Assembly: GCF_038022665.1 (NCBI RefSeq)
Contig: NZ_CP150629.1
Location: 1,842,480 to 1,906,479, forward strand
DNA from: Methanolobus sp. WCC4
GTDB lineage: Archaea; Halobacteriota; Methanosarcinia; Methanosarcinales; Methanosarcinaceae
Direction of reading: 5' to 3'
DNA length: 64,000 nt
Of the stretch, positions 1 to 64,000 are shown piece after piece. The first letter of the stretch is position 1, and each line of letters opens with the position of its first letter. Under the pieces are notes generated by a model that searched no databases, was not told where the DNA came from, and saw nothing but the letters and a program-made list of their open reading frames with translations. Both the position numbers and the translations under genes were made by a program.

Positions 1-933
1 GAGATATCAAAGCTTGCTAAGAAGATGCTGACAAATCCTGTGACCGTGGAGGTAACTCCACAGGCAACAACGGTCGAGCGTATCGACCAGTACATTTTCT
101 TTGTTGACTCCGAGGACAAGAACGAGCTTATACTGCAACTCCTCAGGAGCAAGCACCTTGAATGTGTGCTGATCTTCACCCGTACGAAGCACCGTGCCAA
201 CAAAGTAGCTCAGACGCTTAACAAGAACAGGATACCTGCAGATGCGATACATGGTAACAAGTCCCAGACACACCGTACAAAGGCACTTCAGGATTTCAGG
301 ACAGGACAACTGCGTGTACTGGTTGCAACAGACATTGCAGCCCGTGGTATTGATATCGATGATATATCACACGTGATCAACTATGACCTGCCTAACATCC
401 CAGAGAGTTATGTACACCGCATCGGGCGTACTGCAAGAGCAGGAGCCGATGGAACAGCATTCTCTTTCTGTGCTTCAGATGAGCGTGATCACCTCCGTGA
501 GATAGAGAAGCTTATCAGGATGGAGATCGAGGTTGCCGAACATGACTATCATTCAGAGAAGGCAATGAACGCCACAGGTGCTGATGCAAAACCCGCTCCG
601 AGACAGCATGGACAAAGGAAAGGTCCCGGTCCTAAAAGAGGTCATGGCAGGGGTAAGAAAGGTGAAGGTAAAGCCAGGTCCGGTGAGGGTAAAGGAAAAG
701 CTAAAAGCGACGATGGCAAAGCAAGGTCCAAACCTCAAGATGGTGAAACTAAGAAAGAAGGCAGAAGAACTGTCAGAAGGGAAAAGAAGAACGTCAAGGC
801 CAATGCTCTCAAGTCCTCCCCATCTAACAGGCAAAGCGGTCAGAGGGCCCAGAGCGGACCGAAAGGTCAGGGCAGGAACAAGAGTGGTAAGCGCTCCGGT
901 TCCGGTAATAACAACCAGAACAGGAACAAATGA
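1..933 (+). CDS. DEAD-box RNA helicase, C-terminal part (5' end outside window)
   Basis: The reading frame is open from the first base, so the gene begins before the window and the N-terminal ATPase lobe (motifs Q to III) is missing. What remains is the second RecA-like lobe: VLIFTRTKHRANKVA (motif IV region), VLVATDIAARGIDID (motif V) and YVHRIGRTARAG (motif VI). About 120 residues rich in Lys, Arg, Gly, Ser and Asn follow, typical of an unstructured RNA-binding tail. The organisation fits the RhlE/CsdA-like group that unwinds structured RNA during ribosome assembly or cold growth; the exact role is inferred. The downstream genes look unrelated and lie about 150 nt away. Confidence 0.93.
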   Translation, partial: EISKLAKKMLTNPVTVEVTPQATTVERIDQYIFFVDSEDKNELILQLLRSKHLECVLIFTRTKHRANKVAQTLNKNRIPADAIHGNKSQTHRTKALQDFRTGQLRVLVATDIAARGIDIDDISHVINYDLPNIPESYVHRIGRTARAGADGTAFSFCASDERDHLREIEKLIRMEIEVAEHDYHSEKAMNATGADAKPAPRQHGQRKGPGPKRGHGRGKKGEGKARSGEGKGKAKSDDGKARSKPQDGETKKEGRRTVRREKKNVKANALKSSPSNRQSGQRAQSGPKGQGRNKSGKRSGSGNNNQNRNK

Positions 934-1087
934 TATTCCGATCAGGAATATCTTTCATTTTCCAGTGGTATGATGTCAGCATGAACCGAAAGTGCTAATA
1001 TCTGCCACTGACCTTATAACCGCTTCAGAGCAGTACATTTGTTGTTCTTATGTTGTTCTGCTTTTTAAAAAACGAAAGTGATCTTGA

Positions 1088-1450
1088 ATGAAGTATCTCA
1101 TCCATGTCATCCAATTCGGAATAATTCTTGCTATCTGTTATCTGGGTGACCTGATACACAATTATCTCAGTCTGCCCATCCCTGGAAACGTTCTGGGAAT
1201 GGTTATCCTGCTGATATTCCTGTTGACAGGTGTGATCAAGCTGTCCATGATAGAGGATGTAAGCAATTTCTTCCTGAAACATCTCGCATTCTTTTTCATC
1301 CCGGCAGCTGTGGGAATTATTACGTGTTTCACGATACTTGAAGGAAAGTGGACTGCACTTTTTATCATTTCAGTGGTCTCGACCTTCATCATTGCAGTTG
1401 TCACCGGTGCAACGGTACAGATACTGATGAGGAGGCGGTCCGTTGAGTGA
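1088..1450 (+). CDS. lrgA: LrgA/CidA-family holin-like membrane protein
   Basis: A 120-residue protein with four predicted membrane segments and the family signature around residues 30-45 (LPIPGNVLGMVILLIFLL). CidA/LrgA proteins form small holin-like pores paired with an LrgB partner; in bacteria they affect murein hydrolase export and metabolite (pyruvate) transport. An archaeon with no murein sacculus more likely uses the pair for transport, which is inference. The stop codon overlaps the start of lrgB by 8 nt, so the two are translationally coupled. Confidence 0.88.
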   Translation: MKYLIHVIQFGIILAICYLGDLIHNYLSLPIPGNVLGMVILLIFLLTGVIKLSMIEDVSNFFLKHLAFFFIPAAVGIITCFTILEGKWTALFIISVVSTFIIAVVTGATVQILMRRRSVE

Positions 1451-2147
1451 GCTTATCTCCCAGCTAGTGCAGTCACCTGTGTTCGGCATAGGTATCTCCC
1501 TGCTGACATTCTATGCAGGTGGACTGGTCTACAAAAGGACAGGGTCCCCCTTCATGAATCCCCTTGTCCTGAGCATGCTGATGATAATAGTCCTGCTCTT
1601 AGGTTTGCATATCAGTTTCGAGGATTACAACAGGGGTGGGCAGTTCATATCGTTCTTCCTGGGTCCGGCCACTGTTATCCTTGCCGTGCCACTGTACAGG
1701 AAGATAAGCCTTCTGAAGGAGAATGTGTTCCCGATAATCGCCGGCATCAGTGTAGGTTCTGCTGCGGGGATCATCAGCATCATTGTGATGTGCAGGATGT
1801 TCGGACTGGATGAGCTGGTGAGCGTCTCCATGATACCTAAATCGGTCACGACACCGATCGGTATCGAGATCTCGAACCAGCTTGGAGGTCTGCCATCAAT
1901 TACCGTGGCTGCAATTGTCTTTACAGGTATAGCCGGTGTGATGCTGGGTCCGATGGTCTGCAAGCTGTTCAGGATAGATGATGAGGTGGCGGTGGGTGTT
2001 GCCATCGGTACTTCTTCCCATGCCCTTGGGACCACCAAGGCTGTGGAACTTGGAGAGACCGAGGGAGCCATGAGTGGTCTTGCAATAGGCATTGCCGGAC
2101 TGGTAACGGTGTTCCTTGCTCCGTTGCTGGCGAAGTTGTTGATGTGA
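1443..2147 (+). CDS. lrgB: LrgB-family membrane protein
   Basis: A 234-residue polytopic protein of the LrgB/CidB family, at the usual family length. Recognisable segments are MIPKSVTTPIGIEIS near residue 130 and GTSSHALGTTKAVELGE near residue 190, both conserved in the family. The start is a TTG at 1443 preceded by a GAGGCGG ribosome-binding site that lies inside the end of lrgA. It is the partner of the upstream LrgA-like protein, together probably forming a small-molecule export or uptake system in the membrane. The substrate cannot be told from sequence. Confidence 0.9.
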   Translation: MSELISQLVQSPVFGIGISLLTFYAGGLVYKRTGSPFMNPLVLSMLMIIVLLLGLHISFEDYNRGGQFISFFLGPATVILAVPLYRKISLLKENVFPIIAGISVGSAAGIISIIVMCRMFGLDELVSVSMIPKSVTTPIGIEISNQLGGLPSITVAAIVFTGIAGVMLGPMVCKLFRIDDEVAVGVAIGTSSHALGTTKAVELGETEGAMSGLAIGIAGLVTVFLAPLLAKLLM

Positions 2148-2216
2148 TAATACCACTGTTCTGTGGAAATTATTATCTCGATGAATATCACTATATCCTT
2201 TGAATGGGGAATTTTC

Positions 2217-2444
2217 ATGATCCTTATACAAAGAAGATATCAGGAAGAGGCTGAAGAGATCGATGAGAAGGATATCGACCGTGTGAAACTGAACCTTGGG
2301 ATCACAAGGAAGGTCTGCTGCGGTGGGCGGGAGAAAAAGGACTATGACCTTGGATGGATCAAGAACCCAAAGGACATGAAGATAACCACTGTAAAGGATT
2401 ATGAGATAAAGGACAGGGTGCTTGAGGTCTGGATCGAACCGTGA
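2217..2444 (+). CDS. small conserved-looking hypothetical protein
   Basis: A 75-residue charged protein beginning MILIQRRYQEEAEE. I chose the ATG at 2217 because a GGGGAA stretch sits just upstream; an in-frame start at 2163 would add 18 residues with no clear ribosome-binding site. It contains a VCCGGREKKDYDLGW segment with two adjacent cysteines and no membrane segment or known domain. It follows lrgB by 70 nt on the same strand and could be cotranscribed. I do not recognise the family; codon use looks like real coding sequence. Confidence 0.6.
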   Translation: MILIQRRYQEEAEEIDEKDIDRVKLNLGITRKVCCGGREKKDYDLGWIKNPKDMKITTVKDYEIKDRVLEVWIEP

Positions 2445-3138
2445 TCCGATTTTTTAATTCAAGTTATTTACAGTATTCATATTTCAGTTCTGTAGTGATC
2501 CTCACTTGAATGTAAAATAAAGTTTAAGCACAGATCATTTTCACTTTTTCGGACCGTGCCAGCTTCGCCGGGACCCTCCGGGATCGATCAAGTAATTCAT
2601 GTCTCCAATCAGTTTAACTTATTGTTCCCTGTACCCTTGCGTTTCTGATAGTTCTGCAAAAGATCATTGGCAAACAAAGAACAATGCTACCATCCGCCTT
2701 AGGCGGCACATTCTTTTTCTATCATCCTGAAAACTATTGAAATATTGCAGTTGTTTCAGTCCAATAAGAATTGCTGTGTTCAAAGTTGCAATTAACAGGA
2801 TCTCTACAGAGCCGTATATTCCTTCTTTAAGCAACCATATAACAAAAATATCTTTTTAATGCAAAATTATAACTACTGTTAAGTATGCTCGCTATTATCA
2901 AAAAAATGTGGATCAATGGTTAATTGATCAGGATCGAGCAGATAAAATAGCAAAGCATATATTCAGGTTTTAACATCTCAAATAAGATAAGTTTGTTTAC
3001 ATAGCCCTGCTTATCATACGATATGACTGGGCCAGTGGTTCGCACTTGATATTTGGCTGTTCAGGGTTGGATACTTCATCAAATAGTACAAGTGCAAAAG
3101 TGGTTGTTACAAAATCAAAAAAGTGAATTAGTGGTACA
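2445..3138. other. AT-rich intergenic region, no gene seen
   Basis: About 700 nt without a convincing gene on either strand. It holds a 13-nt palindrome at 2694-2706 (CCGCCT-T-AGGCGG) and a few AT-rich stretches that may be promoter elements for the gene at 3139. No tRNA-like cloverleaf or insertion-sequence ends were found. Confidence 0.5.
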
Positions 3139-3876
3139 ATGAGCAGTAATGAAAAAGGAAATATGAAGCTTGTTTTCTTAGCGGTAATTGTAGTGATATT
3201 AGGCAGTGTTCTCTGGGTGTCTGCCAGTTTTTCGATACTGGGGCCTAAGGACCTTGGGGTTGAGTACACCCATGAGGACTATGTGAGCGCGTTAGAGAAG
3301 ACCGGTATGCAGATAGAGTTCGAAGGCATGACCGGTGAAGAGCTGGAAGAATACAAACAGACTGCGGAAAAGAAATCTATCAATGATTATAATTTCGAGT
3401 TCTCAGATTATGAAAGAAAGGAATTCACTTTGACTGCAGCGGAATCAACGGCTCTGCTGAACGAGATCGCACCTGGGTTCTGGTGGTTCGATGACCTTCA
3501 GGTGAAGGTTTTGCCGGACGGGACCATGGAAGGATCCAGTACAGCAGATATCGGCAGGCTTAAGACCGACCTTTATTCTGATGTTGCAGATGATGTCCCA
3601 TTTCCTCTTCCTGATAAATTGAACATATACAGCAAGGGACGTATCAGTGTCACCAATAACCAGTTGAGCGGAGATCCTGAATCATTCTATCTTGGCCCGG
3701 TCTCTCTGCCTGATTCATATCTGGAGGATGAGAGTGTAAGTGTGATGGAAGAATATTTCCCGAGGATCTATACAGTTGTTCCGGGACTTGAGATCACAAG
3801 TCTGGACTCCAATGAGAATGGCGAGTTCGTCTTTGATGGTGTCATTCCACAAAAGGTCTCTGTAACCAAGAAATAA
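3139..3876 (+). CDS. hypothetical membrane-anchored protein
   Basis: A 245-residue protein with a short basic N-terminus and one hydrophobic helix (residues 10-32, LVFLAVIVVILGSVLWVSAS), then about 210 polar residues predicted to lie outside the cell. No known domain was recognised. The outer part is acidic and ends in a beta-rich segment (EFVFDGVIPQKVSVTKK). It lies 15 nt upstream of the radical SAM gene on the same strand, so it is probably in one operon with the radical SAM enzyme and the hydrolase. Confidence 0.75.
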   Translation: MSSNEKGNMKLVFLAVIVVILGSVLWVSASFSILGPKDLGVEYTHEDYVSALEKTGMQIEFEGMTGEELEEYKQTAEKKSINDYNFEFSDYERKEFTLTAAESTALLNEIAPGFWWFDDLQVKVLPDGTMEGSSTADIGRLKTDLYSDVADDVPFPLPDKLNIYSKGRISVTNNQLSGDPESFYLGPVSLPDSYLEDESVSVMEEYFPRIYTVVPGLEITSLDSNENGEFVFDGVIPQKVSVTKK

Positions 3877-3891
3877 GGCAGAGGTTAAGAT

Positions 3892-5172
3892 TTGAAATAT
3901 CTAATGGTAAATGGGGAGAAGAAGGAGATTCCTCCATTTCCACACCATAAGGCTTACGTCTACAGGAGTAAGCAGTTCTTCTCAGCGAAGGGTATTGCCA
4001 CTCATCTTACAATGGGAGAGTTCATCACCTTAAAAGAGCTCTACAATGGCTTCAAACACAAGTGCTCTATTCCAAGGGTCCTGCTCATCGATCCGACCAG
4101 CGATTGCAATCTCAGATGCAAGGGATGCTGGTCACAGGACTACGAGAGCGGACATAATATCTCCTATGAGAAGTTCGATGATATACTGACCCAGGCTGAG
4201 GAATTAGTTATTCTGGATTGCCTGATGACAGGTGGCGAACCTCTTCTCAGGAAAGATGATATCCTGAAACTGTGCAGGAAACACGACCGTATGACATTCG
4301 GTGCGTTCACCAATGCCACTCTTATCGATGAGGAATTCGCTGATGAGATGGTAAAGGTCGGTAATCTGAATGTCTTTATCAGTATTGAGGGAACAAAGGA
4401 AGAGACCGATTTCAGAAGAGGAGAAGGTGTCTACGATAAAGCTATAAGGGCCATGGATATCCTGAGTTCCAGGGATATCGGCTTCTCTTTCTCTGCTTGC
4501 TATCATTCAAAGAACTACAGGACCATTGCCAGTGATGAGTTCCTTGATAAGATGCGTGAGAAGGGTGCATGGTTCGGGTGGATGTTCCAGTATATCCCGG
4601 TGGGTAGTGATGCCGATACATCTCTTTTGTGTACTGCTCAGCAGAGGGCGTATGTGCAGGAAAAGATCAGGGATTACTGCGAAAGACACGATTATGTGAT
4701 AGTGGATTTCTGGAACAACGGACATCTCTGTTTCGGTTGTCTTGGTGCAGGGACAGGCTTTGCCCATATCAATGCCAAGGGTGATGTTGAGCCGTGTGCG
4801 TTCTGTCACTATTCCGATTCCAATATACACGATGTCTCACTTGCTGATGCACTGAGGTCGAAGTTCTTCACCACTTTCAGGGCTGCTCAGCCGTTCTCTG
4901 AGAATCCGCTAAGGCCATGTCCGCTGATAGACACCCCGCAGGCTATCGTTGATGTTGTAAGGGAAGGGGGAGCCCGGTCTACCCATCTGTCAAATCCTGA
5001 ATCTGCCGAGCATCTTGCGGAGAAGAGCTATGAGCGTGCCCGGGAATGGGAGGCATTATCAGAGGAACTCTTCGAGAAGATGCCGGAGCATAACCGGAAG
5101 AACTTCCCTGTGTTCTTAAAATACCTTGCATTCAAGAAAGGAATAACCGATGGCAGAAGGAAAAAGATTTAG
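3892..5172 (+). CDS. radical SAM protein with SPASM-like C-terminal cysteines
   Basis: A 426-residue radical SAM enzyme. The CX3CX2C cluster motif is in DPTSDCNLRCKGCW near residue 72, followed by MTGGEPLLR (the GGE motif) near residue 112. Later cysteines in LCFGCLGAGTG and VEPCAFCHYSD, plus RPCP near residue 343, suggest at least one auxiliary iron-sulfur cluster as in SPASM proteins. Such enzymes modify peptides or small molecules; the substrate is unknown. The start is a TTG at 3892 preceded by AGAGGT. The end overlaps the alpha/beta hydrolase start by 23 nt, which implies tight coupling of the two activities. Confidence 0.87.
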   Translation: MKYLMVNGEKKEIPPFPHHKAYVYRSKQFFSAKGIATHLTMGEFITLKELYNGFKHKCSIPRVLLIDPTSDCNLRCKGCWSQDYESGHNISYEKFDDILTQAEELVILDCLMTGGEPLLRKDDILKLCRKHDRMTFGAFTNATLIDEEFADEMVKVGNLNVFISIEGTKEETDFRRGEGVYDKAIRAMDILSSRDIGFSFSACYHSKNYRTIASDEFLDKMREKGAWFGWMFQYIPVGSDADTSLLCTAQQRAYVQEKIRDYCERHDYVIVDFWNNGHLCFGCLGAGTGFAHINAKGDVEPCAFCHYSDSNIHDVSLADALRSKFFTTFRAAQPFSENPLRPCPLIDTPQAIVDVVREGGARSTHLSNPESAEHLAEKSYERAREWEALSEELFEKMPEHNRKNFPVFLKYLAFKKGITDGRRKKI

Positions 5173-5923
5173 TGCTGAGGTTCACCTTAAGGAAGGTTCT
5201 GCTGACTGGATAGTGTTCGTGCATGGTTTCGGAGGCAGTGCACGGACGTGGAAGAACCAGACCGTTTTCTTCTCAAAGCACTATAATCTGCTTGTTCTGG
5301 AAATGCACAAGGAGAAGGTCCAGGGGAAACTGGAGCTGGATAAGGTGTGCAGGCTCATAGCCAGCACACTGGACCACTATGGGATTGAAAAAGCTCATTT
5401 CATGGGCTTTTCCTTCAGCTCACTGATATGCCTGCGCTTCGCTGTGCTCTATCCTGAAAAGGTTAGCTCGCTCATCCTTGGAGGCGGGATAATCAAGTTC
5501 AACCTGAGGACGAAGTTCCTGCTTTACCTTGCTATCACGTTCAAGAGATGGATCAATTACATGATCCTGTACAGGTTCTTTGCCTACATCATACTTCCAA
5601 GGAGCAATCACAGGAGATCTCGTTCTATCTTCGTGACGGAAGCGAAGAAATTAGGCTATGAAGAGTTCTGCAGATGGGTGGACCTGATCCCCCAAACAAA
5701 TGACAGTCTCACATGGCTGGATGAACTTGACGATGATGTCCAGGTCCTTTATGTCTCAGGTGATGAGGATCATCTATTCCTGAAGGATACTTTGAGATAC
5801 AGCAGGAGGATAGGCAATTCCCGTGTTGAGATCATTGATAATTGCGGGCATGTCTGCTCTATCGAGCAATACGAGCAGTTCAATGATATCGTTCTCAGAT
5901 ATCTGAGATCTGTATTTGCCTGA
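5150..5923 (+). CDS. alpha/beta-fold hydrolase
   Basis: A 257-residue soluble hydrolase. VFVHGFGGSARTW near residue 20 gives the HG oxyanion-hole motif, GFSFSS near residue 86 is the nucleophile elbow (GxSxS), DEDH near residue 205 offers the acid and DNCGHV near residue 235 the catalytic histidine. The gene starts inside the end of the radical SAM gene, so both are probably made together; the hydrolase may process the product or a precursor of the radical SAM reaction (inference). A hydrophobic stretch around residues 120-145 could act as a cap region near membranes. Confidence 0.85.
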   Translation: MAEGKRFSAEVHLKEGSADWIVFVHGFGGSARTWKNQTVFFSKHYNLLVLEMHKEKVQGKLELDKVCRLIASTLDHYGIEKAHFMGFSFSSLICLRFAVLYPEKVSSLILGGGIIKFNLRTKFLLYLAITFKRWINYMILYRFFAYIILPRSNHRRSRSIFVTEAKKLGYEEFCRWVDLIPQTNDSLTWLDELDDDVQVLYVSGDEDHLFLKDTLRYSRRIGNSRVEIIDNCGHVCSIEQYEQFNDIVLRYLRSVFA

Positions 5924-5935
5924 TCTCATCTTTTA

Positions 5936-6385
5936 TTAATACTGACTGGCAATGTATGCAACAAGCATGTACCTGAAGAGCTTTCCTAAAAATACTAGTA
6001 TAGTGAATTGAACAAAACTATATCTTAAAAGCCCTCCAGCAACGGCTATAGCATCTCCTATTCCTGGTAGCCAAGTGAACAACAGGGATATGCCTCCATA
6101 TTTCTTAAAACTGCCTTCTGCTCGTCTTATCTGTTCATCGGAGATGCGCATGTACTTGCTTATAATAAGTCCTCTTCCCGTGAAACCTATGTAATAGGAA
6201 GTACATGCCCCCAGAAAATTTGCTACTGATGCTACAATCACTACTGTGTAGATATTAAATTTGTCAATGATCATTAGCGCTACTAATCCTTCTGAACCAA
6301 GGGGAAGAATAGTCGAAGCTAGAAAACTTGTGATGAAAAGGCTGATATAGCCATAATCTGTCAAAAGTGTTGTTATATCTACCAT
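5936..6385 (-). CDS. YqaA/DedA-like small membrane protein
   Basis: A 149-residue protein with four to five membrane segments, in the SNARE-associated/VTT (DedA, YqaA subgroup) family. It contains STILPLGSEGLVALM near residue 25, an FTGRGLIISKYMRI loop, and the F-TWLPGIGDAIAVAGGLLR segment near residue 105, with a proline/glycine re-entrant-loop character typical of the family. Members move lipids or small ions across membranes. It is convergent with the hydrolase (12 nt apart) and divergent from the PEGA protein gene. Confidence 0.84.
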   Translation of the reverse strand: MVDITTLLTDYGYISLFITSFLASTILPLGSEGLVALMIIDKFNIYTVVIVASVANFLGACTSYYIGFTGRGLIISKYMRISDEQIRRAEGSFKKYGGISLLFTWLPGIGDAIAVAGGLLRYSFVQFTILVFLGKLFRYMLVAYIASQY

Positions 6386-6476
6386 TCTTTCTTACCTCTT
6401 TTCAAAAGTTATAAATACATTCTTCATATATTTACTTATGCTGCAAAAGAAGATGGTATTTGGTTGGGTAATTACT

Positions 6477-7946
6477 ATGTTAACTGAAAAAAATTATGGT
6501 ATAAAGCTTCCACTTAATCTATTAAAAGTAGTCACTTTTTTGTTGATTCTATTAGTTCTCATCACTCCAGCACATGCAGGAACACCTGTAGTAGATACGC
6601 AAATTAGTTTCACTCCTGGCTTATATCCCGGAGAATCTTCTACCTTGAAAGTACTGGTATCTGAAGTTAGTGGAAATGATTGGGTAAAAGATGTTACTGT
6701 ATCGGTACAGGTGTCACCCAGCAGTGGAGTTGTCATAAGCTCTCCTACTCAGAGTATATCCCGGATAAATAAAAAATCCAGTAACCTGTTCTCTTTCCCT
6801 GTAGAAATTACAAATAGTGCTACATCTGGAAATCGTAACATAGTTATTACCGTTAAATACTACGAAATGGATTTACTTAACATCAACACTCTTGGACCCT
6901 ATTATATTGAAGATAGTCAATATTTCAATATTAAAAATCCTTATGGAAAAGTATCTGTAAGTACAAACCCAAAAAATGCAGAAATTTATATTGATGGGCA
7001 ATACAAGGGAATATCTCCAATGACTATTTCCAATGTATTGCAAGGTAAACACACGTTGCTTCTGAAAAAAGAAGGATACAATGATTTAAGCACTACTATT
7101 ACGGTCACACCAGATTCACAAAGCTCAATAAGCAAGACCCTTTCTCAAAAAACAGGTAGTGTTAGTATATCTACAACTCCAAGTGGAACTAAGGTGTATA
7201 TAGATGACAAATATGCAGGCTCAAGTCCACTAACAGTGAATGGACTCCTTCCTGGTTCACATAGTATTTCTATCACCATGAATGATTATAGAGATGTCTC
7301 TGACACATTTTATATCAATGCAGGTGCCTCGACAACTTACAAAAAGTCATTAGTCAAGAAAAATGGGAACATTGATATTGATTCTACCCCAGCTGGTGCA
7401 AGTGTATATTTGGGAAGTAGCTATAAAGGAGTTACACCCCTCTATCTTGAAGGCATATCTCCTGGAACATATACCATTAATTTGGTTAAAGATGGTTATA
7501 ACGACCTACAACGGACAGTAACTGTAAAAGACGGATCTACAGCTTCCGTTTCTGCATCCATGGAAAAACTGAGTGTTGCAGAAAAAGTGGTTACACAGGT
7601 TAGTGGGAAGAGCTCATCCCTTGGAATATCTAATAGCATTTCTACAGCAGATTCTGTTGCATTCAATGCACATTTACTTGAAGTTGGATTCGTTGTATTT
7701 GTGTTAATTCTATCAATATTCTTTACTCGAAAAATCCTCAAAAGAAGGAACGACACAACAACAACAAATATTGAAAACCAGACTGTGTTCAATAATATAC
7801 ACTATGGAGATAATATTGAGACACATATAACTGATTCAGTTGTTCAGCGGTCTAATATAGGGTCCAAACAAAAATCATGCCCTTATTGTAACGATGCAAC
7901 AAATGCAGAAGGCTTTTGTTCTGCATGTGGAAGGAATATGGGGTGA
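6477..7946 (+). CDS. secreted PEGA-repeat surface protein with C-terminal zinc ribbon
   Basis: A signal peptide (LLKVVTFLLILLVLITPAHAG) is followed by a beta-sandwich resembling COG1361/CARDB domains and three consecutive PEGA repeats (about residues 155-365), each with a P-x-x-A-x-[IV]-Y-[IL] core and GxSP/GxTP turn. A membrane helix (VGFVVFVLILSIFFTRK) comes next, and the C-terminus ends in a double-CxxC zinc ribbon (CPYCNDATNAEGFCSACG), which would then be cytoplasmic. I chose the ATG at 6477 because a TATA-like ATATATTTAC sits too close to the earlier ATG at 6438. The gene is more AT-rich than its neighbours. It may link surface sensing to a cytoplasmic partner (inference). Confidence 0.85.
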   Translation: MLTEKNYGIKLPLNLLKVVTFLLILLVLITPAHAGTPVVDTQISFTPGLYPGESSTLKVLVSEVSGNDWVKDVTVSVQVSPSSGVVISSPTQSISRINKKSSNLFSFPVEITNSATSGNRNIVITVKYYEMDLLNINTLGPYYIEDSQYFNIKNPYGKVSVSTNPKNAEIYIDGQYKGISPMTISNVLQGKHTLLLKKEGYNDLSTTITVTPDSQSSISKTLSQKTGSVSISTTPSGTKVYIDDKYAGSSPLTVNGLLPGSHSISITMNDYRDVSDTFYINAGASTTYKKSLVKKNGNIDIDSTPAGASVYLGSSYKGVTPLYLEGISPGTYTINLVKDGYNDLQRTVTVKDGSTASVSASMEKLSVAEKVVTQVSGKSSSLGISNSISTADSVAFNAHLLEVGFVVFVLILSIFFTRKILKRRNDTTTTNIENQTVFNNIHYGDNIETHITDSVVQRSNIGSKQKSCPYCNDATNAEGFCSACGRNMG

Positions 7947-8016
7947 AACTACATAAAAATAGTTTAGTAGAAATAAATAAAAATAAAAAAGTAAACTATT
8001 GTTCTCAGATGCACGC

Positions 8017-8310
8017 TTACTCTATATCCACTTCCAGTCCACCGACAAAACCTGTTATCAGGTTGAACACCACTGCTATGATCATACCACCGATAAACCC
8101 TATAACTGCATAGAATATCGGCAGGGTTATTATCGAACCGACACCGAACATGAGTCCACCGGCAAATCCCATTTCTCCCATCATGGAGCCCATTGCAATA
8201 GAGAACAGGCTCATGAAAGCTCCTATTATAAGTCCGAGTATTCCGTAAACTGCACCAAGTATCTTCCCAAGAGAGAAGACACCAACCTTGTTAATGTATT
8301 GTGTTGTCAT
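8017..8310 (-). CDS. small Gly/Met-rich membrane protein
   Basis: A 97-residue protein with two long hydrophobic segments full of glycine and methionine (residues 18-50 and 55-90), for example GLIIGAFMSLFSIAMGSMMG. Proteins of this length and composition are common in archaea and may stack in the membrane; no function is known to me. It reads opposite to its neighbours and has an AT-rich promoter-like stretch on its 5' side near 8335-8355. Confidence 0.72.
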   Translation of the reverse strand: MTTQYINKVGVFSLGKILGAVYGILGLIIGAFMSLFSIAMGSMMGEMGFAGGLMFGVGSIITLPIFYAVIGFIGGMIIAVVFNLITGFVGGLEVDIE

Positions 8311-8651
8311 ATACGATCACTTCAAAAACAATTTAATATACAATGTTATTATATAAAAATAATTGCAATATCATTTTAGTATTTTATTAAGTACTATCTA
8401 GAGGTAAATGTAGAGCTAGATGTGAGGGATCATACACTTGATGGGAGGATTAAAAAGAAATCGAGAGACCGGGTAATTGTAAACCGTAAATTTAATAGCA
8501 TTTTATCTAAATTACTATTCAGTTCAACTTTAACCATATATATTGAACAGTTGCGTACCAATTATTAATTTCAATAGTTTCAAGGCAGTTTGCCTGTATC
8601 ATCCTGTGGATAGCCGGATGTGATCATATTATCTCTGGGGTTATGTAAAAA
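8311..8651. other. intergenic region ahead of two regulator genes
   Basis: About 340 nt, AT-rich, between divergent genes. It must hold promoters for both the small membrane protein (minus strand, TATTATATAA near 8347) and the regulator pair (plus strand; ACCATATATATTG near 8533). No gene or strong inverted repeat was found. Confidence 0.4.
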
Positions 8652-9533
8652 ATGAAAAAAAGCTTGATGGATGTCATATTTGCTTCTGAGAAACGAAAAG
8701 CCGTTCTCCTGATGTTGATGAATGGGGAAAAGGAAATATCAGTTATCCTCAATTCATTGAAAACGTCACGGAATTCACTGCTTCCACAGATAAGGACCCT
8801 GGAAGAACACCATCTTGTTTGTCATCATAAAGATAGTTATAAATTGACAACTATCGGGAAAATTGTAGTTGGCAAAATGGTCCCTTTACTTGATAAGACC
8901 GAATTCCTGGATGTCGATATAGATCACTGGGGGACCCATGATATTGATTTCCTTTCTCCTGAGCTTCTGGAAGGAATAGGTAAACTTGCACAATGTAAAG
9001 TTGTCAGCCCACCTCTTTCAGGGATCTACAATCCTCCTGAAGAGATGTATGCTCATTATAGTGGTCCACATGAAATTACAGATGTATCTGCCAGAGATCC
9101 CGAAACTTCGGATTTTTTCCTTGTAGTTACCAGGACTCTTTACATGAATTTTGATGAGATCATCTCTTCGATGCTTGAGAGGAAGATGAAAATCAGGATC
9201 ATAGTCTCGACTTCTTTATTTGAGAAGATACAGAACGGAGAGTACTCCTATTTTGCAGAGTTCCTTAAAAATAAGTTGTTCCGGTTCTATGTCTATCCTG
9301 AAAAAATAGACTTTCTTTCTTTCGGGTGCACTAGCGACTACCTTATTCTTCGTTTGCTGACAAATGATGGTGGATACGATAACAGGTATATGCTCTGTTC
9401 TGACCTGGAAGCGATCGAATGGGGTAATGGATTCTTTGAACATTACCTGGAGGATTCCATTCCGATAACCGAGCTGTATCAAAAGAACAAAAAACCAGCA
9501 GAGATGACATTAAATGAAAAGATCACTACTTGA
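8652..9533 (+). CDS. HTH-FilR1 (DUF1724) methanogen transcriptional regulator
   Basis: A 293-residue regulator. Residues 1-80 form a winged helix (SEKRKAVLLMLMNGEKEISVILNSL, then an EEHHLVCHHKDSYKLTTIGKIV wing), and the middle and end match the FilR1/DUF1724 layout with the VDIDHWGTHDIDFLSPELL segment. Family members (the Msr proteins of Methanosarcina) switch methyltransferase genes on or off; the ligand is unknown. Its end overlaps the next gene by 20 nt, and that gene is a close paralog, so this is a tandem duplication transcribed as one unit. Confidence 0.9.
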   Translation: MKKSLMDVIFASEKRKAVLLMLMNGEKEISVILNSLKTSRNSLLPQIRTLEEHHLVCHHKDSYKLTTIGKIVVGKMVPLLDKTEFLDVDIDHWGTHDIDFLSPELLEGIGKLAQCKVVSPPLSGIYNPPEEMYAHYSGPHEITDVSARDPETSDFFLVVTRTLYMNFDEIISSMLERKMKIRIIVSTSLFEKIQNGEYSYFAEFLKNKLFRFYVYPEKIDFLSFGCTSDYLILRLLTNDGGYDNRYMLCSDLEAIEWGNGFFEHYLEDSIPITELYQKNKKPAEMTLNEKITT

Positions 9534-10296
9534 TGTAATATTCATGTCTGAAAAAAGAAAGACTGTTCTTTTATTGCTGGAGGATGGTCCAAAGGATATG
9601 AATACCCTTCTCGAATCCCTTCAAACTTCAAGGAATGCATTGCTTCCACAGCTCAAGATCCTTGAGGAGCATCACCTGATAACTCACTTTGATGATACTT
9701 GTGGATTGACAACTATCGGGAACATCGTTGTTGAAAGAATGGTCCCTTTATTGAATACGACTGAAGTTCTTGATATTGATGTGGATTATTGGGGAAGTCG
9801 TGATCTTAGTTTTATTCCCCCATACCTTATGGATAGGATCGACGAGCTCAGGAGTTGTGAAATGATCAATCCTCCTATCCATGATCTGTTTTCTATACAC
9901 AGGTCGTTCAGCCCGAATATCTGGTCTCCAAATGTTTATGTTGTTACTAATTTAATGTATCCTGATATTGATTCAATAATTGCAGAAGCTATTAAGAATA
10001 AGGTTGAGTTCAACTATGTCGTTTCTCAGGAATTGCTTAACAAGATCAGGTCAAAATACCCGGATGAATTTGCAAAGTATATAAAGAGTGAATACTTCAA
10101 ATTGTATGTTTGCAAAAGGGAAATGAAATTCTTCCACTTTACATTCGATACTTTCCATTTAGTAATGGGGTTATTGAACACTAAAGGGGATTTCGACCAC
10201 AAGTTCCTGATATGTGAAGGCCAGGGTGCACTTGAATGGATAAAGGAGCTCTATGAATATTACCTGAAAGATTCAACGCTGATAACTGAGTTATAA
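9514..10296 (+). CDS. HTH-FilR1 (DUF1724) methanogen transcriptional regulator, tandem paralog
   Basis: A 260-residue paralog of the preceding gene, sharing the MKxSLxDVIFxSEKRKxVLL start, the LEEHHLITH-x-TTIG wing and the VDYWGSRDLSFIPPYLMDRI segment. The second halves differ more, which suggests different signals or targets. The pair may act as heteromers or on separate promoters (inference). No methyltransferase genes are immediately adjacent, so the targets are probably elsewhere. Confidence 0.9.
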   Translation: MKRSLLDVIFMSEKRKTVLLLLEDGPKDMNTLLESLQTSRNALLPQLKILEEHHLITHFDDTCGLTTIGNIVVERMVPLLNTTEVLDIDVDYWGSRDLSFIPPYLMDRIDELRSCEMINPPIHDLFSIHRSFSPNIWSPNVYVVTNLMYPDIDSIIAEAIKNKVEFNYVVSQELLNKIRSKYPDEFAKYIKSEYFKLYVCKREMKFFHFTFDTFHLVMGLLNTKGDFDHKFLICEGQGALEWIKELYEYYLKDSTLITEL

Positions 10297-10305
10297 TAGC
10301 AACGA

Positions 10306-10557
10306 TCATTTGTATTTCAGTGAACGGAAAAGACCCTTAGATGGTTTGTAAACCCTGTCAGGAAACCTTTCGACAAGTTTCCAGACACACCCATTGACAG
10401 TCTTCGGATGAAAAGCAGGGTCTGATTCCTTTATCTCAGAGATCAGCTCAGACCAGCGCAGACCATCAGGATGCTTATCAAGTATTGCAAGTGCTGTTGC
10501 GTTTATACGTTCAGTGACCCTGGATGAATGTATATCCGGTTCTGGTGTTCCTGTCAT
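10306..10557 (-). CDS. small winged-helix-like protein
   Basis: An 83-residue protein: ATALAILDKHPDGLRWSELISEIKE, then HPKTVNGCVWKLVERFPDRVYKPSKGLFR. The spacing of helices and the terminal strand pair fit a winged helix of the kind found in HARE-HTH or restriction-associated proteins, used for DNA or protein binding. It is convergent with the second regulator (9 nt between the stops). The function is not known; it could be a free-standing DNA-binding protein. Confidence 0.65.
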   Translation of the reverse strand: MTGTPEPDIHSSRVTERINATALAILDKHPDGLRWSELISEIKESDPAFHPKTVNGCVWKLVERFPDRVYKPSKGLFRSLKYK

Positions 10558-10599
10558 TAAAAGCTTGTTTGTTCTCTATCATTAAATGCTTTATCGGGA

Positions 10600-11049
10600 T
10601 CATGGACTATGATCTGTCAGCCTGTAAGCAATAGATGGCGCCAGGGCTGTGACTATGAGCACAACTATCCAGACCCTTCCTTTCAATATATTGTAGTCGG
10701 CCAGAAGGTGTTCCCAGCTGTGACCTGCAACGTAGTGTCCAAAGAGGAACTCAAAGGCAACGGTCAGGAAGAGCCACATTATTCCAACGTACACATAATC
10801 TCTCGGACTGCCTGTAACCCCTGAATATTTGAAGAATACATAGGAGAATGCTATGATAAGTGTGCAGAAGATAAGAGTGCTCACCTGATGAGCACGTAGC
10901 TCTCCAAGAACCTCAGTATAAAATGAATTCCTGATGATCCCATTGATGATCGCAAGGATCACGAGGATGAACCATGCAACAATTGAGTAGATATAGATGA
11001 GCTTTTCCATATATCGTGGTTTCTTTTGGGAGTATAAATTTTTTGTCAT
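10600..11049 (-). CDS. four-helix membrane protein, unknown function
   Basis: A 149-residue protein with four hydrophobic helices (roughly 20-40, 55-75, 85-105 and 122-142). A polar, histidine-containing loop GHYVAGHSWEHLLADYNILKG lies between helices three and four. The family is not recognised by name. A second in-frame ATG at 11010 (MEKLIYIYS) is an equally good start; neither has a clear ribosome-binding site, so the mRNA may be leaderless. It shares strand with the winged-helix gene 42 nt downstream. Confidence 0.65.
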   Translation of the reverse strand: MTKNLYSQKKPRYMEKLIYIYSIVAWFILVILAIINGIIRNSFYTEVLGELRAHQVSTLIFCTLIIAFSYVFFKYSGVTGSPRDYVYVGIMWLFLTVAFEFLFGHYVAGHSWEHLLADYNILKGRVWIVVLIVTALAPSIAYRLTDHSP

Positions 11050-11145
11050 CAGCTATGGTTTTTGTGAGATTTGGCGGGATGATTATGGATATTCTACGGG
11101 TAAACTACATTATATGAGGAAAAAGGCTAAAAGAAGTCTTTTACT

Positions 11146-12201
11146 CTAAATGGTCATGTTAGGGAAAGGTAGAAGATTAAAGGAGAAATTGATGTCAAGC
11201 ACCTGTATTATGCCTTTAATTATATCAGATAAAAGAAAGATTTCTCCTGTCAATAAGTAATAGAGGATGAAACATGAACCAATAACAGTATAAAAAAGAA
11301 TGCTCTGTCTATCTTTATCATAATTCTGTTCTCTTAGCCTAACTAACGTTCCTATTATAACTAAGGCAATTGCAGAAAAAGTTATTAGTGGCATATATGT
11401 AGAGGTTAAATTACTCAAGAAAAATCCAGTAAAAAATAGAATAATTGCCATTGTTCTAAATGTAAAGATGTAGAAATTATTCTTGTACCGAGCAATTTCA
11501 TTTGCAGAATACAAAGCTAGGAAGTAGCCTGTTACGTTAAAAGACAATGATGTAATTCCTGATGTAGACGATATAATCATTGCTAAGAATATAAACAAAT
11601 ATGAGTAAATATGTAGTTGAGCAAACTGCACATATGTTTCTCCAGTAAATACACCATACAACGATTTAAAAACTGAAATTAAAAGCAGAGTACCAAAAAT
11701 GTTAACATTTGTTTCTGCAATAGAAAAATTTGAACTTATAACCATAATTATAATAAACAAAAAATATAGCGCGCTAACTAAAGATGTATTAACAAATGAA
11801 ATCTTTTGATTATAATGATAATTTACTGAATAAGATGTTTCTTCTTTTCTACGTGAAAACCTCAGAGATTGCCAGAACAATGCCTCACAAATTAGTACGA
11901 AAAAAAGCCCGATTACATATCCAGATTCTTTCAAAAAAACCATAAAAGCAAAGAATAAAAATAAAAATCCAAAAAAGTTTATGGTATAATACGTATCTTT
12001 TATATACTGACCTTCAAAACATTCTTCTTTATTTAAGAGTTTAACATTGAGTCCTGTTGACAATATTGCTAGTACTAGAACAATTATTGAATCAATTGGA
12101 TCAAGCGAAAAAGTTTGAGTTAATAGAGTTCCATCAAATATTACAGATGCCATATAAACCATTTTGTTTTTTGTTGATTTTTTCTTTATGTGTAAGTTCA
12201 A
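11146..12201 (-). CDS. AT-rich polytopic membrane protein, unknown
   Basis: A 351-residue protein with about ten hydrophobic segments and no domain I recognise. Base composition is clearly more AT-rich than ppsA and fen next door, which suggests recent gain by transfer. It stands alone between the small membrane protein and ppsA. The last 30 residues are predicted outside the last helix and hold no known motif. It might be a transporter or enzyme scaffold, but no catalytic motif can be identified. Confidence 0.6.
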   Translation of the reverse strand: MNLHIKKKSTKNKMVYMASVIFDGTLLTQTFSLDPIDSIIVLVLAILSTGLNVKLLNKEECFEGQYIKDTYYTINFFGFLFLFFAFMVFLKESGYVIGLFFVLICEALFWQSLRFSRRKEETSYSVNYHYNQKISFVNTSLVSALYFLFIIIMVISSNFSIAETNVNIFGTLLLISVFKSLYGVFTGETYVQFAQLHIYSYLFIFLAMIISSTSGITSLSFNVTGYFLALYSANEIARYKNNFYIFTFRTMAIILFFTGFFLSNLTSTYMPLITFSAIALVIIGTLVRLREQNYDKDRQSILFYTVIGSCFILYYLLTGEIFLLSDIIKGIIQVLDINFSFNLLPFPNMTI

Positions 12202-12356
12202 ATCTATTAATACATTTCGTTTTAATTTTGAATTGTTTTAAAATCCAACAAGGATTTTATTTGTTAGCAAAAGAGTTGCCAGATAGAGTTGTATATACCC
12301 CTAACCAAAAAGGGAGGTAAAATGAAAACTTTTTCATCACTCGCAAAATCAACCAA

Positions 12357-14771
12357 TTAATCCTCCATCCCCTTCTCAACCTCAAGCACCTTAACCGCTA
12401 TCTTCATCACAGAATCCGGATTCAGCGAGATTGAATCTATCCCCTCCTTTACCAAAAACTCTGCGAACTCCGGGTAATCGCTTGGAGCCTGACCACAGAG
12501 GCCGCTGTGTCTGTTGTTTCGTTTTGCACCCTGGATTGCCATTGAAACTATTTTCTTCACGGCTTCGTCGCGTTCGTCGAAGGTGGATGCAAGGATCTCG
12601 GAATCGCGGTCGACGCCGAGGGTGAGTTGTGTGAGGTCGTTGGAGCCGATGGAGAAGCCGTCGAAGTATTTGCTGAACTCGTCTATGAGCAGGACATTGC
12701 TCGGGATCTCGGTCATCATGTAGACCTTGAGGTCATTCTCTCCCCTTACAAGACCGTTCTTCTTCATCTCCTCAAGGACCTTTTTGGCTTCATCGATGCG
12801 ACGGCAGAATGGGATCATGAGTATGAGGTTGGTCAGTCCCATCTCATCTCTCACTTTTTTCATGGCTTTACACTCAAGGGCGAAGCCTTCCCTGTAGCGC
12901 TCATCGTAGTAACGTGAAGCACCCCTGAAACCTATCATGGGGTTGTTCTCTTCGAACTCGAAATACTCTCCGCCTATGAGGCTGGCGTACTCATTTGACT
13001 TGAAATCGCTCATACGTACAACAACGGGCTTCGGGTGGAATGCTGCTGTGATCGTTGCAACACCCTGAGCGAGCTTCTCAACGAAGAAATCCGCCTTGTT
13101 CTCGTACCTGCCGGTGAGTTTGTCTATCTCTTCCAGCACTTCCTCATCCTCAACCTTCTCAGGATGCACAAGTGCCATGGGATGCACTTTGATGTAGCTC
13201 GTGATAATGAACTCCAGCCTTGCAAGTCCTATGCCATCATTCGGTATCATGGACATGGCAAAGGCTTCCTCTGGATTGCCCAGGTTCATCATGATCTCGG
13301 TCTTTGTCTTCTCAAGTCCCTTCAGGTCCACGGTCTCGATATGGAACGGAAGGATTCCTTCATACACCCTGCCTGCATCCCCCTCCGCACAGCTCACCGT
13401 CACATCCATCCCATCTCTCAGTTTTTCCGTTGCATCCTCTGCACCTACAACGGCAGGGATGCCAAGCTCACGGCTCACGATAGCTGCATGACATGTCCTT
13501 CCGCCTTTGTTTGTGATGATGGCAGCAGCTTTCTTCATCACAGGTTCCCAATCCGGGGTTGTGGTATCGGCAACCAGTATCTCCCCTGAACTGAACTCGG
13601 AAAGCTGTGATACATCAGGTATTACATGCACCTTCCCTGTAGCGATCTTAGCACCGACACTCCTTCCGGTGACAATGACATCAGCGGACCTGTCAAGGTA
13701 ATAGGTCTCCAGAACATCCTTCCTCTTCTGTGATTGCACCGTTTCCGGTCTTGCCTGGACTATGAACAGCTCACCGGTCTCTCCATCCTTTGCCCATTCA
13801 ATGTCCATAGGCATGCACTTGCCCTTCTTTCCTGAGTAGTGTTCCTCGATGGTGATCGCGAATTTTGCCAGGGCCAGTGCTTCATCATCAGTGATACAAT
13901 AACGCTTCCTGTCAGCCTCCGGCACGTCAACATTACGTGTCAGTACCCGGGAATCTCCCCGACCGTATATCATCTTGATCTCTTTACTGCCGCGTTTCTT
14001 CTTGATTATGGGTCTGTATCCGTCTCCAAGAGTGGGTTTGAAAACATAGAACTCATCAGGGTTCACAAGTCCCTGTACCACGTTCTCACCAAGTCCGTAG
14101 GCCCCTGTGATGAATACCACGTTCTCAAAACCAGTTTCCGTATCAAGGGTAAAGATCACCCCGCTGGATGCAAGGTCCGAGCGGACCATCTTCATTACAC
14201 CTATGGACAGGCCTACTTTGAAGTGGTCGAAACCGTTGTTCACCCTGTATGATATGGCCCTGTCCGTGAACAGTGATGCAAAACACCTGTTGCAGGCATC
14301 TTTTAGTGAATGGTAACCATGAATGTTCAGATATGTCTCCTGCTGTCCTGCAAATGATGCATTGGGCAGGTCCTCTGCTGTTGCAGAACTGCGTACAGCC
14401 ACATCGACATCTTCCCCGTACTGCTCACAGAGCCTGTCGTATGCCTCTTTTATCTCATCCCACAGATCATCGGGGATACCGGCATCAAGTACCAGATTCC
14501 TTGCTTTCTTCCCCCTGCCGGCAAGGTCGGTGACATCATCGATATCCAGTCCTTCAAGTGTTCGTTTCAGTTCATCCAGAACTCCGGCATCTTCTAATAC
14601 ATGCCAGTACGCATCCGCAGTGACCGCAAAACCATTCGGTATCCTGATATCCTTATCTGTCAGTTCCCTGTACATCTCTCCAAGGGATGCGTTCTTTCCA
14701 CCTACAGATGGAATGTCATCAATGCTTATTTCATCGAACCAGCGAACATATTTGCTGCCTGTCATCATCAC
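12357..14771 (-). CDS. ppsA: phosphoenolpyruvate synthase
   Basis: An 804-residue PEP synthase (pyruvate, water dikinase), which makes PEP, AMP and phosphate from pyruvate and ATP and starts gluconeogenesis in methanogens. In order: the N-terminal ATP-grasp domain (SVGGKNASLGEMYREL at 22-37, AVRSSATAEDLPNASFAGQQ near 123), the swivelling phosphohistidine domain (GGRTCHAAIVSRELGIPAVVG near 424, with the active His), and the C-terminal TIM barrel (SIGSNDLTQLTLGVDRDS, then SGLCGQAPSDYP with the catalytic Cys). Length is normal. The start is one of three tandem ATG codons. A ferredoxin gene lies 120 nt upstream on the same strand. Confidence 0.96.
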   Translation of the reverse strand: MMMTGSKYVRWFDEISIDDIPSVGGKNASLGEMYRELTDKDIRIPNGFAVTADAYWHVLEDAGVLDELKRTLEGLDIDDVTDLAGRGKKARNLVLDAGIPDDLWDEIKEAYDRLCEQYGEDVDVAVRSSATAEDLPNASFAGQQETYLNIHGYHSLKDACNRCFASLFTDRAISYRVNNGFDHFKVGLSIGVMKMVRSDLASSGVIFTLDTETGFENVVFITGAYGLGENVVQGLVNPDEFYVFKPTLGDGYRPIIKKKRGSKEIKMIYGRGDSRVLTRNVDVPEADRKRYCITDDEALALAKFAITIEEHYSGKKGKCMPMDIEWAKDGETGELFIVQARPETVQSQKRKDVLETYYLDRSADVIVTGRSVGAKIATGKVHVIPDVSQLSEFSSGEILVADTTTPDWEPVMKKAAAIITNKGGRTCHAAIVSRELGIPAVVGAEDATEKLRDGMDVTVSCAEGDAGRVYEGILPFHIETVDLKGLEKTKTEIMMNLGNPEEAFAMSMIPNDGIGLARLEFIITSYIKVHPMALVHPEKVEDEEVLEEIDKLTGRYENKADFFVEKLAQGVATITAAFHPKPVVVRMSDFKSNEYASLIGGEYFEFEENNPMIGFRGASRYYDERYREGFALECKAMKKVRDEMGLTNLILMIPFCRRIDEAKKVLEEMKKNGLVRGENDLKVYMMTEIPSNVLLIDEFSKYFDGFSIGSNDLTQLTLGVDRDSEILASTFDERDEAVKKIVSMAIQGAKRNNRHSGLCGQAPSDYPEFAEFLVKEGIDSISLNPDSVMKIAVKVLEVEKGMED

Positions 14772-14890
14772 CCGCTCCGTGTAAAAAATTCTTTACTTGT
14801 AATAGCATTGTTTTTGAAGGCTATTATTGTTTGTGGAAGATCAAGGATCAATAATGCTAAAAAAGTTCCATTGGGTAAATACAGATACTT

Positions 14891-15127
14891 CTATCCATCA
14901 TTACCAATAGCAGATGCTGGACATGAACTCAGTGCCTCTTCACAGTTCCTTATCTCACTATCTGTTTCCGGCTGTTTGTAAACATACGAGTTCATGTTGT
15001 TCTCGTTCATCCTGAAATGATCAGGTGCCCTGTCATTGCATAACTGGCATGAGATACAACTGTTGTCAACATAATAAGGCCCGGGTACATTCTCAGGTAC
15101 TCTCTTTTCTTTGTCTGCCATTTTCAC
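14891..15127 (-). CDS. single-cluster ferredoxin-like protein
   Basis: A 78-residue ferredoxin. The motif CISCQLC (three cysteines spaced by two residues) near residue 24, plus CP in ALSSCPASAIG near residue 69, gives four ligands for one [4Fe-4S] cluster, with an extra cysteine in NCEEAL. The DRAPDHFRMNE segment between them matches the one-cluster ferredoxins. It would carry low-potential electrons in the cytoplasm. It is upstream of ppsA on the same strand, but whether they share a transcript is not clear. Confidence 0.87.
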   Translation of the reverse strand: MKMADKEKRVPENVPGPYYVDNSCISCQLCNDRAPDHFRMNENNMNSYVYKQPETDSEIRNCEEALSSCPASAIGNDG

Positions 15128-15305
15128 TCCCCTTTAATTGGTACTTTAAGTAACAATTGTCATTTGAAGAACATATTAGATAAAATGTTAAGTCCGAGAA
15201 CTGAATTTTGACAACTGTAAAATTCAGAACTGTTGAACCAGTGTATTATTAAACGACCTTCTCCTTTATGCAGTCAGACAGGACAATATCGAAAAGGAGC
15301 ATACC

Positions 15306-16331
15306 ATGGGCACACAGATAGGACAATTACTCAAAAAGGATCCGATAACCTACGAGGAACTCTCAGGTAAAGTGATAGCAATAGATGCATACAACACAAT
15401 TTACCAGTTCCTGAGTGCCATTCGCCAGCGTGATGGTTCATTGCTCACAGATTCTTCAGGCAATCCGGTATCCCATCTCACAGGTCTGTTCTCAAGGACC
15501 AGCAAGTTGAGGGAATCCAATATCAAACCGGTTTTCATCTTTGACGGAAAGCCACCGGAGATGAAAAAAGAGACCCTTGAAAAGCGTAAGGAGTGCAAGG
15601 AGAATGCAGCCCTCAACTATGAGATAGCTAAAGATGAAGGCAACCTTGAGGACATGAAGAAATATGCACAGGGAACTTCCCGGATAACACCGGACATCCT
15701 TGACAGTTCAAAGAGAATACTTGAGCTCATGGGCATTCCCTGGATACAGGCAGAGTCTGAGGCAGAGGCGCAGGCGGCTTTCATGGTATCTCAGGGTGAT
15801 GCAGACCTTGTTGGCTCACAGGATTATGATGTCTTCCTTTTTGGTGCAGAGGATGTGGTACGCAACCTTGGAAGCACCGGAAAGCGAAAGGTTCCGGGAC
15901 AGAATAAGTATGTGGCAAAGACCCCGGAACACATCTCACTTTCATCCAGTCTCGAGGAACTGGATCTGAGCAGGGAACAGCTGATCGATCTTGCTATATG
16001 TATCGGTACGGATTTCAATGAAGGGATGCATCGTGTGGGTGCCAAGACCGCCCTGAAACTTATCAGGAAGCATGGTGATGTCAATACTGTGATAAGTGAA
16101 GAGGACAGGGACATTCGTGCATGTGCATCTGTGGAGGAGATCAGGGAGTTCTTCCTGAACCCGCCTGTTACTACAGATTATAGTCTCAAATGGAAAAAAC
16201 CCTGCTCGGATGAATTATTCGATTTCCTTGTAACTGAGAGGGGTTTTTCTGAGAAGCAGGTAATGAAGAACACTCAGATACTGGAGGACAGGGCTGCTTC
16301 GGAGTGTCAGTCATGTCTTGGTGACTGGTGA
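15306..16331 (+). CDS. fen: flap endonuclease 1 (FEN-1)
   Basis: A 341-residue FEN-1, which removes 5' flaps in Okazaki-fragment maturation and repair. The N-terminal XPG block starts MGTQIGQLLKK with metal ligand Asp in AIDAYNTIYQF (about 27) and FDGKPPEMKKETLEKR (about 79); the internal block has ESEAEAQAAFM and SQDYDVFLFG (about 150-175); and the helix-hairpin-helix region is GTDFNEGMHRVGAKTALKLI (about 235). The C-terminus QSCLGDW keeps Q-x-x-L-x-x-W but lacks the second aromatic of a full PCNA-interaction box, which is unusual. Confidence 0.96.
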   Translation: MGTQIGQLLKKDPITYEELSGKVIAIDAYNTIYQFLSAIRQRDGSLLTDSSGNPVSHLTGLFSRTSKLRESNIKPVFIFDGKPPEMKKETLEKRKECKENAALNYEIAKDEGNLEDMKKYAQGTSRITPDILDSSKRILELMGIPWIQAESEAEAQAAFMVSQGDADLVGSQDYDVFLFGAEDVVRNLGSTGKRKVPGQNKYVAKTPEHISLSSSLEELDLSREQLIDLAICIGTDFNEGMHRVGAKTALKLIRKHGDVNTVISEEDRDIRACASVEEIREFFLNPPVTTDYSLKWKKPCSDELFDFLVTERGFSEKQVMKNTQILEDRAASECQSCLGDW

Positions 16332-16671
16332 TCTATTCTCTTAATCCTGTCCTTTGCTGGATGCTACTCATTTTTTGATTATTTTCAATCATTTTCACTC
16401 ATTTTTTGATGATCGTATTAAACTTAAATTGAAATTATTGTATATACACTATTGATCTTTTAGTATAATGGGAATATTTTAGTTAACCGACTAATTAAAA
16501 TATGATTGTATTGTAGAAGATGGTGGGAAAGATATCATCTCCTCTGAGAAATATCTGAAGGTTGGATATACATTGCGAGGAATGAGATGACATCAGGAAA
16601 TAATAATATTGGTTTTGCAGTATTTTGCTCTATTTTATTTTATAGGGAACGTTTACAGAAAGGGATGCTTT

Positions 16672-16743
16672 TTACTGAGAACAATAGAGTTCTCAGTCTT
16701 GATACCTGTCTATGATGAAACAGGGACATTAAAAGATATCTAA
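16672..16743 (+). pseudogene. possible relic of a family-2 glycosyltransferase N-terminus
   Basis: One frame reads TIEFSVLIPVYDETGTLKDI and then stops. The SVLIPVYDE core is the classic start of GT2-type glycosyltransferases, where the first beta strand meets the nucleotide-sugar site. Nothing of the rest of such an enzyme is visible downstream in any frame, so this would be a short remnant. A chance match of this length is possible. Confidence 0.25.
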
Positions 16744-17314
16744 GATGTGTGTTTCAGTTATAGCTACCCTTTGTTTCAGTTGATTCCCATGAACTTCCGT
16801 GTATTATTGTGCTCCATAGATACCATGAAAAAACAAACAATATCAATATTAAAAGGAATACTTGTTCTTTTTATCCTTTATCTCTCTTTAGGAGTTCTGC
16901 TTGCAGCTTATTACAAAGTCAATCTCTAGATAAGTGACAGCTTGTCCTTTTATGCTGTATGGATAACTCCTTTCTGGGCTCACTGCTGCATCTATTAATG
17001 ACTTCAAGTGGTGTGGACAGGACCATGATGTTTTGTTCGATCTCCTTATGATCGGGAGTGTGTTCTCTGAAAAGCAGGTCAGACCCAATATCTGAAAACC
17101 GGTGTACAAAATGGCTGTTTTGTAACAGCTATTTATATTTTGCCCATTTCTTTTGCCTTTCTGTTTCTTCCTTCTTCACATAATTATAAAAATAATATTT
17201 TGTTTCAGGAAATAAGATATGTGAATTACTGAAGGAGGAAGCCTTTTAAACCCATGAGCGAATCGACAGAATAACGTTGTTATATCACTCAATAAATGAA
17301 TTTGGGGCACGAAT

Positions 17315-17329
17315 GTTAACGGCGTTAAC
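17315..17329. promoter_or_regulatory. GTTAAC inverted repeat, candidate operator
   Basis: Two perfect GTTAAC half-sites separated by GGC, about 120 nt upstream of the regulator at 17449. Because GTTAAC is itself a palindrome, the site can be read as an inverted or direct repeat. It may be an autoregulatory operator for that regulator. Confidence 0.4.
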
Positions 17330-17378
17330 CGTCTGGTATAATTTGCTAATGAATTTGTGTCTCAAAACAATACGCAAC

Positions 17379-17395
17379 AGGCAGACGAACTGCCT
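17379..17395. promoter_or_regulatory. AGGCAG-N5-CTGCCT inverted repeat with nearby TATA box
   Basis: A perfect six-base inverted repeat with a five-base spacer lies just upstream of a TATA-like TTTTATACT at 17408-17416 and about 55 nt ahead of the regulator start. Placement directly upstream of the TATA box fits an activator or repressor site in archaea. Confidence 0.45.
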
Positions 17396-17448
17396 AACGG
17401 GCACAAAATTTTATACTAGCAGGACAAATTAATAAGTGGGAGAATATC

Positions 17449-18231
17449 ATGAAGGCCGAGTTGATAAGTACGGTGTTTCTGTCGGAAAAGAGAAAGCAGA
17501 CCCTCCTTATGTTAATGGATGGCCCGGCCACTGTTGACGAGATCAAGGATTCTCTTACAGGGACGACCAGTGCGATCATGGCCCAGGTGAAGATACTCTT
17601 CGAACAGGGACTCATCGAGCAGGAGGAGGACGAGTACAGGCTCACCTCTATTGGAAAGATGATCATGAAGAAGATCAAACCTCTTATCGAGGCCCTGAAC
17701 GTGGTTGAACAGAATAAGAGTTACTGGGATAGCAGGAACCTTGAGTCCATACCTGAATTCCTGCTTGACAGGATTGGGGACCTTGGTGATGTCATGGTAC
17801 ATGAGCCTGACCTGAACCACCTTTTCGAGCCACCTAAAGAGCTGCTTGCAAGTCTCCGTGAGACAGAGAATGCCTGTACCTTCTATTCATATTTCTGTCC
17901 GTCATGTCCTAACAATTACTCTGAACTTGCAAAGAAAGGGATCAACTACAACCTCATACTCACACGTCCGGTCTATGAAAGGCTGAGGGATGAATATAAG
18001 GAACAGCACGATGCCATGATGAAAGGGGAGAACTCTCACATGTATATCTGTGATGATGAGGATGTGAAGATAGGTGCCCTTTCGGTAACTGATGGCATGA
18101 TGCTTATAGCATTCTTCAACAAGGACGGCTCCTTCGACCACAAGAAGGTCATGAGTTTCAAGGAAAGTGCCCGCAACTGGGGACTTGATCTCTTCCAGCA
18201 TTTCAAGAAGAGATCAGAGAGGATAAAGTAG
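17449..18231 (+). CDS. HTH-FilR1 (DUF1724) regulator with CPSCP motif
   Basis: A 260-residue regulator: winged helix (residues 1-80, with TVFLSEKRKQTLLMLMDG and LFEQGLIEQEEDEYRLTSIG), then the FilR1-type middle domain with SYWDSRNLESIPEFLLDRIGDLGD and DLNHLFEPPKELL. It carries FYSYFCPSCPNNYSEL near residue 150, a CxxC-type motif shared with the paralog at 42388 but not with the pair at 8652 and 9514. The two cysteines could bind metal or sense redox state (inference). A GGGAGA ribosome-binding site precedes the ATG. It lies about 2.2 kb upstream of the promoter module at 20396 and is a candidate regulator of it. Confidence 0.9.
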   Translation: MKAELISTVFLSEKRKQTLLMLMDGPATVDEIKDSLTGTTSAIMAQVKILFEQGLIEQEEDEYRLTSIGKMIMKKIKPLIEALNVVEQNKSYWDSRNLESIPEFLLDRIGDLGDVMVHEPDLNHLFEPPKELLASLRETENACTFYSYFCPSCPNNYSELAKKGINYNLILTRPVYERLRDEYKEQHDAMMKGENSHMYICDDEDVKIGALSVTDGMMLIAFFNKDGSFDHKKVMSFKESARNWGLDLFQHFKKRSERIK

Positions 18232-18436
18232 AGTGTTTATTTCCTCTTAAACCTCATTTTTTGTTTCAGATCTCATCATTCTTAGATTATATCAACCTTT
18301 TAATAATTCAAAAAGTACTGTAGCTTCTTGAATGGATCTATCGCTTTCAGCTTATGAGAGTTAATTCGGCAAGCATTCTAATAATTCTGGTTCAAAATAA
18401 AATAAAATAAAAAAACAATGTAATCAGTAATTGAGT

Positions 18437-18649
18437 TCAGCGGATCTTCAGTCCACTCGCAATTTCCTCATATGCTCGTCCTTTATCAGTTGTTATGAAA
18501 ATATTCTCTTTACGCTCGATGAGTTCTTTCTCCTCCAGTGTAGAAAGATACTTGTTTGCTATTGTAGAATTAAGATTTGCATTATAAACTATGTGAGTCT
18601 TCTTTGCACCATGCATGGCTATCTTTAAGATAGCGATAGAAATATCCAA
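18437..18649 (-). CDS. archaeal winged-helix DNA-binding protein (HTH_45 type)
   Basis: A 70-residue winged helix with the pattern AILKIAMHGAKKTHIVYNANLNSTIANKYLSTLEEKELIE and a wing ending ITTDKGRAYEEI. The KKTHIVYxANLN signature is typical of this widespread archaeal family of small regulators. The N-terminus may be slightly short compared with relatives of about 85 residues. The target is unknown. An apparent relic of another DNA-binding protein lies directly upstream. Confidence 0.8.
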   Translation of the reverse strand: MDISIAILKIAMHGAKKTHIVYNANLNSTIANKYLSTLEEKELIERKENIFITTDKGRAYEEIASGLKIR

Positions 18650-18653
18650 ACTA

Positions 18654-18851
18654 CTACGCCTTATCGTACTGCCCCCAGTATATTCTTATTTGTACCACTA
18701 GATTCAATGATGCAATTCCAGACCTATGAGCATCATTTTCCCAATTTTCTAATATTTGATCATCTATTAGAAAAGGTTGCCTGACAGAGTCAATTTGATT
18801 GTTGGTTGTTGTGTAGGTATTTGGGTGATAACTGCTATCAGGCACGTTCAT
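18654..18851 (-). pseudogene. possible decayed ribbon-helix-helix protein
   Basis: The C-terminal half of this 65-codon frame reads DDQILENWENDAHRSGIASL and then NLVVQIRIYWGQYDKA. This resembles the archaeal CopG/Arc-like proteins that carry an ENWEKEA-x-GISLNxLVxQILRKYVxW-x-Y pattern, but residues are missing at the GIS-LN and QIL-RKY positions. That suggests small deletions in a dead gene. The N-terminal beta strand of a ribbon-helix-helix is not convincing, so this is a tentative call. Confidence 0.3.
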
Positions 18852-19151
18852 CTATAGACGGTATATGCCACCGAAATGTAGTGAAGGTATCGATCTTCTA
18901 ATATCGTACCATCATTATTTCATTAGATGATCGATACCCTATAAGCCCACTCCCCATGTGCTTAATTTACTACTGCACAAATTAGTATGATTGTTCAGTA
19001 TTTAAACCACGTTGTGTGTAATTCATCATGTGAACGAAAATTACAACGGCATTGAAATTTCAAAAGCTATAATTTTGCTATGATCATTATGCCTTAAAAA
19101 AGACTCAGGAAGTTTACAAATTTTGCCGGGGAATCATCCGGATATTAAGAA

Positions 19152-19208
19152 TTATAGCCCGATAAGAAAGGTTGGTTGGTTTTAGGATTTTTTCTTATCG
19201 GGCTATAA
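19152..19208. repeat. perfect 18-bp inverted repeat with 21-nt loop
   Basis: TTATAGCCCGATAAGAAA at 19152-19169 is the exact reverse complement of 19191-19208. The loop (19170-19190) is G/T rich on the plus strand. The stem is longer than a usual terminator and no gene ends nearby, so it may be a terminal-repeat remnant, a small RNA or a DNA cruciform site. Confidence 0.75.
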
Positions 19209-19574
19209 GTTGAAACACCTGCCTGGAGGCTTGCTTTTTATAAGGTTCCACTTTCACCTGGTGAACCTTGTTCCATATAAAGGGTTTGCATGATATAACA
19301 TGATCTTTTCTTAATTTAATATGTCAATATTAATTTCAACGTCATCATAATTCGATCTTTACAATCAGGAAACCTGATCAGTGTCGATAATTTGCCTGAT
19401 ATTGCTAAATGCTAGATCGAAAAAATTGGAATAGCACCGGAAATCCCACTCCCCAGTGCCTTATAGTATAGACCCACTCACTTAGTAATCTACATTAGTA
19501 AGTATCTTTCTTAACCTATATAGGTTCATAAGAAACATTGTTCTTTAAATAAGAATAGATATAATGAAGTGAAG

Positions 19575-19597
19575 AACACCAGCTTTATGCTGGTGTT
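19575..19597. repeat. 9-bp hairpin AACACCAGC / GCTGGTGTT
   Basis: Perfect stem of nine pairs with a TTTAT loop; the plus strand continues TTG with a weak T-run, so it could end a plus-strand transcript. No gene is upstream within 1 kb on that strand. Confidence 0.5.
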
Positions 19598-19852
19598 TTG
19601 TAAGGTACCACCCCAACAATTAGTACCCAAAGGATCATTGTAAATGCAATTTTCAGCAACATATTATAGTGCAATCATTTTTGGACTTGTGTATATCTCA
19701 TAAACATGTACATTATATATAAATCTACTGTACTGGAACTATAGTAGAAATGCTGAGCGATCTCTGCATGCTCTTCACTTTTTCAATGAATTCCTGATCC
19801 CTCTCCATCTCAAGAACTTGCTGGTGAATATTGAAGAACGAACGTGCTATCG

Positions 19853-20107
19853 TTAAGGTTTTACGTAGATCGCTTCCCCTTTGTACCTGATCTTAAGTAT
19901 TCTGTGATATGGGATCATAGTGTCCGGAATAAGTGTAAAGAATGAATGTCCGATATCTGTTATATCCTCACCGGAGACCCTTTTTGTATTTCCGGGTGCA
20001 CCCCGGTGGATATACTCTACGGTGCATTCGTTTAGATCAAGATCTTCTTTCCATTTCAGTTCATTGAATATGTCCCTCGGATGTTTCGACCTTATTTCAG
20101 TGCTCAT
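19853..20107 (-). CDS. DUF504 (UPF0248) family protein
   Basis: An 84-residue protein with the family pattern HPRDIFNELKWKEDLDL near residue 9, EYIHRGAPGNTKRVSGEDI near residue 30 and the C-terminal IPYHRILKIRYKGEAIYV. DUF504 proteins are small archaeal and eukaryotic proteins often linked with RNA processing enzymes; the biochemical role is not established to my knowledge. It stands alone and is divergent from the methyltransferase operon, whose promoter lies about 290 nt upstream of its own start. Confidence 0.88.
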   Translation of the reverse strand: MSTEIRSKHPRDIFNELKWKEDLDLNECTVEYIHRGAPGNTKRVSGEDITDIGHSFFTLIPDTMIPYHRILKIRYKGEAIYVKP

Positions 20108-20395
20108 AGAATACCTTCATGAAGGCTTGATATGTATATGTGGAACTGTTAACGCAGGCTCAATAGTCTGTTGAATCCCTTTTTTCTCCTCAATATTAGT
20201 TGGGGTAGTTCTTAATAAATAGTTATTGAAGCTGCTTTCCGATCCGAATAAGGAATAGCTCGACAGATCCTGTCAAAATCCAGACCTTTGATAATATCAA
20301 AGCCCCTTTTTTTCTCTTTGTCAGAGTCTTCCTGCATGGTGTCGTCCAAAAATATGGTATTTGCTATGATCACTATTTGATCTATGAATATAGTA

Positions 20396-20442
20396 TTGAT
20401 AATAAATCATTCGTTGATTAATTACTTGAAGTTATTATATAT
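20396..20442 (+). promoter_or_regulatory. shared methyltransferase promoter module, copy A
   Basis: TTGATAATA (20396-20404), 11 nt, GATTAATTACT (20416-20426), 2 nt, AAGTTATTATATAT (20429-20442), the last containing the TATA box. Aligned over 58 nt from 20387, it matches copy B (minus strand, 39135-39192) at 52 positions, with the same spacing in copy C (43369-43415). The likely start codon of the first gene is 149 nt downstream, so the leader is about 120 nt long. The conserved blocks upstream of TATA are probably activator sites. Confidence 0.75.
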
Positions 20443-20590
20443 AACTCCAGCTTGCTATTTCTCTTTAGGCAGTAATTGCGGACCTCGGTTCGTTCTACTG
20501 ACCATCAGTACTTAATTATTAAAAAGGCGGCAGGACGGAAATTATGTTTTCGTTGACTGTCGACCGAACAAGAACATGGGTGATCAAATC

Positions 20591-21703
20591 ATGCCAGCAA
20601 AAGATTACGCACCAATAGACCAAAATTGGCTCGAAGAAGCAGGAAGTTTGTGGACAACACCTTGGGTTGACAAGCCATCTGAAAGGGTTATCGTAGACCC
20701 GATCATCTTGTCCCATGCTGCAAGCTTGTTTAGGAAAAATGCAGGATACTTCTACCAGAATCCTGATGAAGCGATACGCATGGTATGCCATGCATGTGAA
20801 CTCTACGATGTCACTCCTGTAGGTCACTACCTGTATGCTGACTACTGGGGACAGGACTATGGAGCAGAGATCAAGGTCCAGACCAATTCTCCACCAGGTA
20901 TCACCAACCGTCCTATAAAGACAGCAGAGGACGTTGACAACTTCGAAGTACTTGAGACCGAAGACCTTGTCAAAGGACCTACACTCACAACACACTACAA
21001 GGCACTGGACACCTGTAAAGAGGAGTTCCCTCACATGTTCGCACCTATCACACAGTTAGGTGGAACAATGGAAGTAGCAACCAACTGGGCTGCCATCGAG
21101 GATGTCTTCATGTGGATGATCACAGAACCTGAGGTCGTTGACAAGCTCTGTAAAAAGGCCGGTGACCACATGGTGAACGCCTGTAAAGCAACATCTGATA
21201 GATACGGTGCAAATGTAATGATCACCGGATCTGTCATTGCCAGTGGTGATCTCATGGACACAGAACAGATCAAGAGGTTCAGTTTCCAGCCGGTTTCCCG
21301 CGCTGTCAGGAAGGTACTCAACGCAGGAGCAGGTCCTGGTGTATACTACCACCTCTGTGGAAACCACACCGATGACTACCAGATGTGGAAGAACGCTCCA
21401 ATGAGTCCATTCACCATCGTACAGATCGGATATGACGGACAGAACATCTTCCCGACAACCAAGCTCGTAGAAGCCTTTGGTGACAGATGTACCTGCTTCG
21501 GTACAGTTGACACAAAACTCGTTGACCGTGGAACCCCTGCACAGGTATACGAACAGGCAAAAGAGCAGGTAATTGCCGGAAAGGACAGTCCAAGAGGATT
21601 CATCCTCGGAACAGCATGTGAATGTCCGACCAACGCACCACCTGTGAACGTCCGTGCACTTGTAAAGGCTGCAAAGGACCACGGAAAGTATGAGAAGTTC
21701 TGA
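20591..21703 (+). CDS. UroD/MtaA-superfamily zinc methyltransferase, probably corrinoid-linked
   Basis: A 370-residue protein of the uroporphyrinogen-decarboxylase-like methyltransferase superfamily. H254 and C256 (in YYHLCGNH) and C343/C345 (in GTACECPTNAPP) match the zinc ligands that activate a thiol in MtaA/MtbA. The sequence is distant from the true MtaA-type protein at 36956 and has about 30 extra residues. Two starts are possible; I chose 20591 because GGGTGAT lies six nt ahead of it, whereas the ATG at 20576 has no ribosome-binding site. First gene of a five-gene operon with promoter copy A. It may transfer a methyl group between a corrinoid and a thiol, or demethylate a substrate; which is inferred. 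Confidence 0.85.
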   Translation: MPAKDYAPIDQNWLEEAGSLWTTPWVDKPSERVIVDPIILSHAASLFRKNAGYFYQNPDEAIRMVCHACELYDVTPVGHYLYADYWGQDYGAEIKVQTNSPPGITNRPIKTAEDVDNFEVLETEDLVKGPTLTTHYKALDTCKEEFPHMFAPITQLGGTMEVATNWAAIEDVFMWMITEPEVVDKLCKKAGDHMVNACKATSDRYGANVMITGSVIASGDLMDTEQIKRFSFQPVSRAVRKVLNAGAGPGVYYHLCGNHTDDYQMWKNAPMSPFTIVQIGYDGQNIFPTTKLVEAFGDRCTCFGTVDTKLVDRGTPAQVYEQAKEQVIAGKDSPRGFILGTACECPTNAPPVNVRALVKAAKDHGKYEKF

Positions 21704-21749
21704 GGACGGGAATCACAACAAATAAACAATGATCAAGGAGTGTTTCAAA

Positions 21750-22208
21750 ATGGATATCAAGATAACTGAAGAACTTGACAACACACTGAAAGACAATGGT
21801 TTCAAGCAGGAAGAGATCCTGGATCTCATCGAGAGTGCAGAGTCCAGTGGTACAAAGCTCAAGGCCAGAGAAGGTGACATCGCAATTGCAAAGGGCGGTT
21901 CTGACAACCTTACCGTCTACGCAGTATATTCACCTGACGAACTCTTAGACGTGTATGCCCACAAAATGAATATTCTCGGTCTCACAGGCGGAGAGCTCAG
22001 CGAGATCGACTATGACGATGCAAGCGACTGGGCATGTGCAAAGTGCGGTGAGATCGCACTGGAGAGGAATGTGGACATGACATATATGGGTGTCACAAGA
22101 CCGGGACCCGGACTTGTATGTCCTAAATGTGATGAATTCTACGTATCCGATGGTGTGGCAAAGACACTGAAGACCGCAGAAGCGATCCTGGAAGAGAAGA
22201 GAGCTTAA
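21750..22208 (+). CDS. rubredoxin-like redox protein (DVU_1557-like) with N-terminal extra domain
   Basis: A 152-residue protein. C96/C99 (CAKCGE) and C124/C127 (CPKCDEFYVSDG) form a two-CxxC knuckle like rubredoxin or a zinc ribbon, spaced by VDMTYMGVTRPGPGLV. The C-terminal block, CAKCG-x-TYMG-x-CPKC-x-FYV-x-AEAILEEK, resembles what I recall of the bacterial DVU_1557 family of redox proteins. The first 90 residues are a separate acidic domain (EEILDLIESAESSGTKL to VYAHKMNILGL). The ATG at 21750 follows AAGGAG; an earlier ATG at 21729 has none. It may deliver electrons to the radical SAM enzyme downstream (inference). Confidence 0.78.
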   Translation: MDIKITEELDNTLKDNGFKQEEILDLIESAESSGTKLKAREGDIAIAKGGSDNLTVYAVYSPDELLDVYAHKMNILGLTGGELSEIDYDDASDWACAKCGEIALERNVDMTYMGVTRPGPGLVCPKCDEFYVSDGVAKTLKTAEAILEEKRA

Positions 22209-22221
22209 ATTGTAACCCAAG

Positions 22222-22238
22222 TCTCAGGATCCCTGAGA
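22222..22238 (+). promoter_or_regulatory. intercistronic hairpin TCTCAGG-ATC-CCTGAGA
   Basis: A perfect seven-bp stem between the redox protein and the radical SAM gene, ending 28 nt before the latter's start. There is no T-run, so it is more likely an mRNA processing or stability element than a terminator. Confidence 0.5.
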
Positions 22239-22265
22239 TAAATACCACCTTTGAGAGGGATAAAA

Positions 22266-23717
22266 ATGGAACCGATCGAAAAAGTACAGAGCCTGTGTCC
22301 GGAGTGTCTTGAAAGGATCGAAGGCACAAAATATGTTGAAGATGGCAAGGTCTACATCATGAAGAAATGTGAAGACCACGGCAACTTCATAAGCCTTATT
22401 TCTGAAGATATCGAGCACTATCGTCTGATGGAGGAATGCTTCGATGTTGACAGGGCGAAGGCCAGAGCGCCTTTAACGGATACACAAAGAGGATGTCCTT
22501 TCGATTGCGGCCTGTGTCCCTCTCACAAACAGGATACCTGCCTGGCAGTGGTCGAGGTCACTGACAGGTGTAATATGAAATGTACCTATTGTTTTGCAAA
22601 TTCATCAATGGACGAAAGCCTTGATCCAGATATGGATACTATCAGGCTCATGTTCGAGACCGTAAAGAAATGCCAGAACGAACCCACATGCATACAGATC
22701 TCCGGCGGTGAACCAACCCTGAGGAACGACCTCCCCGAGATTATCAAAATGGGAAAGGAAATTGGCATCAGCCATATCGAACTGAACACCAATGGTGTCA
22801 GGATAGCAAGTGACCAGAAATATTTCGACAAAATAGCTGCTGCCGGAATAGATGCAGTCTATCTCGGATTCGACGGAATTTCTGACGAGGTCTACATGCA
22901 GAGGACCGGAAGGAAAATGCTCGATGTGAAGAAAGAGGTCATAAACAGGTGTGAGAAGGCCGGCATCGGTGTTGTGCTCGTTCCACTGGTGGCCAAAGGT
23001 TACAACCTGCATGAGGTCGGCGGGATAATCGACTTTGCTGCAAGCAGGGTCCCGGCAGTCAGAGGTGTTCACTTCCAGCCTGTATTCCATTCAGGAAGGT
23101 CTCCATCGGACAGGACTGACAAGGTGACCATACTGGAGCTTCTCAAGGAGATCGAGAAGCAGACAGAAGGTCAGCTTAAGGTCAGTAATTTCACACCATC
23201 ACTTATGCCACATGCACATTGCGGAGCCACCTGTCTCACACTTATCGACAACGGAGGATACCTGCCGCTGACAAACGTTTCCATGGGTGCTGTGAAGTCC
23301 GCTTCTGATGTGGCAAGTAAGACAAAGAAGTCCATCATGGGAAGATGGAAAGGTCTTGAGAAAGAAAAGGAATCAAAGCCGGCATCATCATGTGGTGATC
23401 TGCTGATCAAAGGCTCTTGTTGTGAAAAGCCTCTCAGCGACCTGACCGTGAAAGGTTCATGCTGCGAGAAACCAATAACTGATGTCCTCTCCAAGTCAAA
23501 ACCCAGTCTGGGTGGATGGGCTGATTTCATTGAGATGAGCATGAACAATTACCTGACCATTTCAACCATGGCATTCCAGGATGTCTGGTCATATGAACAG
23601 GACCGTGTGGAGAACTGCTGCATACATGTTGTCACACGTGACGGACGATTCGTCCCGTTCTGTAATTATAATATGACTGACTGCAACGGCAACTTCCTCT
23701 ACAGGGATGCTGCCTGA
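22266..23717 (+). CDS. multi-cysteine radical SAM enzyme, TrsS/Tes-like
   Basis: A 483-residue radical SAM protein. The N-terminal knuckle has C11/C14 (LCPECLERI) and C35, then GCPFDCGLCPSHKQDTC (C77, C81, C84, C92). The SAM cluster motif is CNMKCTYCF (C102, C106, C109), followed by QISGGEPTLRND. Near residues 375-410 are two CCEKP repeats (SCGDLLIKGSCCEKPL, then TVKGSCCEKP), and the end has ENCCIHV and FVPFCNYN. The layout matches the family I know as TrsS (often a selenoprotein) and, more distantly, the tetraether synthase Tes. The ATG at 22266 follows GAGAGGGA. The substrate is unknown. Confidence 0.87.
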   Translation: MEPIEKVQSLCPECLERIEGTKYVEDGKVYIMKKCEDHGNFISLISEDIEHYRLMEECFDVDRAKARAPLTDTQRGCPFDCGLCPSHKQDTCLAVVEVTDRCNMKCTYCFANSSMDESLDPDMDTIRLMFETVKKCQNEPTCIQISGGEPTLRNDLPEIIKMGKEIGISHIELNTNGVRIASDQKYFDKIAAAGIDAVYLGFDGISDEVYMQRTGRKMLDVKKEVINRCEKAGIGVVLVPLVAKGYNLHEVGGIIDFAASRVPAVRGVHFQPVFHSGRSPSDRTDKVTILELLKEIEKQTEGQLKVSNFTPSLMPHAHCGATCLTLIDNGGYLPLTNVSMGAVKSASDVASKTKKSIMGRWKGLEKEKESKPASSCGDLLIKGSCCEKPLSDLTVKGSCCEKPITDVLSKSKPSLGGWADFIEMSMNNYLTISTMAFQDVWSYEQDRVENCCIHVVTRDGRFVPFCNYNMTDCNGNFLYRDAA

Positions 23718-23828
23718 TCCACCCGGATCATTCGTTTTATTTTAGTTTTTATTTTCTTTTTATTTTTGATCATCACATTATATTTCAGGAACAGGACAGG
23801 ATGTCCAACAATACACAGGAGGAGAAGA

Positions 23829-24968
23829 ATGAGTCTTTGTACAAAGCTGAACACGTCTGTTCGTATGACCGTGGCAAAAAGGAAACTCGATTCCAGAAAA
23901 TTAAGTATCCAGCAAGGTAATCCGCTTGAACAGTGGGGTCTTGGGAAGATAAGGAACGATATCAGGAAGAACAAGGTAATGAGCAACTATTTTGGCAGCG
24001 AGGAACTCGACAGGGAGTCTGTCAAAGATTACAAGCTCTTCAAGTTCAGGGAACTTCTTGCATATGTGCTGGAGAACAGTCCATACTACCAGGACCTTTA
24101 TGCGAATGCGGGCATTGATATTTCGGAGATAACCAGCTATGAGGACCTTGAAAAACTCCCTCTGACCGAGCAGAAGGAACTTGCAAACAAACCCTATCAC
24201 TTCCTCTGTGTGCCAAGAAAGGATATCATCCGTGAGTTCACAAGTTCCGGTACCACTAAAATGCTCAAAAGGATGGCATACACACAGGATGAACTGCTGG
24301 AGATCGTCGATTCCGTTATATCCGGCCTGAAGATGGCTGGCATGGATTCAAAGGATGATGTCCTGCAGATAATGTACCCCACCATAACTGCAACCTGGGA
24401 CCCGGGACTGGTCCTGAGCAAGGCATGTGCCCTCGGAGGTTTCAATTCAGTGATAGAGGATTCCCTTGATGCTGAAGAACAGATAAAGACCATGCAGGAA
24501 TCCGGTACAACTTTCATAATCGGAACTTCATCTTTCCTCTATGACCTTTCAAAACAGGTAAGCAGTCTCATTGAACCGGGAGAACTGGGTATCAAGAGGA
24601 TAATATGCTCATCCGAGCCCCTGACAGAGGATATGAGGGAAGAGATCGAGAGCGTGTGGGGATGCAAGGCTCTGCGCCAGTGGGGAATGACTGAACTTGG
24701 TCTGGCCAATGCCATTGAGTGCGAGCAGCAGAACGGTTTTCACCTTAACAACCCTGATTTTCTTGTGGAGGTCATCGACCCGAAGACAGGCAAGGTCTTA
24801 CCGGCAGGTGAGAAGGGTGAGCTTGTGGTCACCACCCTGCGAAGGAAGTGCATGCCTCTTATCCGTTACAGGACACGGGATATCACCTCTATCATCGATG
24901 AACCATGTCTTTGCGGAGCTTGCCTGGACCAGAGGATAAGCGACATTGAAAGGTGGACAGGTGAATGA
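23829..24968 (+). CDS. AMP-dependent CoA ligase-like protein (PaaK/DVU_1553-like), C-terminally short
   Basis: A 379-residue ANL-superfamily protein related to phenylacetate-CoA ligase. It has FTSSGTTKMLKRM (phosphate loop), RQWGMTELGLANAIECE (the TE motif), and RYRTRDITSII followed by PCLCGACLDQRISDIERWTGE, where it stops. In PaaK about 90 further residues form the mobile C-terminal domain with the catalytic lysine; here it is absent. It would still bind ATP and a carboxylate and could make an acyl-adenylate. The start at 23829 follows AGGAGGAG; the conserved part begins near residue 52. It follows the radical SAM gene in the operon and resembles the DVU_1553 family often found near TrsS. 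Confidence 0.82.
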   Translation: MSLCTKLNTSVRMTVAKRKLDSRKLSIQQGNPLEQWGLGKIRNDIRKNKVMSNYFGSEELDRESVKDYKLFKFRELLAYVLENSPYYQDLYANAGIDISEITSYEDLEKLPLTEQKELANKPYHFLCVPRKDIIREFTSSGTTKMLKRMAYTQDELLEIVDSVISGLKMAGMDSKDDVLQIMYPTITATWDPGLVLSKACALGGFNSVIEDSLDAEEQIKTMQESGTTFIIGTSSFLYDLSKQVSSLIEPGELGIKRIICSSEPLTEDMREEIESVWGCKALRQWGMTELGLANAIECEQQNGFHLNNPDFLVEVIDPKTGKVLPAGEKGELVVTTLRRKCMPLIRYRTRDITSIIDEPCLCGACLDQRISDIERWTGE

Positions 24969-24977
24969 GGTAAGAGC

Positions 24978-25691
24978 ATGTCCTATCCGCTCCGGAAATA
25001 TATGGCCGAGTTCGTGGGAACCTTCACACTGGTTTTCATAGCAGCGGGTTCCAATGCCATTGACCATCTCTCACATGGGATACTGGGTCTGACAGGTATG
25101 GCGATAGCCACCGGAGCCACCGTCATGGTGCTGATATATGCCCTCGGCCATATTTCAGGAGCCCACATCAACCCTGTTGTTACGATTGCCATGGCCGTGA
25201 CAGGAAAGATGGATTTCAGGGATTCTTTTGCCTACATCATATCACAGGTATCAGGAGCCTGTGCTGCAAGTATCCTGCTCCTGGAACTCTTCCCCTCTAC
25301 AGTGAGCAGTGTGAACCTCGGTGCCACAAGCCTTGGAGTGGGCATCGCACCTGGAACGGGGATACTCATTGAGGCAATCCTCACTTTTCTGCTCGTCTTT
25401 GTCATTTTCGGCGTTGCGGTTGACACCCGTTCCCCACCGGGTCTGGCAGGTTTTGCCATAGGTGCCTTTGTCCTTATTGCCATCATTATCGGGGGACCGA
25501 TAACCGGTGCTTCCATGAACCCCGCAAGGTCATTCGGTCCAGCTCTTATCGCAGGCTACTGGACAGATCATCTGGTCTACTGGATCGGTCCGATAATCGG
25601 CGGTGTCGTTGCGGCTTTGTTCTATGATAATGTGTTCATTCGGGATGATGTGTTCGAGGATCATGTGGATGCTGTCGGTGATGGGGTTTGA
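24978..25691 (+). CDS. aquaporin/glycerol facilitator (MIP family)
   Basis: A 237-residue MIP channel with six membrane segments. The first half-helix has SGAHINPVVT (NPV instead of NPA), the second GASMNPARSFGPAL (NPA, with the selectivity-filter Arg right after). MIP channels pass water, glycerol, H2S, ammonia or similar small neutral molecules. It starts nine nt after the CoA-ligase stop and ends the operon, so it may bring in or release a small neutral substrate or product of the pathway (inference). Altered first motifs occur in several divergent MIPs and may widen the pore. Confidence 0.92.
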   Translation: MSYPLRKYMAEFVGTFTLVFIAAGSNAIDHLSHGILGLTGMAIATGATVMVLIYALGHISGAHINPVVTIAMAVTGKMDFRDSFAYIISQVSGACAASILLLELFPSTVSSVNLGATSLGVGIAPGTGILIEAILTFLLVFVIFGVAVDTRSPPGLAGFAIGAFVLIAIIIGGPITGASMNPARSFGPALIAGYWTDHLVYWIGPIIGGVVAALFYDNVFIRDDVFEDHVDAVGDGV

Positions 25692-25942
25692 GTTTTTTTA
25701 CGTTACTTTCGTTTTCTTATCGTATTCCACATCCTTAGACAGGTACACTTTTTATCAGTAATATCTAAAAACGTCTGCATGGGCTATAAGTACTACCGGG
25801 TATATTTTGATAGTAGATAAAAAAGTTATACGGTCCTGCTTTTCAGGCAGTTCTCATATTGTCAGACTGAACTAAAAAGCGTATACAACGGCTTTATAAT
25901 AGGTAGCACTCAATAATATATCGCTACTCAGGAGAGAAGATC

Positions 25943-26551
25943 ATGAATAAGATCCTTATCATCTTTGCGCATCCGGCAAGAACACGTTCGAAGATCAATA
26001 GTGCTCTTCGTGCTGCTGTTGAAGATCTCGAAAATGTAACCATCAATGATCTCTATGCGAACTATCCGGATTTTCTGATAGATATCAAAAAGGAGCAAAG
26101 TCTCTGTGAAGAACATGATGTCATTATTTTCCAGCACCCGCTATATTGGTACTCACCCCCTTCAATAGTAAAGGAATGGCTTGATCTGGTGCTTGAGCAT
26201 GGCTGGGCCTATGGATCAAAGGGCAAGGCACTCGAAGGAAAGATCTTCCTTCAGGCTATCACAGCAGGCGGTGACGACAGTACCTATAGGAAAGATGGTT
26301 GTAACATTTTTACAATTGGAGAGCTTACCTCTCCATATTGTGCTATGGCAAACCTTTGCAATATGAACTGGCTTCCTCCATTCGCGGTTCTTGGTATTCA
26401 CCAGGGCTTGTCCGAGGAGGAAGTAAAGTTCCATGCAGGAGAATACCGGCGTGCAGTCACTGCCTTGCGGGACGGTATGCTTGATGTTGAGAAAGCAAAG
26501 CAGGGTCAATATCTCAACAGTGACCTTGATTCAATTATCAGGAGGACATAA
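25943..26551 (+). CDS. NAD(P)H oxidoreductase, flavodoxin fold (KefF-like)
   Basis: A 202-residue flavodoxin-like quinone reductase with the KefF/MdaB/NQO pattern: [17 protein letters not shown] near residue 6 (FMN phosphate loop), [22 protein letters not shown] near residue 63 and TAGGDDSTY near residue 110. In bacteria KefF activates the KefC potassium efflux channel, which is encoded 2 nt downstream here. The protein probably binds FMN and reduces quinone-like electrophiles in the cytoplasm. A TATAAT-like stretch near 25895 may be the promoter. Confidence 0.88.
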
Positions 26552-26553
26552 CA

Positions 26554-28410
26554 GTGGAAAATTTCCTGTTACAGCTCTTTATCTTCCTGGCTGCTGCATC
26601 CATTGCCGTTCCTATTGCCAAGAAACTGGGTCTTGGTTCGGTACTCGGCTATCTCATAGCAGGTATCGTCATCGGACCCTTCGGCCTCTCTCTCATTGCT
26701 GACCTTGAGGAGGTCATGCATTTCACGGAGTTTGGCGTAGTGATGATGCTTTTCCTTGTCGGACTCGAACTCAAACCATCACTGCTCTGGCAGATGCGTA
26801 CTCCCATATTGGGAATGGGGGGAATGCAGGTAGTCCTCTCGAGTATCATCATTTCCGGTATAGCCATTATCTTCCTGCCATGGCAACAGGCAGTAGCCGT
26901 TGGTCTTACTCTCTCCCTCTCCTCTACGGCCATAGTTCTGCAGACTCTGCGTGAAAAGGGGCTGATGAGCACTTCTTCCGGAAGGTCTATCTTCTCGGTT
27001 CTCCTTTTCCAGGACCTTGCAGTCATTCCTATGCTTGCCGTTCTACCATTTCTGGCAACGTTGGCCATACATGACGACGGGCATTCTGAGGCAGCTCTCT
27101 TTGATATCACTGCACTGCCGGAATACATGCAGATAATTATCACGCTGCTAGCGATCCTGTCTATCTTCTTCATTGGTAAATATGCAAGCAAACCGATATT
27201 CAGGACCATTGCAGCTACAAGGGTCAGGGAGATCTTTGTTGCTGCTGCACTGGCCCTTGTAGTTGGTATCTCGATACTTATGACCGCAGTTGGCCTGTCC
27301 CCTGCCCTTGGAACCTTCCTTGCCGGTGTTGTCCTGGCAGGCAGCGAGTATCGTCATGAGCTTGAAAGCGATATAGAACCATTCAAGGGCCTGCTACTGG
27401 GTATCTTCTTCATTTCCATTGGTGCCAGTCTCAATTTCACACTTATCAGTGAGGAGATCATGCTGATAGCAGGACTCACTGTAGCTTTGATCGTTTTCAA
27501 ATGGCTGGTCCTCGTAGGCACCGGTCTCATCTTTGGAATGGATAAAAAAGACCGTTCATTCTTTGCTGTCTCTCTTGCACAGGGAGGCGAGTTCGCATTT
27601 GTCCTCTTCCAGTTCTCCAGGACCAACGGCGTTTTGCCAGCCCAGACCATAGAACCCCTTATTTCCGCAGTTGCGATCTCCATGTTCCTTACACCGCTCC
27701 TTTTCCTGGCATATGAGAAGTTCAGTTCAAGTGCTCAGGAGGATGAAGAGGCCGGACGTGCACCAGACACGATAGACCATACCGGACACAAGGTCATCCT
27801 TGCCGGTTTTGGTCGTCTTGGTACCGACCTGGGGCGTTTCCTGATCTCTGCCGGTGTCAAACCGGTAATTCTCGATTATGATGCAGACAATGTGGATGTT
27901 CTGAGAAAATTCGGATTTGAGGTTTATTACGGAGATATTACACGTCTTGACCTGCTTGAAGCTGCCGGAGCCGCTGAAGCTGAACTCCTTATAATCGCCA
28001 TAGGTGACATAGACAGATCGAGAAAGCTGATCGAATTGGCAGGTAAGCACTATCCACATCTGAAGATCGCAGTCAATGCATATGACCGTACAGCTGCCCA
28101 TGAGCTCATGGATATGGGAATCACCCAGATAAGACGGGAGACCTTTGGCAGTGCCCTGGCACTCGGACAGGACGCCCTGAAACTTCTCGGTTTCGACCCC
28201 TATGAAGCACATAAATTGATGCGTATTTTCCGTAAAAAGGACGAAGAGATGATGCCGGAATTACATAAAATGCGCCATAAGGATGAGGACAGTTACATAT
28301 CAATGTATCAGAAGCATAGCGAAGACCTTGAGAAATTAATGATGCTTGATATGAACTCGGACATGGAAGGGATCGACAGGGCCTGGACTGCTGCAAACCC
28401 GGAAAAATAA
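26554..28410 (+). CDS. CPA2-family potassium/proton antiporter with RCK domain (KefB/KefC-like)
   Basis: A 618-residue protein. About 390 residues of Na+/H+-exchanger-like membrane domain start [34 protein letters not shown] TrkA-N/RCK nucleotide-binding domain follows ([18 protein letters not shown] near 411, with the GxGxxG-like loop). The start is a GTG with AGGAGG just upstream inside the kefF-like stop region. In bacteria KefC is gated by glutathione adducts; methanogens have no glutathione, so another thiol or NAD(H) may be the signal. Together with the preceding gene it forms a stress-response potassium efflux system. Confidence 0.92.
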
Positions 28411-28491
28411 TTCGAAATGGGAAAACCCGGGATGTTCCCTGCAAAAACTAGAAATCAGATGTACACGGATTTCATTAACAGAGGTGTTCCA

Positions 28492-29127
28492 GTGGATAAA
28501 GATGTCAAACCTTCAATAAAGGTATCAAAGAACGGTCCATACATTGCTAAGAATGTAAAAACGCTCAGGAATTCAAAGGGTGTTTTCATTGAGACAAAAC
28601 CTGTTATGACACTTTGCAGGTGTGGAGGTTCGTCGAATATGCCATTCTGTGACGGAACACATGCAAAGAACGGTTTTTCCGGGGAGAATGAAAAAGACCG
28701 TGTTCCAGCCGGAGTTGAGACTTACGTCGGGAAAGATATCAGCATCCACCGCAACAAGAATGTGTGTTGCCATGTAGGGCACTGTGTTCGCAATCTGCCT
28801 TCAGTTTTCAAAAAGGGTAAAGACCCATGGGCTGACCCGGATGCTGTGGACCCCGAAGAGATAGCAAAACTCATCAGAAGCTGTCCTTCCGGCGCACTGA
28901 GCTATACTATCAACGGAGAATTGCACAAGGATTATTCACATGACCCTGAGATCTTCATCCTTAAGGATGGACCTTACAATGTTACAGGGATAGAGCTTGA
29001 TGATCCCGATGGCTCAGAACCAGAAACACATGACCATTATTCACTTTGCAGATGTGGAGCCTCCCGAAACAAACCATTCTGTGACGGCAGTCATAGCGAT
29101 GTTGAATTCAAGGATGAGAAAAATTGA
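28492..29127 (+). CDS. CDGSH iron-sulfur protein with central mono-cluster ferredoxin domain
   Basis: A 211-residue protein with two CDGSH-type [2Fe-2S] motifs (CRCGGSSNMPFCDGTH near residue 41 and CRCGASRNKPFCDGSH near residue 184) around a divergent [4Fe-4S] domain (KNVCCHVGHCVRNL, then IRSCPSGALSY). I prefer the GTG at 28492, which has GAGGTG five nt ahead, over the ATG at 28417. The combination is known in bacteria and archaea as a probable redox/iron-sulfur transfer protein. It follows the KefC-like gene by about 80 nt and may belong to the same oxidative-stress operon (inference). Confidence 0.9.
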   Translation: MDKDVKPSIKVSKNGPYIAKNVKTLRNSKGVFIETKPVMTLCRCGGSSNMPFCDGTHAKNGFSGENEKDRVPAGVETYVGKDISIHRNKNVCCHVGHCVRNLPSVFKKGKDPWADPDAVDPEEIAKLIRSCPSGALSYTINGELHKDYSHDPEIFILKDGPYNVTGIELDDPDGSEPETHDHYSLCRCGASRNKPFCDGSHSDVEFKDEKN

Positions 29128-29190
29128 ATCCACTTTCCTTTGAAATGATGCGTTCATCTGCGGTTATTGACTAAAACAGTGAAGTATTTT

Positions 29191-29454
29191 TCAGTACTTC
29201 CTGTATATCTTCTTCCTATGACCTACTTCAATAACGAAGATGACCAGCTTTTCCCCTTCAATGCTCATGATGACACGATAATCTCCCACTCTAAGTGAAT
29301 AAATGGGTGAGTCGGGAAATCCTTTGAGCTTTTTAACGTGATCTTTTGGATTCTCACTGATATCTTTGATGGAAGTAACTATCTTTGCTGCAATGTCCCG
29401 GGGGAGTTTCTTGAGATCCTTTAGTGCAGCAGGTGAATAGAGAATAGAATACAT
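29191..29454 (-). CDS. RelE/ParE-family toxin
   Basis: An 87-residue protein of the RelE superfamily: ILYSPAALKDLKKLPRDIAAKIVTSIKDI at the start, KKLKGFPDSPIYSLRVGDYRVIMSI in the core, and a terminal HRKKIYRKY with the basic residues used for mRNA cleavage at the ribosome. It overlaps the upstream antitoxin gene by one nt (TAATG), the standard arrangement. It probably slows translation under stress. Confidence 0.92.
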   Translation of the reverse strand: MYSILYSPAALKDLKKLPRDIAAKIVTSIKDISENPKDHVKKLKGFPDSPIYSLRVGDYRVIMSIEGEKLVIFVIEVGHRKKIYRKY

Positions 29455-29690
29455 TACCTGAGCCCCAGTTCTTTCTCAACCTCTTCCTGTGTATGATATC
29501 TTCCACGTTTGAGGTCTTCCAGTGAATCCTCGATCCTTTTGATAGTCTCATCACTCAGGGGTTCCTGGTCGTATGCCATATCAACCAGCCGGGAGACCAC
29601 ATCATTATAGGTTTCTCTGGGGAACAACTTCAACTTATCAAGGCTTTCCTTTAGTTGAGGGTCGATCTTTATAGTGGTAGCTACTGACAT
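29454..29690 (-). CDS. ribbon-helix-helix antitoxin
   Basis: A 78-residue antitoxin. The N-terminal TTIKIDPQLKESLDKLKLFPRETYNDVVSRLV is a ribbon-helix-helix DNA-binding domain; the C-terminal IKRIEDSLEDLKRGRYHTQEEVEKELGL is a charged helix of the kind that wraps the RelE toxin. It lies just downstream of a palindromic operator and would repress its own operon together with the toxin. Confidence 0.88.
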   Translation of the reverse strand: MSVATTIKIDPQLKESLDKLKLFPRETYNDVVSRLVDMAYDQEPLSDETIKRIEDSLEDLKRGRYHTQEEVEKELGLR

Positions 29691-29715
29691 ATACTATAGT
29701 ATAGTGTAGTATACT
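29691..29715 (-). promoter_or_regulatory. palindromic operator of the toxin-antitoxin operon
   Basis: The 12-nt perfect palindrome ATACTATAGTAT (29691-29702) abuts the antitoxin start, and AGTATACT (29708-29715) follows. The two share an AGTAT/ATACT half-site. This is a likely binding site for the ribbon-helix-helix antitoxin overlapping the promoter. Confidence 0.65.
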
Positions 29716-29839
29716 ATTTATTGGTGGTGCTGATCTGATAGTTTGTGTTGTGGATGATTACTGATCATCTTCCTTAAATAATTGATAGTTATAGGACCGT
29801 CAGTAGCTTATATCATAAAGTACATATAATCACTTGGTT

Positions 29840-30088
29840 ACAAGGGAGTAAGCTGTAAAATGGGGCAACGTTCCGGGCGAGACCGAAATTGGGATCGTAC
29901 CACAATGACCTTCATTTGCGCGTCATTTGGATGAAGTAAATTTCAGAATAGGATAGAAGGTCTTATTCAACCCAGGCTTCATCAACGCATAGCTGAAATG
30001 AAGTGAAATTCAGGACGGGATAAAACCCGATCCCGTAATAACCTTCAACACCTTGTGACCACCATATTGGTTTTATGGTCACATTTTT
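29840..30088 (+). ncRNA. candidate structured RNA with two-fold 67-nt repeat and terminator-like hairpin
   Basis: No gene is visible, but two units with a 67-nt period share a 27-nt hairpin frame CTTCAT...ATGAAG (29910-29936 and 29977-30003), followed in both by a similar AAATTTCAG/GAAATTCAG and GGATA stretch. Upstream are TATA-like sequences (TTATATCAT at 29808, ACATATAAT at 29822). Downstream is a hairpin GTGACCA (30055-30061)/TGGTCAC (30076-30082) followed by ATTTTT. Together this looks like an independent small RNA transcript on the plus strand. No known RNA family was recognised. Confidence 0.4.
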
Positions 30089-30134
30089 GATGTCTCATTA
30101 ATTTTATAACTAAAAATGAAATAAAGAGGAGATC

Positions 30135-30872
30135 TTATTCTCCGTATAATGCTTTTATGCCTAATATATCACCGAGTCCCAGAGTTCTCTTTTTAGTTTC
30201 TCCGACCGCACTGTATCCATACATTGTCAGTTCTGTACATTTTGTAATATATAGATCATTCAATCCATTGTGTCCAAACTCATGTGTTGCTATATTTTGC
30301 ACATCCATTTTTGTCTTCTCACCGTTCGTGCCCCACTCTATATTGCTATTAAGTTGAACATCAGACTCCACTATTTCACCTGTTGATGTATAGAACCAGA
30401 ATGTATTCATGGCAATTATCGTACCAGGGCCGGTAGGTCCAAGATCGCTCCACATTACTACATTTTTCTCATCCCTCACTTGTGCAGTTGTAGTTGGAGC
30501 ACTTTTCTCAGTTCCTTTTTCCGCCGAAAGCAGTTTAAAGCCTATTGCATCATTCCATGGTTTTAAACTATCCTTTATAGCACTAAAAGCCTCACCTGTA
30601 CCTAAACCACTATCTTCAACATAAATTTCATACTCTACAGTTTTATACCACCTGACTTTAGCTGGTAACAACTTGTACATTTCAACTTCATCATCCCACT
30701 CCGTTCTAGAATTATCAGCCGACTTTGCATAATGGATAAAAGTTATTTTCTGGATATCTGACGGTACATTATCTGGCTTGTTATCTGCTGCCACCCCTAT
30801 ACTCGCTGTGCTCAAAACAAACACAGCTAACACTAAACCAATGATCAGCTTATTCACTTCATTTACCCCCAT
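30135..30872 (-). CDS. secreted zinc metalloprotease-like protein
   Basis: A 245-residue protein with a signal peptide (LIIGLVLAVFVLSTASIGVAADN) and a zinc-binding HEFGHNGLNDLY motif near residue 203. This has HExxH but with the third ligand position shifted relative to the matrixin HExxHxxGxxH signature. The rest (VKWYKTVEYEIYVEDSG, LKPWNDAIGF and the ending LGLGDILGIKALYGE) matches the general layout of metzincins. It probably acts outside the cell on proteins. It stands alone. Confidence 0.75.
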   Translation of the reverse strand: MGVNEVNKLIIGLVLAVFVLSTASIGVAADNKPDNVPSDIQKITFIHYAKSADNSRTEWDDEVEMYKLLPAKVRWYKTVEYEIYVEDSGLGTGEAFSAIKDSLKPWNDAIGFKLLSAEKGTEKSAPTTTAQVRDEKNVVMWSDLGPTGPGTIIAMNTFWFYTSTGEIVESDVQLNSNIEWGTNGEKTKMDVQNIATHEFGHNGLNDLYITKCTELTMYGYSAVGETKKRTLGLGDILGIKALYGE

Positions 30873-31279
30873 TACATTAGTTGATCAGACCGGATAATTT
30901 TGGGATCATCCTCAAATTTTGCAATATATTCAGGGTGCATTCGTATCCCTAAATGCTCATTTCCCACAACCCGAATCTAGCGATTAACCACATAGAATAT
31001 TGTTTTCAATACAAATAAAGTAATTCCAGAATTAAGAGTTGTTATTATTGAGTTACGTGCATCGGTACGGAATCCAATAATATTGATTAGCAGGCTCTTG
31101 ATGTGAAGAAAGCTCAAGAGTCCAAGTATCATATAAATAGTTTAAATATGCATCATAATACTTATTAAACCAAAAATCATCATCATCGTCAACACTCTTG
31201 ACTCAATGTCTTTGCACTCAACAGAGTATTCACTATTTCCTGCATAAAACAAAAATGCCATAGAGCCTGTAGTTAGATA
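30873..31279. other. intergenic region, no gene seen
   Basis: About 400 nt of AT-rich sequence between two minus-strand genes. It should hold the promoter for the metalloprotease near its 5' end. Nothing else was recognised. Confidence 0.4.
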
Positions 31280-31774
31280 TTAAATGAATTTTTGCATCCA
31301 GACCGTATCGAAGGTGGTACCATGTTTAATTCCAACTTCAGCAAACCGACCACATTCTGAAAAACCTTTCTTTTTGTGAAACATAAGGCTTTCTTCGTTA
31401 ATGGATGAGATATTGGCAAGGAGAGAATGAATATTGATATCTTTTGCCTTCGATACAAGTTCTGCCAGTAGCATGCTGCCTATTCCCTTACCTTTGTACC
31501 CATCTTTTACAAAATAAGTGGTTTCAGCTGTTACTGAGAACGAAGGAATTGCTGAGTGTGGACGAAGCATTCCAAATGCTACAATCTCATTCTGTTCATT
31601 TTTTATGACCACGGAAGGATATCCGGTATTACTCTGCATTAGGATATCAAAGAACTCATATGGGACCTTGTTCTCAAAATATGCTGCGAAGCTGTTCTCT
31701 ACATAGTAGTTGAAAATGTCTATTATTTCATTCCTGTGAGAAAGGTCGATAGATTCTATAGTGTACTCTGACAT
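31280..31774 (-). CDS. GNAT-family N-acetyltransferase (phosphinothricin acetyltransferase-like)
   Basis: A 164-residue GNAT protein: NYYVENSFAAYFENKVP near the start, TTYFVKDGYKGKGIGSMLLAEL (the acetyl-CoA pyrophosphate loop, Q/RxxGxG/A type) near residue 95, and LMFHKKKGFSECGRFAEVGIKHG at the end as in the PAT/Bar subgroup. It acetylates an amine using acetyl-CoA; the substrate is unknown. The ATG at 31774 has GAGGGA upstream; a TTG 12 nt earlier lacks one. A MarR-type palindrome lies between it and the MarR gene. Confidence 0.88.
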   Translation of the reverse strand: MSEYTIESIDLSHRNEIIDIFNYYVENSFAAYFENKVPYEFFDILMQSNTGYPSVVIKNEQNEIVAFGMLRPHSAIPSFSVTAETTYFVKDGYKGKGIGSMLLAELVSKAKDINIHSLLANISSINEESLMFHKKKGFSECGRFAEVGIKHGTTFDTVWMQKFI

Positions 31775-31829
31775 ACAATCCCTCAATTTGAATCAAGCAT
31801 TGTATTTGGTATAGCACCTGAACTATTTA

Positions 31830-31846
31830 AGTTTAGCTACTAAACT
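31830..31846. promoter_or_regulatory. AGTTTAG-CTA-CTAAACT inverted repeat, candidate MarR operator
   Basis: A perfect seven-bp inverted repeat with a three-nt spacer in the short gap between the MarR gene and the acetyltransferase, upstream of the latter. The shape fits the roughly 17-nt palindromes bound by MarR dimers, so the neighbouring MarR protein probably controls the acetyltransferase through it. Confidence 0.6.
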
Positions 31847-31860
31847 ATATGGGTCGATCG

Positions 31861-32394
31861 TCACTTATTTGAATGAGTTCGATGAAAAGGCACTTTTATT
31901 TTATCCCTGACCTGAGAACAATTGTCCATCATTTCTTCAAAACTGATAAATATTCTGTTCAGTTTATCTTTTTCTTCCAATGACATTTTTTCTATTTCTG
32001 CACATAACTTGGCATTAACAGCTTCATGATACGCTTTGTGCCATTCAAAAGCTTCCTGTCCCATTTCGGTCAGGCTGAGAACAACTGTTTTCTTGTTATC
32101 CGGCATTTTCTCTTTTCTTATGTACCCTTTATCTTCCAGTTTTTTTGCAGTCTGAGAGACCGCACCCTTGGTTATGCCAAGTCTGCATGCTAACTGGGAA
32201 ACACTTTCATGAGAATAACGACCTGCCATATCTATCAGATGCACTTCAGAACTATGAAGTATGATACCATGTCCGATGTCCACAGGCTCTTTCTCAATGG
32301 AGACAGCCTTATTTATAAGCCTGACAAGCCCATCAACAATAGCAATTACATCTGCCTCCTCTTCACCGGATCTGTCAACCATATAAACAATCAA
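31861..32394 (-). CDS. MarR-family transcriptional regulator
   Basis: A 177-residue MarR protein: dimer helix at the start, recognition helix in VSQLACRLGITKGAVSQTAKKLEDKGYI (about residues 83-110), wing with RKEKMPDNKKTVVLSLTEMG, and a long C-terminal dimer helix. Members bind small phenolic or antibiotic-like molecules and release DNA. It lies upstream of the acetyltransferase on the same strand, 86 nt apart, with a clear operator between and a weaker one at its own promoter, suggesting autoregulation. Confidence 0.9.
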   Translation of the reverse strand: MIVYMVDRSGEEEADVIAIVDGLVRLINKAVSIEKEPVDIGHGIILHSSEVHLIDMAGRYSHESVSQLACRLGITKGAVSQTAKKLEDKGYIRKEKMPDNKKTVVLSLTEMGQEAFEWHKAYHEAVNAKLCAEIEKMSLEEKDKLNRIFISFEEMMDNCSQVRDKIKVPFHRTHSNK

Positions 32395-32401
32395 GTTGTC
32401 T

Positions 32402-32418
32402 GTTTCAGTATCTAAATC
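32402..32418. promoter_or_regulatory. degenerate MarR-type site at the marR promoter
   Basis: GTTTCAG-TAT-CTAAATC has the same 7-3-7 form as the palindrome at 31830 with five of seven arm pairs kept. It sits eight nt upstream of the MarR start codon and may serve for weak autoregulation. Confidence 0.35.
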
Positions 32419-32676
32419 TTACCGATCCGAGTTGATGGTCATGTTCCTGTCACATCAGGAGATCACGGTCAATTATCTGTCATCAGATTGATCATAGTAT
32501 TTCTGCATACAGTACTTAATAGCCGTGATCTTTCCAAGAATTAATTATCCGCGATCATGACAGGTATGTACGATCTCGTGAATCATTCATACGAGGATCT
32601 TTACAGAGCCGTATTTTCATTATCCTATTATAAGGTCACAGAACGCAATAGCATGAACCATAAAAGAAAACAGAAT

Positions 32677-33474
32677 TCACCCCTCACTCCGATACCTGCA
32701 ATCACTGTCACATTCCTTATTGTACTGGGTATACTCACACCTGGCATTGAAATCAGCCTTCTCATACCAGCTGAGGTCGAACATATCGGAGAGGTACTTC
32801 ATTCCTTCTTCAAGTGAGATACGGGTCGATTTCTTACAGCATCTGGCTCCACCAGCATCGGCTATGCATTTAAGGGTACAGGCAGTAGCCCAGTTGGCAT
32901 GTGCTCTTTCCGCGGGTGTGAGGGGTGTGGCTTCCAGCAGCACGCACATTGCAATACCCACTCCTATTCCAGCAGCACATGCTCCATAAAGACCACAGTA
33001 GCCACCGGGAACCATGCTTCCACGTCTCATTGCTTCCACGATCGGTCTCTTGTCAGTATTCCCTGTATAGTTCTGGTAGGCAGCAACAAGGACCGCAGGG
33101 ATAAGAGCATGATGTTCCGGTCCATGCATATGGATACTGGGATGCTCCATAATGATCTCCGCAATGGTCAGCGGGTCAGCGATTTCCGTCGTCTTGCAGA
33201 TATTCTCAATAACGTCAATGGCATCTTTGGAATGACATCTGTTACATACATAATGTTCTTCCTTGCACACGAAGTATGTTTTTTCCTCTACTTCGCAGTA
33301 ATGACATGTGGCATTCACAGGCTCGCTCAGGTAATCCACTTCGGCACCGCAGACAAGACAATCGGTCTTACAACCGCTCTTTCCACCCATATTCGAAACC
33401 TGTATCACAGGAACATGAGTGCCCTTCATCCCACAGACATCGTTCTTTTCATTTTCCTTATATACAATATTCAT
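32677..33474 (-). CDS. DUF5714 protein with zinc-finger-like cysteines
   Basis: A 265-residue soluble protein. The N-terminal part has CLVCGAEVDYL, ATCHYCEVEEKTYFVCKEEHYVCNRCH (CxxC pairs of a zinc knuckle). A glycine-rich helical part follows (GSMVPGGYCGLYGACAAGIGVGIAMCVLLEATPLTPAERAHAN split over helices near residues 160-205), then GGARCCKKSTRISLEEG and a cysteine-rich end. This is the DUF5714 pattern, which I recall as often next to or fused with SAM methyltransferases. It is the last gene of an operon with SDR, ALDH and a membrane protein. The start at 33474 follows GAGGTGA. Confidence 0.82.
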   Translation of the reverse strand: MNIVYKENEKNDVCGMKGTHVPVIQVSNMGGKSGCKTDCLVCGAEVDYLSEPVNATCHYCEVEEKTYFVCKEEHYVCNRCHSKDAIDVIENICKTTEIADPLTIAEIIMEHPSIHMHGPEHHALIPAVLVAAYQNYTGNTDKRPIVEAMRRGSMVPGGYCGLYGACAAGIGVGIAMCVLLEATPLTPAERAHANWATACTLKCIADAGGARCCKKSTRISLEEGMKYLSDMFDLSWYEKADFNARCEYTQYNKECDSDCRYRSEG

Positions 33475-33504
33475 TCTTATCACCTCAAATACATCACAAA
33501 TACA

Positions 33505-34395
33505 TCATTGATCAGCTCCCTTTTCAGGTGAGCAGATGAACATCTCCTTTGGAAGACCCCCGGCGGTCTCCCTCAGTTCTGAACGTGACAACCTCATCAG
33601 CCAGCTTACAGGCAGACGGCAGGCAATGTGATGCAGCAGACCAAGTCCTCTGCCGGGTATCACCACATCCCTGTCACATTGAAGTGCACGCCAGGTATCA
33701 CGTGCAACAACGCTGGCATTCACCGACATCCATGAACGGAATGCTCTTGTGTGTTCCATCCCTGCTGCCGTCCTGAATCCCGTATCCTTCACAGCGGTCG
33801 GACAGACGGCCATCACCCTCACATTCAGTCCCTTCTCCTTCAATTCGTAGTTCAATGCCCTGCTGAAGTTCAGCACAAAACTCTTGCTGGCGCCATAAGT
33901 GGCAAAATACGGATTCGGCTGGAAGGCCGATATCGAGGATACATTGATTATCCTTCCTTCATTTCGCTCCACCATCTCCTTCAGGTAGAGCCGTGTCATC
34001 CGGTAGAGTGTGATAACATGCAGTTGCAGCATGTCAAGTTCCCTCTCCTCGTCGATCTCATTGACAAAACCATATGTCCCGAAACCCGCACAGTTTACAA
34101 GTACATCGATCATCAGTGAGTGTTCACGGGTGAATTCACGAACCTTAGTTGCAGCATCCGGTTCAGAAAGATCCTGTTCCAGCAGGAAAATGCGCATATT
34201 CAGGTTGATACACTGTAAGGGGTCCCTGACCTGTTTCAAATCCTCTTTATTCCTGTCAACCAGCACAAGGTCGTAACCATCCCTGGCAAAGAGCTTTGCG
34301 AGTTCCTGACCGATACCTCCTGCTCCCCCGGTTATGAGGACTGTCTTCCTGCACTTTCCAGCGATATGGTCTGTGTTACTGTTATTTTGCCCCAT
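33505..34395 (-). CDS. short-chain dehydrogenase/reductase (DltE-like)
   Basis: A 296-residue classical SDR: TVLITGGAGGIGQELAKLFA (nucleotide loop) near residue 21, VLVNCAGFGTYG (NAG-type) near residue 100, the catalytic Ser in IINVSSISAFQ, and YGASKSFV (YxxxK). The long C-terminal tail, with RALQCDRDVVIPGRGLGLLHHIACRLP, fits the group often annotated as DltE or acyl-reductase-like. I chose the ATG at 34395, which follows AGGTGG and lies 2 nt after the aldehyde dehydrogenase stop. It and the ALDH may act on the same aldehyde/alcohol (inference). Confidence 0.9.
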   Translation of the reverse strand: MGQNNSNTDHIAGKCRKTVLITGGAGGIGQELAKLFARDGYDLVLVDRNKEDLKQVRDPLQCINLNMRIFLLEQDLSEPDAATKVREFTREHSLMIDVLVNCAGFGTYGFVNEIDEERELDMLQLHVITLYRMTRLYLKEMVERNEGRIINVSSISAFQPNPYFATYGASKSFVLNFSRALNYELKEKGLNVRVMAVCPTAVKDTGFRTAAGMEHTRAFRSWMSVNASVVARDTWRALQCDRDVVIPGRGLGLLHHIACRLPVSWLMRLSRSELRETAGGLPKEMFICSPEKGADQ

Positions 34396-34397
34396 GC

Positions 34398-35807
34398 TCA
34401 CATCCACCTGTACAATGCTTTTACCATCCACAATACACGGTCGCTGTATGGAGGATAGATAATATCCAGCGAACCCCACTTACGGTGGATTACACTTCGT
34501 TTGTTAGAGAATTCCATGAAGCAATGGAAACCAAGCGACTTACCCATACCACTGTTATTCACCCCTCCAAAGGGCAGGTTCGGGTTGCTGTAACCGAGCA
34601 TGTAGTCATTGATGACGGTCCCGCCGGCAGGAATCCCGTCCATGAAATATCGGATGTTCTTCCTGTCGTTACTGGCTATATAGAGCATCAGCGGATTCGG
34701 ATGCCTTCGTATGATATCCTTGACCTCTGACCTGTCACTGTAGGTAATAACTGGAAGCAAGGGTCCGAATATCTCTTCCTGCATGATATTCATATCCTCG
34801 GAGATATTGTCCAGTAGTGTAGGTGGGATGAACAGGTCATCCTCTTCGAAGTTCCCTCCTGTAAGCAGGCTGGCACCCCTGTCCAGTGCATCCTGGTACA
34901 GGGAGCTAAGTCTCAGAAAATGATGGTGATTTATGATCCTGCAGTAATCAGGTGAGCTTTCCGTACCCCTGCCGGACCTGTTGTAGAGTTCTGTGACCGC
35001 TGACCTGAACTCTTCGATGAACTCTCTCTTTTTAGAATCGTGAATGATAACATAGTCTGGTGTCACACAGGTCTGACCGCAGTTGATCGATTTTGCCCAT
35101 GCCAGTCTTCTTGCAATACGTTGGATATTAGCGGTCTCATCTATGATGGCAGGTGACTTCCCTCCAAGTTCCAGGGTCACACTGGTAAGATGCTCTGCAG
35201 CTTTTCCCATGACTATCTTCCCGACACGAGGACTGCCTGTGAAGAATATGTGGTCGAAGGGCAGTTCCAGCAGCTTCGTTGCCACTGTTGCATCACCTTC
35301 TACAACAGCTACCTCGTTCACTTTGAACAGTTCGCTTATCATCTTTTTGATATAGGCTGAAGTATGGGAGGAGATCTCACTGGGTTTCAGTATAACAGCA
35401 TTGCCTGCTGCTATGGCGTAGACCAGAGGTACAAGGGAGAGGTTGAGAGGAAAGTTCCACGGAGACATAATGAGAACCACTCCCTTTGGATCATAGCGTA
35501 TATAGGACCGGGTACCGAGCAATGGCAACGGTGTGGAGACCCGGTGGTCCCGGTCCCATTTATGCAGATTCTTTTTCAGATAGGATATCTGGGCCTGGAT
35601 AACGCCCACTTCTGTTGCTATGACCTCTACCTCTGGTTTTCGCAGATCATTGTAAAGTGCCTCGTAAAGCTCCTGCAGGTTATGTTCATCCTTAAGATAA
35701 TTATCGATACGAAGCACACGCTCAAGCCTTTCTTTTACATCAAGTGCTCCCGGTCCGGAAGCCTCTTCTTTCTGTGATGCGAATATGGTTCTGATGTCAG
35801 GCTGCAT
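34398..35807 (-). CDS. class-3 aldehyde dehydrogenase
   Basis: A 469-residue NAD(P)-dependent aldehyde dehydrogenase of the short class-3/AlkH type. VLIMSPWNFPLNLSL near 110, GNAVILKPSEISSHT near 133, the general-base Glu in VTLELGGKSPAII, and the nucleophile Cys in NCGQTCVTPDY are all visible. The end has FGGVNNSGMGKSLGFHCFMEFSNKR. It oxidises a medium- or long-chain aldehyde to the acid, or works in reverse in acyl metabolism. The operon context (membrane protein, SDR, DUF5714) suggests lipid or terpenoid aldehydes, which is inference. An in-frame GTG lies 12 nt earlier. Confidence 0.93.
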   Translation of the reverse strand: MQPDIRTIFASQKEEASGPGALDVKERLERVLRIDNYLKDEHNLQELYEALYNDLRKPEVEVIATEVGVIQAQISYLKKNLHKWDRDHRVSTPLPLLGTRSYIRYDPKGVVLIMSPWNFPLNLSLVPLVYAIAAGNAVILKPSEISSHTSAYIKKMISELFKVNEVAVVEGDATVATKLLELPFDHIFFTGSPRVGKIVMGKAAEHLTSVTLELGGKSPAIIDETANIQRIARRLAWAKSINCGQTCVTPDYVIIHDSKKREFIEEFRSAVTELYNRSGRGTESSPDYCRIINHHHFLRLSSLYQDALDRGASLLTGGNFEEDDLFIPPTLLDNISEDMNIMQEEIFGPLLPVITYSDRSEVKDIIRRHPNPLMLYIASNDRKNIRYFMDGIPAGGTVINDYMLGYSNPNLPFGGVNNSGMGKSLGFHCFMEFSNKRSVIHRKWGSLDIIYPPYSDRVLWMVKALYRWM

Positions 35808-35843
35808 GGCGTGTATCACTTCGTTCTGTTGTTCATTCGTATC

Positions 35844-36746
35844 TTAAACTGAGATGAATCCAAGTAAGAGGAATATGTAGAAGGTAGTAAGGACGGATCC
35901 GGCAACAACTTCCTTTGTATTCCTTGATATGGTCCCTTTTGAGAATCCATCGATCGTCAGGCATACCCAGAGCAGGAACACATATCCGGCCATCAGGGAT
36001 ATGAGCGAGAATTCCGGGTGGGACCATGTACCCAGGATCTCTCCCGTAAGCTCTGTGAGGACTGTGAAGAAAGCAACGAAATATGCAAGTCTTATTCCCT
36101 GGAAGTTCCTGAAGAGCATGAATGCAAGTGTGAACTTCATCAGTATACTGATCGGTTTCAGGGACAGATCGAACACCATGTGATCAATTGCTATCAATAC
36201 GGCAAGACTGACCGGGATAAGGATATTCGTCAGGCTGAACCATTTTTTTTCAGAATAGTCCTTCTCGAAGATCTCCCACAGGTTATAGGATGACCAGAAT
36301 ATCGTCCCATATCCCGGGATCAGCCATATTGGGGATCCGCCTATAAATCCTCCAAGGTAGGTGAAATACCCGTATCTGACACCAAGGAGCTCATGGACAT
36401 AACCGAACACCGATGCGATCACGAGGAAGATCCTGCCCTTCTGGTCTGTGTTCTTCCAGAAGAGTATCCATAGCAATGATAGCACTGCCATTGGCAGGAA
36501 CTCATCAACGGTAGTCCTGTAGTATATCAGGACACCGAATATGGTCGAGAGCATGAATATGAAGAAATAATGGGGAGTATTGAGAAGGATCCTGCTCTTC
36601 TCTTCAAGTGAGACCTTCATATCTCCAAGTTGCAGAGGATTTCGAAGGCTCTGTGTATCTAAGAATACCTTTAATTGAGATATCATGTCGATCACTACAT
36701 TTTTTATGGATTGTGAGGGAATTAGAGTTACATCTCCTGTTTTCAA
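35844..36746 (-). CDS. polytopic membrane protein with GYVHELLG motif
   Basis: A 300-residue protein with about eight membrane segments and a cytoplasmic-looking N-terminus of about 50 residues. The most distinctive part is GYVHELLGVRYGYFTYLGGF followed by SPIWLIPGYGTIFWSSYNLWEIF. This recalls the carotenoid-synthase-like CruF/DUF422 membrane enzymes in layout but is not a sure match. The later IAIDHMVFDLSLKPIS could hold further active residues. First gene of the four-gene minus-strand operon. Possibly a lipid or isoprenoid enzyme. Confidence 0.62.
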   Translation of the reverse strand: MKTGDVTLIPSQSIKNVVIDMISQLKVFLDTQSLRNPLQLGDMKVSLEEKSRILLNTPHYFFIFMLSTIFGVLIYYRTTVDEFLPMAVLSLLWILFWKNTDQKGRIFLVIASVFGYVHELLGVRYGYFTYLGGFIGGSPIWLIPGYGTIFWSSYNLWEIFEKDYSEKKWFSLTNILIPVSLAVLIAIDHMVFDLSLKPISILMKFTLAFMLFRNFQGIRLAYFVAFFTVLTELTGEILGTWSHPEFSLISLMAGYVFLLWVCLTIDGFSKGTISRNTKEVVAGSVLTTFYIFLLLGFISV

Positions 36747-36764
36747 TCAAATGTGAGGGTTCCC

Positions 36765-36805
36765 TTATGAAAAAATAAAAAAGCCAGTGTTGATAAGGCA
36801 CTGGC
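36765..36805 (-). terminator. intrinsic-type terminator after the methyltransferase gene
   Basis: On the minus strand, GCCAGTG (36805-36799), a nine-nt loop and CACTGGC (36789-36783) form a seven-bp stem directly followed by a T-rich run (TTTTTTATTTTTT). It lies 150 nt past the stop of the gene at 36956 and would end that transcript ahead of the next operon. Confidence 0.7.
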
Positions 36806-36955
36806 CAGGGAAGTGTGGAGGTAGATCTCCGGATAAAACCTGATGCGCTTGATATTCAGGTTCCATCATATCAAATGAATAATCTCTCCTGACAGAAGGT
36901 CATTGAACATGAAAGATACGATCGGAAGAGACTATTTTTGATTATGCTTTTTATT

Positions 36956-37975
36956 TCAATACTTGTGGCCTTTGACCATTTCGACCATTGCCTGCAGATT
37001 GGCATTCGGGGTCTTACTGACGATACCGCATCCCGGTCCGAGAAGTCCCACTCCTGCCTCCAGTATTCCCTGTGAGACATCTTTGATCTCTTCAGGTGAC
37101 ATTTTCCACAGGGCACTTACAGGATCGAGGTTACCAACGATAACCGCCTTATCCGCCTTGCTTAAAGCGGTAGCAACGTCAACGTTCTGGTCCACACTGA
37201 TGGCGTCCACTCCTGAGGATTCCATAAGTCCGAGACTTGGTGTAGTATCACCACATATGTGCAATACTGTTGCAACGTTCAGCTCATGCATTGCATCGAC
37301 TATTTTCTTGTGTGCAGGTACGACGAACTTCTGGTAGAACTCGTCACCGATGAGCATTGCACTTGCTGTAGGGTCGATGATCACCATGGTGTCTGCTCCG
37401 TTCTCGACCATCTTCTTTGCATATTCGATGTTGAACTGGGTGGTAAGCTCCATAAGAGCGAATCCGAATTCCTCATCTGTCATAATGGCCATGAACCAGT
37501 CGTCACCGTTCATGTGCTGTGCAAGGGAGAAAGGACCGAGCATGCTGCCCATTATCGGCAGTTCTTCGCCGTATTTCTCTGCAAGGATCTTGATCGCTTC
37601 ACATACAACGCCGATCCTTCCCTGACTGATATCATAGTCTTTGAGTTTCTCGATGTCCTCTGTGGAGCTGACCACATGGCCGACCACTGAAGGCTGCTGT
37701 TCTTTAGTACCATCTTTTATCTCGCATCCGAAGAACTCGGCCTCTGCTGTGATATCAAAAGGAACACGAACTGCTTCAAGACCAATGACGGTGTGACCTG
37801 CTTCTGCAAGTGTTGCCATCTTCTGCGCATCATTGTTTGCTTCCGGCCAGAAGGCACCACAGGCTTCCATCTGCTCTACGGTTCCTGTCTGTGTTACTGA
37901 GATCGCTGGCATCCTGTCAACTGCTTCTCCTCTTAATGCACGTGCCAGTCTCTCTTTAGGTGTGTATTCATCCAT
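36956..37975 (-). CDS. methylcobamide:coenzyme M methyltransferase, MtaA/MtbA type
   Basis: A 339-residue zinc methyltransferase of the UroD superfamily, at the exact family length. H239 and C241 (VLHICGDTT) and C316 (GPGCGIV) are the known zinc ligands that activate coenzyme M thiol. It moves a methyl group from a methylated corrinoid protein to coenzyme M, giving methyl-CoM for methanogenesis. The start follows CAGGAG. The gene lies 348 nt downstream of the corrinoid protein gene on the same strand and is probably cotranscribed or separately expressed from the same locus. Whether it serves methanol, methylamine or another donor cannot be told here. Confidence 0.93.
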
Positions 37976-38240
37976 TGAAGTGAACTCCTGTAATTTTTAT
38001 GATTATGAAATGGGATCCGTATCAGGGATCCGGATAAATTTGTCCTGTTGATATTCTGTGAAGTGGATATAGGATGACCGGGACCATCTGACACCTCCAT
38101 TCCTCTATACTTTAATGTCAGGGTCCCGTCATCATACTACAGGAATGGCACCGACCATTCGCATATGCATACAGGCTGCCTGGCGAGTCTCTGATATTTC
38201 GGCAGCCGGTATTGATGGTTGGTTGTTGCTTTGTGTGACC

Positions 38241-38280
38241 TATCGGATCCACGAACCAGGGCTTTGTCGTGGATCGGATA
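38241..38280 (-). promoter_or_regulatory. strong hairpin between corrinoid protein and methyltransferase genes
   Basis: TATC-G-GATCCACGA (38241-38254) pairs with TCGTGGATC-G-GATA (38267-38280): 13 pairs around one mismatch with a 12-nt loop. It begins 43 nt past the corrinoid-protein stop and has no T-run, so it could be an RNA-stability or processing element. A second, smaller hairpin (GGATCC, 38013-38018 and 38026-38031) lies 38 nt ahead of the methyltransferase start. The 348-nt spacer holds no gene. Confidence 0.6.
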
Positions 38281-38323
38281 AGGGCGAACATGTAACAGTG
38301 CCTGTCCTGCAGTCATTTCATCT

Positions 38324-38989
38324 TTAGCTCCACCTTTCAGGTGCAAGAGCTGCTGCTGCTTCCTGTGCCCATCTTGCAGCTTCCATGGCATCGGTCTTTG
38401 TTGCATCTGCACCGATCTCAACTGCAAAGTCTGCTGTGATAGGTGCACCGCCGATGATGACCTTCAGGTTGTCCCTGATGCCCTTGCTCTCAAGACTGTC
38501 CATGACTCTCTGCATGTTGTCCATTGTGGATGTCATGAGTGTGCTCATGGATACGATGTCTGCCTTGTGCTCAGCAGCAGCTTCTGCGAACTGCTCAACA
38601 GGTACGTCCTTTCCAAGGTCGACAGCTTCAAAACCAACAGCGCTCATCATTGTCTTGACGAGGTTCTTACCGATGTCATGTACATCTCCTTCCACACTGC
38701 CGATGATAAGGACCTTCCTTGCACCGTCGCCTTCGCTCTTGATGTGTGGTATGAGTATGTCCATACCTCCGTACATTGCATTGGAAGCCATCAGGAGATG
38801 TGGCATGAATGCCTGCTTCTGCTCATATCTCTCGCTCATGATCTCCATGCCCTTTGCAAGACCATTTATCACTGCAATGTAAGGGTCAATGCCCTCGTCC
38901 AGTGCCTTCTGTGACAATTCGATTGCCTGGTCTTTCTTTCCGTTAACAACTGCATCTGTAAGTCCGTTGATGATCTCATTTTCTTCCAT
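38324..38989 (-). CDS. methanogenesis corrinoid protein (MtaC/MtbC/MttC/MtmC-type)
   Basis: A 221-residue two-domain corrinoid protein. The helical cap is residues 1-90 (MGxx region GLAKGMEIMSERYEQKQAFMPHLLMASNAM), and the B12-binding Rossmann domain follows, with D102-x-H104-x-x-G107 (EGDVHDIGKN) providing the lower histidine ligand, SMSTLMTSTM and IIGGAPITADFAVEIGAD. It carries the methyl group between a substrate methyltransferase and an MtaA-type enzyme. The ATG at 38989 follows GGAGGT; the longer frame from 39055 lacks this. Promoter copy B lies 148 nt upstream. No substrate-specific methyltransferase gene is adjacent, which is unusual. Confidence 0.93.
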   Translation of the reverse strand: MEENEIINGLTDAVVNGKKDQAIELSQKALDEGIDPYIAVINGLAKGMEIMSERYEQKQAFMPHLLMASNAMYGGMDILIPHIKSEGDGARKVLIIGSVEGDVHDIGKNLVKTMMSAVGFEAVDLGKDVPVEQFAEAAAEHKADIVSMSTLMTSTMDNMQRVMDSLESKGIRDNLKVIIGGAPITADFAVEIGADATKTDAMEAARWAQEAAAALAPERWS

Positions 38990-39136
38990 AGAATACCTCC
39001 GATATCTTGTCAACATCCAGGAACTGGACCGTTCTGTTCTCATATTCCTGAACATTGGTTCGTTAATGATTTCTTATGCCAACAGAACAGACACTGGATC
39101 TGTAATAGTTGACAATTCACCATTGCCCCTATGAAT

Positions 39137-39183
39137 ATATATAATAACTTCCAGTAATTAATCAACAGATTACTTATTATCAA
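39137..39183 (-). promoter_or_regulatory. shared methyltransferase promoter module, copy B
   Basis: Read on the minus strand: TTGATAATA, 11 nt, GATTAATTACT, GG, AAGTTATTATATAT. The wider 58-nt block (39135-39192) matches copy A at 52 positions, including ten bases further upstream. The corrinoid-protein start codon is 148 nt downstream, almost the same as in copy A. A small ATATTC-A-GAATAT palindrome lies just upstream (39195-39207). Confidence 0.75.
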
Positions 39184-39384
39184 TACTATATTCTATATTC
39201 AGAATATGAATCTTGCAGATCTGCTATTCGTAATCCACAGCTTGCAGGAAAACCCAGGTATGAAAAAAAAGAATACCTTTGATATTATCAAAAGCATGGA
39301 TATATCGGTCTCCGGATAGAATGTGATCTCATTGATCACAGGAATTTCAGATAATTGCCAGATATCTGTAAATGAGAATTATCA

Positions 39385-39403
39385 GATACATCCTATATGT
39401 ATC
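39385..39403 (-). terminator. hairpin just past the flavin reductase stop
   Basis: GATACAT-CCTAT-ATGTATC, a perfect seven-bp stem starting one nt after the stop codon of the gene at 39405. There is no strong T-run after it, so it may protect the 3' end of the mRNA more than terminate transcription. Confidence 0.4.
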
Positions 39404-39404
39404 A

Positions 39405-41573
39405 TCAGATATTCCTTGCTATCTCGTTAGCCCCTGTGATAGCTTCCCATACCCTGCCTGGTTCGCTTGCATCACCCACACAATATATCTCAGGTGCAGC
39501 ATCCGCTTTTAGCAGTTCATAGTAAAGCTTATCGTCCGCCTGTCCTCCAGTGGCGAATATCACAAGGTCAGTATGGATGACGATCTCCTCGACATCGTCA
39601 GGGTCGGTCTTCTTTTCAAAAGGGTTCCTTACATTCTCAGGGATCAGTGGCTTCCAGGGTGTATAAGGGTCCTTTCTCCCCCTGTTAGCCTTGATATGGA
39701 CCTGGCCATCTGAAAAGCGTACTATCTCTGAGAAATTATACACTCTGACAGGTTGCTGAAGAGCATCTTCCTCTTTTCCGGAAGGCGACCCTTTCCCCAT
39801 CATCATCCACAACATCTGTGCCCGATTGGCATGGGTGGTCTCCGGCATCAGTTCCTTATTTCTTCCAATAATAGTGACATTGCTTCCTTTTTCACGGGCA
39901 AGTGAATAGGCGATCTCACATCCGAGCATCCCGCCACCTACCACTATTATATCTTTAGCATCTGCAGGTAGTTCCATATCACTGTTCAGGAATTCCCTTG
40001 CTTCGATGTGTTTTATAGCTTCGATCCCTTCTATGTCAGGTGATCTGGTCCTGAGGCCGTTACAGCAGATTATGACATCATACTCTCCGTCAATCTCATC
40101 GGTCCTGATCTCCCTTTCTAACTCTACCTTCAGCCCTTTCTTCTCCATAAGCCTGACCTGGTACTGCAGGTTTTCGAGATATCTTCTGATATCATGCTTT
40201 ATTGTCATCTTACCGGCAGTGAACAATTGTCCACCTATCCTGTCGGTCTTTTCAAAGAGAGTGACATCATGTCCTCTTTTGCAGGCTGTCATAGCTGCTT
40301 CACAACCGGCAGGTCCGGCTCCGATGACAGCTATCTTCCTTATAGTATCTGTCCTGACCAGTTTCTTAGTATCCTCAAAACCGGTGTAAGGGTTCACTGA
40401 GCAACAGGGATGTCCTCCTTTTTTGAACGATTCCATACATCCCTCGTGATCGCCTATACAATGGATGATCTCCTTTGCCCTGTTCTGCTTTACCTTGACA
40501 GGCCAGTATGGGTCGGCCAGTAGTGGTCTTCCAAGCATTACAAAGTCTGCCCATCCCTGACCAAGCACTTCTTCTGCAACCTCAGGTTTTCCGAGTTTGC
40601 CCACAGCTATCACTTTTGCACCGATGTTCTCCTGCCTGAAGAACTCCTTCAGCCTGCCAGCCATCTCCTTCGCATAGATCGCATCATCGAAATAGGATGG
40701 AGGATGCGGCCAGAACCAGTTATCGTAGCAACCCCTGTCGACATCGAAAGCATCCACTCCTGCCTCATGGAGAGCCTTGCAGAACTGTAATCCCTCTTCT
40801 ATCGTCCGTTCCTTTCCATGAAAACGTTTCCTGAATACCGTATCCCCGTAACTTTCCTGCAACGCCTGTGTCAGGTCCAGTCTGTATATAACGGGAAAAT
40901 CCTCTCCACAGCGTTCCTTTATCTCCCTGACAACGTCGATACCGAACTGGAACTTGTTCCTGTACCTGCCGAAGCTCCTGCGGTTCCAGGGTGCGGAGGT
41001 CAACTGGTCCATCAGGTATCCTTCATGGCCGTGCAGGTGGACCCCATCGAATCCTGACATCTTTGCATTGGCTGCACTCTGTCCCATCATTTTGATGATC
41101 TTCCTGATCTTACGGTCCGAAAGGGGAAGATGTGGTACCTGGGGTATGTAGAAGTTCCTGTTCCAGGAGGCGGATCTTAATATCTTACCTTTCAATGCAG
41201 GTTCAGGAGATCCGACCCTTCCAAGACCGGGGGATAGCTGGATAAAGATCCTGGCTCCATAGGGTCTTACGGCTGCTGTGAGATCCCTCCATCCGCTGAG
41301 TCTTGTTCTTGAAGAACCATCGATACGCGGGAAATATGTAGTGTTATTCTCTTCGTAAAGACAGGGGTCGATCCCATAGGACACCGGGACAAGGCCCGTT
41401 ATGAGCAGACCTGCACCTCCTTTTGCCCTTTCTTTGAAGTATTCTATCATCTTATCAAGAGGGCGGCCGGTAGGATCTGCCATGTTGATATTTCCGATAG
41501 GTGCCATTATGATCCTATTCTTGAGATGGCATTTTCCAATGTATGATGGCTCGAACAATCTCCGGAATTCCAT
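39405..41573 (-). CDS. Old-Yellow-Enzyme-like NADH:flavin oxidoreductase / dienoyl-CoA reductase family
   Basis: A 722-residue protein with an FMN TIM-barrel (LFEPSYIGKCHLKNRIIMAPIG at the start, FDGVHLHGHEGYLMDQL near 175), an iron-sulfur segment, and a C-terminal FAD/NAD(P) domain (IAVIGAGPAGCEAAMTAC near 405, IIVVGGGMLGCEIAYSL near 545). The cluster segment reads CIGDHEGC, then HPCCSVNP near residue 370-388. The usual second cysteine of the C-x2-C-x3-C-x11-C motif is Asp, and an extra Cys sits beside the last. It is related to trimethylamine dehydrogenase and enoate reductases. The start follows GAGG. It is near the corrinoid genes but has its own upstream region. Confidence 0.88.
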   Translation of the reverse strand: MEFRRLFEPSYIGKCHLKNRIIMAPIGNINMADPTGRPLDKMIEYFKERAKGGAGLLITGLVPVSYGIDPCLYEENNTTYFPRIDGSSRTRLSGWRDLTAAVRPYGARIFIQLSPGLGRVGSPEPALKGKILRSASWNRNFYIPQVPHLPLSDRKIRKIIKMMGQSAANAKMSGFDGVHLHGHEGYLMDQLTSAPWNRRSFGRYRNKFQFGIDVVREIKERCGEDFPVIYRLDLTQALQESYGDTVFRKRFHGKERTIEEGLQFCKALHEAGVDAFDVDRGCYDNWFWPHPPSYFDDAIYAKEMAGRLKEFFRQENIGAKVIAVGKLGKPEVAEEVLGQGWADFVMLGRPLLADPYWPVKVKQNRAKEIIHCIGDHEGCMESFKKGGHPCCSVNPYTGFEDTKKLVRTDTIRKIAVIGAGPAGCEAAMTACKRGHDVTLFEKTDRIGGQLFTAGKMTIKHDIRRYLENLQYQVRLMEKKGLKVELEREIRTDEIDGEYDVIICCNGLRTRSPDIEGIEAIKHIEAREFLNSDMELPADAKDIIVVGGGMLGCEIAYSLAREKGSNVTIIGRNKELMPETTHANRAQMLWMMMGKGSPSGKEEDALQQPVRVYNFSEIVRFSDGQVHIKANRGRKDPYTPWKPLIPENVRNPFEKKTDPDDVEEIVIHTDLVIFATGGQADDKLYYELLKADAAPEIYCVGDASEPGRVWEAITGANEIARNI

Positions 41574-41914
41574 GTTCCATCCTCACAAAAGACCTGCTCT
41601 CATTTTTAAGACACCATTTTTGATCGTTGCGGTTTTAGAATAGTAATGCACGATGGTTCTGCATAGTGCATTTAGTTCTTTTCAGATATGTCCTGTATAC
41701 AGGTTAGATATCTTCCGGCATTTTTATAATGCAAAATATGCGCGTAACCGACTATTATATCTGATCCTTTTGTTATGATCAAGGCTTCGATCCAATCAAC
41801 GTCTTTGTTTTTTTGTCGGTCACGGATTTCTTAGACCTATTTGATTTTCCAGTATAATTCGTTATATATAGACAAGAACTCAAAATCATGTATGGCAGTC
41901 AATAGGTGAAAGAG
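41574..41914. other. divergent promoter region
   Basis: About 340 nt between the flavin reductase (minus) and the zinc-ribbon gene (plus). TATA-like elements are GCATTATAAAAATG on the minus strand (near 41727-41740) and GTTATATATAGAC on the plus strand near 41861. The shared methyltransferase module is not present here. No gene was seen. Confidence 0.45.
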
Positions 41915-42256
41915 ATGTCAGACGAAAAAAGATTTATCGATGATCTGAGGCGCGATGAAAGGTATTCTTTCGAGTTGCAAAGGAAAGGTGTCAACAAGAG
42001 CTTCTATGATGCGAACAGGATGTTACATTGTCCCGAATGTGGTACAACCTTCAATCTGTTCTACTCAAGGGCAAAACTATGTGCAGGATGTCCGAGTCTG
42101 GTCAGGGGCTGTGAACTTGCCAGATGTACCCACTGTCATACGGAATTCCCGCTGAATAATTTCATGTCAAAGCGTTCTTCACGGGTGACCTCTAATTATA
42201 TCGAGTCGGTTATCAAGCGATATCACGACACCTTTGGAGAAAGACCGGGGCAGTAA
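41915..42256 (+). CDS. small cysteine-rich zinc-ribbon-like protein
   Basis: A 113-residue protein with CPECGTTFNLF near residue 38, CAGCPSLVRGCELARCTHCHTEF near residues 58-80 (six or seven cysteines, at least one zinc or iron-sulfur site), and a basic helical tail. The ATG at 41915 follows AGGTGA. It is encoded just before the regulator and ramA on the same strand. I do not recognise a named family. It may be a redox or metal-binding partner of the corrinoid system (inference). Confidence 0.68.
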   Translation: MSDEKRFIDDLRRDERYSFELQRKGVNKSFYDANRMLHCPECGTTFNLFYSRAKLCAGCPSLVRGCELARCTHCHTEFPLNNFMSKRSSRVTSNYIESVIKRYHDTFGERPGQ

Positions 42257-42387
42257 GATCGTATCGGTCCGATCTTATATGCAGGTGGTAAAAATGTGTG
42301 TTCTGTGTCAGTATTCTAGCATTTACGGGTCAGTTGTGTTCGGCAGGACAGGCAGATCCCATTAAATCAAGGGCAGGTGAGTTGATC

Positions 42388-43170
42388 ATGAAAACAGAAT
42401 TGATAAGTACGGTATTTCTGTCAGAGAAGAGGAAGAATACTCTTATCATGTTGATGGAAGGGCCGGCCAGTATTGATGATATAAAGAATTCTATAAATGG
42501 GACTACCAGTGCGATAATGGCCCAGATAAAGATACTTCTTGAACAGGGTCTGATCGAACAGGAAAATGATGAGTACAGGCTGACCCATGTGGGGCAGATC
42601 ATACTCAAAAAGATAAAACCATTGATAGAGGCTCTGAATGTTGTCGAGGGGAACAAGGATTTCTGGGCCAGCAGGGATCTGGGTGCAGTGCCTGATCTGC
42701 TTCTTGACAGGATAGGAGACCTCGGTGATGTCATGATACACGAACCAGATCTGAACCATCTTTTCGAGCCACCAAAGGAACTGCTCACAAGTCTGAAACA
42801 GACAAGGAACGTGTGCACATTCTATTCATATTTCTGTCCGACATGTCCTTATAACTATGCAGAGCTTGCAAAGAAGGAAGTGAACTATAATCTCGTCCTT
42901 ACAAGACCTGTGTATGAAAGATTGAGGGACGAGTACACTGAACAGTATAATGCGATCATGGAATCCCAGAACTCACACTTGTTCATATGTGAGGAGGATA
43001 TCGTGAAACCGGGTGCTATCTCCATCACGGATAATCTTCTGCTGCTATCTTTCTTCAACAAGAAGGGCTTCTTCGATCACAAGAAAGTGATCAGTTTCGA
43101 GGATAGTGCAAGACAATGGGGTCAGGAATTCTTCCTGCATTATAGAGGCATTGCAGAGCAGGTCAAGTGA
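42388..43170 (+). CDS. HTH-FilR1 (DUF1724) regulator with CPTCP motif
   Basis: A 260-residue regulator very similar to the one at 17449 across its whole length: TVFLSEKRKNTLIMLMEG, EQGLIEQENDEYRLTHVG, DLNHLFEPPKELL and FYSYFCPTCPYNYAEL. I chose the ATG at 42388, which follows GGTGAG; the frame is open 30 codons further upstream, but that part looks non-coding. It is encoded 130 nt after the zinc-ribbon gene and about 200 nt before promoter copy C. As a member of the family that controls methyltransferase genes in Methanosarcina, it is a strong candidate to act on the shared module. Confidence 0.92.
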   Translation: MKTELISTVFLSEKRKNTLIMLMEGPASIDDIKNSINGTTSAIMAQIKILLEQGLIEQENDEYRLTHVGQIILKKIKPLIEALNVVEGNKDFWASRDLGAVPDLLLDRIGDLGDVMIHEPDLNHLFEPPKELLTSLKQTRNVCTFYSYFCPTCPYNYAELAKKEVNYNLVLTRPVYERLRDEYTEQYNAIMESQNSHLFICEEDIVKPGAISITDNLLLLSFFNKKGFFDHKKVISFEDSARQWGQEFFLHYRGIAEQVK

Positions 43171-43368
43171 TACCTTTATCATCTGTTATTTTTCATGTAT
43201 CACGATGCTGGTCCGATCTACATGCTCCAGCATGTCCTGCTCATGTGCTGATCGATGGTCTTGACAATATCAAAGGTCTCAATTCTTGTTCTACTTCTGT
43301 TCTCCTGCAAGGTCATGATCAGAGACAAACCCTTTTTGTCATCGATCGTTAGAATAGAAAAAAGGTTC

Positions 43369-43415
43369 TTGATAATATTCGGCCCATGGATTCATTACTA
43401 CAAGTTATTATATAT
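43369..43415 (+). promoter_or_regulatory. shared methyltransferase promoter module, copy C
   Basis: TTGATAATA (43369-43377), 11 nt, GATTCATTACT (43389-43399), 2 nt, AAGTTATTATATAT (43402-43415). All three conserved blocks and both spacers are the same as in copies A and B; the spacer sequence differs. It points toward ramA, but the ramA start is 491 nt away, so either the leader is very long or a small RNA is made first. Confidence 0.65.
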
Positions 43416-43439
43416 CCTTTAACCCGTTACTTGGAATTG

Positions 43440-43640
43440 CAAGCCTGTACCTAACGTGGCAGGCGACCGGTAGATGAGAACGATGGTCGTACAGTCTGGG
43501 TCTATCCAGTCTACTTCCAACCTTTATCAACCTTCAAAATATGATAAGATACCATTTCTACATAACTGTACGATATTACACGTACCATCTACACAAAAGC
43601 AGGACCTCTCCACACACTATAGGTCCTGCAACCTTTTCTA
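43440..43640 (+). ncRNA. candidate small RNA or long ramA leader
   Basis: Promoter copy C should start transcription near 43440. About 160 nt later a perfect nine-bp hairpin, GCAGGACCT (43599-43607) and AGGTCCTGC (43621-43629), is followed by AACCTTTTCT, like a terminator. No likely protein lies between, so the product would be a small RNA, or the hairpin could control read-through into ramA. A second TATA-like ATATAAATAA near 43682 may give ramA its own promoter. The rest of 43171-43905 holds no gene. Confidence 0.4.
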
Positions 43641-43905
43641 TCCACATGAAGGAAAGTCAATTTTCAGGGAATAAGTATTCGTATATAAATAAATAGTCTC
43701 GATCCTATCGATCGTATTATTTTTGATACAGGCTTTGTTCTATCGATCATATCGTCTGTATTTTTGGTGTTGATCATATCGCCAGCTCTTATTTTTTGCC
43801 TGAATTCGTTATTTATACCAATCTCACAGAATATCCAGCATGAACCTGTGAAAGGTCCCAACATTCAGTGACCTTTCTGAATTCAAGATCAAAAGGAGGA
43901 ATTAT

Positions 43906-45549
43906 TTGTACGGGATCGCATTGGACCTTGGGACTAGTGGATTTAGGTTGCAGCTTTTGAACCTTAAGAAAAAGAGTGCTGTAAAAACAGTAATGACAAT
44001 GAGACATCCTCTTCCTGGAGGGAATGTGATCGACCATCTGGGTTTTGCGATCCAGGTAGGTGAGGACAGTGCTAACAAGATAATGACCCACACTATCCAT
44101 AAGATGCTTGATGAGCTACATATCCCTCTGGAGATGATCACAAGGATAGCCGTATGTGGGAATCCTATCCAGCTCTCACTTTTCCAGAATATCGAGATAA
44201 GGGATCTTGCCTATGCCGGTAAGAACATGCAGAAAAGACTCGGTATCGGGGAAGTGGAAAGAGGCCTCAGGATCTACAGGGGGAGTGATATCTTCGGTAT
44301 CGATTCAGGTCTGGATGAATGTGAGATCATCGTACTTCCTTCAATAGAGCATGAGATCGGTGCCGATGCCCTTGCAATGATGGTCAAGACAGACTTCATC
44401 AATAAGGATGAGGTTGCTATCGTAACTGATTACGGTACCAACGCTGAGATGGCATTGAAGGTAGGTGACCGTATCGTTACCTGCAGTGCAGCTGCCGGTC
44501 CTTCAATAGAGGGTCAGGGTATAAAATGCGGAATGCTTGCCAGCCCCGGAGCTATCTCTGATGTGAATGTAGAGGCTGGTTTCTGGCGCACGACCGTTCT
44601 GGACGAGAACATGAAGCCCGGAAAAGGTGACCTTATAGACCCGGAAACAGGTGTCATCGTTGAAAATGGTGAGATCCGTGCCAGAGGTATCACAGGAACC
44701 GGCGTTATATCGGCTCTCTCTCTTGCCATAAATACAGGTCTGATAAAGAAGCTTCCTGAGCTTCCAAAGGGACGACTCATCCTTGGTGAGAAGGTATTCC
44801 TTACGGATGAGGACGTCGCCGAGGCTGGAAAGGCAATTGGTGCCATCAGGGCAGCTCATCTGACGTTGCTTATCGAGTCCGGGGTGAAGTATGAGGACCT
44901 GAAGTACATGTACATGTCAGGTGCATCAGGTACCTATGTGGATGCTGAGAAGGGAAGGAAGATAGGACTTGCTCCTGTATTCTCAAAGAACATAGTGCAG
45001 TTCGGTAATACATCACTTGAGCTTGCAAAGGATGTCGTTCTCGGGAACTTCGAGCTGGATGAGATAGTGGAACTTGCTGACAGGATAAAGGCTGACCACA
45101 TCATGCTTGCTTCCAATGATACCTTCAAGAACATCTATGCATGTGAACTGGCCTACTGGACAGAGGGTATGCAGGCTGAGATGTATAATCATTTCCTTGA
45201 GGGCAATGGTCTGCCAGGACTGCCTGAGGTCACAGAGGTACCTTCGATCGAGCAGAGGGTCAGCAAGGACATCGATGACACCGGCTATCAGGGTCTGAAG
45301 ATCATAAGGGATCTGGACATGATCATCGAGGAGGAGTCCAGCGGATGTATGCAATGCAGGATGTGTGAACGTGAATGTCCTGAAAAGGCTATTCATGTTG
45401 TCCCAAGGGATGGACACATCTATGTAGACTATACTGCCCACCTTTGTCTGGGAACAAGCTGCAAGAGATGTGTTGGTGTGTGTCCTGTGAAGGCTATCAG
45501 TTACAGGGAGATAAGACCACTATCTACAGGGAACATGCCTGCGGTATGA
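43906..45549 (+). CDS. ramA: RamA-type ATP-dependent reductive activator of corrinoid proteins
   Basis: A 547-residue protein of the RACo/RamA family, which uses ATP to reduce inactive Co(II) corrinoid proteins to Co(I). The N-terminal ASKHA-type ATPase fold starts YGIALDLGTSGFRLQLL; DYGTNAEMALKVGDRIVTCSAAAGPSIEGQGI lies near residues 165-195 (in several conserved pieces), and the C-terminus has two [4Fe-4S] sites: C481, C484, C487, C491 and C514, C519, C522, C526. RamA of Methanosarcina likewise has the C-terminal ferredoxin part. The start is a TTG after AAGGAGGA. It would serve the corrinoid protein at 38324. Confidence 0.95.
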   Translation: MYGIALDLGTSGFRLQLLNLKKKSAVKTVMTMRHPLPGGNVIDHLGFAIQVGEDSANKIMTHTIHKMLDELHIPLEMITRIAVCGNPIQLSLFQNIEIRDLAYAGKNMQKRLGIGEVERGLRIYRGSDIFGIDSGLDECEIIVLPSIEHEIGADALAMMVKTDFINKDEVAIVTDYGTNAEMALKVGDRIVTCSAAAGPSIEGQGIKCGMLASPGAISDVNVEAGFWRTTVLDENMKPGKGDLIDPETGVIVENGEIRARGITGTGVISALSLAINTGLIKKLPELPKGRLILGEKVFLTDEDVAEAGKAIGAIRAAHLTLLIESGVKYEDLKYMYMSGASGTYVDAEKGRKIGLAPVFSKNIVQFGNTSLELAKDVVLGNFELDEIVELADRIKADHIMLASNDTFKNIYACELAYWTEGMQAEMYNHFLEGNGLPGLPEVTEVPSIEQRVSKDIDDTGYQGLKIIRDLDMIIEEESSGCMQCRMCERECPEKAIHVVPRDGHIYVDYTAHLCLGTSCKRCVGVCPVKAISYREIRPLSTGNMPAV

Positions 45550-45635
45550 TTTCCTGATTTTAGCATAGTTCTGTCTATCTTAAATTGGTTCGATCGAAGA
45601 AAAATTCAGGAATTAAAATCATCTGTGGTAAAAAC

Positions 45636-48137
45636 ATGAGCTTAGAACCAGGTCAAAATATCAGTATGGAATCGGTGATCAATAACAGTCCTGTTATTGT
45701 GACCTCAAGGAAGGTCGAGAAAGGTTTTCCTGTGAAGTATATTTCCAATAACATACGGCAGTTCGGTTATACACCTGAAGACTTCTATTCAGGTAAGGTC
45801 GAATTTGCCGACCTTATCCATCATGATGACCGGAAAGCTGTGCTTAAGGCATTCAAGTATCTTAACAAACGGTTACCTGAGTTCATTCAGGAATACAGGA
45901 TAATAAGCAGGTTCGATGAGGTACGTTTTGTTGAGGACAGGGTACGTATAAAGGAATATGATAAGGACAATATTCATCTTGAAGGTACGATCACCGATAT
46001 CACTGAACGGAAACACCATCAGATGATCATCCATCAGCAGAAGAACCATGGGAAAAAAGCACTTACTGATACTTCCCTTGAGGATGTTCTGGGATTACTC
46101 GTCACCAATGCGGAAATGATAAGGGATGGATTGACATGTGCTATTATGTTGCTGGATAAACAGCACAAGCATATCTGCCGTGTTATCGCACCGAACCTTC
46201 CTTCTTTTGTCAAAGATGCTTTCGAGGGTCTGGAGATCGGTTATGGTGTATGCTCCGGTGGAACAGCTCTCTATATGGGTGAACGGGTGATAGTTGAGAA
46301 TATAGAGACGCATCCATATTGGGCAATGCACAGGGAACTTGCAAAGGAGGCAGACCTCAAGGCAAGCTGGGCGGAGCTTATAACGGCCTCCACAGGTGAG
46401 ATACTGGGTGTCTTCCTCATGTATTTCAATTTTCCGAACGCACCCTTAAAGGCATGTTATGAGTATCTGAAGGCCAATGCCGATCTTGCAGCAATAGAGA
46501 TCGAACACAGGATAACGACCGAGAATTTCAGGGAATCGGACCACAGGTTCAAGACCATTTTCAACAACATCAATGACCAGATATACGTCAGTGAGTTGAA
46601 CGGTAATCTCATAGATGTGAACGAGGTGGTCGTTGAGAGCCTTGGTTATTCCAAGGAGCAGATATTGAGATCATCCCCTGAGGATATCGTTCCTTCGTGG
46701 TACGTACAGCGTGCATCTGAACTGATCAAGGTCATCGAAAGGGAACATCAGGCAATGTATGAGGCCGCAGCTATCTGTAAGGATGGTTCAGTCATACCTC
46801 TGGAGATCAATGCAAGGATGATCAATTACAATGGCAAGAAGACGATCCTTTCTGTTGCACGTGATATAACCGAACGTAAGAAGGCTGAGAAGGCTAAAAA
46901 GCTGAATGAATCCAGACTGGAAGCACTTGTCAGACTCAATGAGATGGAAGCATCATCTATGGATGAGATCGCTGAGTTCGTAAAGGAGGAGGCTGTCAGG
47001 CTTACTGAGAGCAAACTTGGTTATCTTGCATTTATGAATGCTGATGAAACCGACCTTATCATGCATTCCTGGTCAAAGGATGCTATGGCCGAGTGTAGCA
47101 TAAGTGACAGACAGTTCATCTATCCAGTAAGTACCACAGGACTCTGGGGTGAGGCTGTTAAGCAGAGGAAGGCCATTATCACTAACGATTATATGGCCCC
47201 TAACCCATTGAAGAAGGGTTATCCTGAGGGACATGTCAAACTGATAAGACACATGAATGTCCCGATATTCGATGGCGGTCACATTGTTGCTGTTGTAGGT
47301 GTGGGCAACAAGGAAGAGGATTATGATGAATCCGATGTCCAGCAGCTCACGCTCCTTATGCAGGGAATGTGGAAACTGATCCAGAAAAAACAGTTGAAAG
47401 GTGCTTTGAGCAAGTATTCCGAGGAACTGTCAAAGGCAAACACAAAGCTCAGGTCTGTGAATATGATCAGGGATGAGTTCCTTGAGGACAGTATGAAGAA
47501 CGGTCATGACCTTCTTCATAGTTTCGATGTTCTTGATGATGAAACACTCAACCTGCTGGACGGTTCCCAGAAGGAAGCTATCTCCGCGTTGCTGAATAAT
47601 TCGGAAAGACTGAAGCTCCTTATTGATGCGGTGCTCTATAGTGATCTTCAGCAGTCCGGGAAGATAGAATACTCATTTGAACCTGTAAGTCTCGGTACTG
47701 TCCTTTCGGATGTATTGCTGAACCAGATCCTTCTGATCGATGAGAAACATCTTGCTCTGGAGAAGAATATCCCTGCAGGACTACCACCTGTGAAAGGCGA
47801 CAGGGAGAAGCTGACCGAGATGTTCGTCTACCTTATTCACAATGCCATCAATCTCACACCTAAGGGCGATTGTATAGGTGTGAATGTCTATGATGAGAAC
47901 GGGCATCTTCATGTGACCATAAAGGACAATGGTGAAGGAATAGACCAGGAACTGATACCACGCCTGTTCTACAAGATGTATCAGGCAGATGATTCCATAT
48001 CACGGATGTTCCAGGGATTCGAATCAAGTCTCTATATCTGCAAGGATACCGTGGCTGCCCATCAGGGAAGCATCTGGATCGAGAGCGAGATAGGTCAGGG
48101 TAGTTCGTTCCATGTGAAGATCCCTAAGTGGAACTGA
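45636..48137 (+). CDS. PAS-GAF-PAS-GAF sensor histidine kinase-like protein (MsmS/RdmS-like)
   Basis: An 833-residue soluble sensor: PAS (about 15-123), GAF (145-288), PAS (301-415, ending SVARDITERKKAEK), GAF (431-581), a helical dimer region (608-685) and HATPase (721-832; HNAINLTPKG and DNGEGID). The dimer region has RDEFLEDSMKNGHDLLHSF in place of the usual S-H-E-L-R-T-P box, so the phospho-acceptor His is doubtful. The second GAF has Cys near residue 488 (AECSISDRQ), in the region where MsmS of Methanosarcina holds covalent heme. It follows ramA and may feed a redox or substrate signal to the FilR1 regulators (inference). The ATG at 45636 is preferred to a TTG upstream. Confidence 0.88.
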   Translation: MSLEPGQNISMESVINNSPVIVTSRKVEKGFPVKYISNNIRQFGYTPEDFYSGKVEFADLIHHDDRKAVLKAFKYLNKRLPEFIQEYRIISRFDEVRFVEDRVRIKEYDKDNIHLEGTITDITERKHHQMIIHQQKNHGKKALTDTSLEDVLGLLVTNAEMIRDGLTCAIMLLDKQHKHICRVIAPNLPSFVKDAFEGLEIGYGVCSGGTALYMGERVIVENIETHPYWAMHRELAKEADLKASWAELITASTGEILGVFLMYFNFPNAPLKACYEYLKANADLAAIEIEHRITTENFRESDHRFKTIFNNINDQIYVSELNGNLIDVNEVVVESLGYSKEQILRSSPEDIVPSWYVQRASELIKVIEREHQAMYEAAAICKDGSVIPLEINARMINYNGKKTILSVARDITERKKAEKAKKLNESRLEALVRLNEMEASSMDEIAEFVKEEAVRLTESKLGYLAFMNADETDLIMHSWSKDAMAECSISDRQFIYPVSTTGLWGEAVKQRKAIITNDYMAPNPLKKGYPEGHVKLIRHMNVPIFDGGHIVAVVGVGNKEEDYDESDVQQLTLLMQGMWKLIQKKQLKGALSKYSEELSKANTKLRSVNMIRDEFLEDSMKNGHDLLHSFDVLDDETLNLLDGSQKEAISALLNNSERLKLLIDAVLYSDLQQSGKIEYSFEPVSLGTVLSDVLLNQILLIDEKHLALEKNIPAGLPPVKGDREKLTEMFVYLIHNAINLTPKGDCIGVNVYDENGHLHVTIKDNGEGIDQELIPRLFYKMYQADDSISRMFQGFESSLYICKDTVAAHQGSIWIESEIGQGSSFHVKIPKWN

Positions 48138-48172
48138 TCTGAAGAATTTATCTGAATAATTGATCTGAAGCC

Positions 48173-48934
48173 ATGAAGGAACATACAGGAATTATTACAG
48201 GATCAGAGAGTCCTCATCCTCTTAGCATTTTCACGAATTCGACAGGTATGGAGTTCATATTGATCCCTGCTGGCGAGTTTGAAATGGGTTCAAAGGTCGA
48301 TGAGCGGAACTGGTACAGGAATGAAGGTCCGGTTCACAGGGTGACAATAGGAAGACCATTCTATCTTGGCAGATCCCTGGTGACGCAGGAACAATGGTGT
48401 GAGGTAATGGAGAACGACCCTTCAAAATTCACAGGGAAACAAAAGCCTGTGGACCGGGTCTCATGGGTTGCTGCGCAGGAGTTCATTGAAAGACTGAACG
48501 AAAAGGAGGGTACTGATAGTTACCGTCTTCCCAATGAGGCTGAATGGGAGTATGCATGCAGGGCCGGCACTGCCACACGTTATTCTTTTGGTGACAATGA
48601 CTCTGATCTGGAGGAATACTGTCATTATGGTAATCAGGATATAGGTTCCTGTCCCGTGGGTCAGAAAAAGCCGAATCCCTGGGGTTTGTATGACATGCAT
48701 GGGAACCTGTGGGAATGGATGCAGGATGTGTATCATGACAGTTACGAAGATGCACCCGGGGATGGCAGTGCAATGGAGGATGCTGATGGATCATCCATGA
48801 TTATGAGGGTGCTGCGTGGAGGAAGCTGGCAGACATCTGCTGTTGGGTGTCGGTCAGCAAGCAGGTATTACATGCCTCCGCTCGCCAGACGGAACAGCAG
48901 TCGTGTTGGTTTGCGTCTTGTAAGAGAATTATAA
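48173..48934 (+). CDS. SUMF1/formylglycine-generating-enzyme-like domain protein
   Basis: A 253-residue single-domain protein of the FGE-sulfatase (SUMF1) family. GMEFILIPAGEFEMGS near 26, YLGRSLVTQEQWCEVM near 64, YRLPNEAEWEYACRAG near 117, GLYDMHGNLWEWMQD near 166 and the RVLRGGSW...SRVGLRLV end are all family hallmarks. True FGE uses two cysteines in the RGGSW-LC...C region; here the first is Thr (RGGSWQT) and one Cys remains (VGCRSASRYY), so formylglycine formation is doubtful. Many family members are instead ligand-binding or iron-dependent enzymes. It follows the sensor by 35 nt and may share its operon. Confidence 0.9.
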   Translation: MKEHTGIITGSESPHPLSIFTNSTGMEFILIPAGEFEMGSKVDERNWYRNEGPVHRVTIGRPFYLGRSLVTQEQWCEVMENDPSKFTGKQKPVDRVSWVAAQEFIERLNEKEGTDSYRLPNEAEWEYACRAGTATRYSFGDNDSDLEEYCHYGNQDIGSCPVGQKKPNPWGLYDMHGNLWEWMQDVYHDSYEDAPGDGSAMEDADGSSMIMRVLRGGSWQTSAVGCRSASRYYMPPLARRNSSRVGLRLVREL

Positions 48935-48940
48935 TGCCTG

Positions 48941-49690
48941 TTATTTCTGCAACAAAAAATACCTGCCGAAGTTGATATCTCCTTCTTCAAGAATACTGAA
49001 GCCGGCCTGTTTAAAGAGAGATTGCCATTTTTTGCCGGATGTCATGGCAAAACAGAATATGCTCATCATTGCAAATGTGTGGAGACTAGGTACCGGGACA
49101 ATAACCAGTAATTTTCCACCTTCTTTAAGTACGCGATGCAGTTCCTGCAATCCCGAAAGTCTTGCCTTGCCTAAATTATTCAATAATAGAGCGCTTGTGG
49201 CCGAATCAAAGGTGTTATTCTCAAATTCAAGATGGGTTACGTCTCCCTGGACTATTTGAACCCGATCGTTTATGCCTGCAATTTCCAGATTCTTTTCCAG
49301 CAGGTCTCTTCCACCGGACATGGGATCCACTTTGGGATCAAAGAGATCCAGGGCTACTATGGATCCATTTTTCAACACCTTGCTCAGTTCAATTGTGACC
49401 CTGCCGGCACCACATCCTGCATCCAGGACCAGATCATTATCTGAGGAGAACAGATCAACAAAGGGAAGGGTCATGTAATCGGAAGTGCTTACTTTCAAGG
49501 CCACTACACTTCCTATAAAAAAATTAGCCGATAGCAAAATAAGGGGTAATGAAAGCAATTGTAAATAAGGCCACCATTTATTAAAAAATAGTATCAAGCC
49601 CGCTACTAAGCAGATAATTCCCATGATCCTGAGACCATATATGAGGCCATTGGTTCTATAATAGAAATCATATTTTCTTTCATCTACCAT
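48941..49690 (-). CDS. membrane-anchored class I SAM methyltransferase
   Basis: A 249-residue protein with two hydrophobic helices at the start (IMGIICLVAGLILFF and LLSLPLILLSANFFIGSVVAL), then a Rossmann-type methyltransferase: LVLDAGCGAGRVTIEL (motif I) near residue 91, QGDVTHLEFENNTFDSATS (motif II/III) and LHRVLKEGGKLLVIVP. The UbiE-like core suggests a membrane-bound lipid or quinone-like substrate. It is convergent with the SUMF1-like gene. Downstream genes do not indicate the target. Confidence 0.88.
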   Translation of the reverse strand: MVDERKYDFYYRTNGLIYGLRIMGIICLVAGLILFFNKWWPYLQLLSLPLILLSANFFIGSVVALKVSTSDYMTLPFVDLFSSDNDLVLDAGCGAGRVTIELSKVLKNGSIVALDLFDPKVDPMSGGRDLLEKNLEIAGINDRVQIVQGDVTHLEFENNTFDSATSALLLNNLGKARLSGLQELHRVLKEGGKLLVIVPVPSLHTFAMMSIFCFAMTSGKKWQSLFKQAGFSILEEGDINFGRYFLLQK

Positions 49691-49857
49691 TCCTATTCCT
49701 CATTTATAGTAGATCTGGTTCTAAGGCTATTAATATTCTCTTGTTTCATTGCTGGCACACTTTCGGTTGAATGCACGAGCAATGATATTGATATTTTGAG
49801 AAAAAAGCCGGATCATCAGGAAACAGTACATTCATATTTCCTGTTATTTCAAAAAAG

Positions 49858-50856
49858 CTACCTGTATACCCTATTCAAAAACCTCATTGGGTCCTTACTC
49901 CTGTCGAACAGATGATACGCCAGTGGGTATGCAAGAGGCCCAAGCATTTCAAAGAGCTTCCTGTTCCTTTTTGAGTGTTTGAGCTTTTGATGCAGGTTAG
50001 CTTTTACAAGTTCATCGTAGGACTCACCGGTCATGATGCTCCTCACAGCCAGGTTAGCACTCTGGAATGCATATCTCATGCCGAATCCCCATAGGTAATC
50101 CTGAAGTCCGCCTGCCTCGCCTATGAGCATTGCACCGTCCTCGTTGTACATGTTCTCTCTTACCTCAAAGTAGCCATACCCTCCGAACTTATGGCCAGAG
50201 ATTATGTCTTCCTGATCGATGTATTCTGAGAAACAGTCAATAGTATTCTGGAGGTACTTTTCAGAATCCAGGACGTTCTTGTTATCAAAAACGGTTGCTA
50301 TAGTTCCTTCTCCATCCTTGATGAGCAGATAAGAGTAGAATCCTTTTGCGATCTCACTCCCTAAGGCCATGTGGTATGCATCAGCTTTTTTCGTGCTGAA
50401 CTTGATGCCTTTTGCAAGGATATTTCCCTTTACAGGACCGGTTGCAACAATATGGATAGGAACGTCTTCTTCGGGTATCGTTCCGTAATGAATGTTAACC
50501 CCAAGGGCCTTTGCCTGTTCCAGCAGGCACGTATCCAGACAATCACTGTCTGTGCCACGTTTTACCATATAGCAGGCATTATCGCCGCTGAGATTGCGAA
50601 TTTTGTCAGAATAGTGCAGATTCAGTTCACAGAGAGGTACGCATTTAAAAGATGTATCAATACCTATGGACCTGATCTCATCGATCGCATCGGTATCTTC
50701 CGACCAGTTCTCTATTGCCTGCCAGTCACTGTTGAATCTCGTACCGGTGCTCTTTCTTTTTTCGTAGATATTGACATCATATCCGTTCTTCCGGAGAATG
50801 ATCGCGCATGCAAGCCCGCTTATTCCGGCTCCGAGGATATTGATCTCTTTGTTCAT
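49858..50856 (-). CDS. FAD-dependent geranylgeranyl-reductase-like oxidoreductase
   Basis: A 332-residue flavoprotein: INILGAGISGLACAIILRKNGYDVNIYEKR (FAD-binding loop) at the start, IVATGPVKGN near 133, and ENMYNEDGAMLIGEAGGLQDYLWGFGMRYAFQSANLAVRSI (FAD-binding, GD-x-A type) near 235-275. This is the geranylgeranyl reductase/digeranylgeranylglycerophospholipid reductase superfamily, which saturates isoprenoid chains or acts on related substrates. It is shorter than the archaeal lipid reductases (about 390-410), so it may act on another substrate. The 5' end is preceded by about 240 nt containing the divergent regulator promoter. Confidence 0.85.
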   Translation of the reverse strand: MNKEINILGAGISGLACAIILRKNGYDVNIYEKRKSTGTRFNSDWQAIENWSEDTDAIDEIRSIGIDTSFKCVPLCELNLHYSDKIRNLSGDNACYMVKRGTDSDCLDTCLLEQAKALGVNIHYGTIPEEDVPIHIVATGPVKGNILAKGIKFSTKKADAYHMALGSEIAKGFYSYLLIKDGEGTIATVFDNKNVLDSEKYLQNTIDCFSEYIDQEDIISGHKFGGYGYFEVRENMYNEDGAMLIGEAGGLQDYLWGFGMRYAFQSANLAVRSIMTGESYDELVKANLHQKLKHSKRNRKLFEMLGPLAYPLAYHLFDRSKDPMRFLNRVYR

Positions 50857-51042
50857 TCCAGCACCTGTTCAATAGTGGTATGTAGTTGACCACTGATGAT
50901 GATTTTTGCATATAACGATATAGATACTTAAAAGTATTTTGTCTGGTCGATTTTTTACATTAAGCCTCTTGCCCCTGTTCCATTGTAATTGTCAGTTGTT
51001 TTATGTGACTGGCAATTTCCACGAATCGATGATTATATATAC

Positions 51043-51081
51043 CATAATTTACACAATTATCAGTAATTACTGTAAATTATG
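51043..51081. promoter_or_regulatory. 11-bp inverted repeat plus internal palindrome, candidate operator
   Basis: CATAATTTACA (51043-51053) and TGTAAATTATG (51071-51081) form a perfect inverted repeat, with the palindrome CAGTAATTACTG (51061-51072) overlapping the right arm. The site lies directly after the TATA-like GATTATATATACC (51031-51043) and 17 nt before the regulator start, ideal for repression by the product of the first gene. Confidence 0.7.
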
Positions 51082-51097
51082 TAAATAAGGTTGCAAA

Positions 51098-51589
51098 ATG
51101 GAAACTGTCAGAAAAGAATTCGAGGAACTCGTGTATCAGGGTATCAGGTCCCATGGATTGGATGAACTCTCTTCCAGGCTTCTTGCCATACTTTATTCTG
51201 AACCTGATGAGCTAACACTTGAAGAGTTGTCTTCAAAGACCGGATATAGTTTTTCGGCAGTCAGCACCGCTATGAAATTGCTTAGCGGGGTGGGACTTGT
51301 TGATAAGTCCAAGAAGGCCGGTTCAAAGAAGCTGTATTACTCGATTCAGAGGGATATGCTGTCAATGACCATTGCTGCAATAAGGTCCAAGAACGAATGC
51401 ATGGTGCTTCCTGCACTAAAGGACCTTCCTGCGATCATGGAGAAATGCAAGGACAGTGAAGATGAGGATTCTGAAGGAACACTCGGTATCATCGAGCAAT
51501 ACTACCAGCAAATGGTCGCATTAGACCTGATCTTCAAGAATCTTATCGAGTTTACAGAAAAGCTTCAAAGGGAGATGGGAGAGGTATGA
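51098..51589 (+). CDS. GbsR/MarR-like winged-helix regulator
   Basis: A 163-residue regulator: SSRLLAILYSEPDELTLEELSSKTGYSFSAVSTAMKLLSGVGLVDKSKKAGSKKLYY contains the winged helix (residues 24-82, quoted in parts), followed by a long acidic dimer helix. The arrangement fits the GbsR/MarR-like group of archaeal and Bacillus regulators. It is the first gene of a four-gene operon with a surface protein and an ABC exporter, overlaps the next gene by 4 nt, and has a strong palindrome upstream. Confidence 0.85.
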   Translation: METVRKEFEELVYQGIRSHGLDELSSRLLAILYSEPDELTLEELSSKTGYSFSAVSTAMKLLSGVGLVDKSKKAGSKKLYYSIQRDMLSMTIAAIRSKNECMVLPALKDLPAIMEKCKDSEDEDSEGTLGIIEQYYQQMVALDLIFKNLIEFTEKLQREMGEV

Positions 51590-52815
51590 ATCTGAGAAAT
51601 GGATCTGTATGTTTGTTCATATTGGTATTGGTAATTATCCTGGCAGGAGTTCCTGTCGTTCAGGCGGAATCTTCAGGTGATGAATGTTTAAGGGCAGTTG
51701 TGGAAGATATAAGTCCAAGTTCTGTCGGCAGGGATGAGGAATTCACTGTAGGTATCAGTCTTGAGAATTGCGGGACCCAGGTTCCTGAGGATATCACATT
51801 TGAGATATTCAGCATCCCGCCTGATATCATAGTTACAGAGGACCTTGTCACTGAAATTCCCCGATTTGTGTACAAGGACAGTGAGAGGCAGTTGAGATAC
51901 CATATGAGAACAACCCCTGACGCTGTACCTGGTCCTCATCTCATCAAAATGAAACTGACATACGGAACCGGAGATACACAGAGGACAGCATATTATGAGG
52001 TTGAGATCATAGTCACAGGTGAGCATGCTGAACCAAGGATCTCCTCTGTCACTACAGATCCGAAGTATATCTATGCCGGTGACACGGTCGATCTTGATCT
52101 CGAGATACAGAATTACGGGGATTCAATAGCAAAATCCGTAGAGGTCTATCTGGAACATGATTTTAAAGGGATAACAGGTTCCACTGTAGGGGCACTTGCA
52201 GCAAATGATACCCAAACAGCATCGTTCAAGTTCAAGGCCAACAGCTCAGGAACCTTTGAGATCCCTGTTATCATAGAATACGAGGATGATTATGGTGTCC
52301 AGAAGGATGAATATGATATCCAGATTACCGTACTCGACAGGAAAGGCAGCCTCAACCTTGCATCTGTAAAGATCAACCCGGTCCTTCCTTATGTGGATGA
52401 TACTGTGGAACTGACAATGAGGGTCGAGAACTCAGGTGACAGGACCATTAATTCAATACGTGTCTATGCGGACCATCCGTTCCAGGGACTGAAGGAGTCT
52501 TTTATAGGATCCCTTGACCCTGATGAGGACGGACCGGCAGTGATCACTTTTGTTGCAGACCAGTCCGGAGAGTTCGAGATCCCGGTTACTATCACTTATA
52601 TCGATGATTTCGGTGAGGAACAGGTCGAAACGAAGGTAAATATCATAGTCATGGAAAGGGATGGGGGAGCAGGAACGATAATTATCGTATTGTTGCTTCT
52701 GGCTGTTATCGGCGGACTGGCCTACAATAACTATAGAACCAAAAGATCAAAGGATGAGATCATCAAGCAGTTAATGGAAGGCGGCAGCGCTCCAGTTGAG
52801 GACACAGAAGAATAA
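51586..52815 (+). CDS. CARDB-domain surface protein with signal peptide and C-terminal anchor
   Basis: A 409-residue protein: signal peptide (LFILVLVIILAGVPVVQAESS), then three beta-sandwich domains of CARDB/COG1361 type (about 30-145, 150-250 and 258-360) with repeats of the AxSVxVxLxHDFxGI / RVYADHPFQGL kind, a membrane helix (GTIIIVLLLLAVIGGLAYNNY) and a short basic tail. It overlaps the regulator by 4 nt and lies 20 nt before the permease, so it probably works with the ABC system, perhaps holding the substrate or linking it to the envelope (inference). Confidence 0.85.
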   Translation: MNLRNGSVCLFILVLVIILAGVPVVQAESSGDECLRAVVEDISPSSVGRDEEFTVGISLENCGTQVPEDITFEIFSIPPDIIVTEDLVTEIPRFVYKDSERQLRYHMRTTPDAVPGPHLIKMKLTYGTGDTQRTAYYEVEIIVTGEHAEPRISSVTTDPKYIYAGDTVDLDLEIQNYGDSIAKSVEVYLEHDFKGITGSTVGALAANDTQTASFKFKANSSGTFEIPVIIEYEDDYGVQKDEYDIQITVLDRKGSLNLASVKINPVLPYVDDTVELTMRVENSGDRTINSIRVYADHPFQGLKESFIGSLDPDEDGPAVITFVADQSGEFEIPVTITYIDDFGEEQVETKVNIIVMERDGGAGTIIIVLLLLAVIGGLAYNNYRTKRSKDEIIKQLMEGGSAPVEDTEE

Positions 52816-52835
52816 GGGGTCCGGAGGTCTTCGGT

Positions 52836-54047
52836 ATGATAGATGATATCAGGGTTGGAGCTCTAATTGCAGGCAGCAGCATAAAAAGAGGGAACAAAAA
52901 AACATTGGTATTCATTGTTTTTGTTCTTTCACTTATTTTTATGAACCTTGTATTCCTTCCATCGATGATAGGGGGAATGACTGTCCTGTTCACGGGTATC
53001 ATGCAGGATTATCCTTACGGGGATGTTGTTATCGAACCATCTGGCGATAATATGTACATCAACAATGCCGACAATGTCCTGCAGAAGGTCCGGGCTGTGG
53101 AAGGAGTAAGGGCTGCAACAAAAAGACTGGATGTTGGAGCATCCATCGAGCATAAACAAAACGTTGTGGGGGTAACGATAACGGGTCTAGTTCCCACAGA
53201 GGAGTATGAGATATCACAATACCCCTATAGTATCATTGAAGGAGATTTTCTGGGGGAGCTTTCCCGGGATGAGATCATCATTGGTGCTGCAATCGCAGGC
53301 ACAAGTACAACCTTTGGAGATATATATGATGATCTGGGTGAAGCCAGAGTTGGATCACTTGTTGAAGTAACATACAGTAACGGTGTGAAAAGGACCTATA
53401 AGGTCAAGGGTATCATGGAAGGAACATTTGAACTTGTTGACCTCAATGCCCTGGTTCACTACAAAGAGATCGAAGAAGTATATGGTCTGGAAGGGGATAA
53501 AGCCACCAGTGTGGTCGTAAGGGTTGATCAGCCGGGAAGTGAGGATCATATGAAGTACAAGATAAGGGATGCCGGTGTGAATGAGCAGGTATTCACATGG
53601 GCTGATAAATCCGAGACCATCATAAGACAAGCATTACAAAGTCTTGGTGCTCTGGACATAATGTCAAAGTTTGTGGGTTTGATCGTAGGGGCAGCATTGA
53701 TCCTGATCATAATCTACATCAACATACTTAACAGGAAAAAAGAGATCGGCATATTAAAAGCAATAGGCATTACACCGAGATCGATAGTACTGTCTTATGC
53801 TTTCCTTAGCATGTTCTATGTTTCTTTGGGGATACTTGCAGGATTGGTCCTATACCTCTCACTTATGCTTTACTTCCAGGCAAATCCTGTGACATTCTAT
53901 GAGACCATGGAAATAAGGCCACAGATAGATGTGATGCTGCTTATAGAGAGCATAGTTACCATGCTCACCCTGTCGGTGATAGCCGGAACCCTCCCTGCAT
54001 GGAGTGTGTCAAAGGAGAGTATACTCAAAGCCATATGGGGACGTTGA
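52836..54047 (+). CDS. ABC transporter permease, FtsX/MacB family
   Basis: A 403-residue permease with one N-terminal helix (LVFIVFVLSLIFMNLVFLP), a large outer domain (about residues 45-265, MacB-PCD type, with TGLVPTEEYEISQYPYSI and IIIGAAIAGT), and three C-terminal helices with the FtsX signature (LNRKKEIGILKAIGITPRSI). Together with the ATPase 1 nt downstream it makes a mechano-transmission type exporter like LolCDE or MacB. Substrates of such systems include lipoproteins and antibiotics; here it is unknown. Confidence 0.9.
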   Translation: MIDDIRVGALIAGSSIKRGNKKTLVFIVFVLSLIFMNLVFLPSMIGGMTVLFTGIMQDYPYGDVVIEPSGDNMYINNADNVLQKVRAVEGVRAATKRLDVGASIEHKQNVVGVTITGLVPTEEYEISQYPYSIIEGDFLGELSRDEIIIGAAIAGTSTTFGDIYDDLGEARVGSLVEVTYSNGVKRTYKVKGIMEGTFELVDLNALVHYKEIEEVYGLEGDKATSVVVRVDQPGSEDHMKYKIRDAGVNEQVFTWADKSETIIRQALQSLGALDIMSKFVGLIVGAALILIIIYINILNRKKEIGILKAIGITPRSIVLSYAFLSMFYVSLGILAGLVLYLSLMLYFQANPVTFYETMEIRPQIDVMLLIESIVTMLTLSVIAGTLPAWSVSKESILKAIWGR

Positions 54048-54048
54048 A

Positions 54049-54732
54049 ATGATCACGGTAAAGGACCTCAAAAGGTATTACGGCTCAGGGGATACGACCG
54101 TCAAGGCTCTTAATGGTGTTTCCTTCGAGATAAAGAAGGGAGAGTTCGTAGCCATCATGGGTGCGTCAGGAAGCGGAAAAACTACCCTCCTGAGAATACT
54201 GGCTCTGCTGGACGATGCGACAGGTGGCGAGTACACCATCCGTGGCCTGAAGGTTTCCAGTCTGCCTGAGGCGGAGAGAAGCTATTACAGGCTGACCCAG
54301 GTGGGTTATGTGTTCCAGGACTACGCGCTTATCAACGAGATGACCGCCGCAGAGAATGTGTATATCCTCTCAATGATGGAAGGAAAGTCAAAGAAAGAAT
54401 CCTATAAGACCGCCCTAGAGGCACTGGATAAGGTCGGCCTGAAGGACAAACATGACAGGATCCCTGATGAACTGTCAGGTGGGGAGAAACAGAGGGTGGC
54501 TATCGCAAGGGCAATAGCCAAAAAACCTGACATAATGTTCGCTGATGAACCCTGTGCGAACCTTGATACCAGGAACTCTGAGCAGGTGCTGGAAGTGTTC
54601 AAGGACCTGAACGACAACTATGGCCAGACCATTGTGATGGTAACGCATGAGCCATGGCATGTGAAGTACGTGGACCGTGTCATCACTTTCCAGGATGGTG
54701 TCCTGGTCAGTGATGAGTGGGTGGAACAATAA
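54049..54732 (+). CDS. ABC transporter ATPase, LolD/MacB type
   Basis: A 227-residue ATPase starting at ATG 54049, one nt after the permease stop. Walker A (GASGSGKTTLL) near residue 38, the Q-loop FQDYALINEMTAAENV, signature LSGGEKQRVAIARAIAKKPDIMFADEPCANLD with Walker B (quoted in parts), and the H-loop VMVTHE are present. It energises the FtsX-like permease upstream. A frame open upstream to 54004 is not used. Confidence 0.95.
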   Translation: MITVKDLKRYYGSGDTTVKALNGVSFEIKKGEFVAIMGASGSGKTTLLRILALLDDATGGEYTIRGLKVSSLPEAERSYYRLTQVGYVFQDYALINEMTAAENVYILSMMEGKSKKESYKTALEALDKVGLKDKHDRIPDELSGGEKQRVAIARAIAKKPDIMFADEPCANLDTRNSEQVLEVFKDLNDNYGQTIVMVTHEPWHVKYVDRVITFQDGVLVSDEWVEQ

Positions 54733-54739
54733 TCTTCTA

Positions 54740-56029
54740 TTACCTTGCTTCTGTTCCGATGGTTTCCTCTATCGCCAGAACAGGTTGCTCGATGACGCCC
54801 ATCACATTGACGATACCAAATATCACTCCAAGGACCATGCCACCAATTCCAAGGTACGCATAGGCATCATAGAGAGTTCCTGTCTTAAGGATTGGCTGGA
54901 TTATCAGTGGGCTCACGAGCTGACCGAGGAAGAGTACGGTGGTAAATCCTGAGAATATCCTTCCACGGGAATCCTCAGGTGCGATCCTTCCAAGCCAGCT
55001 AAGGTTCGTGGTGTTTATGACACCGAACGCAATGCCTGTTATTATCAGTCCTGCAATGAGTGATGGCATATCAGGTGCAATGGAGAGGATAAAGATTCCT
55101 GCTCCGAACATGATGAAGAAGAAGAGGTTCGTCTTCATCTCTGTAAGGAATCCTGAGACCTTTACCTGTCCCAGTGCTCCTACTGTTCCGAAAAGTCCGG
55201 GGATGGATATCAGAGCACCAATTAGAAGTGCCGATGTGATACCTTTTTCATCCAGGACGAACGGTAGTTTTGTAGGTACTGAGAAGAAGAGCACCATGAG
55301 CACGAATGTTGCTATGTAGATCATGACAATGCTTTTGAGTGGCAGCTTCTTCTCTTTGAAGTGCCTGTCAACATCAGGGTTCTCAGTGTGCCTGTCCTTT
55401 TCATTGCTGCTCTTTGACCCGCTGAGGGAGATCATTGCTCCCGGGATTATAAGAAGTGCTATGAGGTAAATGTAGAAAGGTGCATGCCAGCTTATATCTG
55501 CCAGGGCGCCGCCTGCCACTTCAAGGACCACAGCTCCGAAACCCATGCATGCGGATTGCAGCCCTATCTTCTTCTTGAGCTCGGCGCCGGAATAGTTGTC
55601 TGCCAGCAGGGCGGTGGCACAGATGGTCATTCCTGCGATACCGACACCCAGCAATATCCTGAAGGCCAGTATAAGATAGAGTGAATTGAGAATAGCACCG
55701 GTGGCTCCTACAAACGCAAAGATCGCAAGGGCTATCATGAGTATGTTCTTCCTGCTGTATCTGTCAGCCATGATGCCGATGAAAGGGGAGCTAAGAATGA
55801 TACCAAGTGCCGGTAATGTGACCACCATGGAGACCAGCAGACCTGCGTTCGGTACGTCTGAGAAGAATTCCAGCATCTCCGGCAGTGCGGGTGCAACAGC
55901 AGCCGAACCCATGATAGTGAGCATGGATGCGCTGAGGATGACAATGATCTTTAAGGTCTCGTATCCGGACCTTTGCTTTGAATTCTGTTTTTGATCATTT
56001 ACTGGTCTTTCAGTGGAAATTCCTTCCAT
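54740..56029 (-). CDS. major facilitator superfamily drug/sugar exporter
   Basis: A 429-residue MFS protein with 12 membrane segments. The loop 2-3 motif GIMADRYSRKNILMIAL near residue 85 and FRILLGVGIAGMTICATALLADNY (motif C-like) near 130 fit drug:H+ antiporters. A charged linker (SGSKSSNEKDRHTENPDVDRHF) separates the halves. It starts 31 nt inside the MarR gene end, a coupled MarR-MFS unit, which usually means export of a toxic compound under MarR control. It converges with the ABC ATPase. Confidence 0.92.
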   Translation of the reverse strand: MEGISTERPVNDQKQNSKQRSGYETLKIIVILSASMLTIMGSAAVAPALPEMLEFFSDVPNAGLLVSMVVTLPALGIILSSPFIGIMADRYSRKNILMIALAIFAFVGATGAILNSLYLILAFRILLGVGIAGMTICATALLADNYSGAELKKKIGLQSACMGFGAVVLEVAGGALADISWHAPFYIYLIALLIIPGAMISLSGSKSSNEKDRHTENPDVDRHFKEKKLPLKSIVMIYIATFVLMVLFFSVPTKLPFVLDEKGITSALLIGALISIPGLFGTVGALGQVKVSGFLTEMKTNLFFFIMFGAGIFILSIAPDMPSLIAGLIITGIAFGVINTTNLSWLGRIAPEDSRGRIFSGFTTVLFLGQLVSPLIIQPILKTGTLYDAYAYLGIGGMVLGVIFGIVNVMGVIEQPVLAIEETIGTEAR

Positions 56030-56472
56030 TTTCTGTCACCTTTTTCGTAAGCATTTGCATAGCTGTTCTGCGCTATCTTGCGGAGCAATGCCTTTGCCTG
56101 TTCTTTTTCTTCTTCTGTAAAGTCTCTTAAAACAGCTTCTTCCCATTCTCTGTCTATGTTCTCCACCAGAGGAATGAGCTCTTCACCTTTCTCGGTCAGA
56201 TAAACGAGCACAGCCCTACGGTTATTTTCATCCGGGATACGTCTGACAATACCATTTTTCTCAAGAATGTTCACAGCTCTGGCAACGGTTCCTTTGTCAA
56301 TGAGCAGTGATCCGGCAAGGAAATCCTGTGTAATACCCTGCTGGTCGGCAAGTACCATGAGTACATGGAACTGGCCTGATGAGAGTCCAAGCTCTTTCAT
56401 CTGGTTGTTTATTCTCACAAAATGACTGCGATAGGTCATTGAGATGTATGCTCCGAGGGGTATGTATTTCAT
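55999..56472 (-). CDS. MarR-family regulator of the MFS exporter
   Basis: A 157-residue MarR protein: LGLSSGQFHVLMVLADQQGITQDFLAGSLLIDKGTVARAVNILEKNGIVRRIPDENNRRAVLVYLTEKG holds the recognition helix and wing (residues 32-103, quoted in parts), flanked by dimer helices. Such a protein represses its own operon and the downstream transporter until a ligand binds. A palindrome TGTTGT-C-ACAACA lies 34 nt upstream of its start. Confidence 0.9.
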   Translation of the reverse strand: MKYIPLGAYISMTYRSHFVRINNQMKELGLSSGQFHVLMVLADQQGITQDFLAGSLLIDKGTVARAVNILEKNGIVRRIPDENNRRAVLVYLTEKGEELIPLVENIDREWEEAVLRDFTEEEKEQAKALLRKIAQNSYANAYEKGDRKWKEFPLKDQ

Positions 56473-56506
56473 TTGTTTTCCTCTGGTTTGATGATGTCAA
56501 GGCAAC

Positions 56507-56519
56507 TGTTGTCACAACA
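56507..56519. promoter_or_regulatory. TGTTGT-C-ACAACA palindrome upstream of marR-MFS
   Basis: A perfect 13-nt palindrome 34 nt before the MarR start. Its half-site and flanking CAAC resemble the longer inverted repeat at 57002-57025, so the same regulator may bind both. Confidence 0.5.
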
Positions 56520-56661
56520 ACCTCATAGTAATTTAATATTTAATTATTTTGATAAGTAAATGTGATATGGACCGGATGATGAATGTCCGGGACCAAAAAC
56601 AAGGAATATTAGAGGAATGCGAACAACATGATGTTAGCAACCTCTTTTTCTTTGATATGGG

Positions 56662-56982
56662 TCAGTTGCAGAAATTATCAAGTCTTTTCAATAACAGTTT
56701 CCCATTTTCATTGACGATATACTTTTTCCATGTTGTTTTTTCAGGATTAAGACATGTAATGAAGCCCTTTTCCCTGAATTCCTTTAGAGCATGACTTATG
56801 TTCTGTATGGACCTGCTTGTTTCCTGTGCTATGAAAGATGCTTTCAGTACCGAATGCCTTTTCATGGATTCCATCAGGATCACTCGCCGGTCAACGTCGA
56901 ATACCCACGCAAAAAGTTCATCATCAGACATGCTGCTCAGATCATTTGTATCTGATCTCAATGTTTCTCTCAATTGTGACAT
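56662..56982 (-). CDS. winged-helix DNA-binding protein
   Basis: A 106-residue regulator: acidic start, then VILMESMKRHSVLKASFIAQETSRSIQNISHALKEFREKGFITCLNPEKTTWKKYIVNENGKLLL (helix-turn-helix and wing, residues 34-98, quoted in parts). This fits the archaeal small wHTH/PadR-like group. It has a strong inverted repeat about 20 nt upstream of its start, suggesting autoregulation. It sits between the MarR-MFS pair and a methyltransferase read the other way. Confidence 0.8.
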   Translation of the reverse strand: MSQLRETLRSDTNDLSSMSDDELFAWVFDVDRRVILMESMKRHSVLKASFIAQETSRSIQNISHALKEFREKGFITCLNPEKTTWKKYIVNENGKLLLKRLDNFCN

Positions 56983-57001
56983 AATAATTCATCCGTTTTT
57001 C

Positions 57002-57025
57002 CAACAGTTGTTTGAACAACTGTTG
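57002..57025. promoter_or_regulatory. 11-bp inverted repeat CAACAGTTGTT / AACAACTGTTG
   Basis: Perfect arms of 11 bp with a two-nt spacer, 20 nt upstream of the winged-helix gene and 200 nt before the divergent methyltransferase. An AACAACT/AGTTGTT pair at 57138-57144 and 57165-57171 may be a weaker related site closer to the methyltransferase. A likely operator. Confidence 0.65.
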
Positions 57026-57227
57026 TTAAGACAACAATAATACTATATCTGATACTTAAAGATTGCTTCTTTTAAGAAAGTTATGATCTATAACGTAACA
57101 CTTAAATTAGCATACTTCATTACTTATTTTGATGAACAACAACTAAGCATTCTGTTCTATTGAAAGTTGTTAGCGGTTAATCGAAGATCTCGAGTCCCGG
57201 GACTTATCCCTGAAGGAGGGCTCGCTT

Positions 57228-58085
57228 ATGAATTTAACAGATATTATTGAGTTTACACAGAAGCCACAGCTATACGCTGAAGGAAATGCGGTTATGTGGA
57301 CGGATGCCCACATTTCGGAACAGTTGTTGAACATCCACCTTAACCCGGATATCGATCTGGCAAGCCGGAAAAGGTCAAGTATCGAGATCACGGTTGACTG
57401 GATCTTTGATTCGGTCAACATGGAAAAGATGAACATCCTCGGCCTCGGATGCGGTCCGGGCCTGTATTGCGAGATGATGGCCGAAAGAGGCCACCGGGTC
57501 ACAGGTGTTGATTTCTCTAAGAATTCCATTGAATATGCCAGAAGGCAGGCCAGAAGCAAAGGTCTGGATATCGAGTATGTGAACCAGAACTATCTCGAAC
57601 TCACGGAGGAGAACAGGTACGACCTTGTGATGATGGTCTTCACAGATCTCGGTGTCCTGAAACCACATGAAAGGGAGATACTCATCAGGAACGTCCATAG
57701 GGCCTTAAAGCCGGGAGGAACCTTCATCTTTGATGTCCTGAGCGACCTTGACCTCGAAACTAAGGTCTCGGAAAGGTCGTGGGAGATGGAAGAGAGCGGC
57801 TTCTGGAAGGACAGCCCATACCTGACACTCTCGGATTCTTTCCTGTACCCTGAAGAGAAGGTGATACTGTACCAGCATATCGTGATGGACGAGTCTGACA
57901 ATTCCAGTGTCTATCGCTTCTGGACACATTTCTTTGCGTCAGATGATTTGAAACCGATGCTTGAGCCGGAGGGCTTTGAGGACATCGAATGTTTTGATGA
58001 TGTGCTGCCAGACATTGATATGTGGAACGGGGAGAATGTGCTGTTCTGTAGATCAAGGAAGGTTATTGGGGAAATGGATGCCTGA
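57228..58085 (+). CDS. class I SAM-dependent methyltransferase
   Basis: A 285-residue soluble methyltransferase: MNILGLGCGPGLYCEMMAERGHRVTGVDFSKNSIEYARRQ (motif I and post-I, residues 66-105, quoted in parts), YDLVMMVFTDLGVLKP near 142, and VHRALKPGGTFIFDVLSDLDLETK. The C-terminal part has SDDLKPMLEPEGFEDIECFDDV as in the small-molecule Methyltransf_25 group. The start follows a strong AAGGAGGG. The substrate is unknown; the neighbours (winged-helix gene, pseudogene) give no hint. Confidence 0.9.
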   Translation: MNLTDIIEFTQKPQLYAEGNAVMWTDAHISEQLLNIHLNPDIDLASRKRSSIEITVDWIFDSVNMEKMNILGLGCGPGLYCEMMAERGHRVTGVDFSKNSIEYARRQARSKGLDIEYVNQNYLELTEENRYDLVMMVFTDLGVLKPHEREILIRNVHRALKPGGTFIFDVLSDLDLETKVSERSWEMEESGFWKDSPYLTLSDSFLYPEEKVILYQHIVMDESDNSSVYRFWTHFFASDDLKPMLEPEGFEDIECFDDVLPDIDMWNGENVLFCRSRKVIGEMDA

Positions 58086-58091
58086 GGGCAT

Positions 58092-58545
58092 CTATTTCTT
58101 GTTTTCTTTTTTCAACACCTGACCTTTTTCCGTTAACCTGTACTTTTGTATCCGGCTTGTGGGTTTATCCGGGATTGTCATTTCAATGATTCCAGATTCC
58201 AGTGCAGGTAAAAGATAATGTTTTCTGAAATGCTTTCTATTTTTTTAAGTTTAGAGCATCTTGAAGTTCTTTTCTAGTCTTTTCACCAATAATAGTATTA
58301 ACCAGAATAATTTCTGTGGTGACTTCCGTGGTGACTTCCGTGGTGACTTCCGTGGTGACTTCCGTGGTGACTTCCGTGGTGACTTCCGTGGTGACTTCTC
58401 CAGCTTTTCCTTTTCTTTGCAGGAGGAGCACGAAAGAACCGTTCTTCAATCAGAATTCCGGCTCTTTCATATCATGCTTTCTGCAGAGTTCGATCATATC
58501 CTTCATTTTATTTCCAAAAGGATTACTGAGGCAATGAAGCTTTAA
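58092..58545 (-). pseudogene. broken C-terminal end of an AlbA_2/RecG-like ATP-binding regulator
   Basis: Read on the minus strand, pieces in two frames join into the known C-terminus of this Methanosarcinales family: NKMKDMIELCRKHDMKEPEF, a stop codon near 58461, LKNGSFVLLLQRKGKAGE, seven TTEV repeats, [17 protein letters not shown], a frameshift at an A-run near 58247-58253, then [20 protein letters not shown] and the end ...[13 protein letters not shown]. The N-terminal AlbA_2 domain is missing. So this is a decayed gene with at least a stop, a frameshift and a large 5' loss. Confidence 0.72.
58316..58399. repeat. 12-nt tandem repeat, seven units
   Basis: GTGGTGACTTCC repeated seven times (the last unit ends in T), coding for TTEV repeats on the minus strand within the pseudogene at 58092. 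Repeats of this kind are common in the linker of the family and can change copy number by slippage. Only the last unit has a variation, which suggests recent expansion. Confidence 0.9.
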
Positions 58546-58826
58546 TAAAGCTTCTTTTTTCAATTAAACGACATAATGAAGCTTTTCTTGCTAAGTATGC
58601 TTATATTAAAAACGGAGAATCAGTGATCTGTCAGAAAGCACTGGCAAATATTCAGACAATACCTAAGCCTCAATGTGGCCTGACCAAAATAGTGACGGAG
58701 AAAATAAATGAAGTACACATTCCTGAAAACAGTGGCCTGTATATCGTTAATATTCGAGTGCATTGGGTTGTATTGGCTGAAAAATACAATGATGATCGTA
58801 TAAAGAAAGAAAAGGAGGGAAATTTT

Positions 58827-60230
58827 ATGAAAAACTTAAAAATCTATTCGCTAATGGTATTTCTTGTACTATTGGTTTTTACTTCCGGTTGTATTGGTAC
58901 CCAGGATGATCAAACAGCCACCGATTCAGATTCATCTGATGCATCCGATGTTCAAATGGAAGATGCACAGGCTGAAATGGACGGGAATATGACCCCACCT
59001 GACGGGATGCCAGATGGTGAAATGGGAATGCCTCCAGGTGGAGAAGGCGGTTCTGCCAGCGTAGATACCGGTACCGGGGCATATGTTCTGGCTGATGGTG
59101 AAGAGCTGACCGAAGGAACATATACATCTTCAAATGACGATGAGAATGCGATAAGGGCTGAAGGCGAGGTTACTGCAACACTTACCGATGTAAGCGTAGA
59201 GAAAACAGATGGTTCTGCATCAAGCAGTGATGCATCAAGTTTCTATGGTCTGAATGCAGCAATCCTTGCGCTTGATAATGCGGTCCTTAACATCAATGGC
59301 GGTACGGTCACAGCTACAACTGAAGGTTCCAATGGTGTCTTTGCATACGATGGTGCAACGATCTACATAGAGGATACCGAGATAACTGTAACTGGCGGAA
59401 ATGCCGGCGGTATCGAAGTTGCCGGTGGCGGAACAATGTATGCAAGCAACCTCAATGTCTTTTCAGCAGTGAAAGCTGCAATACGCAGTGACCGTGGCGG
59501 CGGAACAATGGTCGTTGATGGCGGTACATACACAACCAGTGGAAGCTCAGGTGCTCCTGCGATCTACAGCACAGCAGATGTTACAGTAAGCAATGCAATA
59601 CTTACAGCTGAGACCTCTGAAGCAGTTGTTGTTGAAGGACTGAACTCAGTTACGATCAATGATTGTGATGTATCAGGAAATATGGAAGGTGTATATGGTG
59701 ATGAAGGTTCAGAGAACATCCATAATGTGATGCTATACCAGAGTATGTCCGGTGATGCAGAGGTCGGAACCAGCTCATTCACAATGACCGGCGGGTCCCT
59801 TGTATCTAACAATGGGGACATGTTCTATGTCACAAATACTGAAAGTGTCATCACACTGAACAACGTTGACCTGACCCTTGCTGAAGACACATACCTGATC
59901 CTGATCGCAGGTAATGATGGTTCAAGAGGCTGGGGAACCGAAGGTTCCAATGGCGGTACCTGTGATGTCAACTTCAATGAGCAGACTGCAACAGGTGACA
60001 TTATGGTCGACTCCATCTCTGAAATGACCCTGACCCTTTCAGACGGAACATCATACACCGGTGCAATAAACACCGACGGAACAGAAGCTTCTGTGCTCTC
60101 TGTAACCATCGACGATACAAGCATATGGACACTCAGCGGTGACAGCTACATTACAGAACTAAGTGGAAATACCGACAACATCGAGTTGAACGGTTACACA
60201 CTGTATGTAGATGGAGTCGCTTTCGAGTAA
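58827..60230 (+). CDS. secreted lipoprotein with beta-helix repeats
   Basis: A 467-residue protein. Signal peptide MKNLKIYSLMVFLVLLVF followed by TSGC (lipobox, Cys22), then an acidic, methionine- and proline-rich linker (PDGMPDGEMGMPPGGEGG), and about 360 residues of short repeats with turns such as NGGTV, DGATIYIEDTEITVTGG, TMYASNLNVFSA and VVDGGTYTTSGS, typical of a right-handed parallel beta-helix. Such proteins bind or hydrolyse polysaccharides, or act as adhesins. The start follows AAGGAGGG; the frame extends upstream without good coding features. Likely anchored outside the cell. Confidence 0.85.
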   Translation: MKNLKIYSLMVFLVLLVFTSGCIGTQDDQTATDSDSSDASDVQMEDAQAEMDGNMTPPDGMPDGEMGMPPGGEGGSASVDTGTGAYVLADGEELTEGTYTSSNDDENAIRAEGEVTATLTDVSVEKTDGSASSSDASSFYGLNAAILALDNAVLNINGGTVTATTEGSNGVFAYDGATIYIEDTEITVTGGNAGGIEVAGGGTMYASNLNVFSAVKAAIRSDRGGGTMVVDGGTYTTSGSSGAPAIYSTADVTVSNAILTAETSEAVVVEGLNSVTINDCDVSGNMEGVYGDEGSENIHNVMLYQSMSGDAEVGTSSFTMTGGSLVSNNGDMFYVTNTESVITLNNVDLTLAEDTYLILIAGNDGSRGWGTEGSNGGTCDVNFNEQTATGDIMVDSISEMTLTLSDGTSYTGAINTDGTEASVLSVTIDDTSIWTLSGDSYITELSGNTDNIELNGYTLYVDGVAFE

Positions 60231-60243
60231 GTCTTTTGAGAAT

Positions 60244-60275
60244 GGAGGGGGAGTTTCCTCCTCTGTTGTTTTTTG
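60244..60275 (+). terminator. hairpin and T-run after the lipoprotein gene
   Basis: GGAGG (60244-60248) and CCTCC (60257-60261) form a short stem followed by TCTGTTGTTTTTTG. Placement 14 nt after the stop fits a plus-strand terminator. Confidence 0.5.
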
Positions 60276-60456
60276 TTATCTTCTGGCATTTATTTTATAA
60301 TTTGAACTTATTTCTTCATGGGTGTACTTTTAAGAAAAATAAGTCAAATGTAGCGTTCAATTAAAACTTCATTAGCTACTACACTAAAAAAAGATTGTCT
60401 TTTGAAAATGTTGGATTATATATCCAAAAAACAAGCCTAAAAATAATTAGATGAAA

Positions 60457-60476
60457 AATGCACCTGATGGTGCATT
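60457..60476 (-). terminator. hairpin AATGCACC-TGAT-GGTGCATT after the protease gene
   Basis: A perfect eight-bp stem with a four-nt loop. On the minus strand it is followed by TTTCATCTAATTATTTTT, so it probably terminates the protease transcript that ends at 60498. Confidence 0.65.
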
Positions 60477-60497
60477 CATAATTGATGTTTTTTCATC

Positions 60498-63400
60498 TTA
60501 ATACTTCCTTTTCCTCCTTAACAAAAATACCATGAAGGTACCCAAAAAGCTGGCTGTTACAAAAGGACTTGCTGTCGGTACATCCCAAGGAAGTGGACCC
60601 ACCCATACACTTAAACCATCTGATAATTGTTGACCATCCTCACATGTTATAGTCAGCATCACAGAATAGGTTCCATTTTCTGAGTAAGTATGTGTTGGTT
60701 TTAGAGTACCATAAGCATGGTTTCCATCTCCGAAATCCCAACAGATTGATGATGAATCATCTTCAAGATTGCTAAATGAACCGGAAAATTGAACCTCTTC
60801 ATTAGCAGCAACAAACATATCTCTTCCTGCATTTACCAGTGGTTTTTCATCTGAAGCACATGATCCACAGAAATAAATAATTTCACCGTTTTCAAGCCCA
60901 TCTCCATCACCTATACCACCATCTTTTATCTCTATTACAATTATGTTATCTCCATTATTTGATTTGACTGGAAGTTGATACCACTCTTCTGTTTTCTGAC
61001 ATATCCAATACAGTGAGTTTTCAGGTATAACTGAAGGATAACTCAATGTAAGATTTACTGACTGTCCAGTATTCAAGTCGGTAATGTTGCAGGAAATAAA
61101 TCCATGTGGAAAATCAACGTTAGGCTTTCCAGCTAAGGGGAGAGCAGAGTCATCTAAAAGGATAAGATCCTCAATTATTCCATTGTCTGAAAGTACAGAA
61201 ATACAACTATCTTCTGTACCTAAGGAAACAGTGTTGTCAGAAATGGTAGGTGCTTTATTGTGAATCGAGAGACCTGTTAGCATTGCTACATTCAACGATG
61301 ATTCGTATACCTCGCCCTGCTCAACAATACCTGAATAGTTCTTGTTGAAAACCGTATTATTTTCAACTGATCCAGTTATTTCCAAATTATAATCTCCATC
61401 GCTGTTGGCAATTAATATAATACGATAATTACCACTTTCAAGCTCAGGTATAGTTAACTTTTCCTCAGGCTCTTTTTCGTATGTAGCCTTAGGTATTTGA
61501 ATTTCAAATTCACCAGTTTGATAGTTCATTCCTACGTGTCTGCCAAGAGGATCATAGACATGCAAGTCTACATGAGAATGAAGAATGAAAGTTATTGTTG
61601 AGAGTCTCTGGACCTCTTCAGGAACTATCCTTGTCTGAAGAGATAATATCGAATAAGCCGTTGTAAGATCTGGATTATTTTCCCAAAGCCATCCATCCCA
61701 GTCGTTTATCCAAAAACCATCTGGATTTTGGTATTGTGTCAAATTGTTTGTTAATTCATCATACCAGTCTTCTTGTTCCACATTGTTAGTGTCTGATGAT
61801 AATATACGGGCTTTTGACATTGATACATAGTAGTAGAACTGACTCGAATGTGGATTGCCTGCAGAACCCGGATTCCTATCCCAAACATCGTTGTAATCAG
61901 CCCATTGCAAAGCATCCTGCATTCGAGGATCATTCAAATCAACGTCGCAAAGAAGCAAGGACCAAATTCCAGCTCCTGAAATGCTTCCGTACGATTGTCC
62001 TCCACCAACTGTGGTTGATCCGGGATGATAAATAAAACCACCATCATCGTACAGATTATACGCAGAGTTCCATTCAACTGTGTAGTCTAAATCTGAAATG
62101 TACACATTTTCCTGCCTGTTCTGGCACCTTGCCAAAAATACCTGTGCTTTGTCCCATAGATCATGATCTTTTGGCAAACCTGCTGCATCCAGAGCCATTA
62201 AAGCCCATTGGGAATTGGAAAGGTCCGGTCTTTCGTGACTACCATAACCAAACCCTCCATAATACCAATTATCCTTATCAACTGAAGGCCATAGGCTATC
62301 TTCATCCCATTGAGATTCAACAAGCCAATTTTTTGCAGCTTCAATTTCATCTTCATAGTCTGGATTGTGGGTTGCTACAAGTGCCATAGTAGCAAGAGAA
62401 GTACCGTATGTTGGGCGGTAATCATACATCGTGCCATCAGATTTTCTTCTACTTAAAATGTATTCAATTGCATTGCTGACAGCAGGATCACTTTCGTCAT
62501 AGCCAGCATTCATGAAACATAGAGCAGACAGAGACGTTATACCAACGTTATTACTCCAAGACCCATCTGACTTTTGACTTGTTCTTAACCAGTCAAGCCC
62601 AGTTAAAACAGCAGCTTCATCCTTATAATCTAATGCAGTTTCAACGTTCAATGATCCGTAGCCTGATTCAGAATCCCATCCAATAAAACCTATATTGTTT
62701 GCTGACAATTCGAATAGATGAGATAGTACTCTTGGTTTTCCTTGAAAACTTGGTTCTGCTTCAAGTATGACTGCAGCTGCACCAGCTACATGTGGAGCTG
62801 CCATTGAAGTTCCTGCAGCTCGACTATTATAATCTGAAGAATCATTTACTTCATAATTGTTTCCATTGATTATGGATGTAGATACTACCTCTGTGTAAGG
62901 AGGATTATTGTTAAAACCAGACCATCGCCCACCAGGAGCAACAACATTAGGTTTTTCAATATCATTGTTTGTCGGTCCATAACTTGAATAACTTGCAACA
63001 TTATTAGTGTTTTTATAGATAGCTCCTACTGTGAAAGCGGATGGTGCAGTACCAGGGTCAGTTAAAGTGTTTGAAGAGCTAAATGGGGCAAAATTTTGAT
63101 TATATTGAACGTTGCCTACAACAGTATCGCGAGTGCAATACAAATGAAAAACCTGCTCTTCATTTACTGAAGTTCCTTCTACAGTTACATTATAAGTTCC
63201 AGGAGCTAAAGCAAGTGATTCTTCTCTCCCTGAATTAGTTGAAGACTCAGCTACTCTATTACCAGCGGCATCGTAGACAACCAAATCCAAGTCATTTGCT
63301 ACACCTTCAGGATTTACCCAAGTAAGATATACATCTGTTCCTCCTCCAAAAAGGCCCCAGAAATATTGTGGAATTTGTGTGGTCAAATCAAAATCTACAA

Positions 63401-64000
63401 TATTTCCTTCTCTCACAGAACCTGTAGCATGGCATCGTTTACTTTGATCGTTTCCAGCCGATTTTACAAAAAAAGCACCATTTTCGACTGCATATTCAAC
63501 TGCATTGCACATATCATCAGTTCCATCACGAGTTGTAAACCACCATCCCATACTACAACTTATAACATCTGCTTCATACTCGTCAACTGCCCGAAATATC
63601 GCTGCAACCACTTCAGTTTCATCAGAAGCCTTTATTACAGTAATGTTGGAACCAGATGCGATTCCTTTTATTCCAAATTCAAAAAAAGAACCATCTTCTT
63701 GAATCTGGGCAATTGGATAAAATGAAAAAGGTGGAGCTATGTCATTTTGATTCATGTTTGTCCATTCAAATTCGTAGAATGGACCTTCATTGGCATCCAA
63801 CCAGTCGCCATCTCCAAAATCTATGTACACCGCATCGTACTCATTGTTATTTGAAGTGTCAGCAAGTAAAACATTCCATACATCTAAACTGTCTCCATCA
63901 TCATTAAAATCATATTGATGTTCAGCATCGACATTTTCATTTATTATACCAAAATGGTAGTTCCCACTCTGGGAAGTTCCGGGTGTAACTTCAGCATGCT
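60498..64000 (-). CDS. large secreted subtilisin-like protease with alpha/alpha-toroid and PKD domains (N-terminus outside window)
   Basis: The frame stays open to the window edge, so the signal peptide and probably the catalytic Asp and His are missing. Visible: the S8 oxyanion Asn in FFVKSAGNDQ and the catalytic Ser in GTSMAAPHVAGAA; a pre-peptidase-like beta domain between them (DVYLTWVNPEGVANDLDLVV); an alpha-toroid region like prenyltransferase/squalene-cyclase repeats (GLDWLRTSQKSDGSW to FLARCQNRQENVY, and QDALQWADYND); more beta domains; a PKD domain (CWDFGDGNHAYG, HTYSENGTYSV); and a C-terminal helix with RRKRKY. AT-rich compared with the methanogenesis genes. It would act at the cell surface. 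Confidence 0.85.
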   Translation of the reverse strand, partial: HAEVTPGTSQSGNYHFGIINENVDAEHQYDFNDDGDSLDVWNVLLADTSNNNEYDAVYIDFGDGDWLDANEGPFYEFEWTNMNQNDIAPPFSFYPIAQIQEDGSFFEFGIKGIASGSNITVIKASDETEVVAAIFRAVDEYEADVISCSMGWWFTTRDGTDDMCNAVEYAVENGAFFVKSAGNDQSKRCHATGSVREGNIVDFDLTTQIPQYFWGLFGGGTDVYLTWVNPEGVANDLDLVVYDAAGNRVAESSTNSGREESLALAPGTYNVTVEGTSVNEEQVFHLYCTRDTVVGNVQYNQNFAPFSSSNTLTDPGTAPSAFTVGAIYKNTNNVASYSSYGPTNNDIEKPNVVAPGGRWSGFNNNPPYTEVVSTSIINGNNYEVNDSSDYNSRAAGTSMAAPHVAGAAAVILEAEPSFQGKPRVLSHLFELSANNIGFIGWDSESGYGSLNVETALDYKDEAAVLTGLDWLRTSQKSDGSWSNNVGITSLSALCFMNAGYDESDPAVSNAIEYILSRRKSDGTMYDYRPTYGTSLATMALVATHNPDYEDEIEAAKNWLVESQWDEDSLWPSVDKDNWYYGGFGYGSHERPDLSNSQWALMALDAAGLPKDHDLWDKAQVFLARCQNRQENVYISDLDYTVEWNSAYNLYDDGGFIYHPGSTTVGGGQSYGSISGAGIWSLLLCDVDLNDPRMQDALQWADYNDVWDRNPGSAGNPHSSQFYYYVSMSKARILSSDTNNVEQEDWYDELTNNLTQYQNPDGFWINDWDGWLWENNPDLTTAYSILSLQTRIVPEEVQRLSTITFILHSHVDLHVYDPLGRHVGMNYQTGEFEIQIPKATYEKEPEEKLTIPELESGNYRIILIANSDGDYNLEITGSVENNTVFNKNYSGIVEQGEVYESSLNVAMLTGLSIHNKAPTISDNTVSLGTEDSCISVLSDNGIIEDLILLDDSALPLAGKPNVDFPHGFISCNITDLNTGQSVNLTLSYPSVIPENSLYWICQKTEEWYQLPVKSNNGDNIIVIEIKDGGIGDGDGLENGEIIYFCGSCASDEKPLVNAGRDMFVAANEEVQFSGSFSNLEDDSSSICWDFGDGNHAYGTLKPTHTYSENGTYSVMLTITCEDGQQLSDGLSVWVGPLPWDVPTASPFVTASFLGTFMVFLLRRKRKY

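Follow-up and report, generated by a model that had tools for sequence, protein, structure and literature searches.

The window analysed here, a 64,000-nucleotide stretch from Methanolobus sp. WCC4, carries five plus-strand open reading frames at 20591-25691. Their family matches agree with the five-gene operon that a sequence-only reading had placed there:

20591..21703, plus strand: UroD-superfamily methyltransferase (UroD) of 370 aa, PF01208, with a zinc-type H254-x-C256...C343 motif
21750..22208, plus strand: small protein with an NF045663 C-terminal domain, a DVU_1557/DUF7479 domain and two CxxC motifs
22266..23717, plus strand: TrsS-like radical SAM enzyme of 483 aa, with CxxxCxxC at 102-109
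23829..24968, plus strand: PaaK/DVU_1553-like AMP-forming ligase of 379 aa, without the C-terminal lid domain
24978..25691, plus strand: aquaporin (MIP), an optional member

From UroD to the aquaporin the intergenic gaps are 46, 57, 111 and 9 bp, and the UroD start was fixed at 20591 by a conserved GGGTGAT ribosome site. The first four genes are not scattered in close relatives: the order UroD, small protein (Rdx), TrsS and ligase was syntenic in 23/23 relatives and kept in each complete relative locus. The aquaporin, which scored 178.9 bits against the MIP channel model (cut-off 171), was found at only 11 of the 23 loci; it was therefore rejected as a core member.

We then compared the proteins with the bacterial TrsS/DVU_1557/DVU_1553 set, which they had been said to resemble. 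The enzymes do match these families, though three scores fall slightly under the curated cut-offs, so that the relationship stands but strict membership is not supported. The best NCBIfam match of the radical SAM protein was TrsS NF045646, with 482.4 bits (cut-off 490), while its orthologues in Methanomassiliicoccales reached 516-544 bits and one from Methanolobus 493. For the ligase the best match was DVU_1553 NF045666 (268.5 bits, cut-off 300). The small protein scored 34.2 bits against DVU_1557 NF045645 (cut-off 60) and 58.8 bits against Pfam DUF7479, above the gathering score of 27. It had been called rubredoxin-like; the gene is there, but the label does not fit an NF045663 C-terminal domain fused to a DVU_1557 domain, whose two CxxC pairs are lacking in L108 and for the most part gone from the L186 orthologues. 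Because the cysteines are not universal among orthologues, we rejected an obligatory redox carrier.

The radical SAM protein carries a CxxxCxxC motif whose C102, C106 and C109 were invariant among 21 sequences, and a disordered SCCEKP-rich insert at residues about 365-412. With the tetraether lipid synthase Tes (MJ0619, PDB 7tol), its nearest solved fold at 33% identity over the fold, it has in common the fold itself, the N-terminal ribbon, and the radical SAM and additional cysteine motifs. It could on these grounds be Tes, its neighbours being coincidental. Against this, it scored only 384.4 bits on Tes NF045702 (cut-off 450), 98 bits behind the TrsS model, which also outscored other radical SAM families. 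In an unrooted tree the archaeal UroD-linked clade (support 0.948), bacterial TrsS (1.0) and the Tes-like proteins formed three separate groups; true Tes-like paralogues are also present in many relatives, and the radical SAM gene is strictly linked to UroD and also linked to the ligase. On scores, clade and linkage we rejected the lipid synthase, which we regard as very improbable. MJ0619 has also been given a pterin role, as methanopterin C-methylase; this identity was rejected too, the gene being missing from most methanopterin-bearing relatives.

UroD matched PF01208 UROD with 124 bits, and its nearest solved fold was MtaA 4ay8 (TM 0.74-0.80). Its HxC...C zinc motif (H254, C256, C343), of the thiol type, was invariant across 15 divergent orthologues, in line with the earlier proposal of a zinc-type methyltransferase. 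Fold and motif are common to the MtaA/MtbA methylcobamide:CoM methyltransferases. MtsA, a relative of the methyltransferases in UroD-superfamily corrinoid systems, is also of the MtaA type. UroD nevertheless scored only 78.4 bits against MtaA/CmuA TIGR01463, far under the curated cut-off of 235, and the region has a separate gene for a canonical MtbA; a plain MtaA or MtbA duplicate was rejected on both counts.

In the family genomes UroD was found only alongside TrsS. Further genes of the region lie on either side of the operon:

17449..18231, plus strand: FilR1-type regulator beside the operon (PF08350, 118 bits), kept nearby in most relatives
32677..33483, minus strand: DUF5714 protein related to the N-terminal part of MbdU, linked in Methanolobus, Methanomethylovorans and Methanococcoides
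33505..34479, minus strand: short-chain dehydrogenase, linked
34398..35819, minus strand: aldehyde dehydrogenase, linked
35844..36746, minus strand: membrane protein with no family assigned, linked
36956..37975, minus strand: MtbA methylcobamide:CoM methyltransferase (NF041608, 643.6 bits, cut-off 600)
38324..38989, minus strand: corrinoid protein, MtbC/MttC/MtgC-like (TIGR02370, 200.8 bits; B12-binding Pfam domains)
39405..41573, minus strand: OYE/BaiCD-type flavoenzyme
41906..42256, plus strand: cysteine-rich zinc-ribbon-like protein of no named family, a core cassette member in other archaea
42298..43170, plus strand: second FilR1-type regulator
43906..45549, plus strand: RamA/RACo-type corrinoid activase (PF14574, 210 bits)

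FilR1-type regulators thus stand at both ends of the island. A scan of genes at 17-18 kb and 31-48 kb showed no MttB- or MtaB-type first methyltransferase near the corrinoid gene. Three of the transcription units are preceded by the same predicted promoter element:

20416..20443, plus strand: GATTAATTACN4AGTTATTATATATA before the UroD operon, closing with a TATA-like box on its 3' side and followed after 147 bp by the start codon
39136..39163, minus strand: the same element before the corrinoid-protein gene, an exact match
43389..43416, plus strand: the same element before RamA, with 2 mismatches

The exact 28-bp match between the UroD operon and the corrinoid-protein gene compares with 0 expected (100 shuffles). 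The element was conserved 5' of UroD in 18 other genomes, and a matrix built from the UroD promoters found the corrinoid gene in 11 other genomes and RamA in 8, one of these matches being weak. The promoter that the operon had been said to share with corrinoid genes is thus present and repeated in relatives, and these comparisons show one predicted element at both UroD and the corrinoid protein, and less firmly at RamA. An orthologue of the corrinoid protein lies directly 5' of UroD in L186, an order seen in McrA+ Thermoproteota, and the protein at 38324..38989 is the likely partner of UroD.

Occurrence followed the same pattern. The zinc-ribbon and OYE genes were present in 25/25 TrsS+ family genomes and in 1 of the 87 others, a fragmentary genome (112 in total; Fisher p about 4e-24, with genome relatedness left uncorrected). 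Within genera the set is patchy (17/27 Methanolobus genomes, and 1/9 in the genus that we take to be Methanohalophilus), which suits an accessory pathway. Carriers of the island include M. vulcani, M. bombayensis and M. profundi; by the family survey Methanosarcina acetivorans is without it. The UroD-Rdx-TrsS cassette also occurs in Methanomassiliicoccales, methanogenic Nitrososphaeria, other McrA+ Thermoproteota and Hadesarchaea, for the most part together with McrA, its gene order being kept across remote lineages at 35-45% identity. This synteny already refutes a chance neighbourhood of genes without common function; the matching occurrence of separate transcription units also speaks against it, and we give that reading a negligible probability. 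By predicted promoter and distribution, the operon is one half of a larger set that is jointly inherited and probably jointly regulated.

In Thermoplasmatota, McrA was encoded by 11 of the 12 TrsS+ genomes and 21 of the 231 others. The recurrence of the cassette in distant methylotrophic methanogens points to an undescribed handling of methyl groups. Counted against a methyl-transfer module, no McrA was seen in the cassette-bearing Hadesarchaea genome G116 and several MAGs. A corrinoid gene beside the cassette was missing from the Methanomassiliicoccales and Nitrososphaeria loci, except for one nearby in L107. In Methanomassiliicoccales a ZnuABC-like transporter, PcrB, UbiA and RadA also adjoin the cassette; we judged these to be local synteny of related genomes and rejected them as members.

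The Trs set (TrsS NF045646, TrsM NF045667, DVU_1553, DVU_1555, DVU_1557 and NF045663) was named by NCBI (Haft and Tolstoy, 2025, as cited in PMC13188914). We found no paper on the function of DVU1553-1557. As here, the bacterial loci combine in one operon a homologous radical SAM enzyme, a short AMP ligase and a small DVU_1557-type protein. UroD was seen in 0/21 Desulfovibrio-class loci, and TrsM NF045667 was identified in the one locus of these 21 annotated in full, which bears out the suggestion that UroD takes the place of TrsM in archaea. As far as annotated, the archaeal loci differ in the absence of TrsM, DVU_1555, most of NF045663, XdhC and aldehyde oxidoreductase, and add UroD, the zinc-ribbon protein, often DUF169, and the co-regulated corrinoid protein. 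That bacterial Trs loci adjoin genes for molybdenum aldehyde oxidoreductase rather than for methylotrophy also counts against a methyl-transfer module.

These bacterial neighbours, an XdhC-type maturation factor and the aldehyde oxidoreductase, could instead suggest a maturation system, the Trs proteins modifying a protein or metal centre (the Desulfovibrio aldehyde oxidoreductase; an archaeal corrinoid methyltransferase or its partner). The cysteine-rich ribbon protein and the small adapter-like protein of the archaeal set would suit it; yet no client enzyme was found that both sets share, UroD and the ligase look like small-molecule enzymes, and the small-protein cysteines are lost in some orthologues. 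We consider it distinctly unlikely. A biosynthetic role, which we also hold unlikely, would have TrsS act at an unactivated carbon like Tes, for instance placing sulfur, and the product methylated by TrsM in bacteria or by UroD and methyl-corrinoid in archaea, giving a cofactor, modified lipid or modified tetrapyrrole. Tes as the nearest solved structure to TrsS, the thiol-type zinc site of UroD, the SAM methyltransferase in the equivalent bacterial place and the prenyl-lipid genes PcrB and UbiA nearby in Methanomassiliicoccales all agree with this, and since MtbA is already encoded, UroD could be redundant or biosynthetic, a point against a methyl-transfer module. However, the patchy within-genus occurrence and the promoter common with corrinoid protein and activase better fit a substrate pathway, and no product is known in common between Desulfovibrio and methanogens.

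A co-regulated methyl-transfer module is, from promoters and gene content, quite probable, and on balance we favour a UroD that works directly with the corrinoid protein at 38324..38989. Our best explanation, held at slightly less than even confidence, is that, within an accessory corrinoid methyl-transfer module of methanogens using methylated compounds, the operon forms the half that handles the substrate. UroD, with its MtaA-type zinc-thiolate site, would move a methyl group between corrinoid cobalt and a sulfur atom, the most likely reaction being removal of the methyl from a substrate that carries it on sulfur or elsewhere. MtbA would hand the methyl on to coenzyme M, and RamA would hold the corrinoid in its reduced state. 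As the least supported steps, the lid-less ligase might adenylate a carboxyl, either of the substrate itself or of what is left after demethylation, and would be expected to release or keep the adenylate; TrsS might carry out radical chemistry on the activated molecule. That the pathway runs catabolically, ligase and TrsS both working on the substrate, is a tentative proposal. Somewhat unlikely as a whole is a new route of methyl use common to remote methylotrophic methanogens, in which a carboxylic, probably S-methylated compound would be activated by the ligase and opened by the radical SAM enzyme, UroD passing the methyl on towards methane through a dedicated corrinoid protein; the bacterial Trs set might process a molecule of this same kind via SAM-dependent TrsM.

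The bacterial Trs genes were named without known function, and a version tied to a corrinoid protein by promoter and inheritance gives a clue that can be tested. Should a methylated substrate be what the module serves, more compounds would count as methane precursors. The island also bears on dimethyl sulfide: Methanolobus makes methane from it without MtsAB, and the possibility of a new sulfur-specific methyltransferase was expressly allowed for (PMC10762971). Since Methanolobus grows in pure culture, both induction experiments and in vitro assays are practicable.

To our knowledge no described methyltransferase system includes TrsS, the ligase, DUF169 or zinc-ribbon proteins, which again counts against the module. 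A close comparison is with the UroD-superfamily systems MtoB/MtoC, MtvB, OdmB, CdmB and CmuA, which have a corrinoid protein, a second methyltransferase and an ATP-dependent activase (PMC8630106, PMC13222342). Here too we found a UroD-type methyltransferase, a second methyltransferase, an activase and, as in a UroD-type corrinoid system, a likely cognate corrinoid protein, co-regulated with UroD by its predicted promoter or encoded beside it. By their cited descriptions those systems have neither a CoA ligase nor a radical SAM enzyme, whereas the island has both, and its zinc motif matches the thiol (MtaA) type.

Inspection of the ORFs in the window, which takes 64 kb of the closed 2.85-Mb genome (G000), with Methanolobus species as its closest named relatives, showed that the five genes claimed by the sequence-only reading are present as described:

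20591-21703, plus strand, UroD-type methyltransferase (UroD)
21750-22208, plus strand, small protein of 152 amino acids (Rdx)
22266-23717, plus strand, TrsS-like radical SAM enzyme
23829-24968, plus strand, ligase
24978-25691, plus strand, aquaporin

We placed the UroD start at 20591 because GGGTGAT...ATGCCAGCA is conserved ahead of the gene in an alignment of the window with 22 upstream regions of relatives (one genome counted twice), and the intergenic gaps of 46, 57, 111 and 9 bp are consistent with a single operon. In profile searches UroD matched PF01208 (124 bits) and, weakly, MtaA/CmuA (78 bits, cut-off 235), while in Rdx a domain matching the final 80 residues of NF045663 is followed by DUF7479 (58.8 bits, gathering score 27). 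The radical SAM protein had TrsS as its top match (482.4 bits, cut-off 490), above the tetraether lipid synthase Tes (384.4), and the ligase, which ends about where the C-terminal lid domain of PaaK-type enzymes starts, had DVU_1553 (268.5 bits, cut-off 300). The proposed resemblance to TrsS, DVU_1553 and DVU_1557 thus holds as homology, but all three proteins fall below the curated thresholds; the TrsS orthologues of Methanomassiliicoccales exceed theirs (516-544 bits). An unrooted tree of 76 sequences separated bacterial TrsS (1.0), Tes-like and archaeal UroD-linked (0.948) groups. In structure comparisons the predicted UroD was nearest to MtaA (4ay7/4ay8) and the predicted radical SAM protein to Tes (7tol).

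Counting scores >440 bits or copies truncated by a contig end, the TrsS-like gene occurs in 25 of 112 genomes of the family, many of the surveyed genomes being MAGs. The order UroD-Rdx-TrsS-ligase is unchanged in all complete loci of relatives, so this part of the claimed five-gene operon is not scattered, but the aquaporin is found in just 11 of 23 loci. UroD orthologues (73-100% identity) are confined to the TrsS-bearing genomes, and the nearest other UroD-like protein across the family is 28% identical to that of the window. Within single genera some genomes carry TrsS and others do not (in Methanolobus, 17 of 27 carry it), a distribution that fits an accessory pathway better than a core cofactor.

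The suggested promoter common to the operon and corrinoid genes was borne out. The element GATTAATTACN4AGTTATTATATATA, with no occurrence in 100 shuffles, is exact ahead of UroD (20416-20443, plus strand) and of the corrinoid-protein gene (39136-39163, minus strand), with almost equal spacing (~147 bp) to the probable start codons, and a two-mismatch copy precedes RamA (43389-43416, plus strand). A matrix trained on UroD promoters with the window excluded, whose UroD matches are by construction, also scored outside the window, ahead of the corrinoid gene of 11 genomes and RamA of eight, one of the latter a weak match. The corrinoid and RamA genes lie in a wider block:

~32-48 kb, minus strand, DUF5714/MbdU-like protein, SDR, aldehyde dehydrogenase, membrane protein, MtbA, corrinoid protein, OYE/BaiCD-type flavoenzyme
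~32-48 kb, plus strand, after the OYE, zinc-ribbon protein, FilR1-type regulator, RamA, sensor kinase

Much of the block adjoins the UroD operon also in Methanolobus and G065 (presumably Methanomethylovorans hollandica), and part of it in Methanococcoides and Methanosalsum (G073, which we take to be M. zhilinae). The zinc-ribbon and OYE genes, which have transcription units of their own, were examined for occurrence: both were present in 25/25 TrsS-bearing genomes, and the sole other carrier in the family was the MAG G072, 72% complete (Fisher p ~4e-24, genomes treated as unrelated). Two much alike FilR1-type regulators (17449-18231 and 42298-43170) flank the region, and the palindrome TTGATAnTATCAA, conserved ahead of both UroD and the corrinoid gene, may be their binding site. 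At 28417-29127, beside a KefF/KefG-like and Kef-type antiporter pair (25943-28410), lies a gene whose product shows CDGSH-like iron-sulfur motifs by eye.

In a single scan of named genomes, Methanomassiliicoccales, Nitrososphaeria and Hadesarchaea also proved to carry the UroD-Rdx-TrsS cassette, at 35-45% identity; among 295 Halobacteriota genomes, none outside Methanosarcinaceae had TrsS >440 bits. By profile searches, UroD-Rdx-TrsS is contiguous or almost so in >20 Methanomassiliicoccales loci. As a rule it is accompanied by the zinc-ribbon gene, in many cases DUF169, and a ligase of full length no more than a few kb away. Many of these loci (L096-L113) have GGGP synthase (PcrB) and UbiA-type prenyltransferase genes close by, to the right of the ligase, which may reflect either a tie to lipids or simply conserved gene order. 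Two McrA-positive Thermoproteota (G380, G388) have, among the cassette genes, one for a corrinoid protein that shares 47-48% identity with that of the window, and at locus L186 the corrinoid gene lies immediately upstream of UroD, with MtbA-like and zinc-ribbon genes alongside. There, in a McrA-positive Thermoproteota genome, a gene CobW/UreG-like by eye (GTPase, 4900-5934) adjoins TrsS. At L107 a second operon beside the cassette (~1170-5302) encodes a corrinoid protein, another MtaA/CmuA-like UroD protein, a caprolactamase/acetophenone-carboxylase-like protein and a zinc-ribbon paralogue, which suggests that the zinc-ribbon family is a general partner of UroD-type methyltransferases. McrA was present in 11 of 12 TrsS-bearing Thermoplasmatota versus 21 of 231 others, and in one cassette-bearing Nitrososphaeria genome, G113, which probably belongs to the methanogenic Ca. 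Methylarchaeales (PMC9478090). McrA was not found in Hadesarchaea G116 and several cassette-bearing MAGs, so the tie to methanogenesis, though strong, has exceptions.

His254-x-Cys256 and Cys343 of UroD are invariant in 15/15 orthologues and align with the pattern of MtaA, in which zinc activates a thiol. UroD-superfamily proteins are known first methyltransferases of corrinoid systems, with many clades uncharacterised (PMC13222342, PMC8630106). Together with the promoter evidence, this site and superfamily role are most simply read as a model in which UroD would exchange a methyl group between a sulfur atom and the corrinoid protein, MtbA would finish the transfer to coenzyme M and RamA would keep the corrinoid as Co(I). 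For TrsS and the ligase, putative roles are drawn from their families. The ligase lacks the lid on which thioester formation usually depends, so it might stop at the adenylate or work with a partner. TrsS shares its superfamily with Tes, an enzyme that attacks unactivated carbon atoms. Some orthologues have lost the Rdx cysteines, and TrsS of G380 and G388 has no auxiliary CxxxCGxC motif, so a single redox mechanism should not be taken for granted throughout. Methanosarcinaceae TrsS has a variable insert, predicted disordered, with one to three SCCEKP-like motifs (23358-23501, residues ~365-412), seen in no other TrsS examined.

In bacteria, Flavobacteriia and relatives (L115-L156) have a TrsS/Tes-like radical SAM protein (~32% identity); in the loci checked, none of the remaining cassette proteins had a homologue near it. 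TrsS occurs in 83 of 120 genomes of a Desulfovibrio-containing class, and clustering of 21 bacterial loci gave a repeated set (family names taken from two of them) of aldehyde oxidoreductase, NF045663, small DVU_1557-like, TrsM-type and DVU_1555-type proteins, TrsS, ligase and XdhC-type factor. Whereas the NF045663-type and DUF7479-type parts are two proteins in this set, both are joined in Rdx. UroD is absent from all 21 loci, so its replacement of TrsM, as earlier proposed, is a fair description: the archaeal UroD stands where TrsM stands, the same reaction direction not being implied. Acid formation, by the archaeal aldehyde dehydrogenase and the bacterial aldehyde oxidoreductase, is a possible common thread between the two systems.
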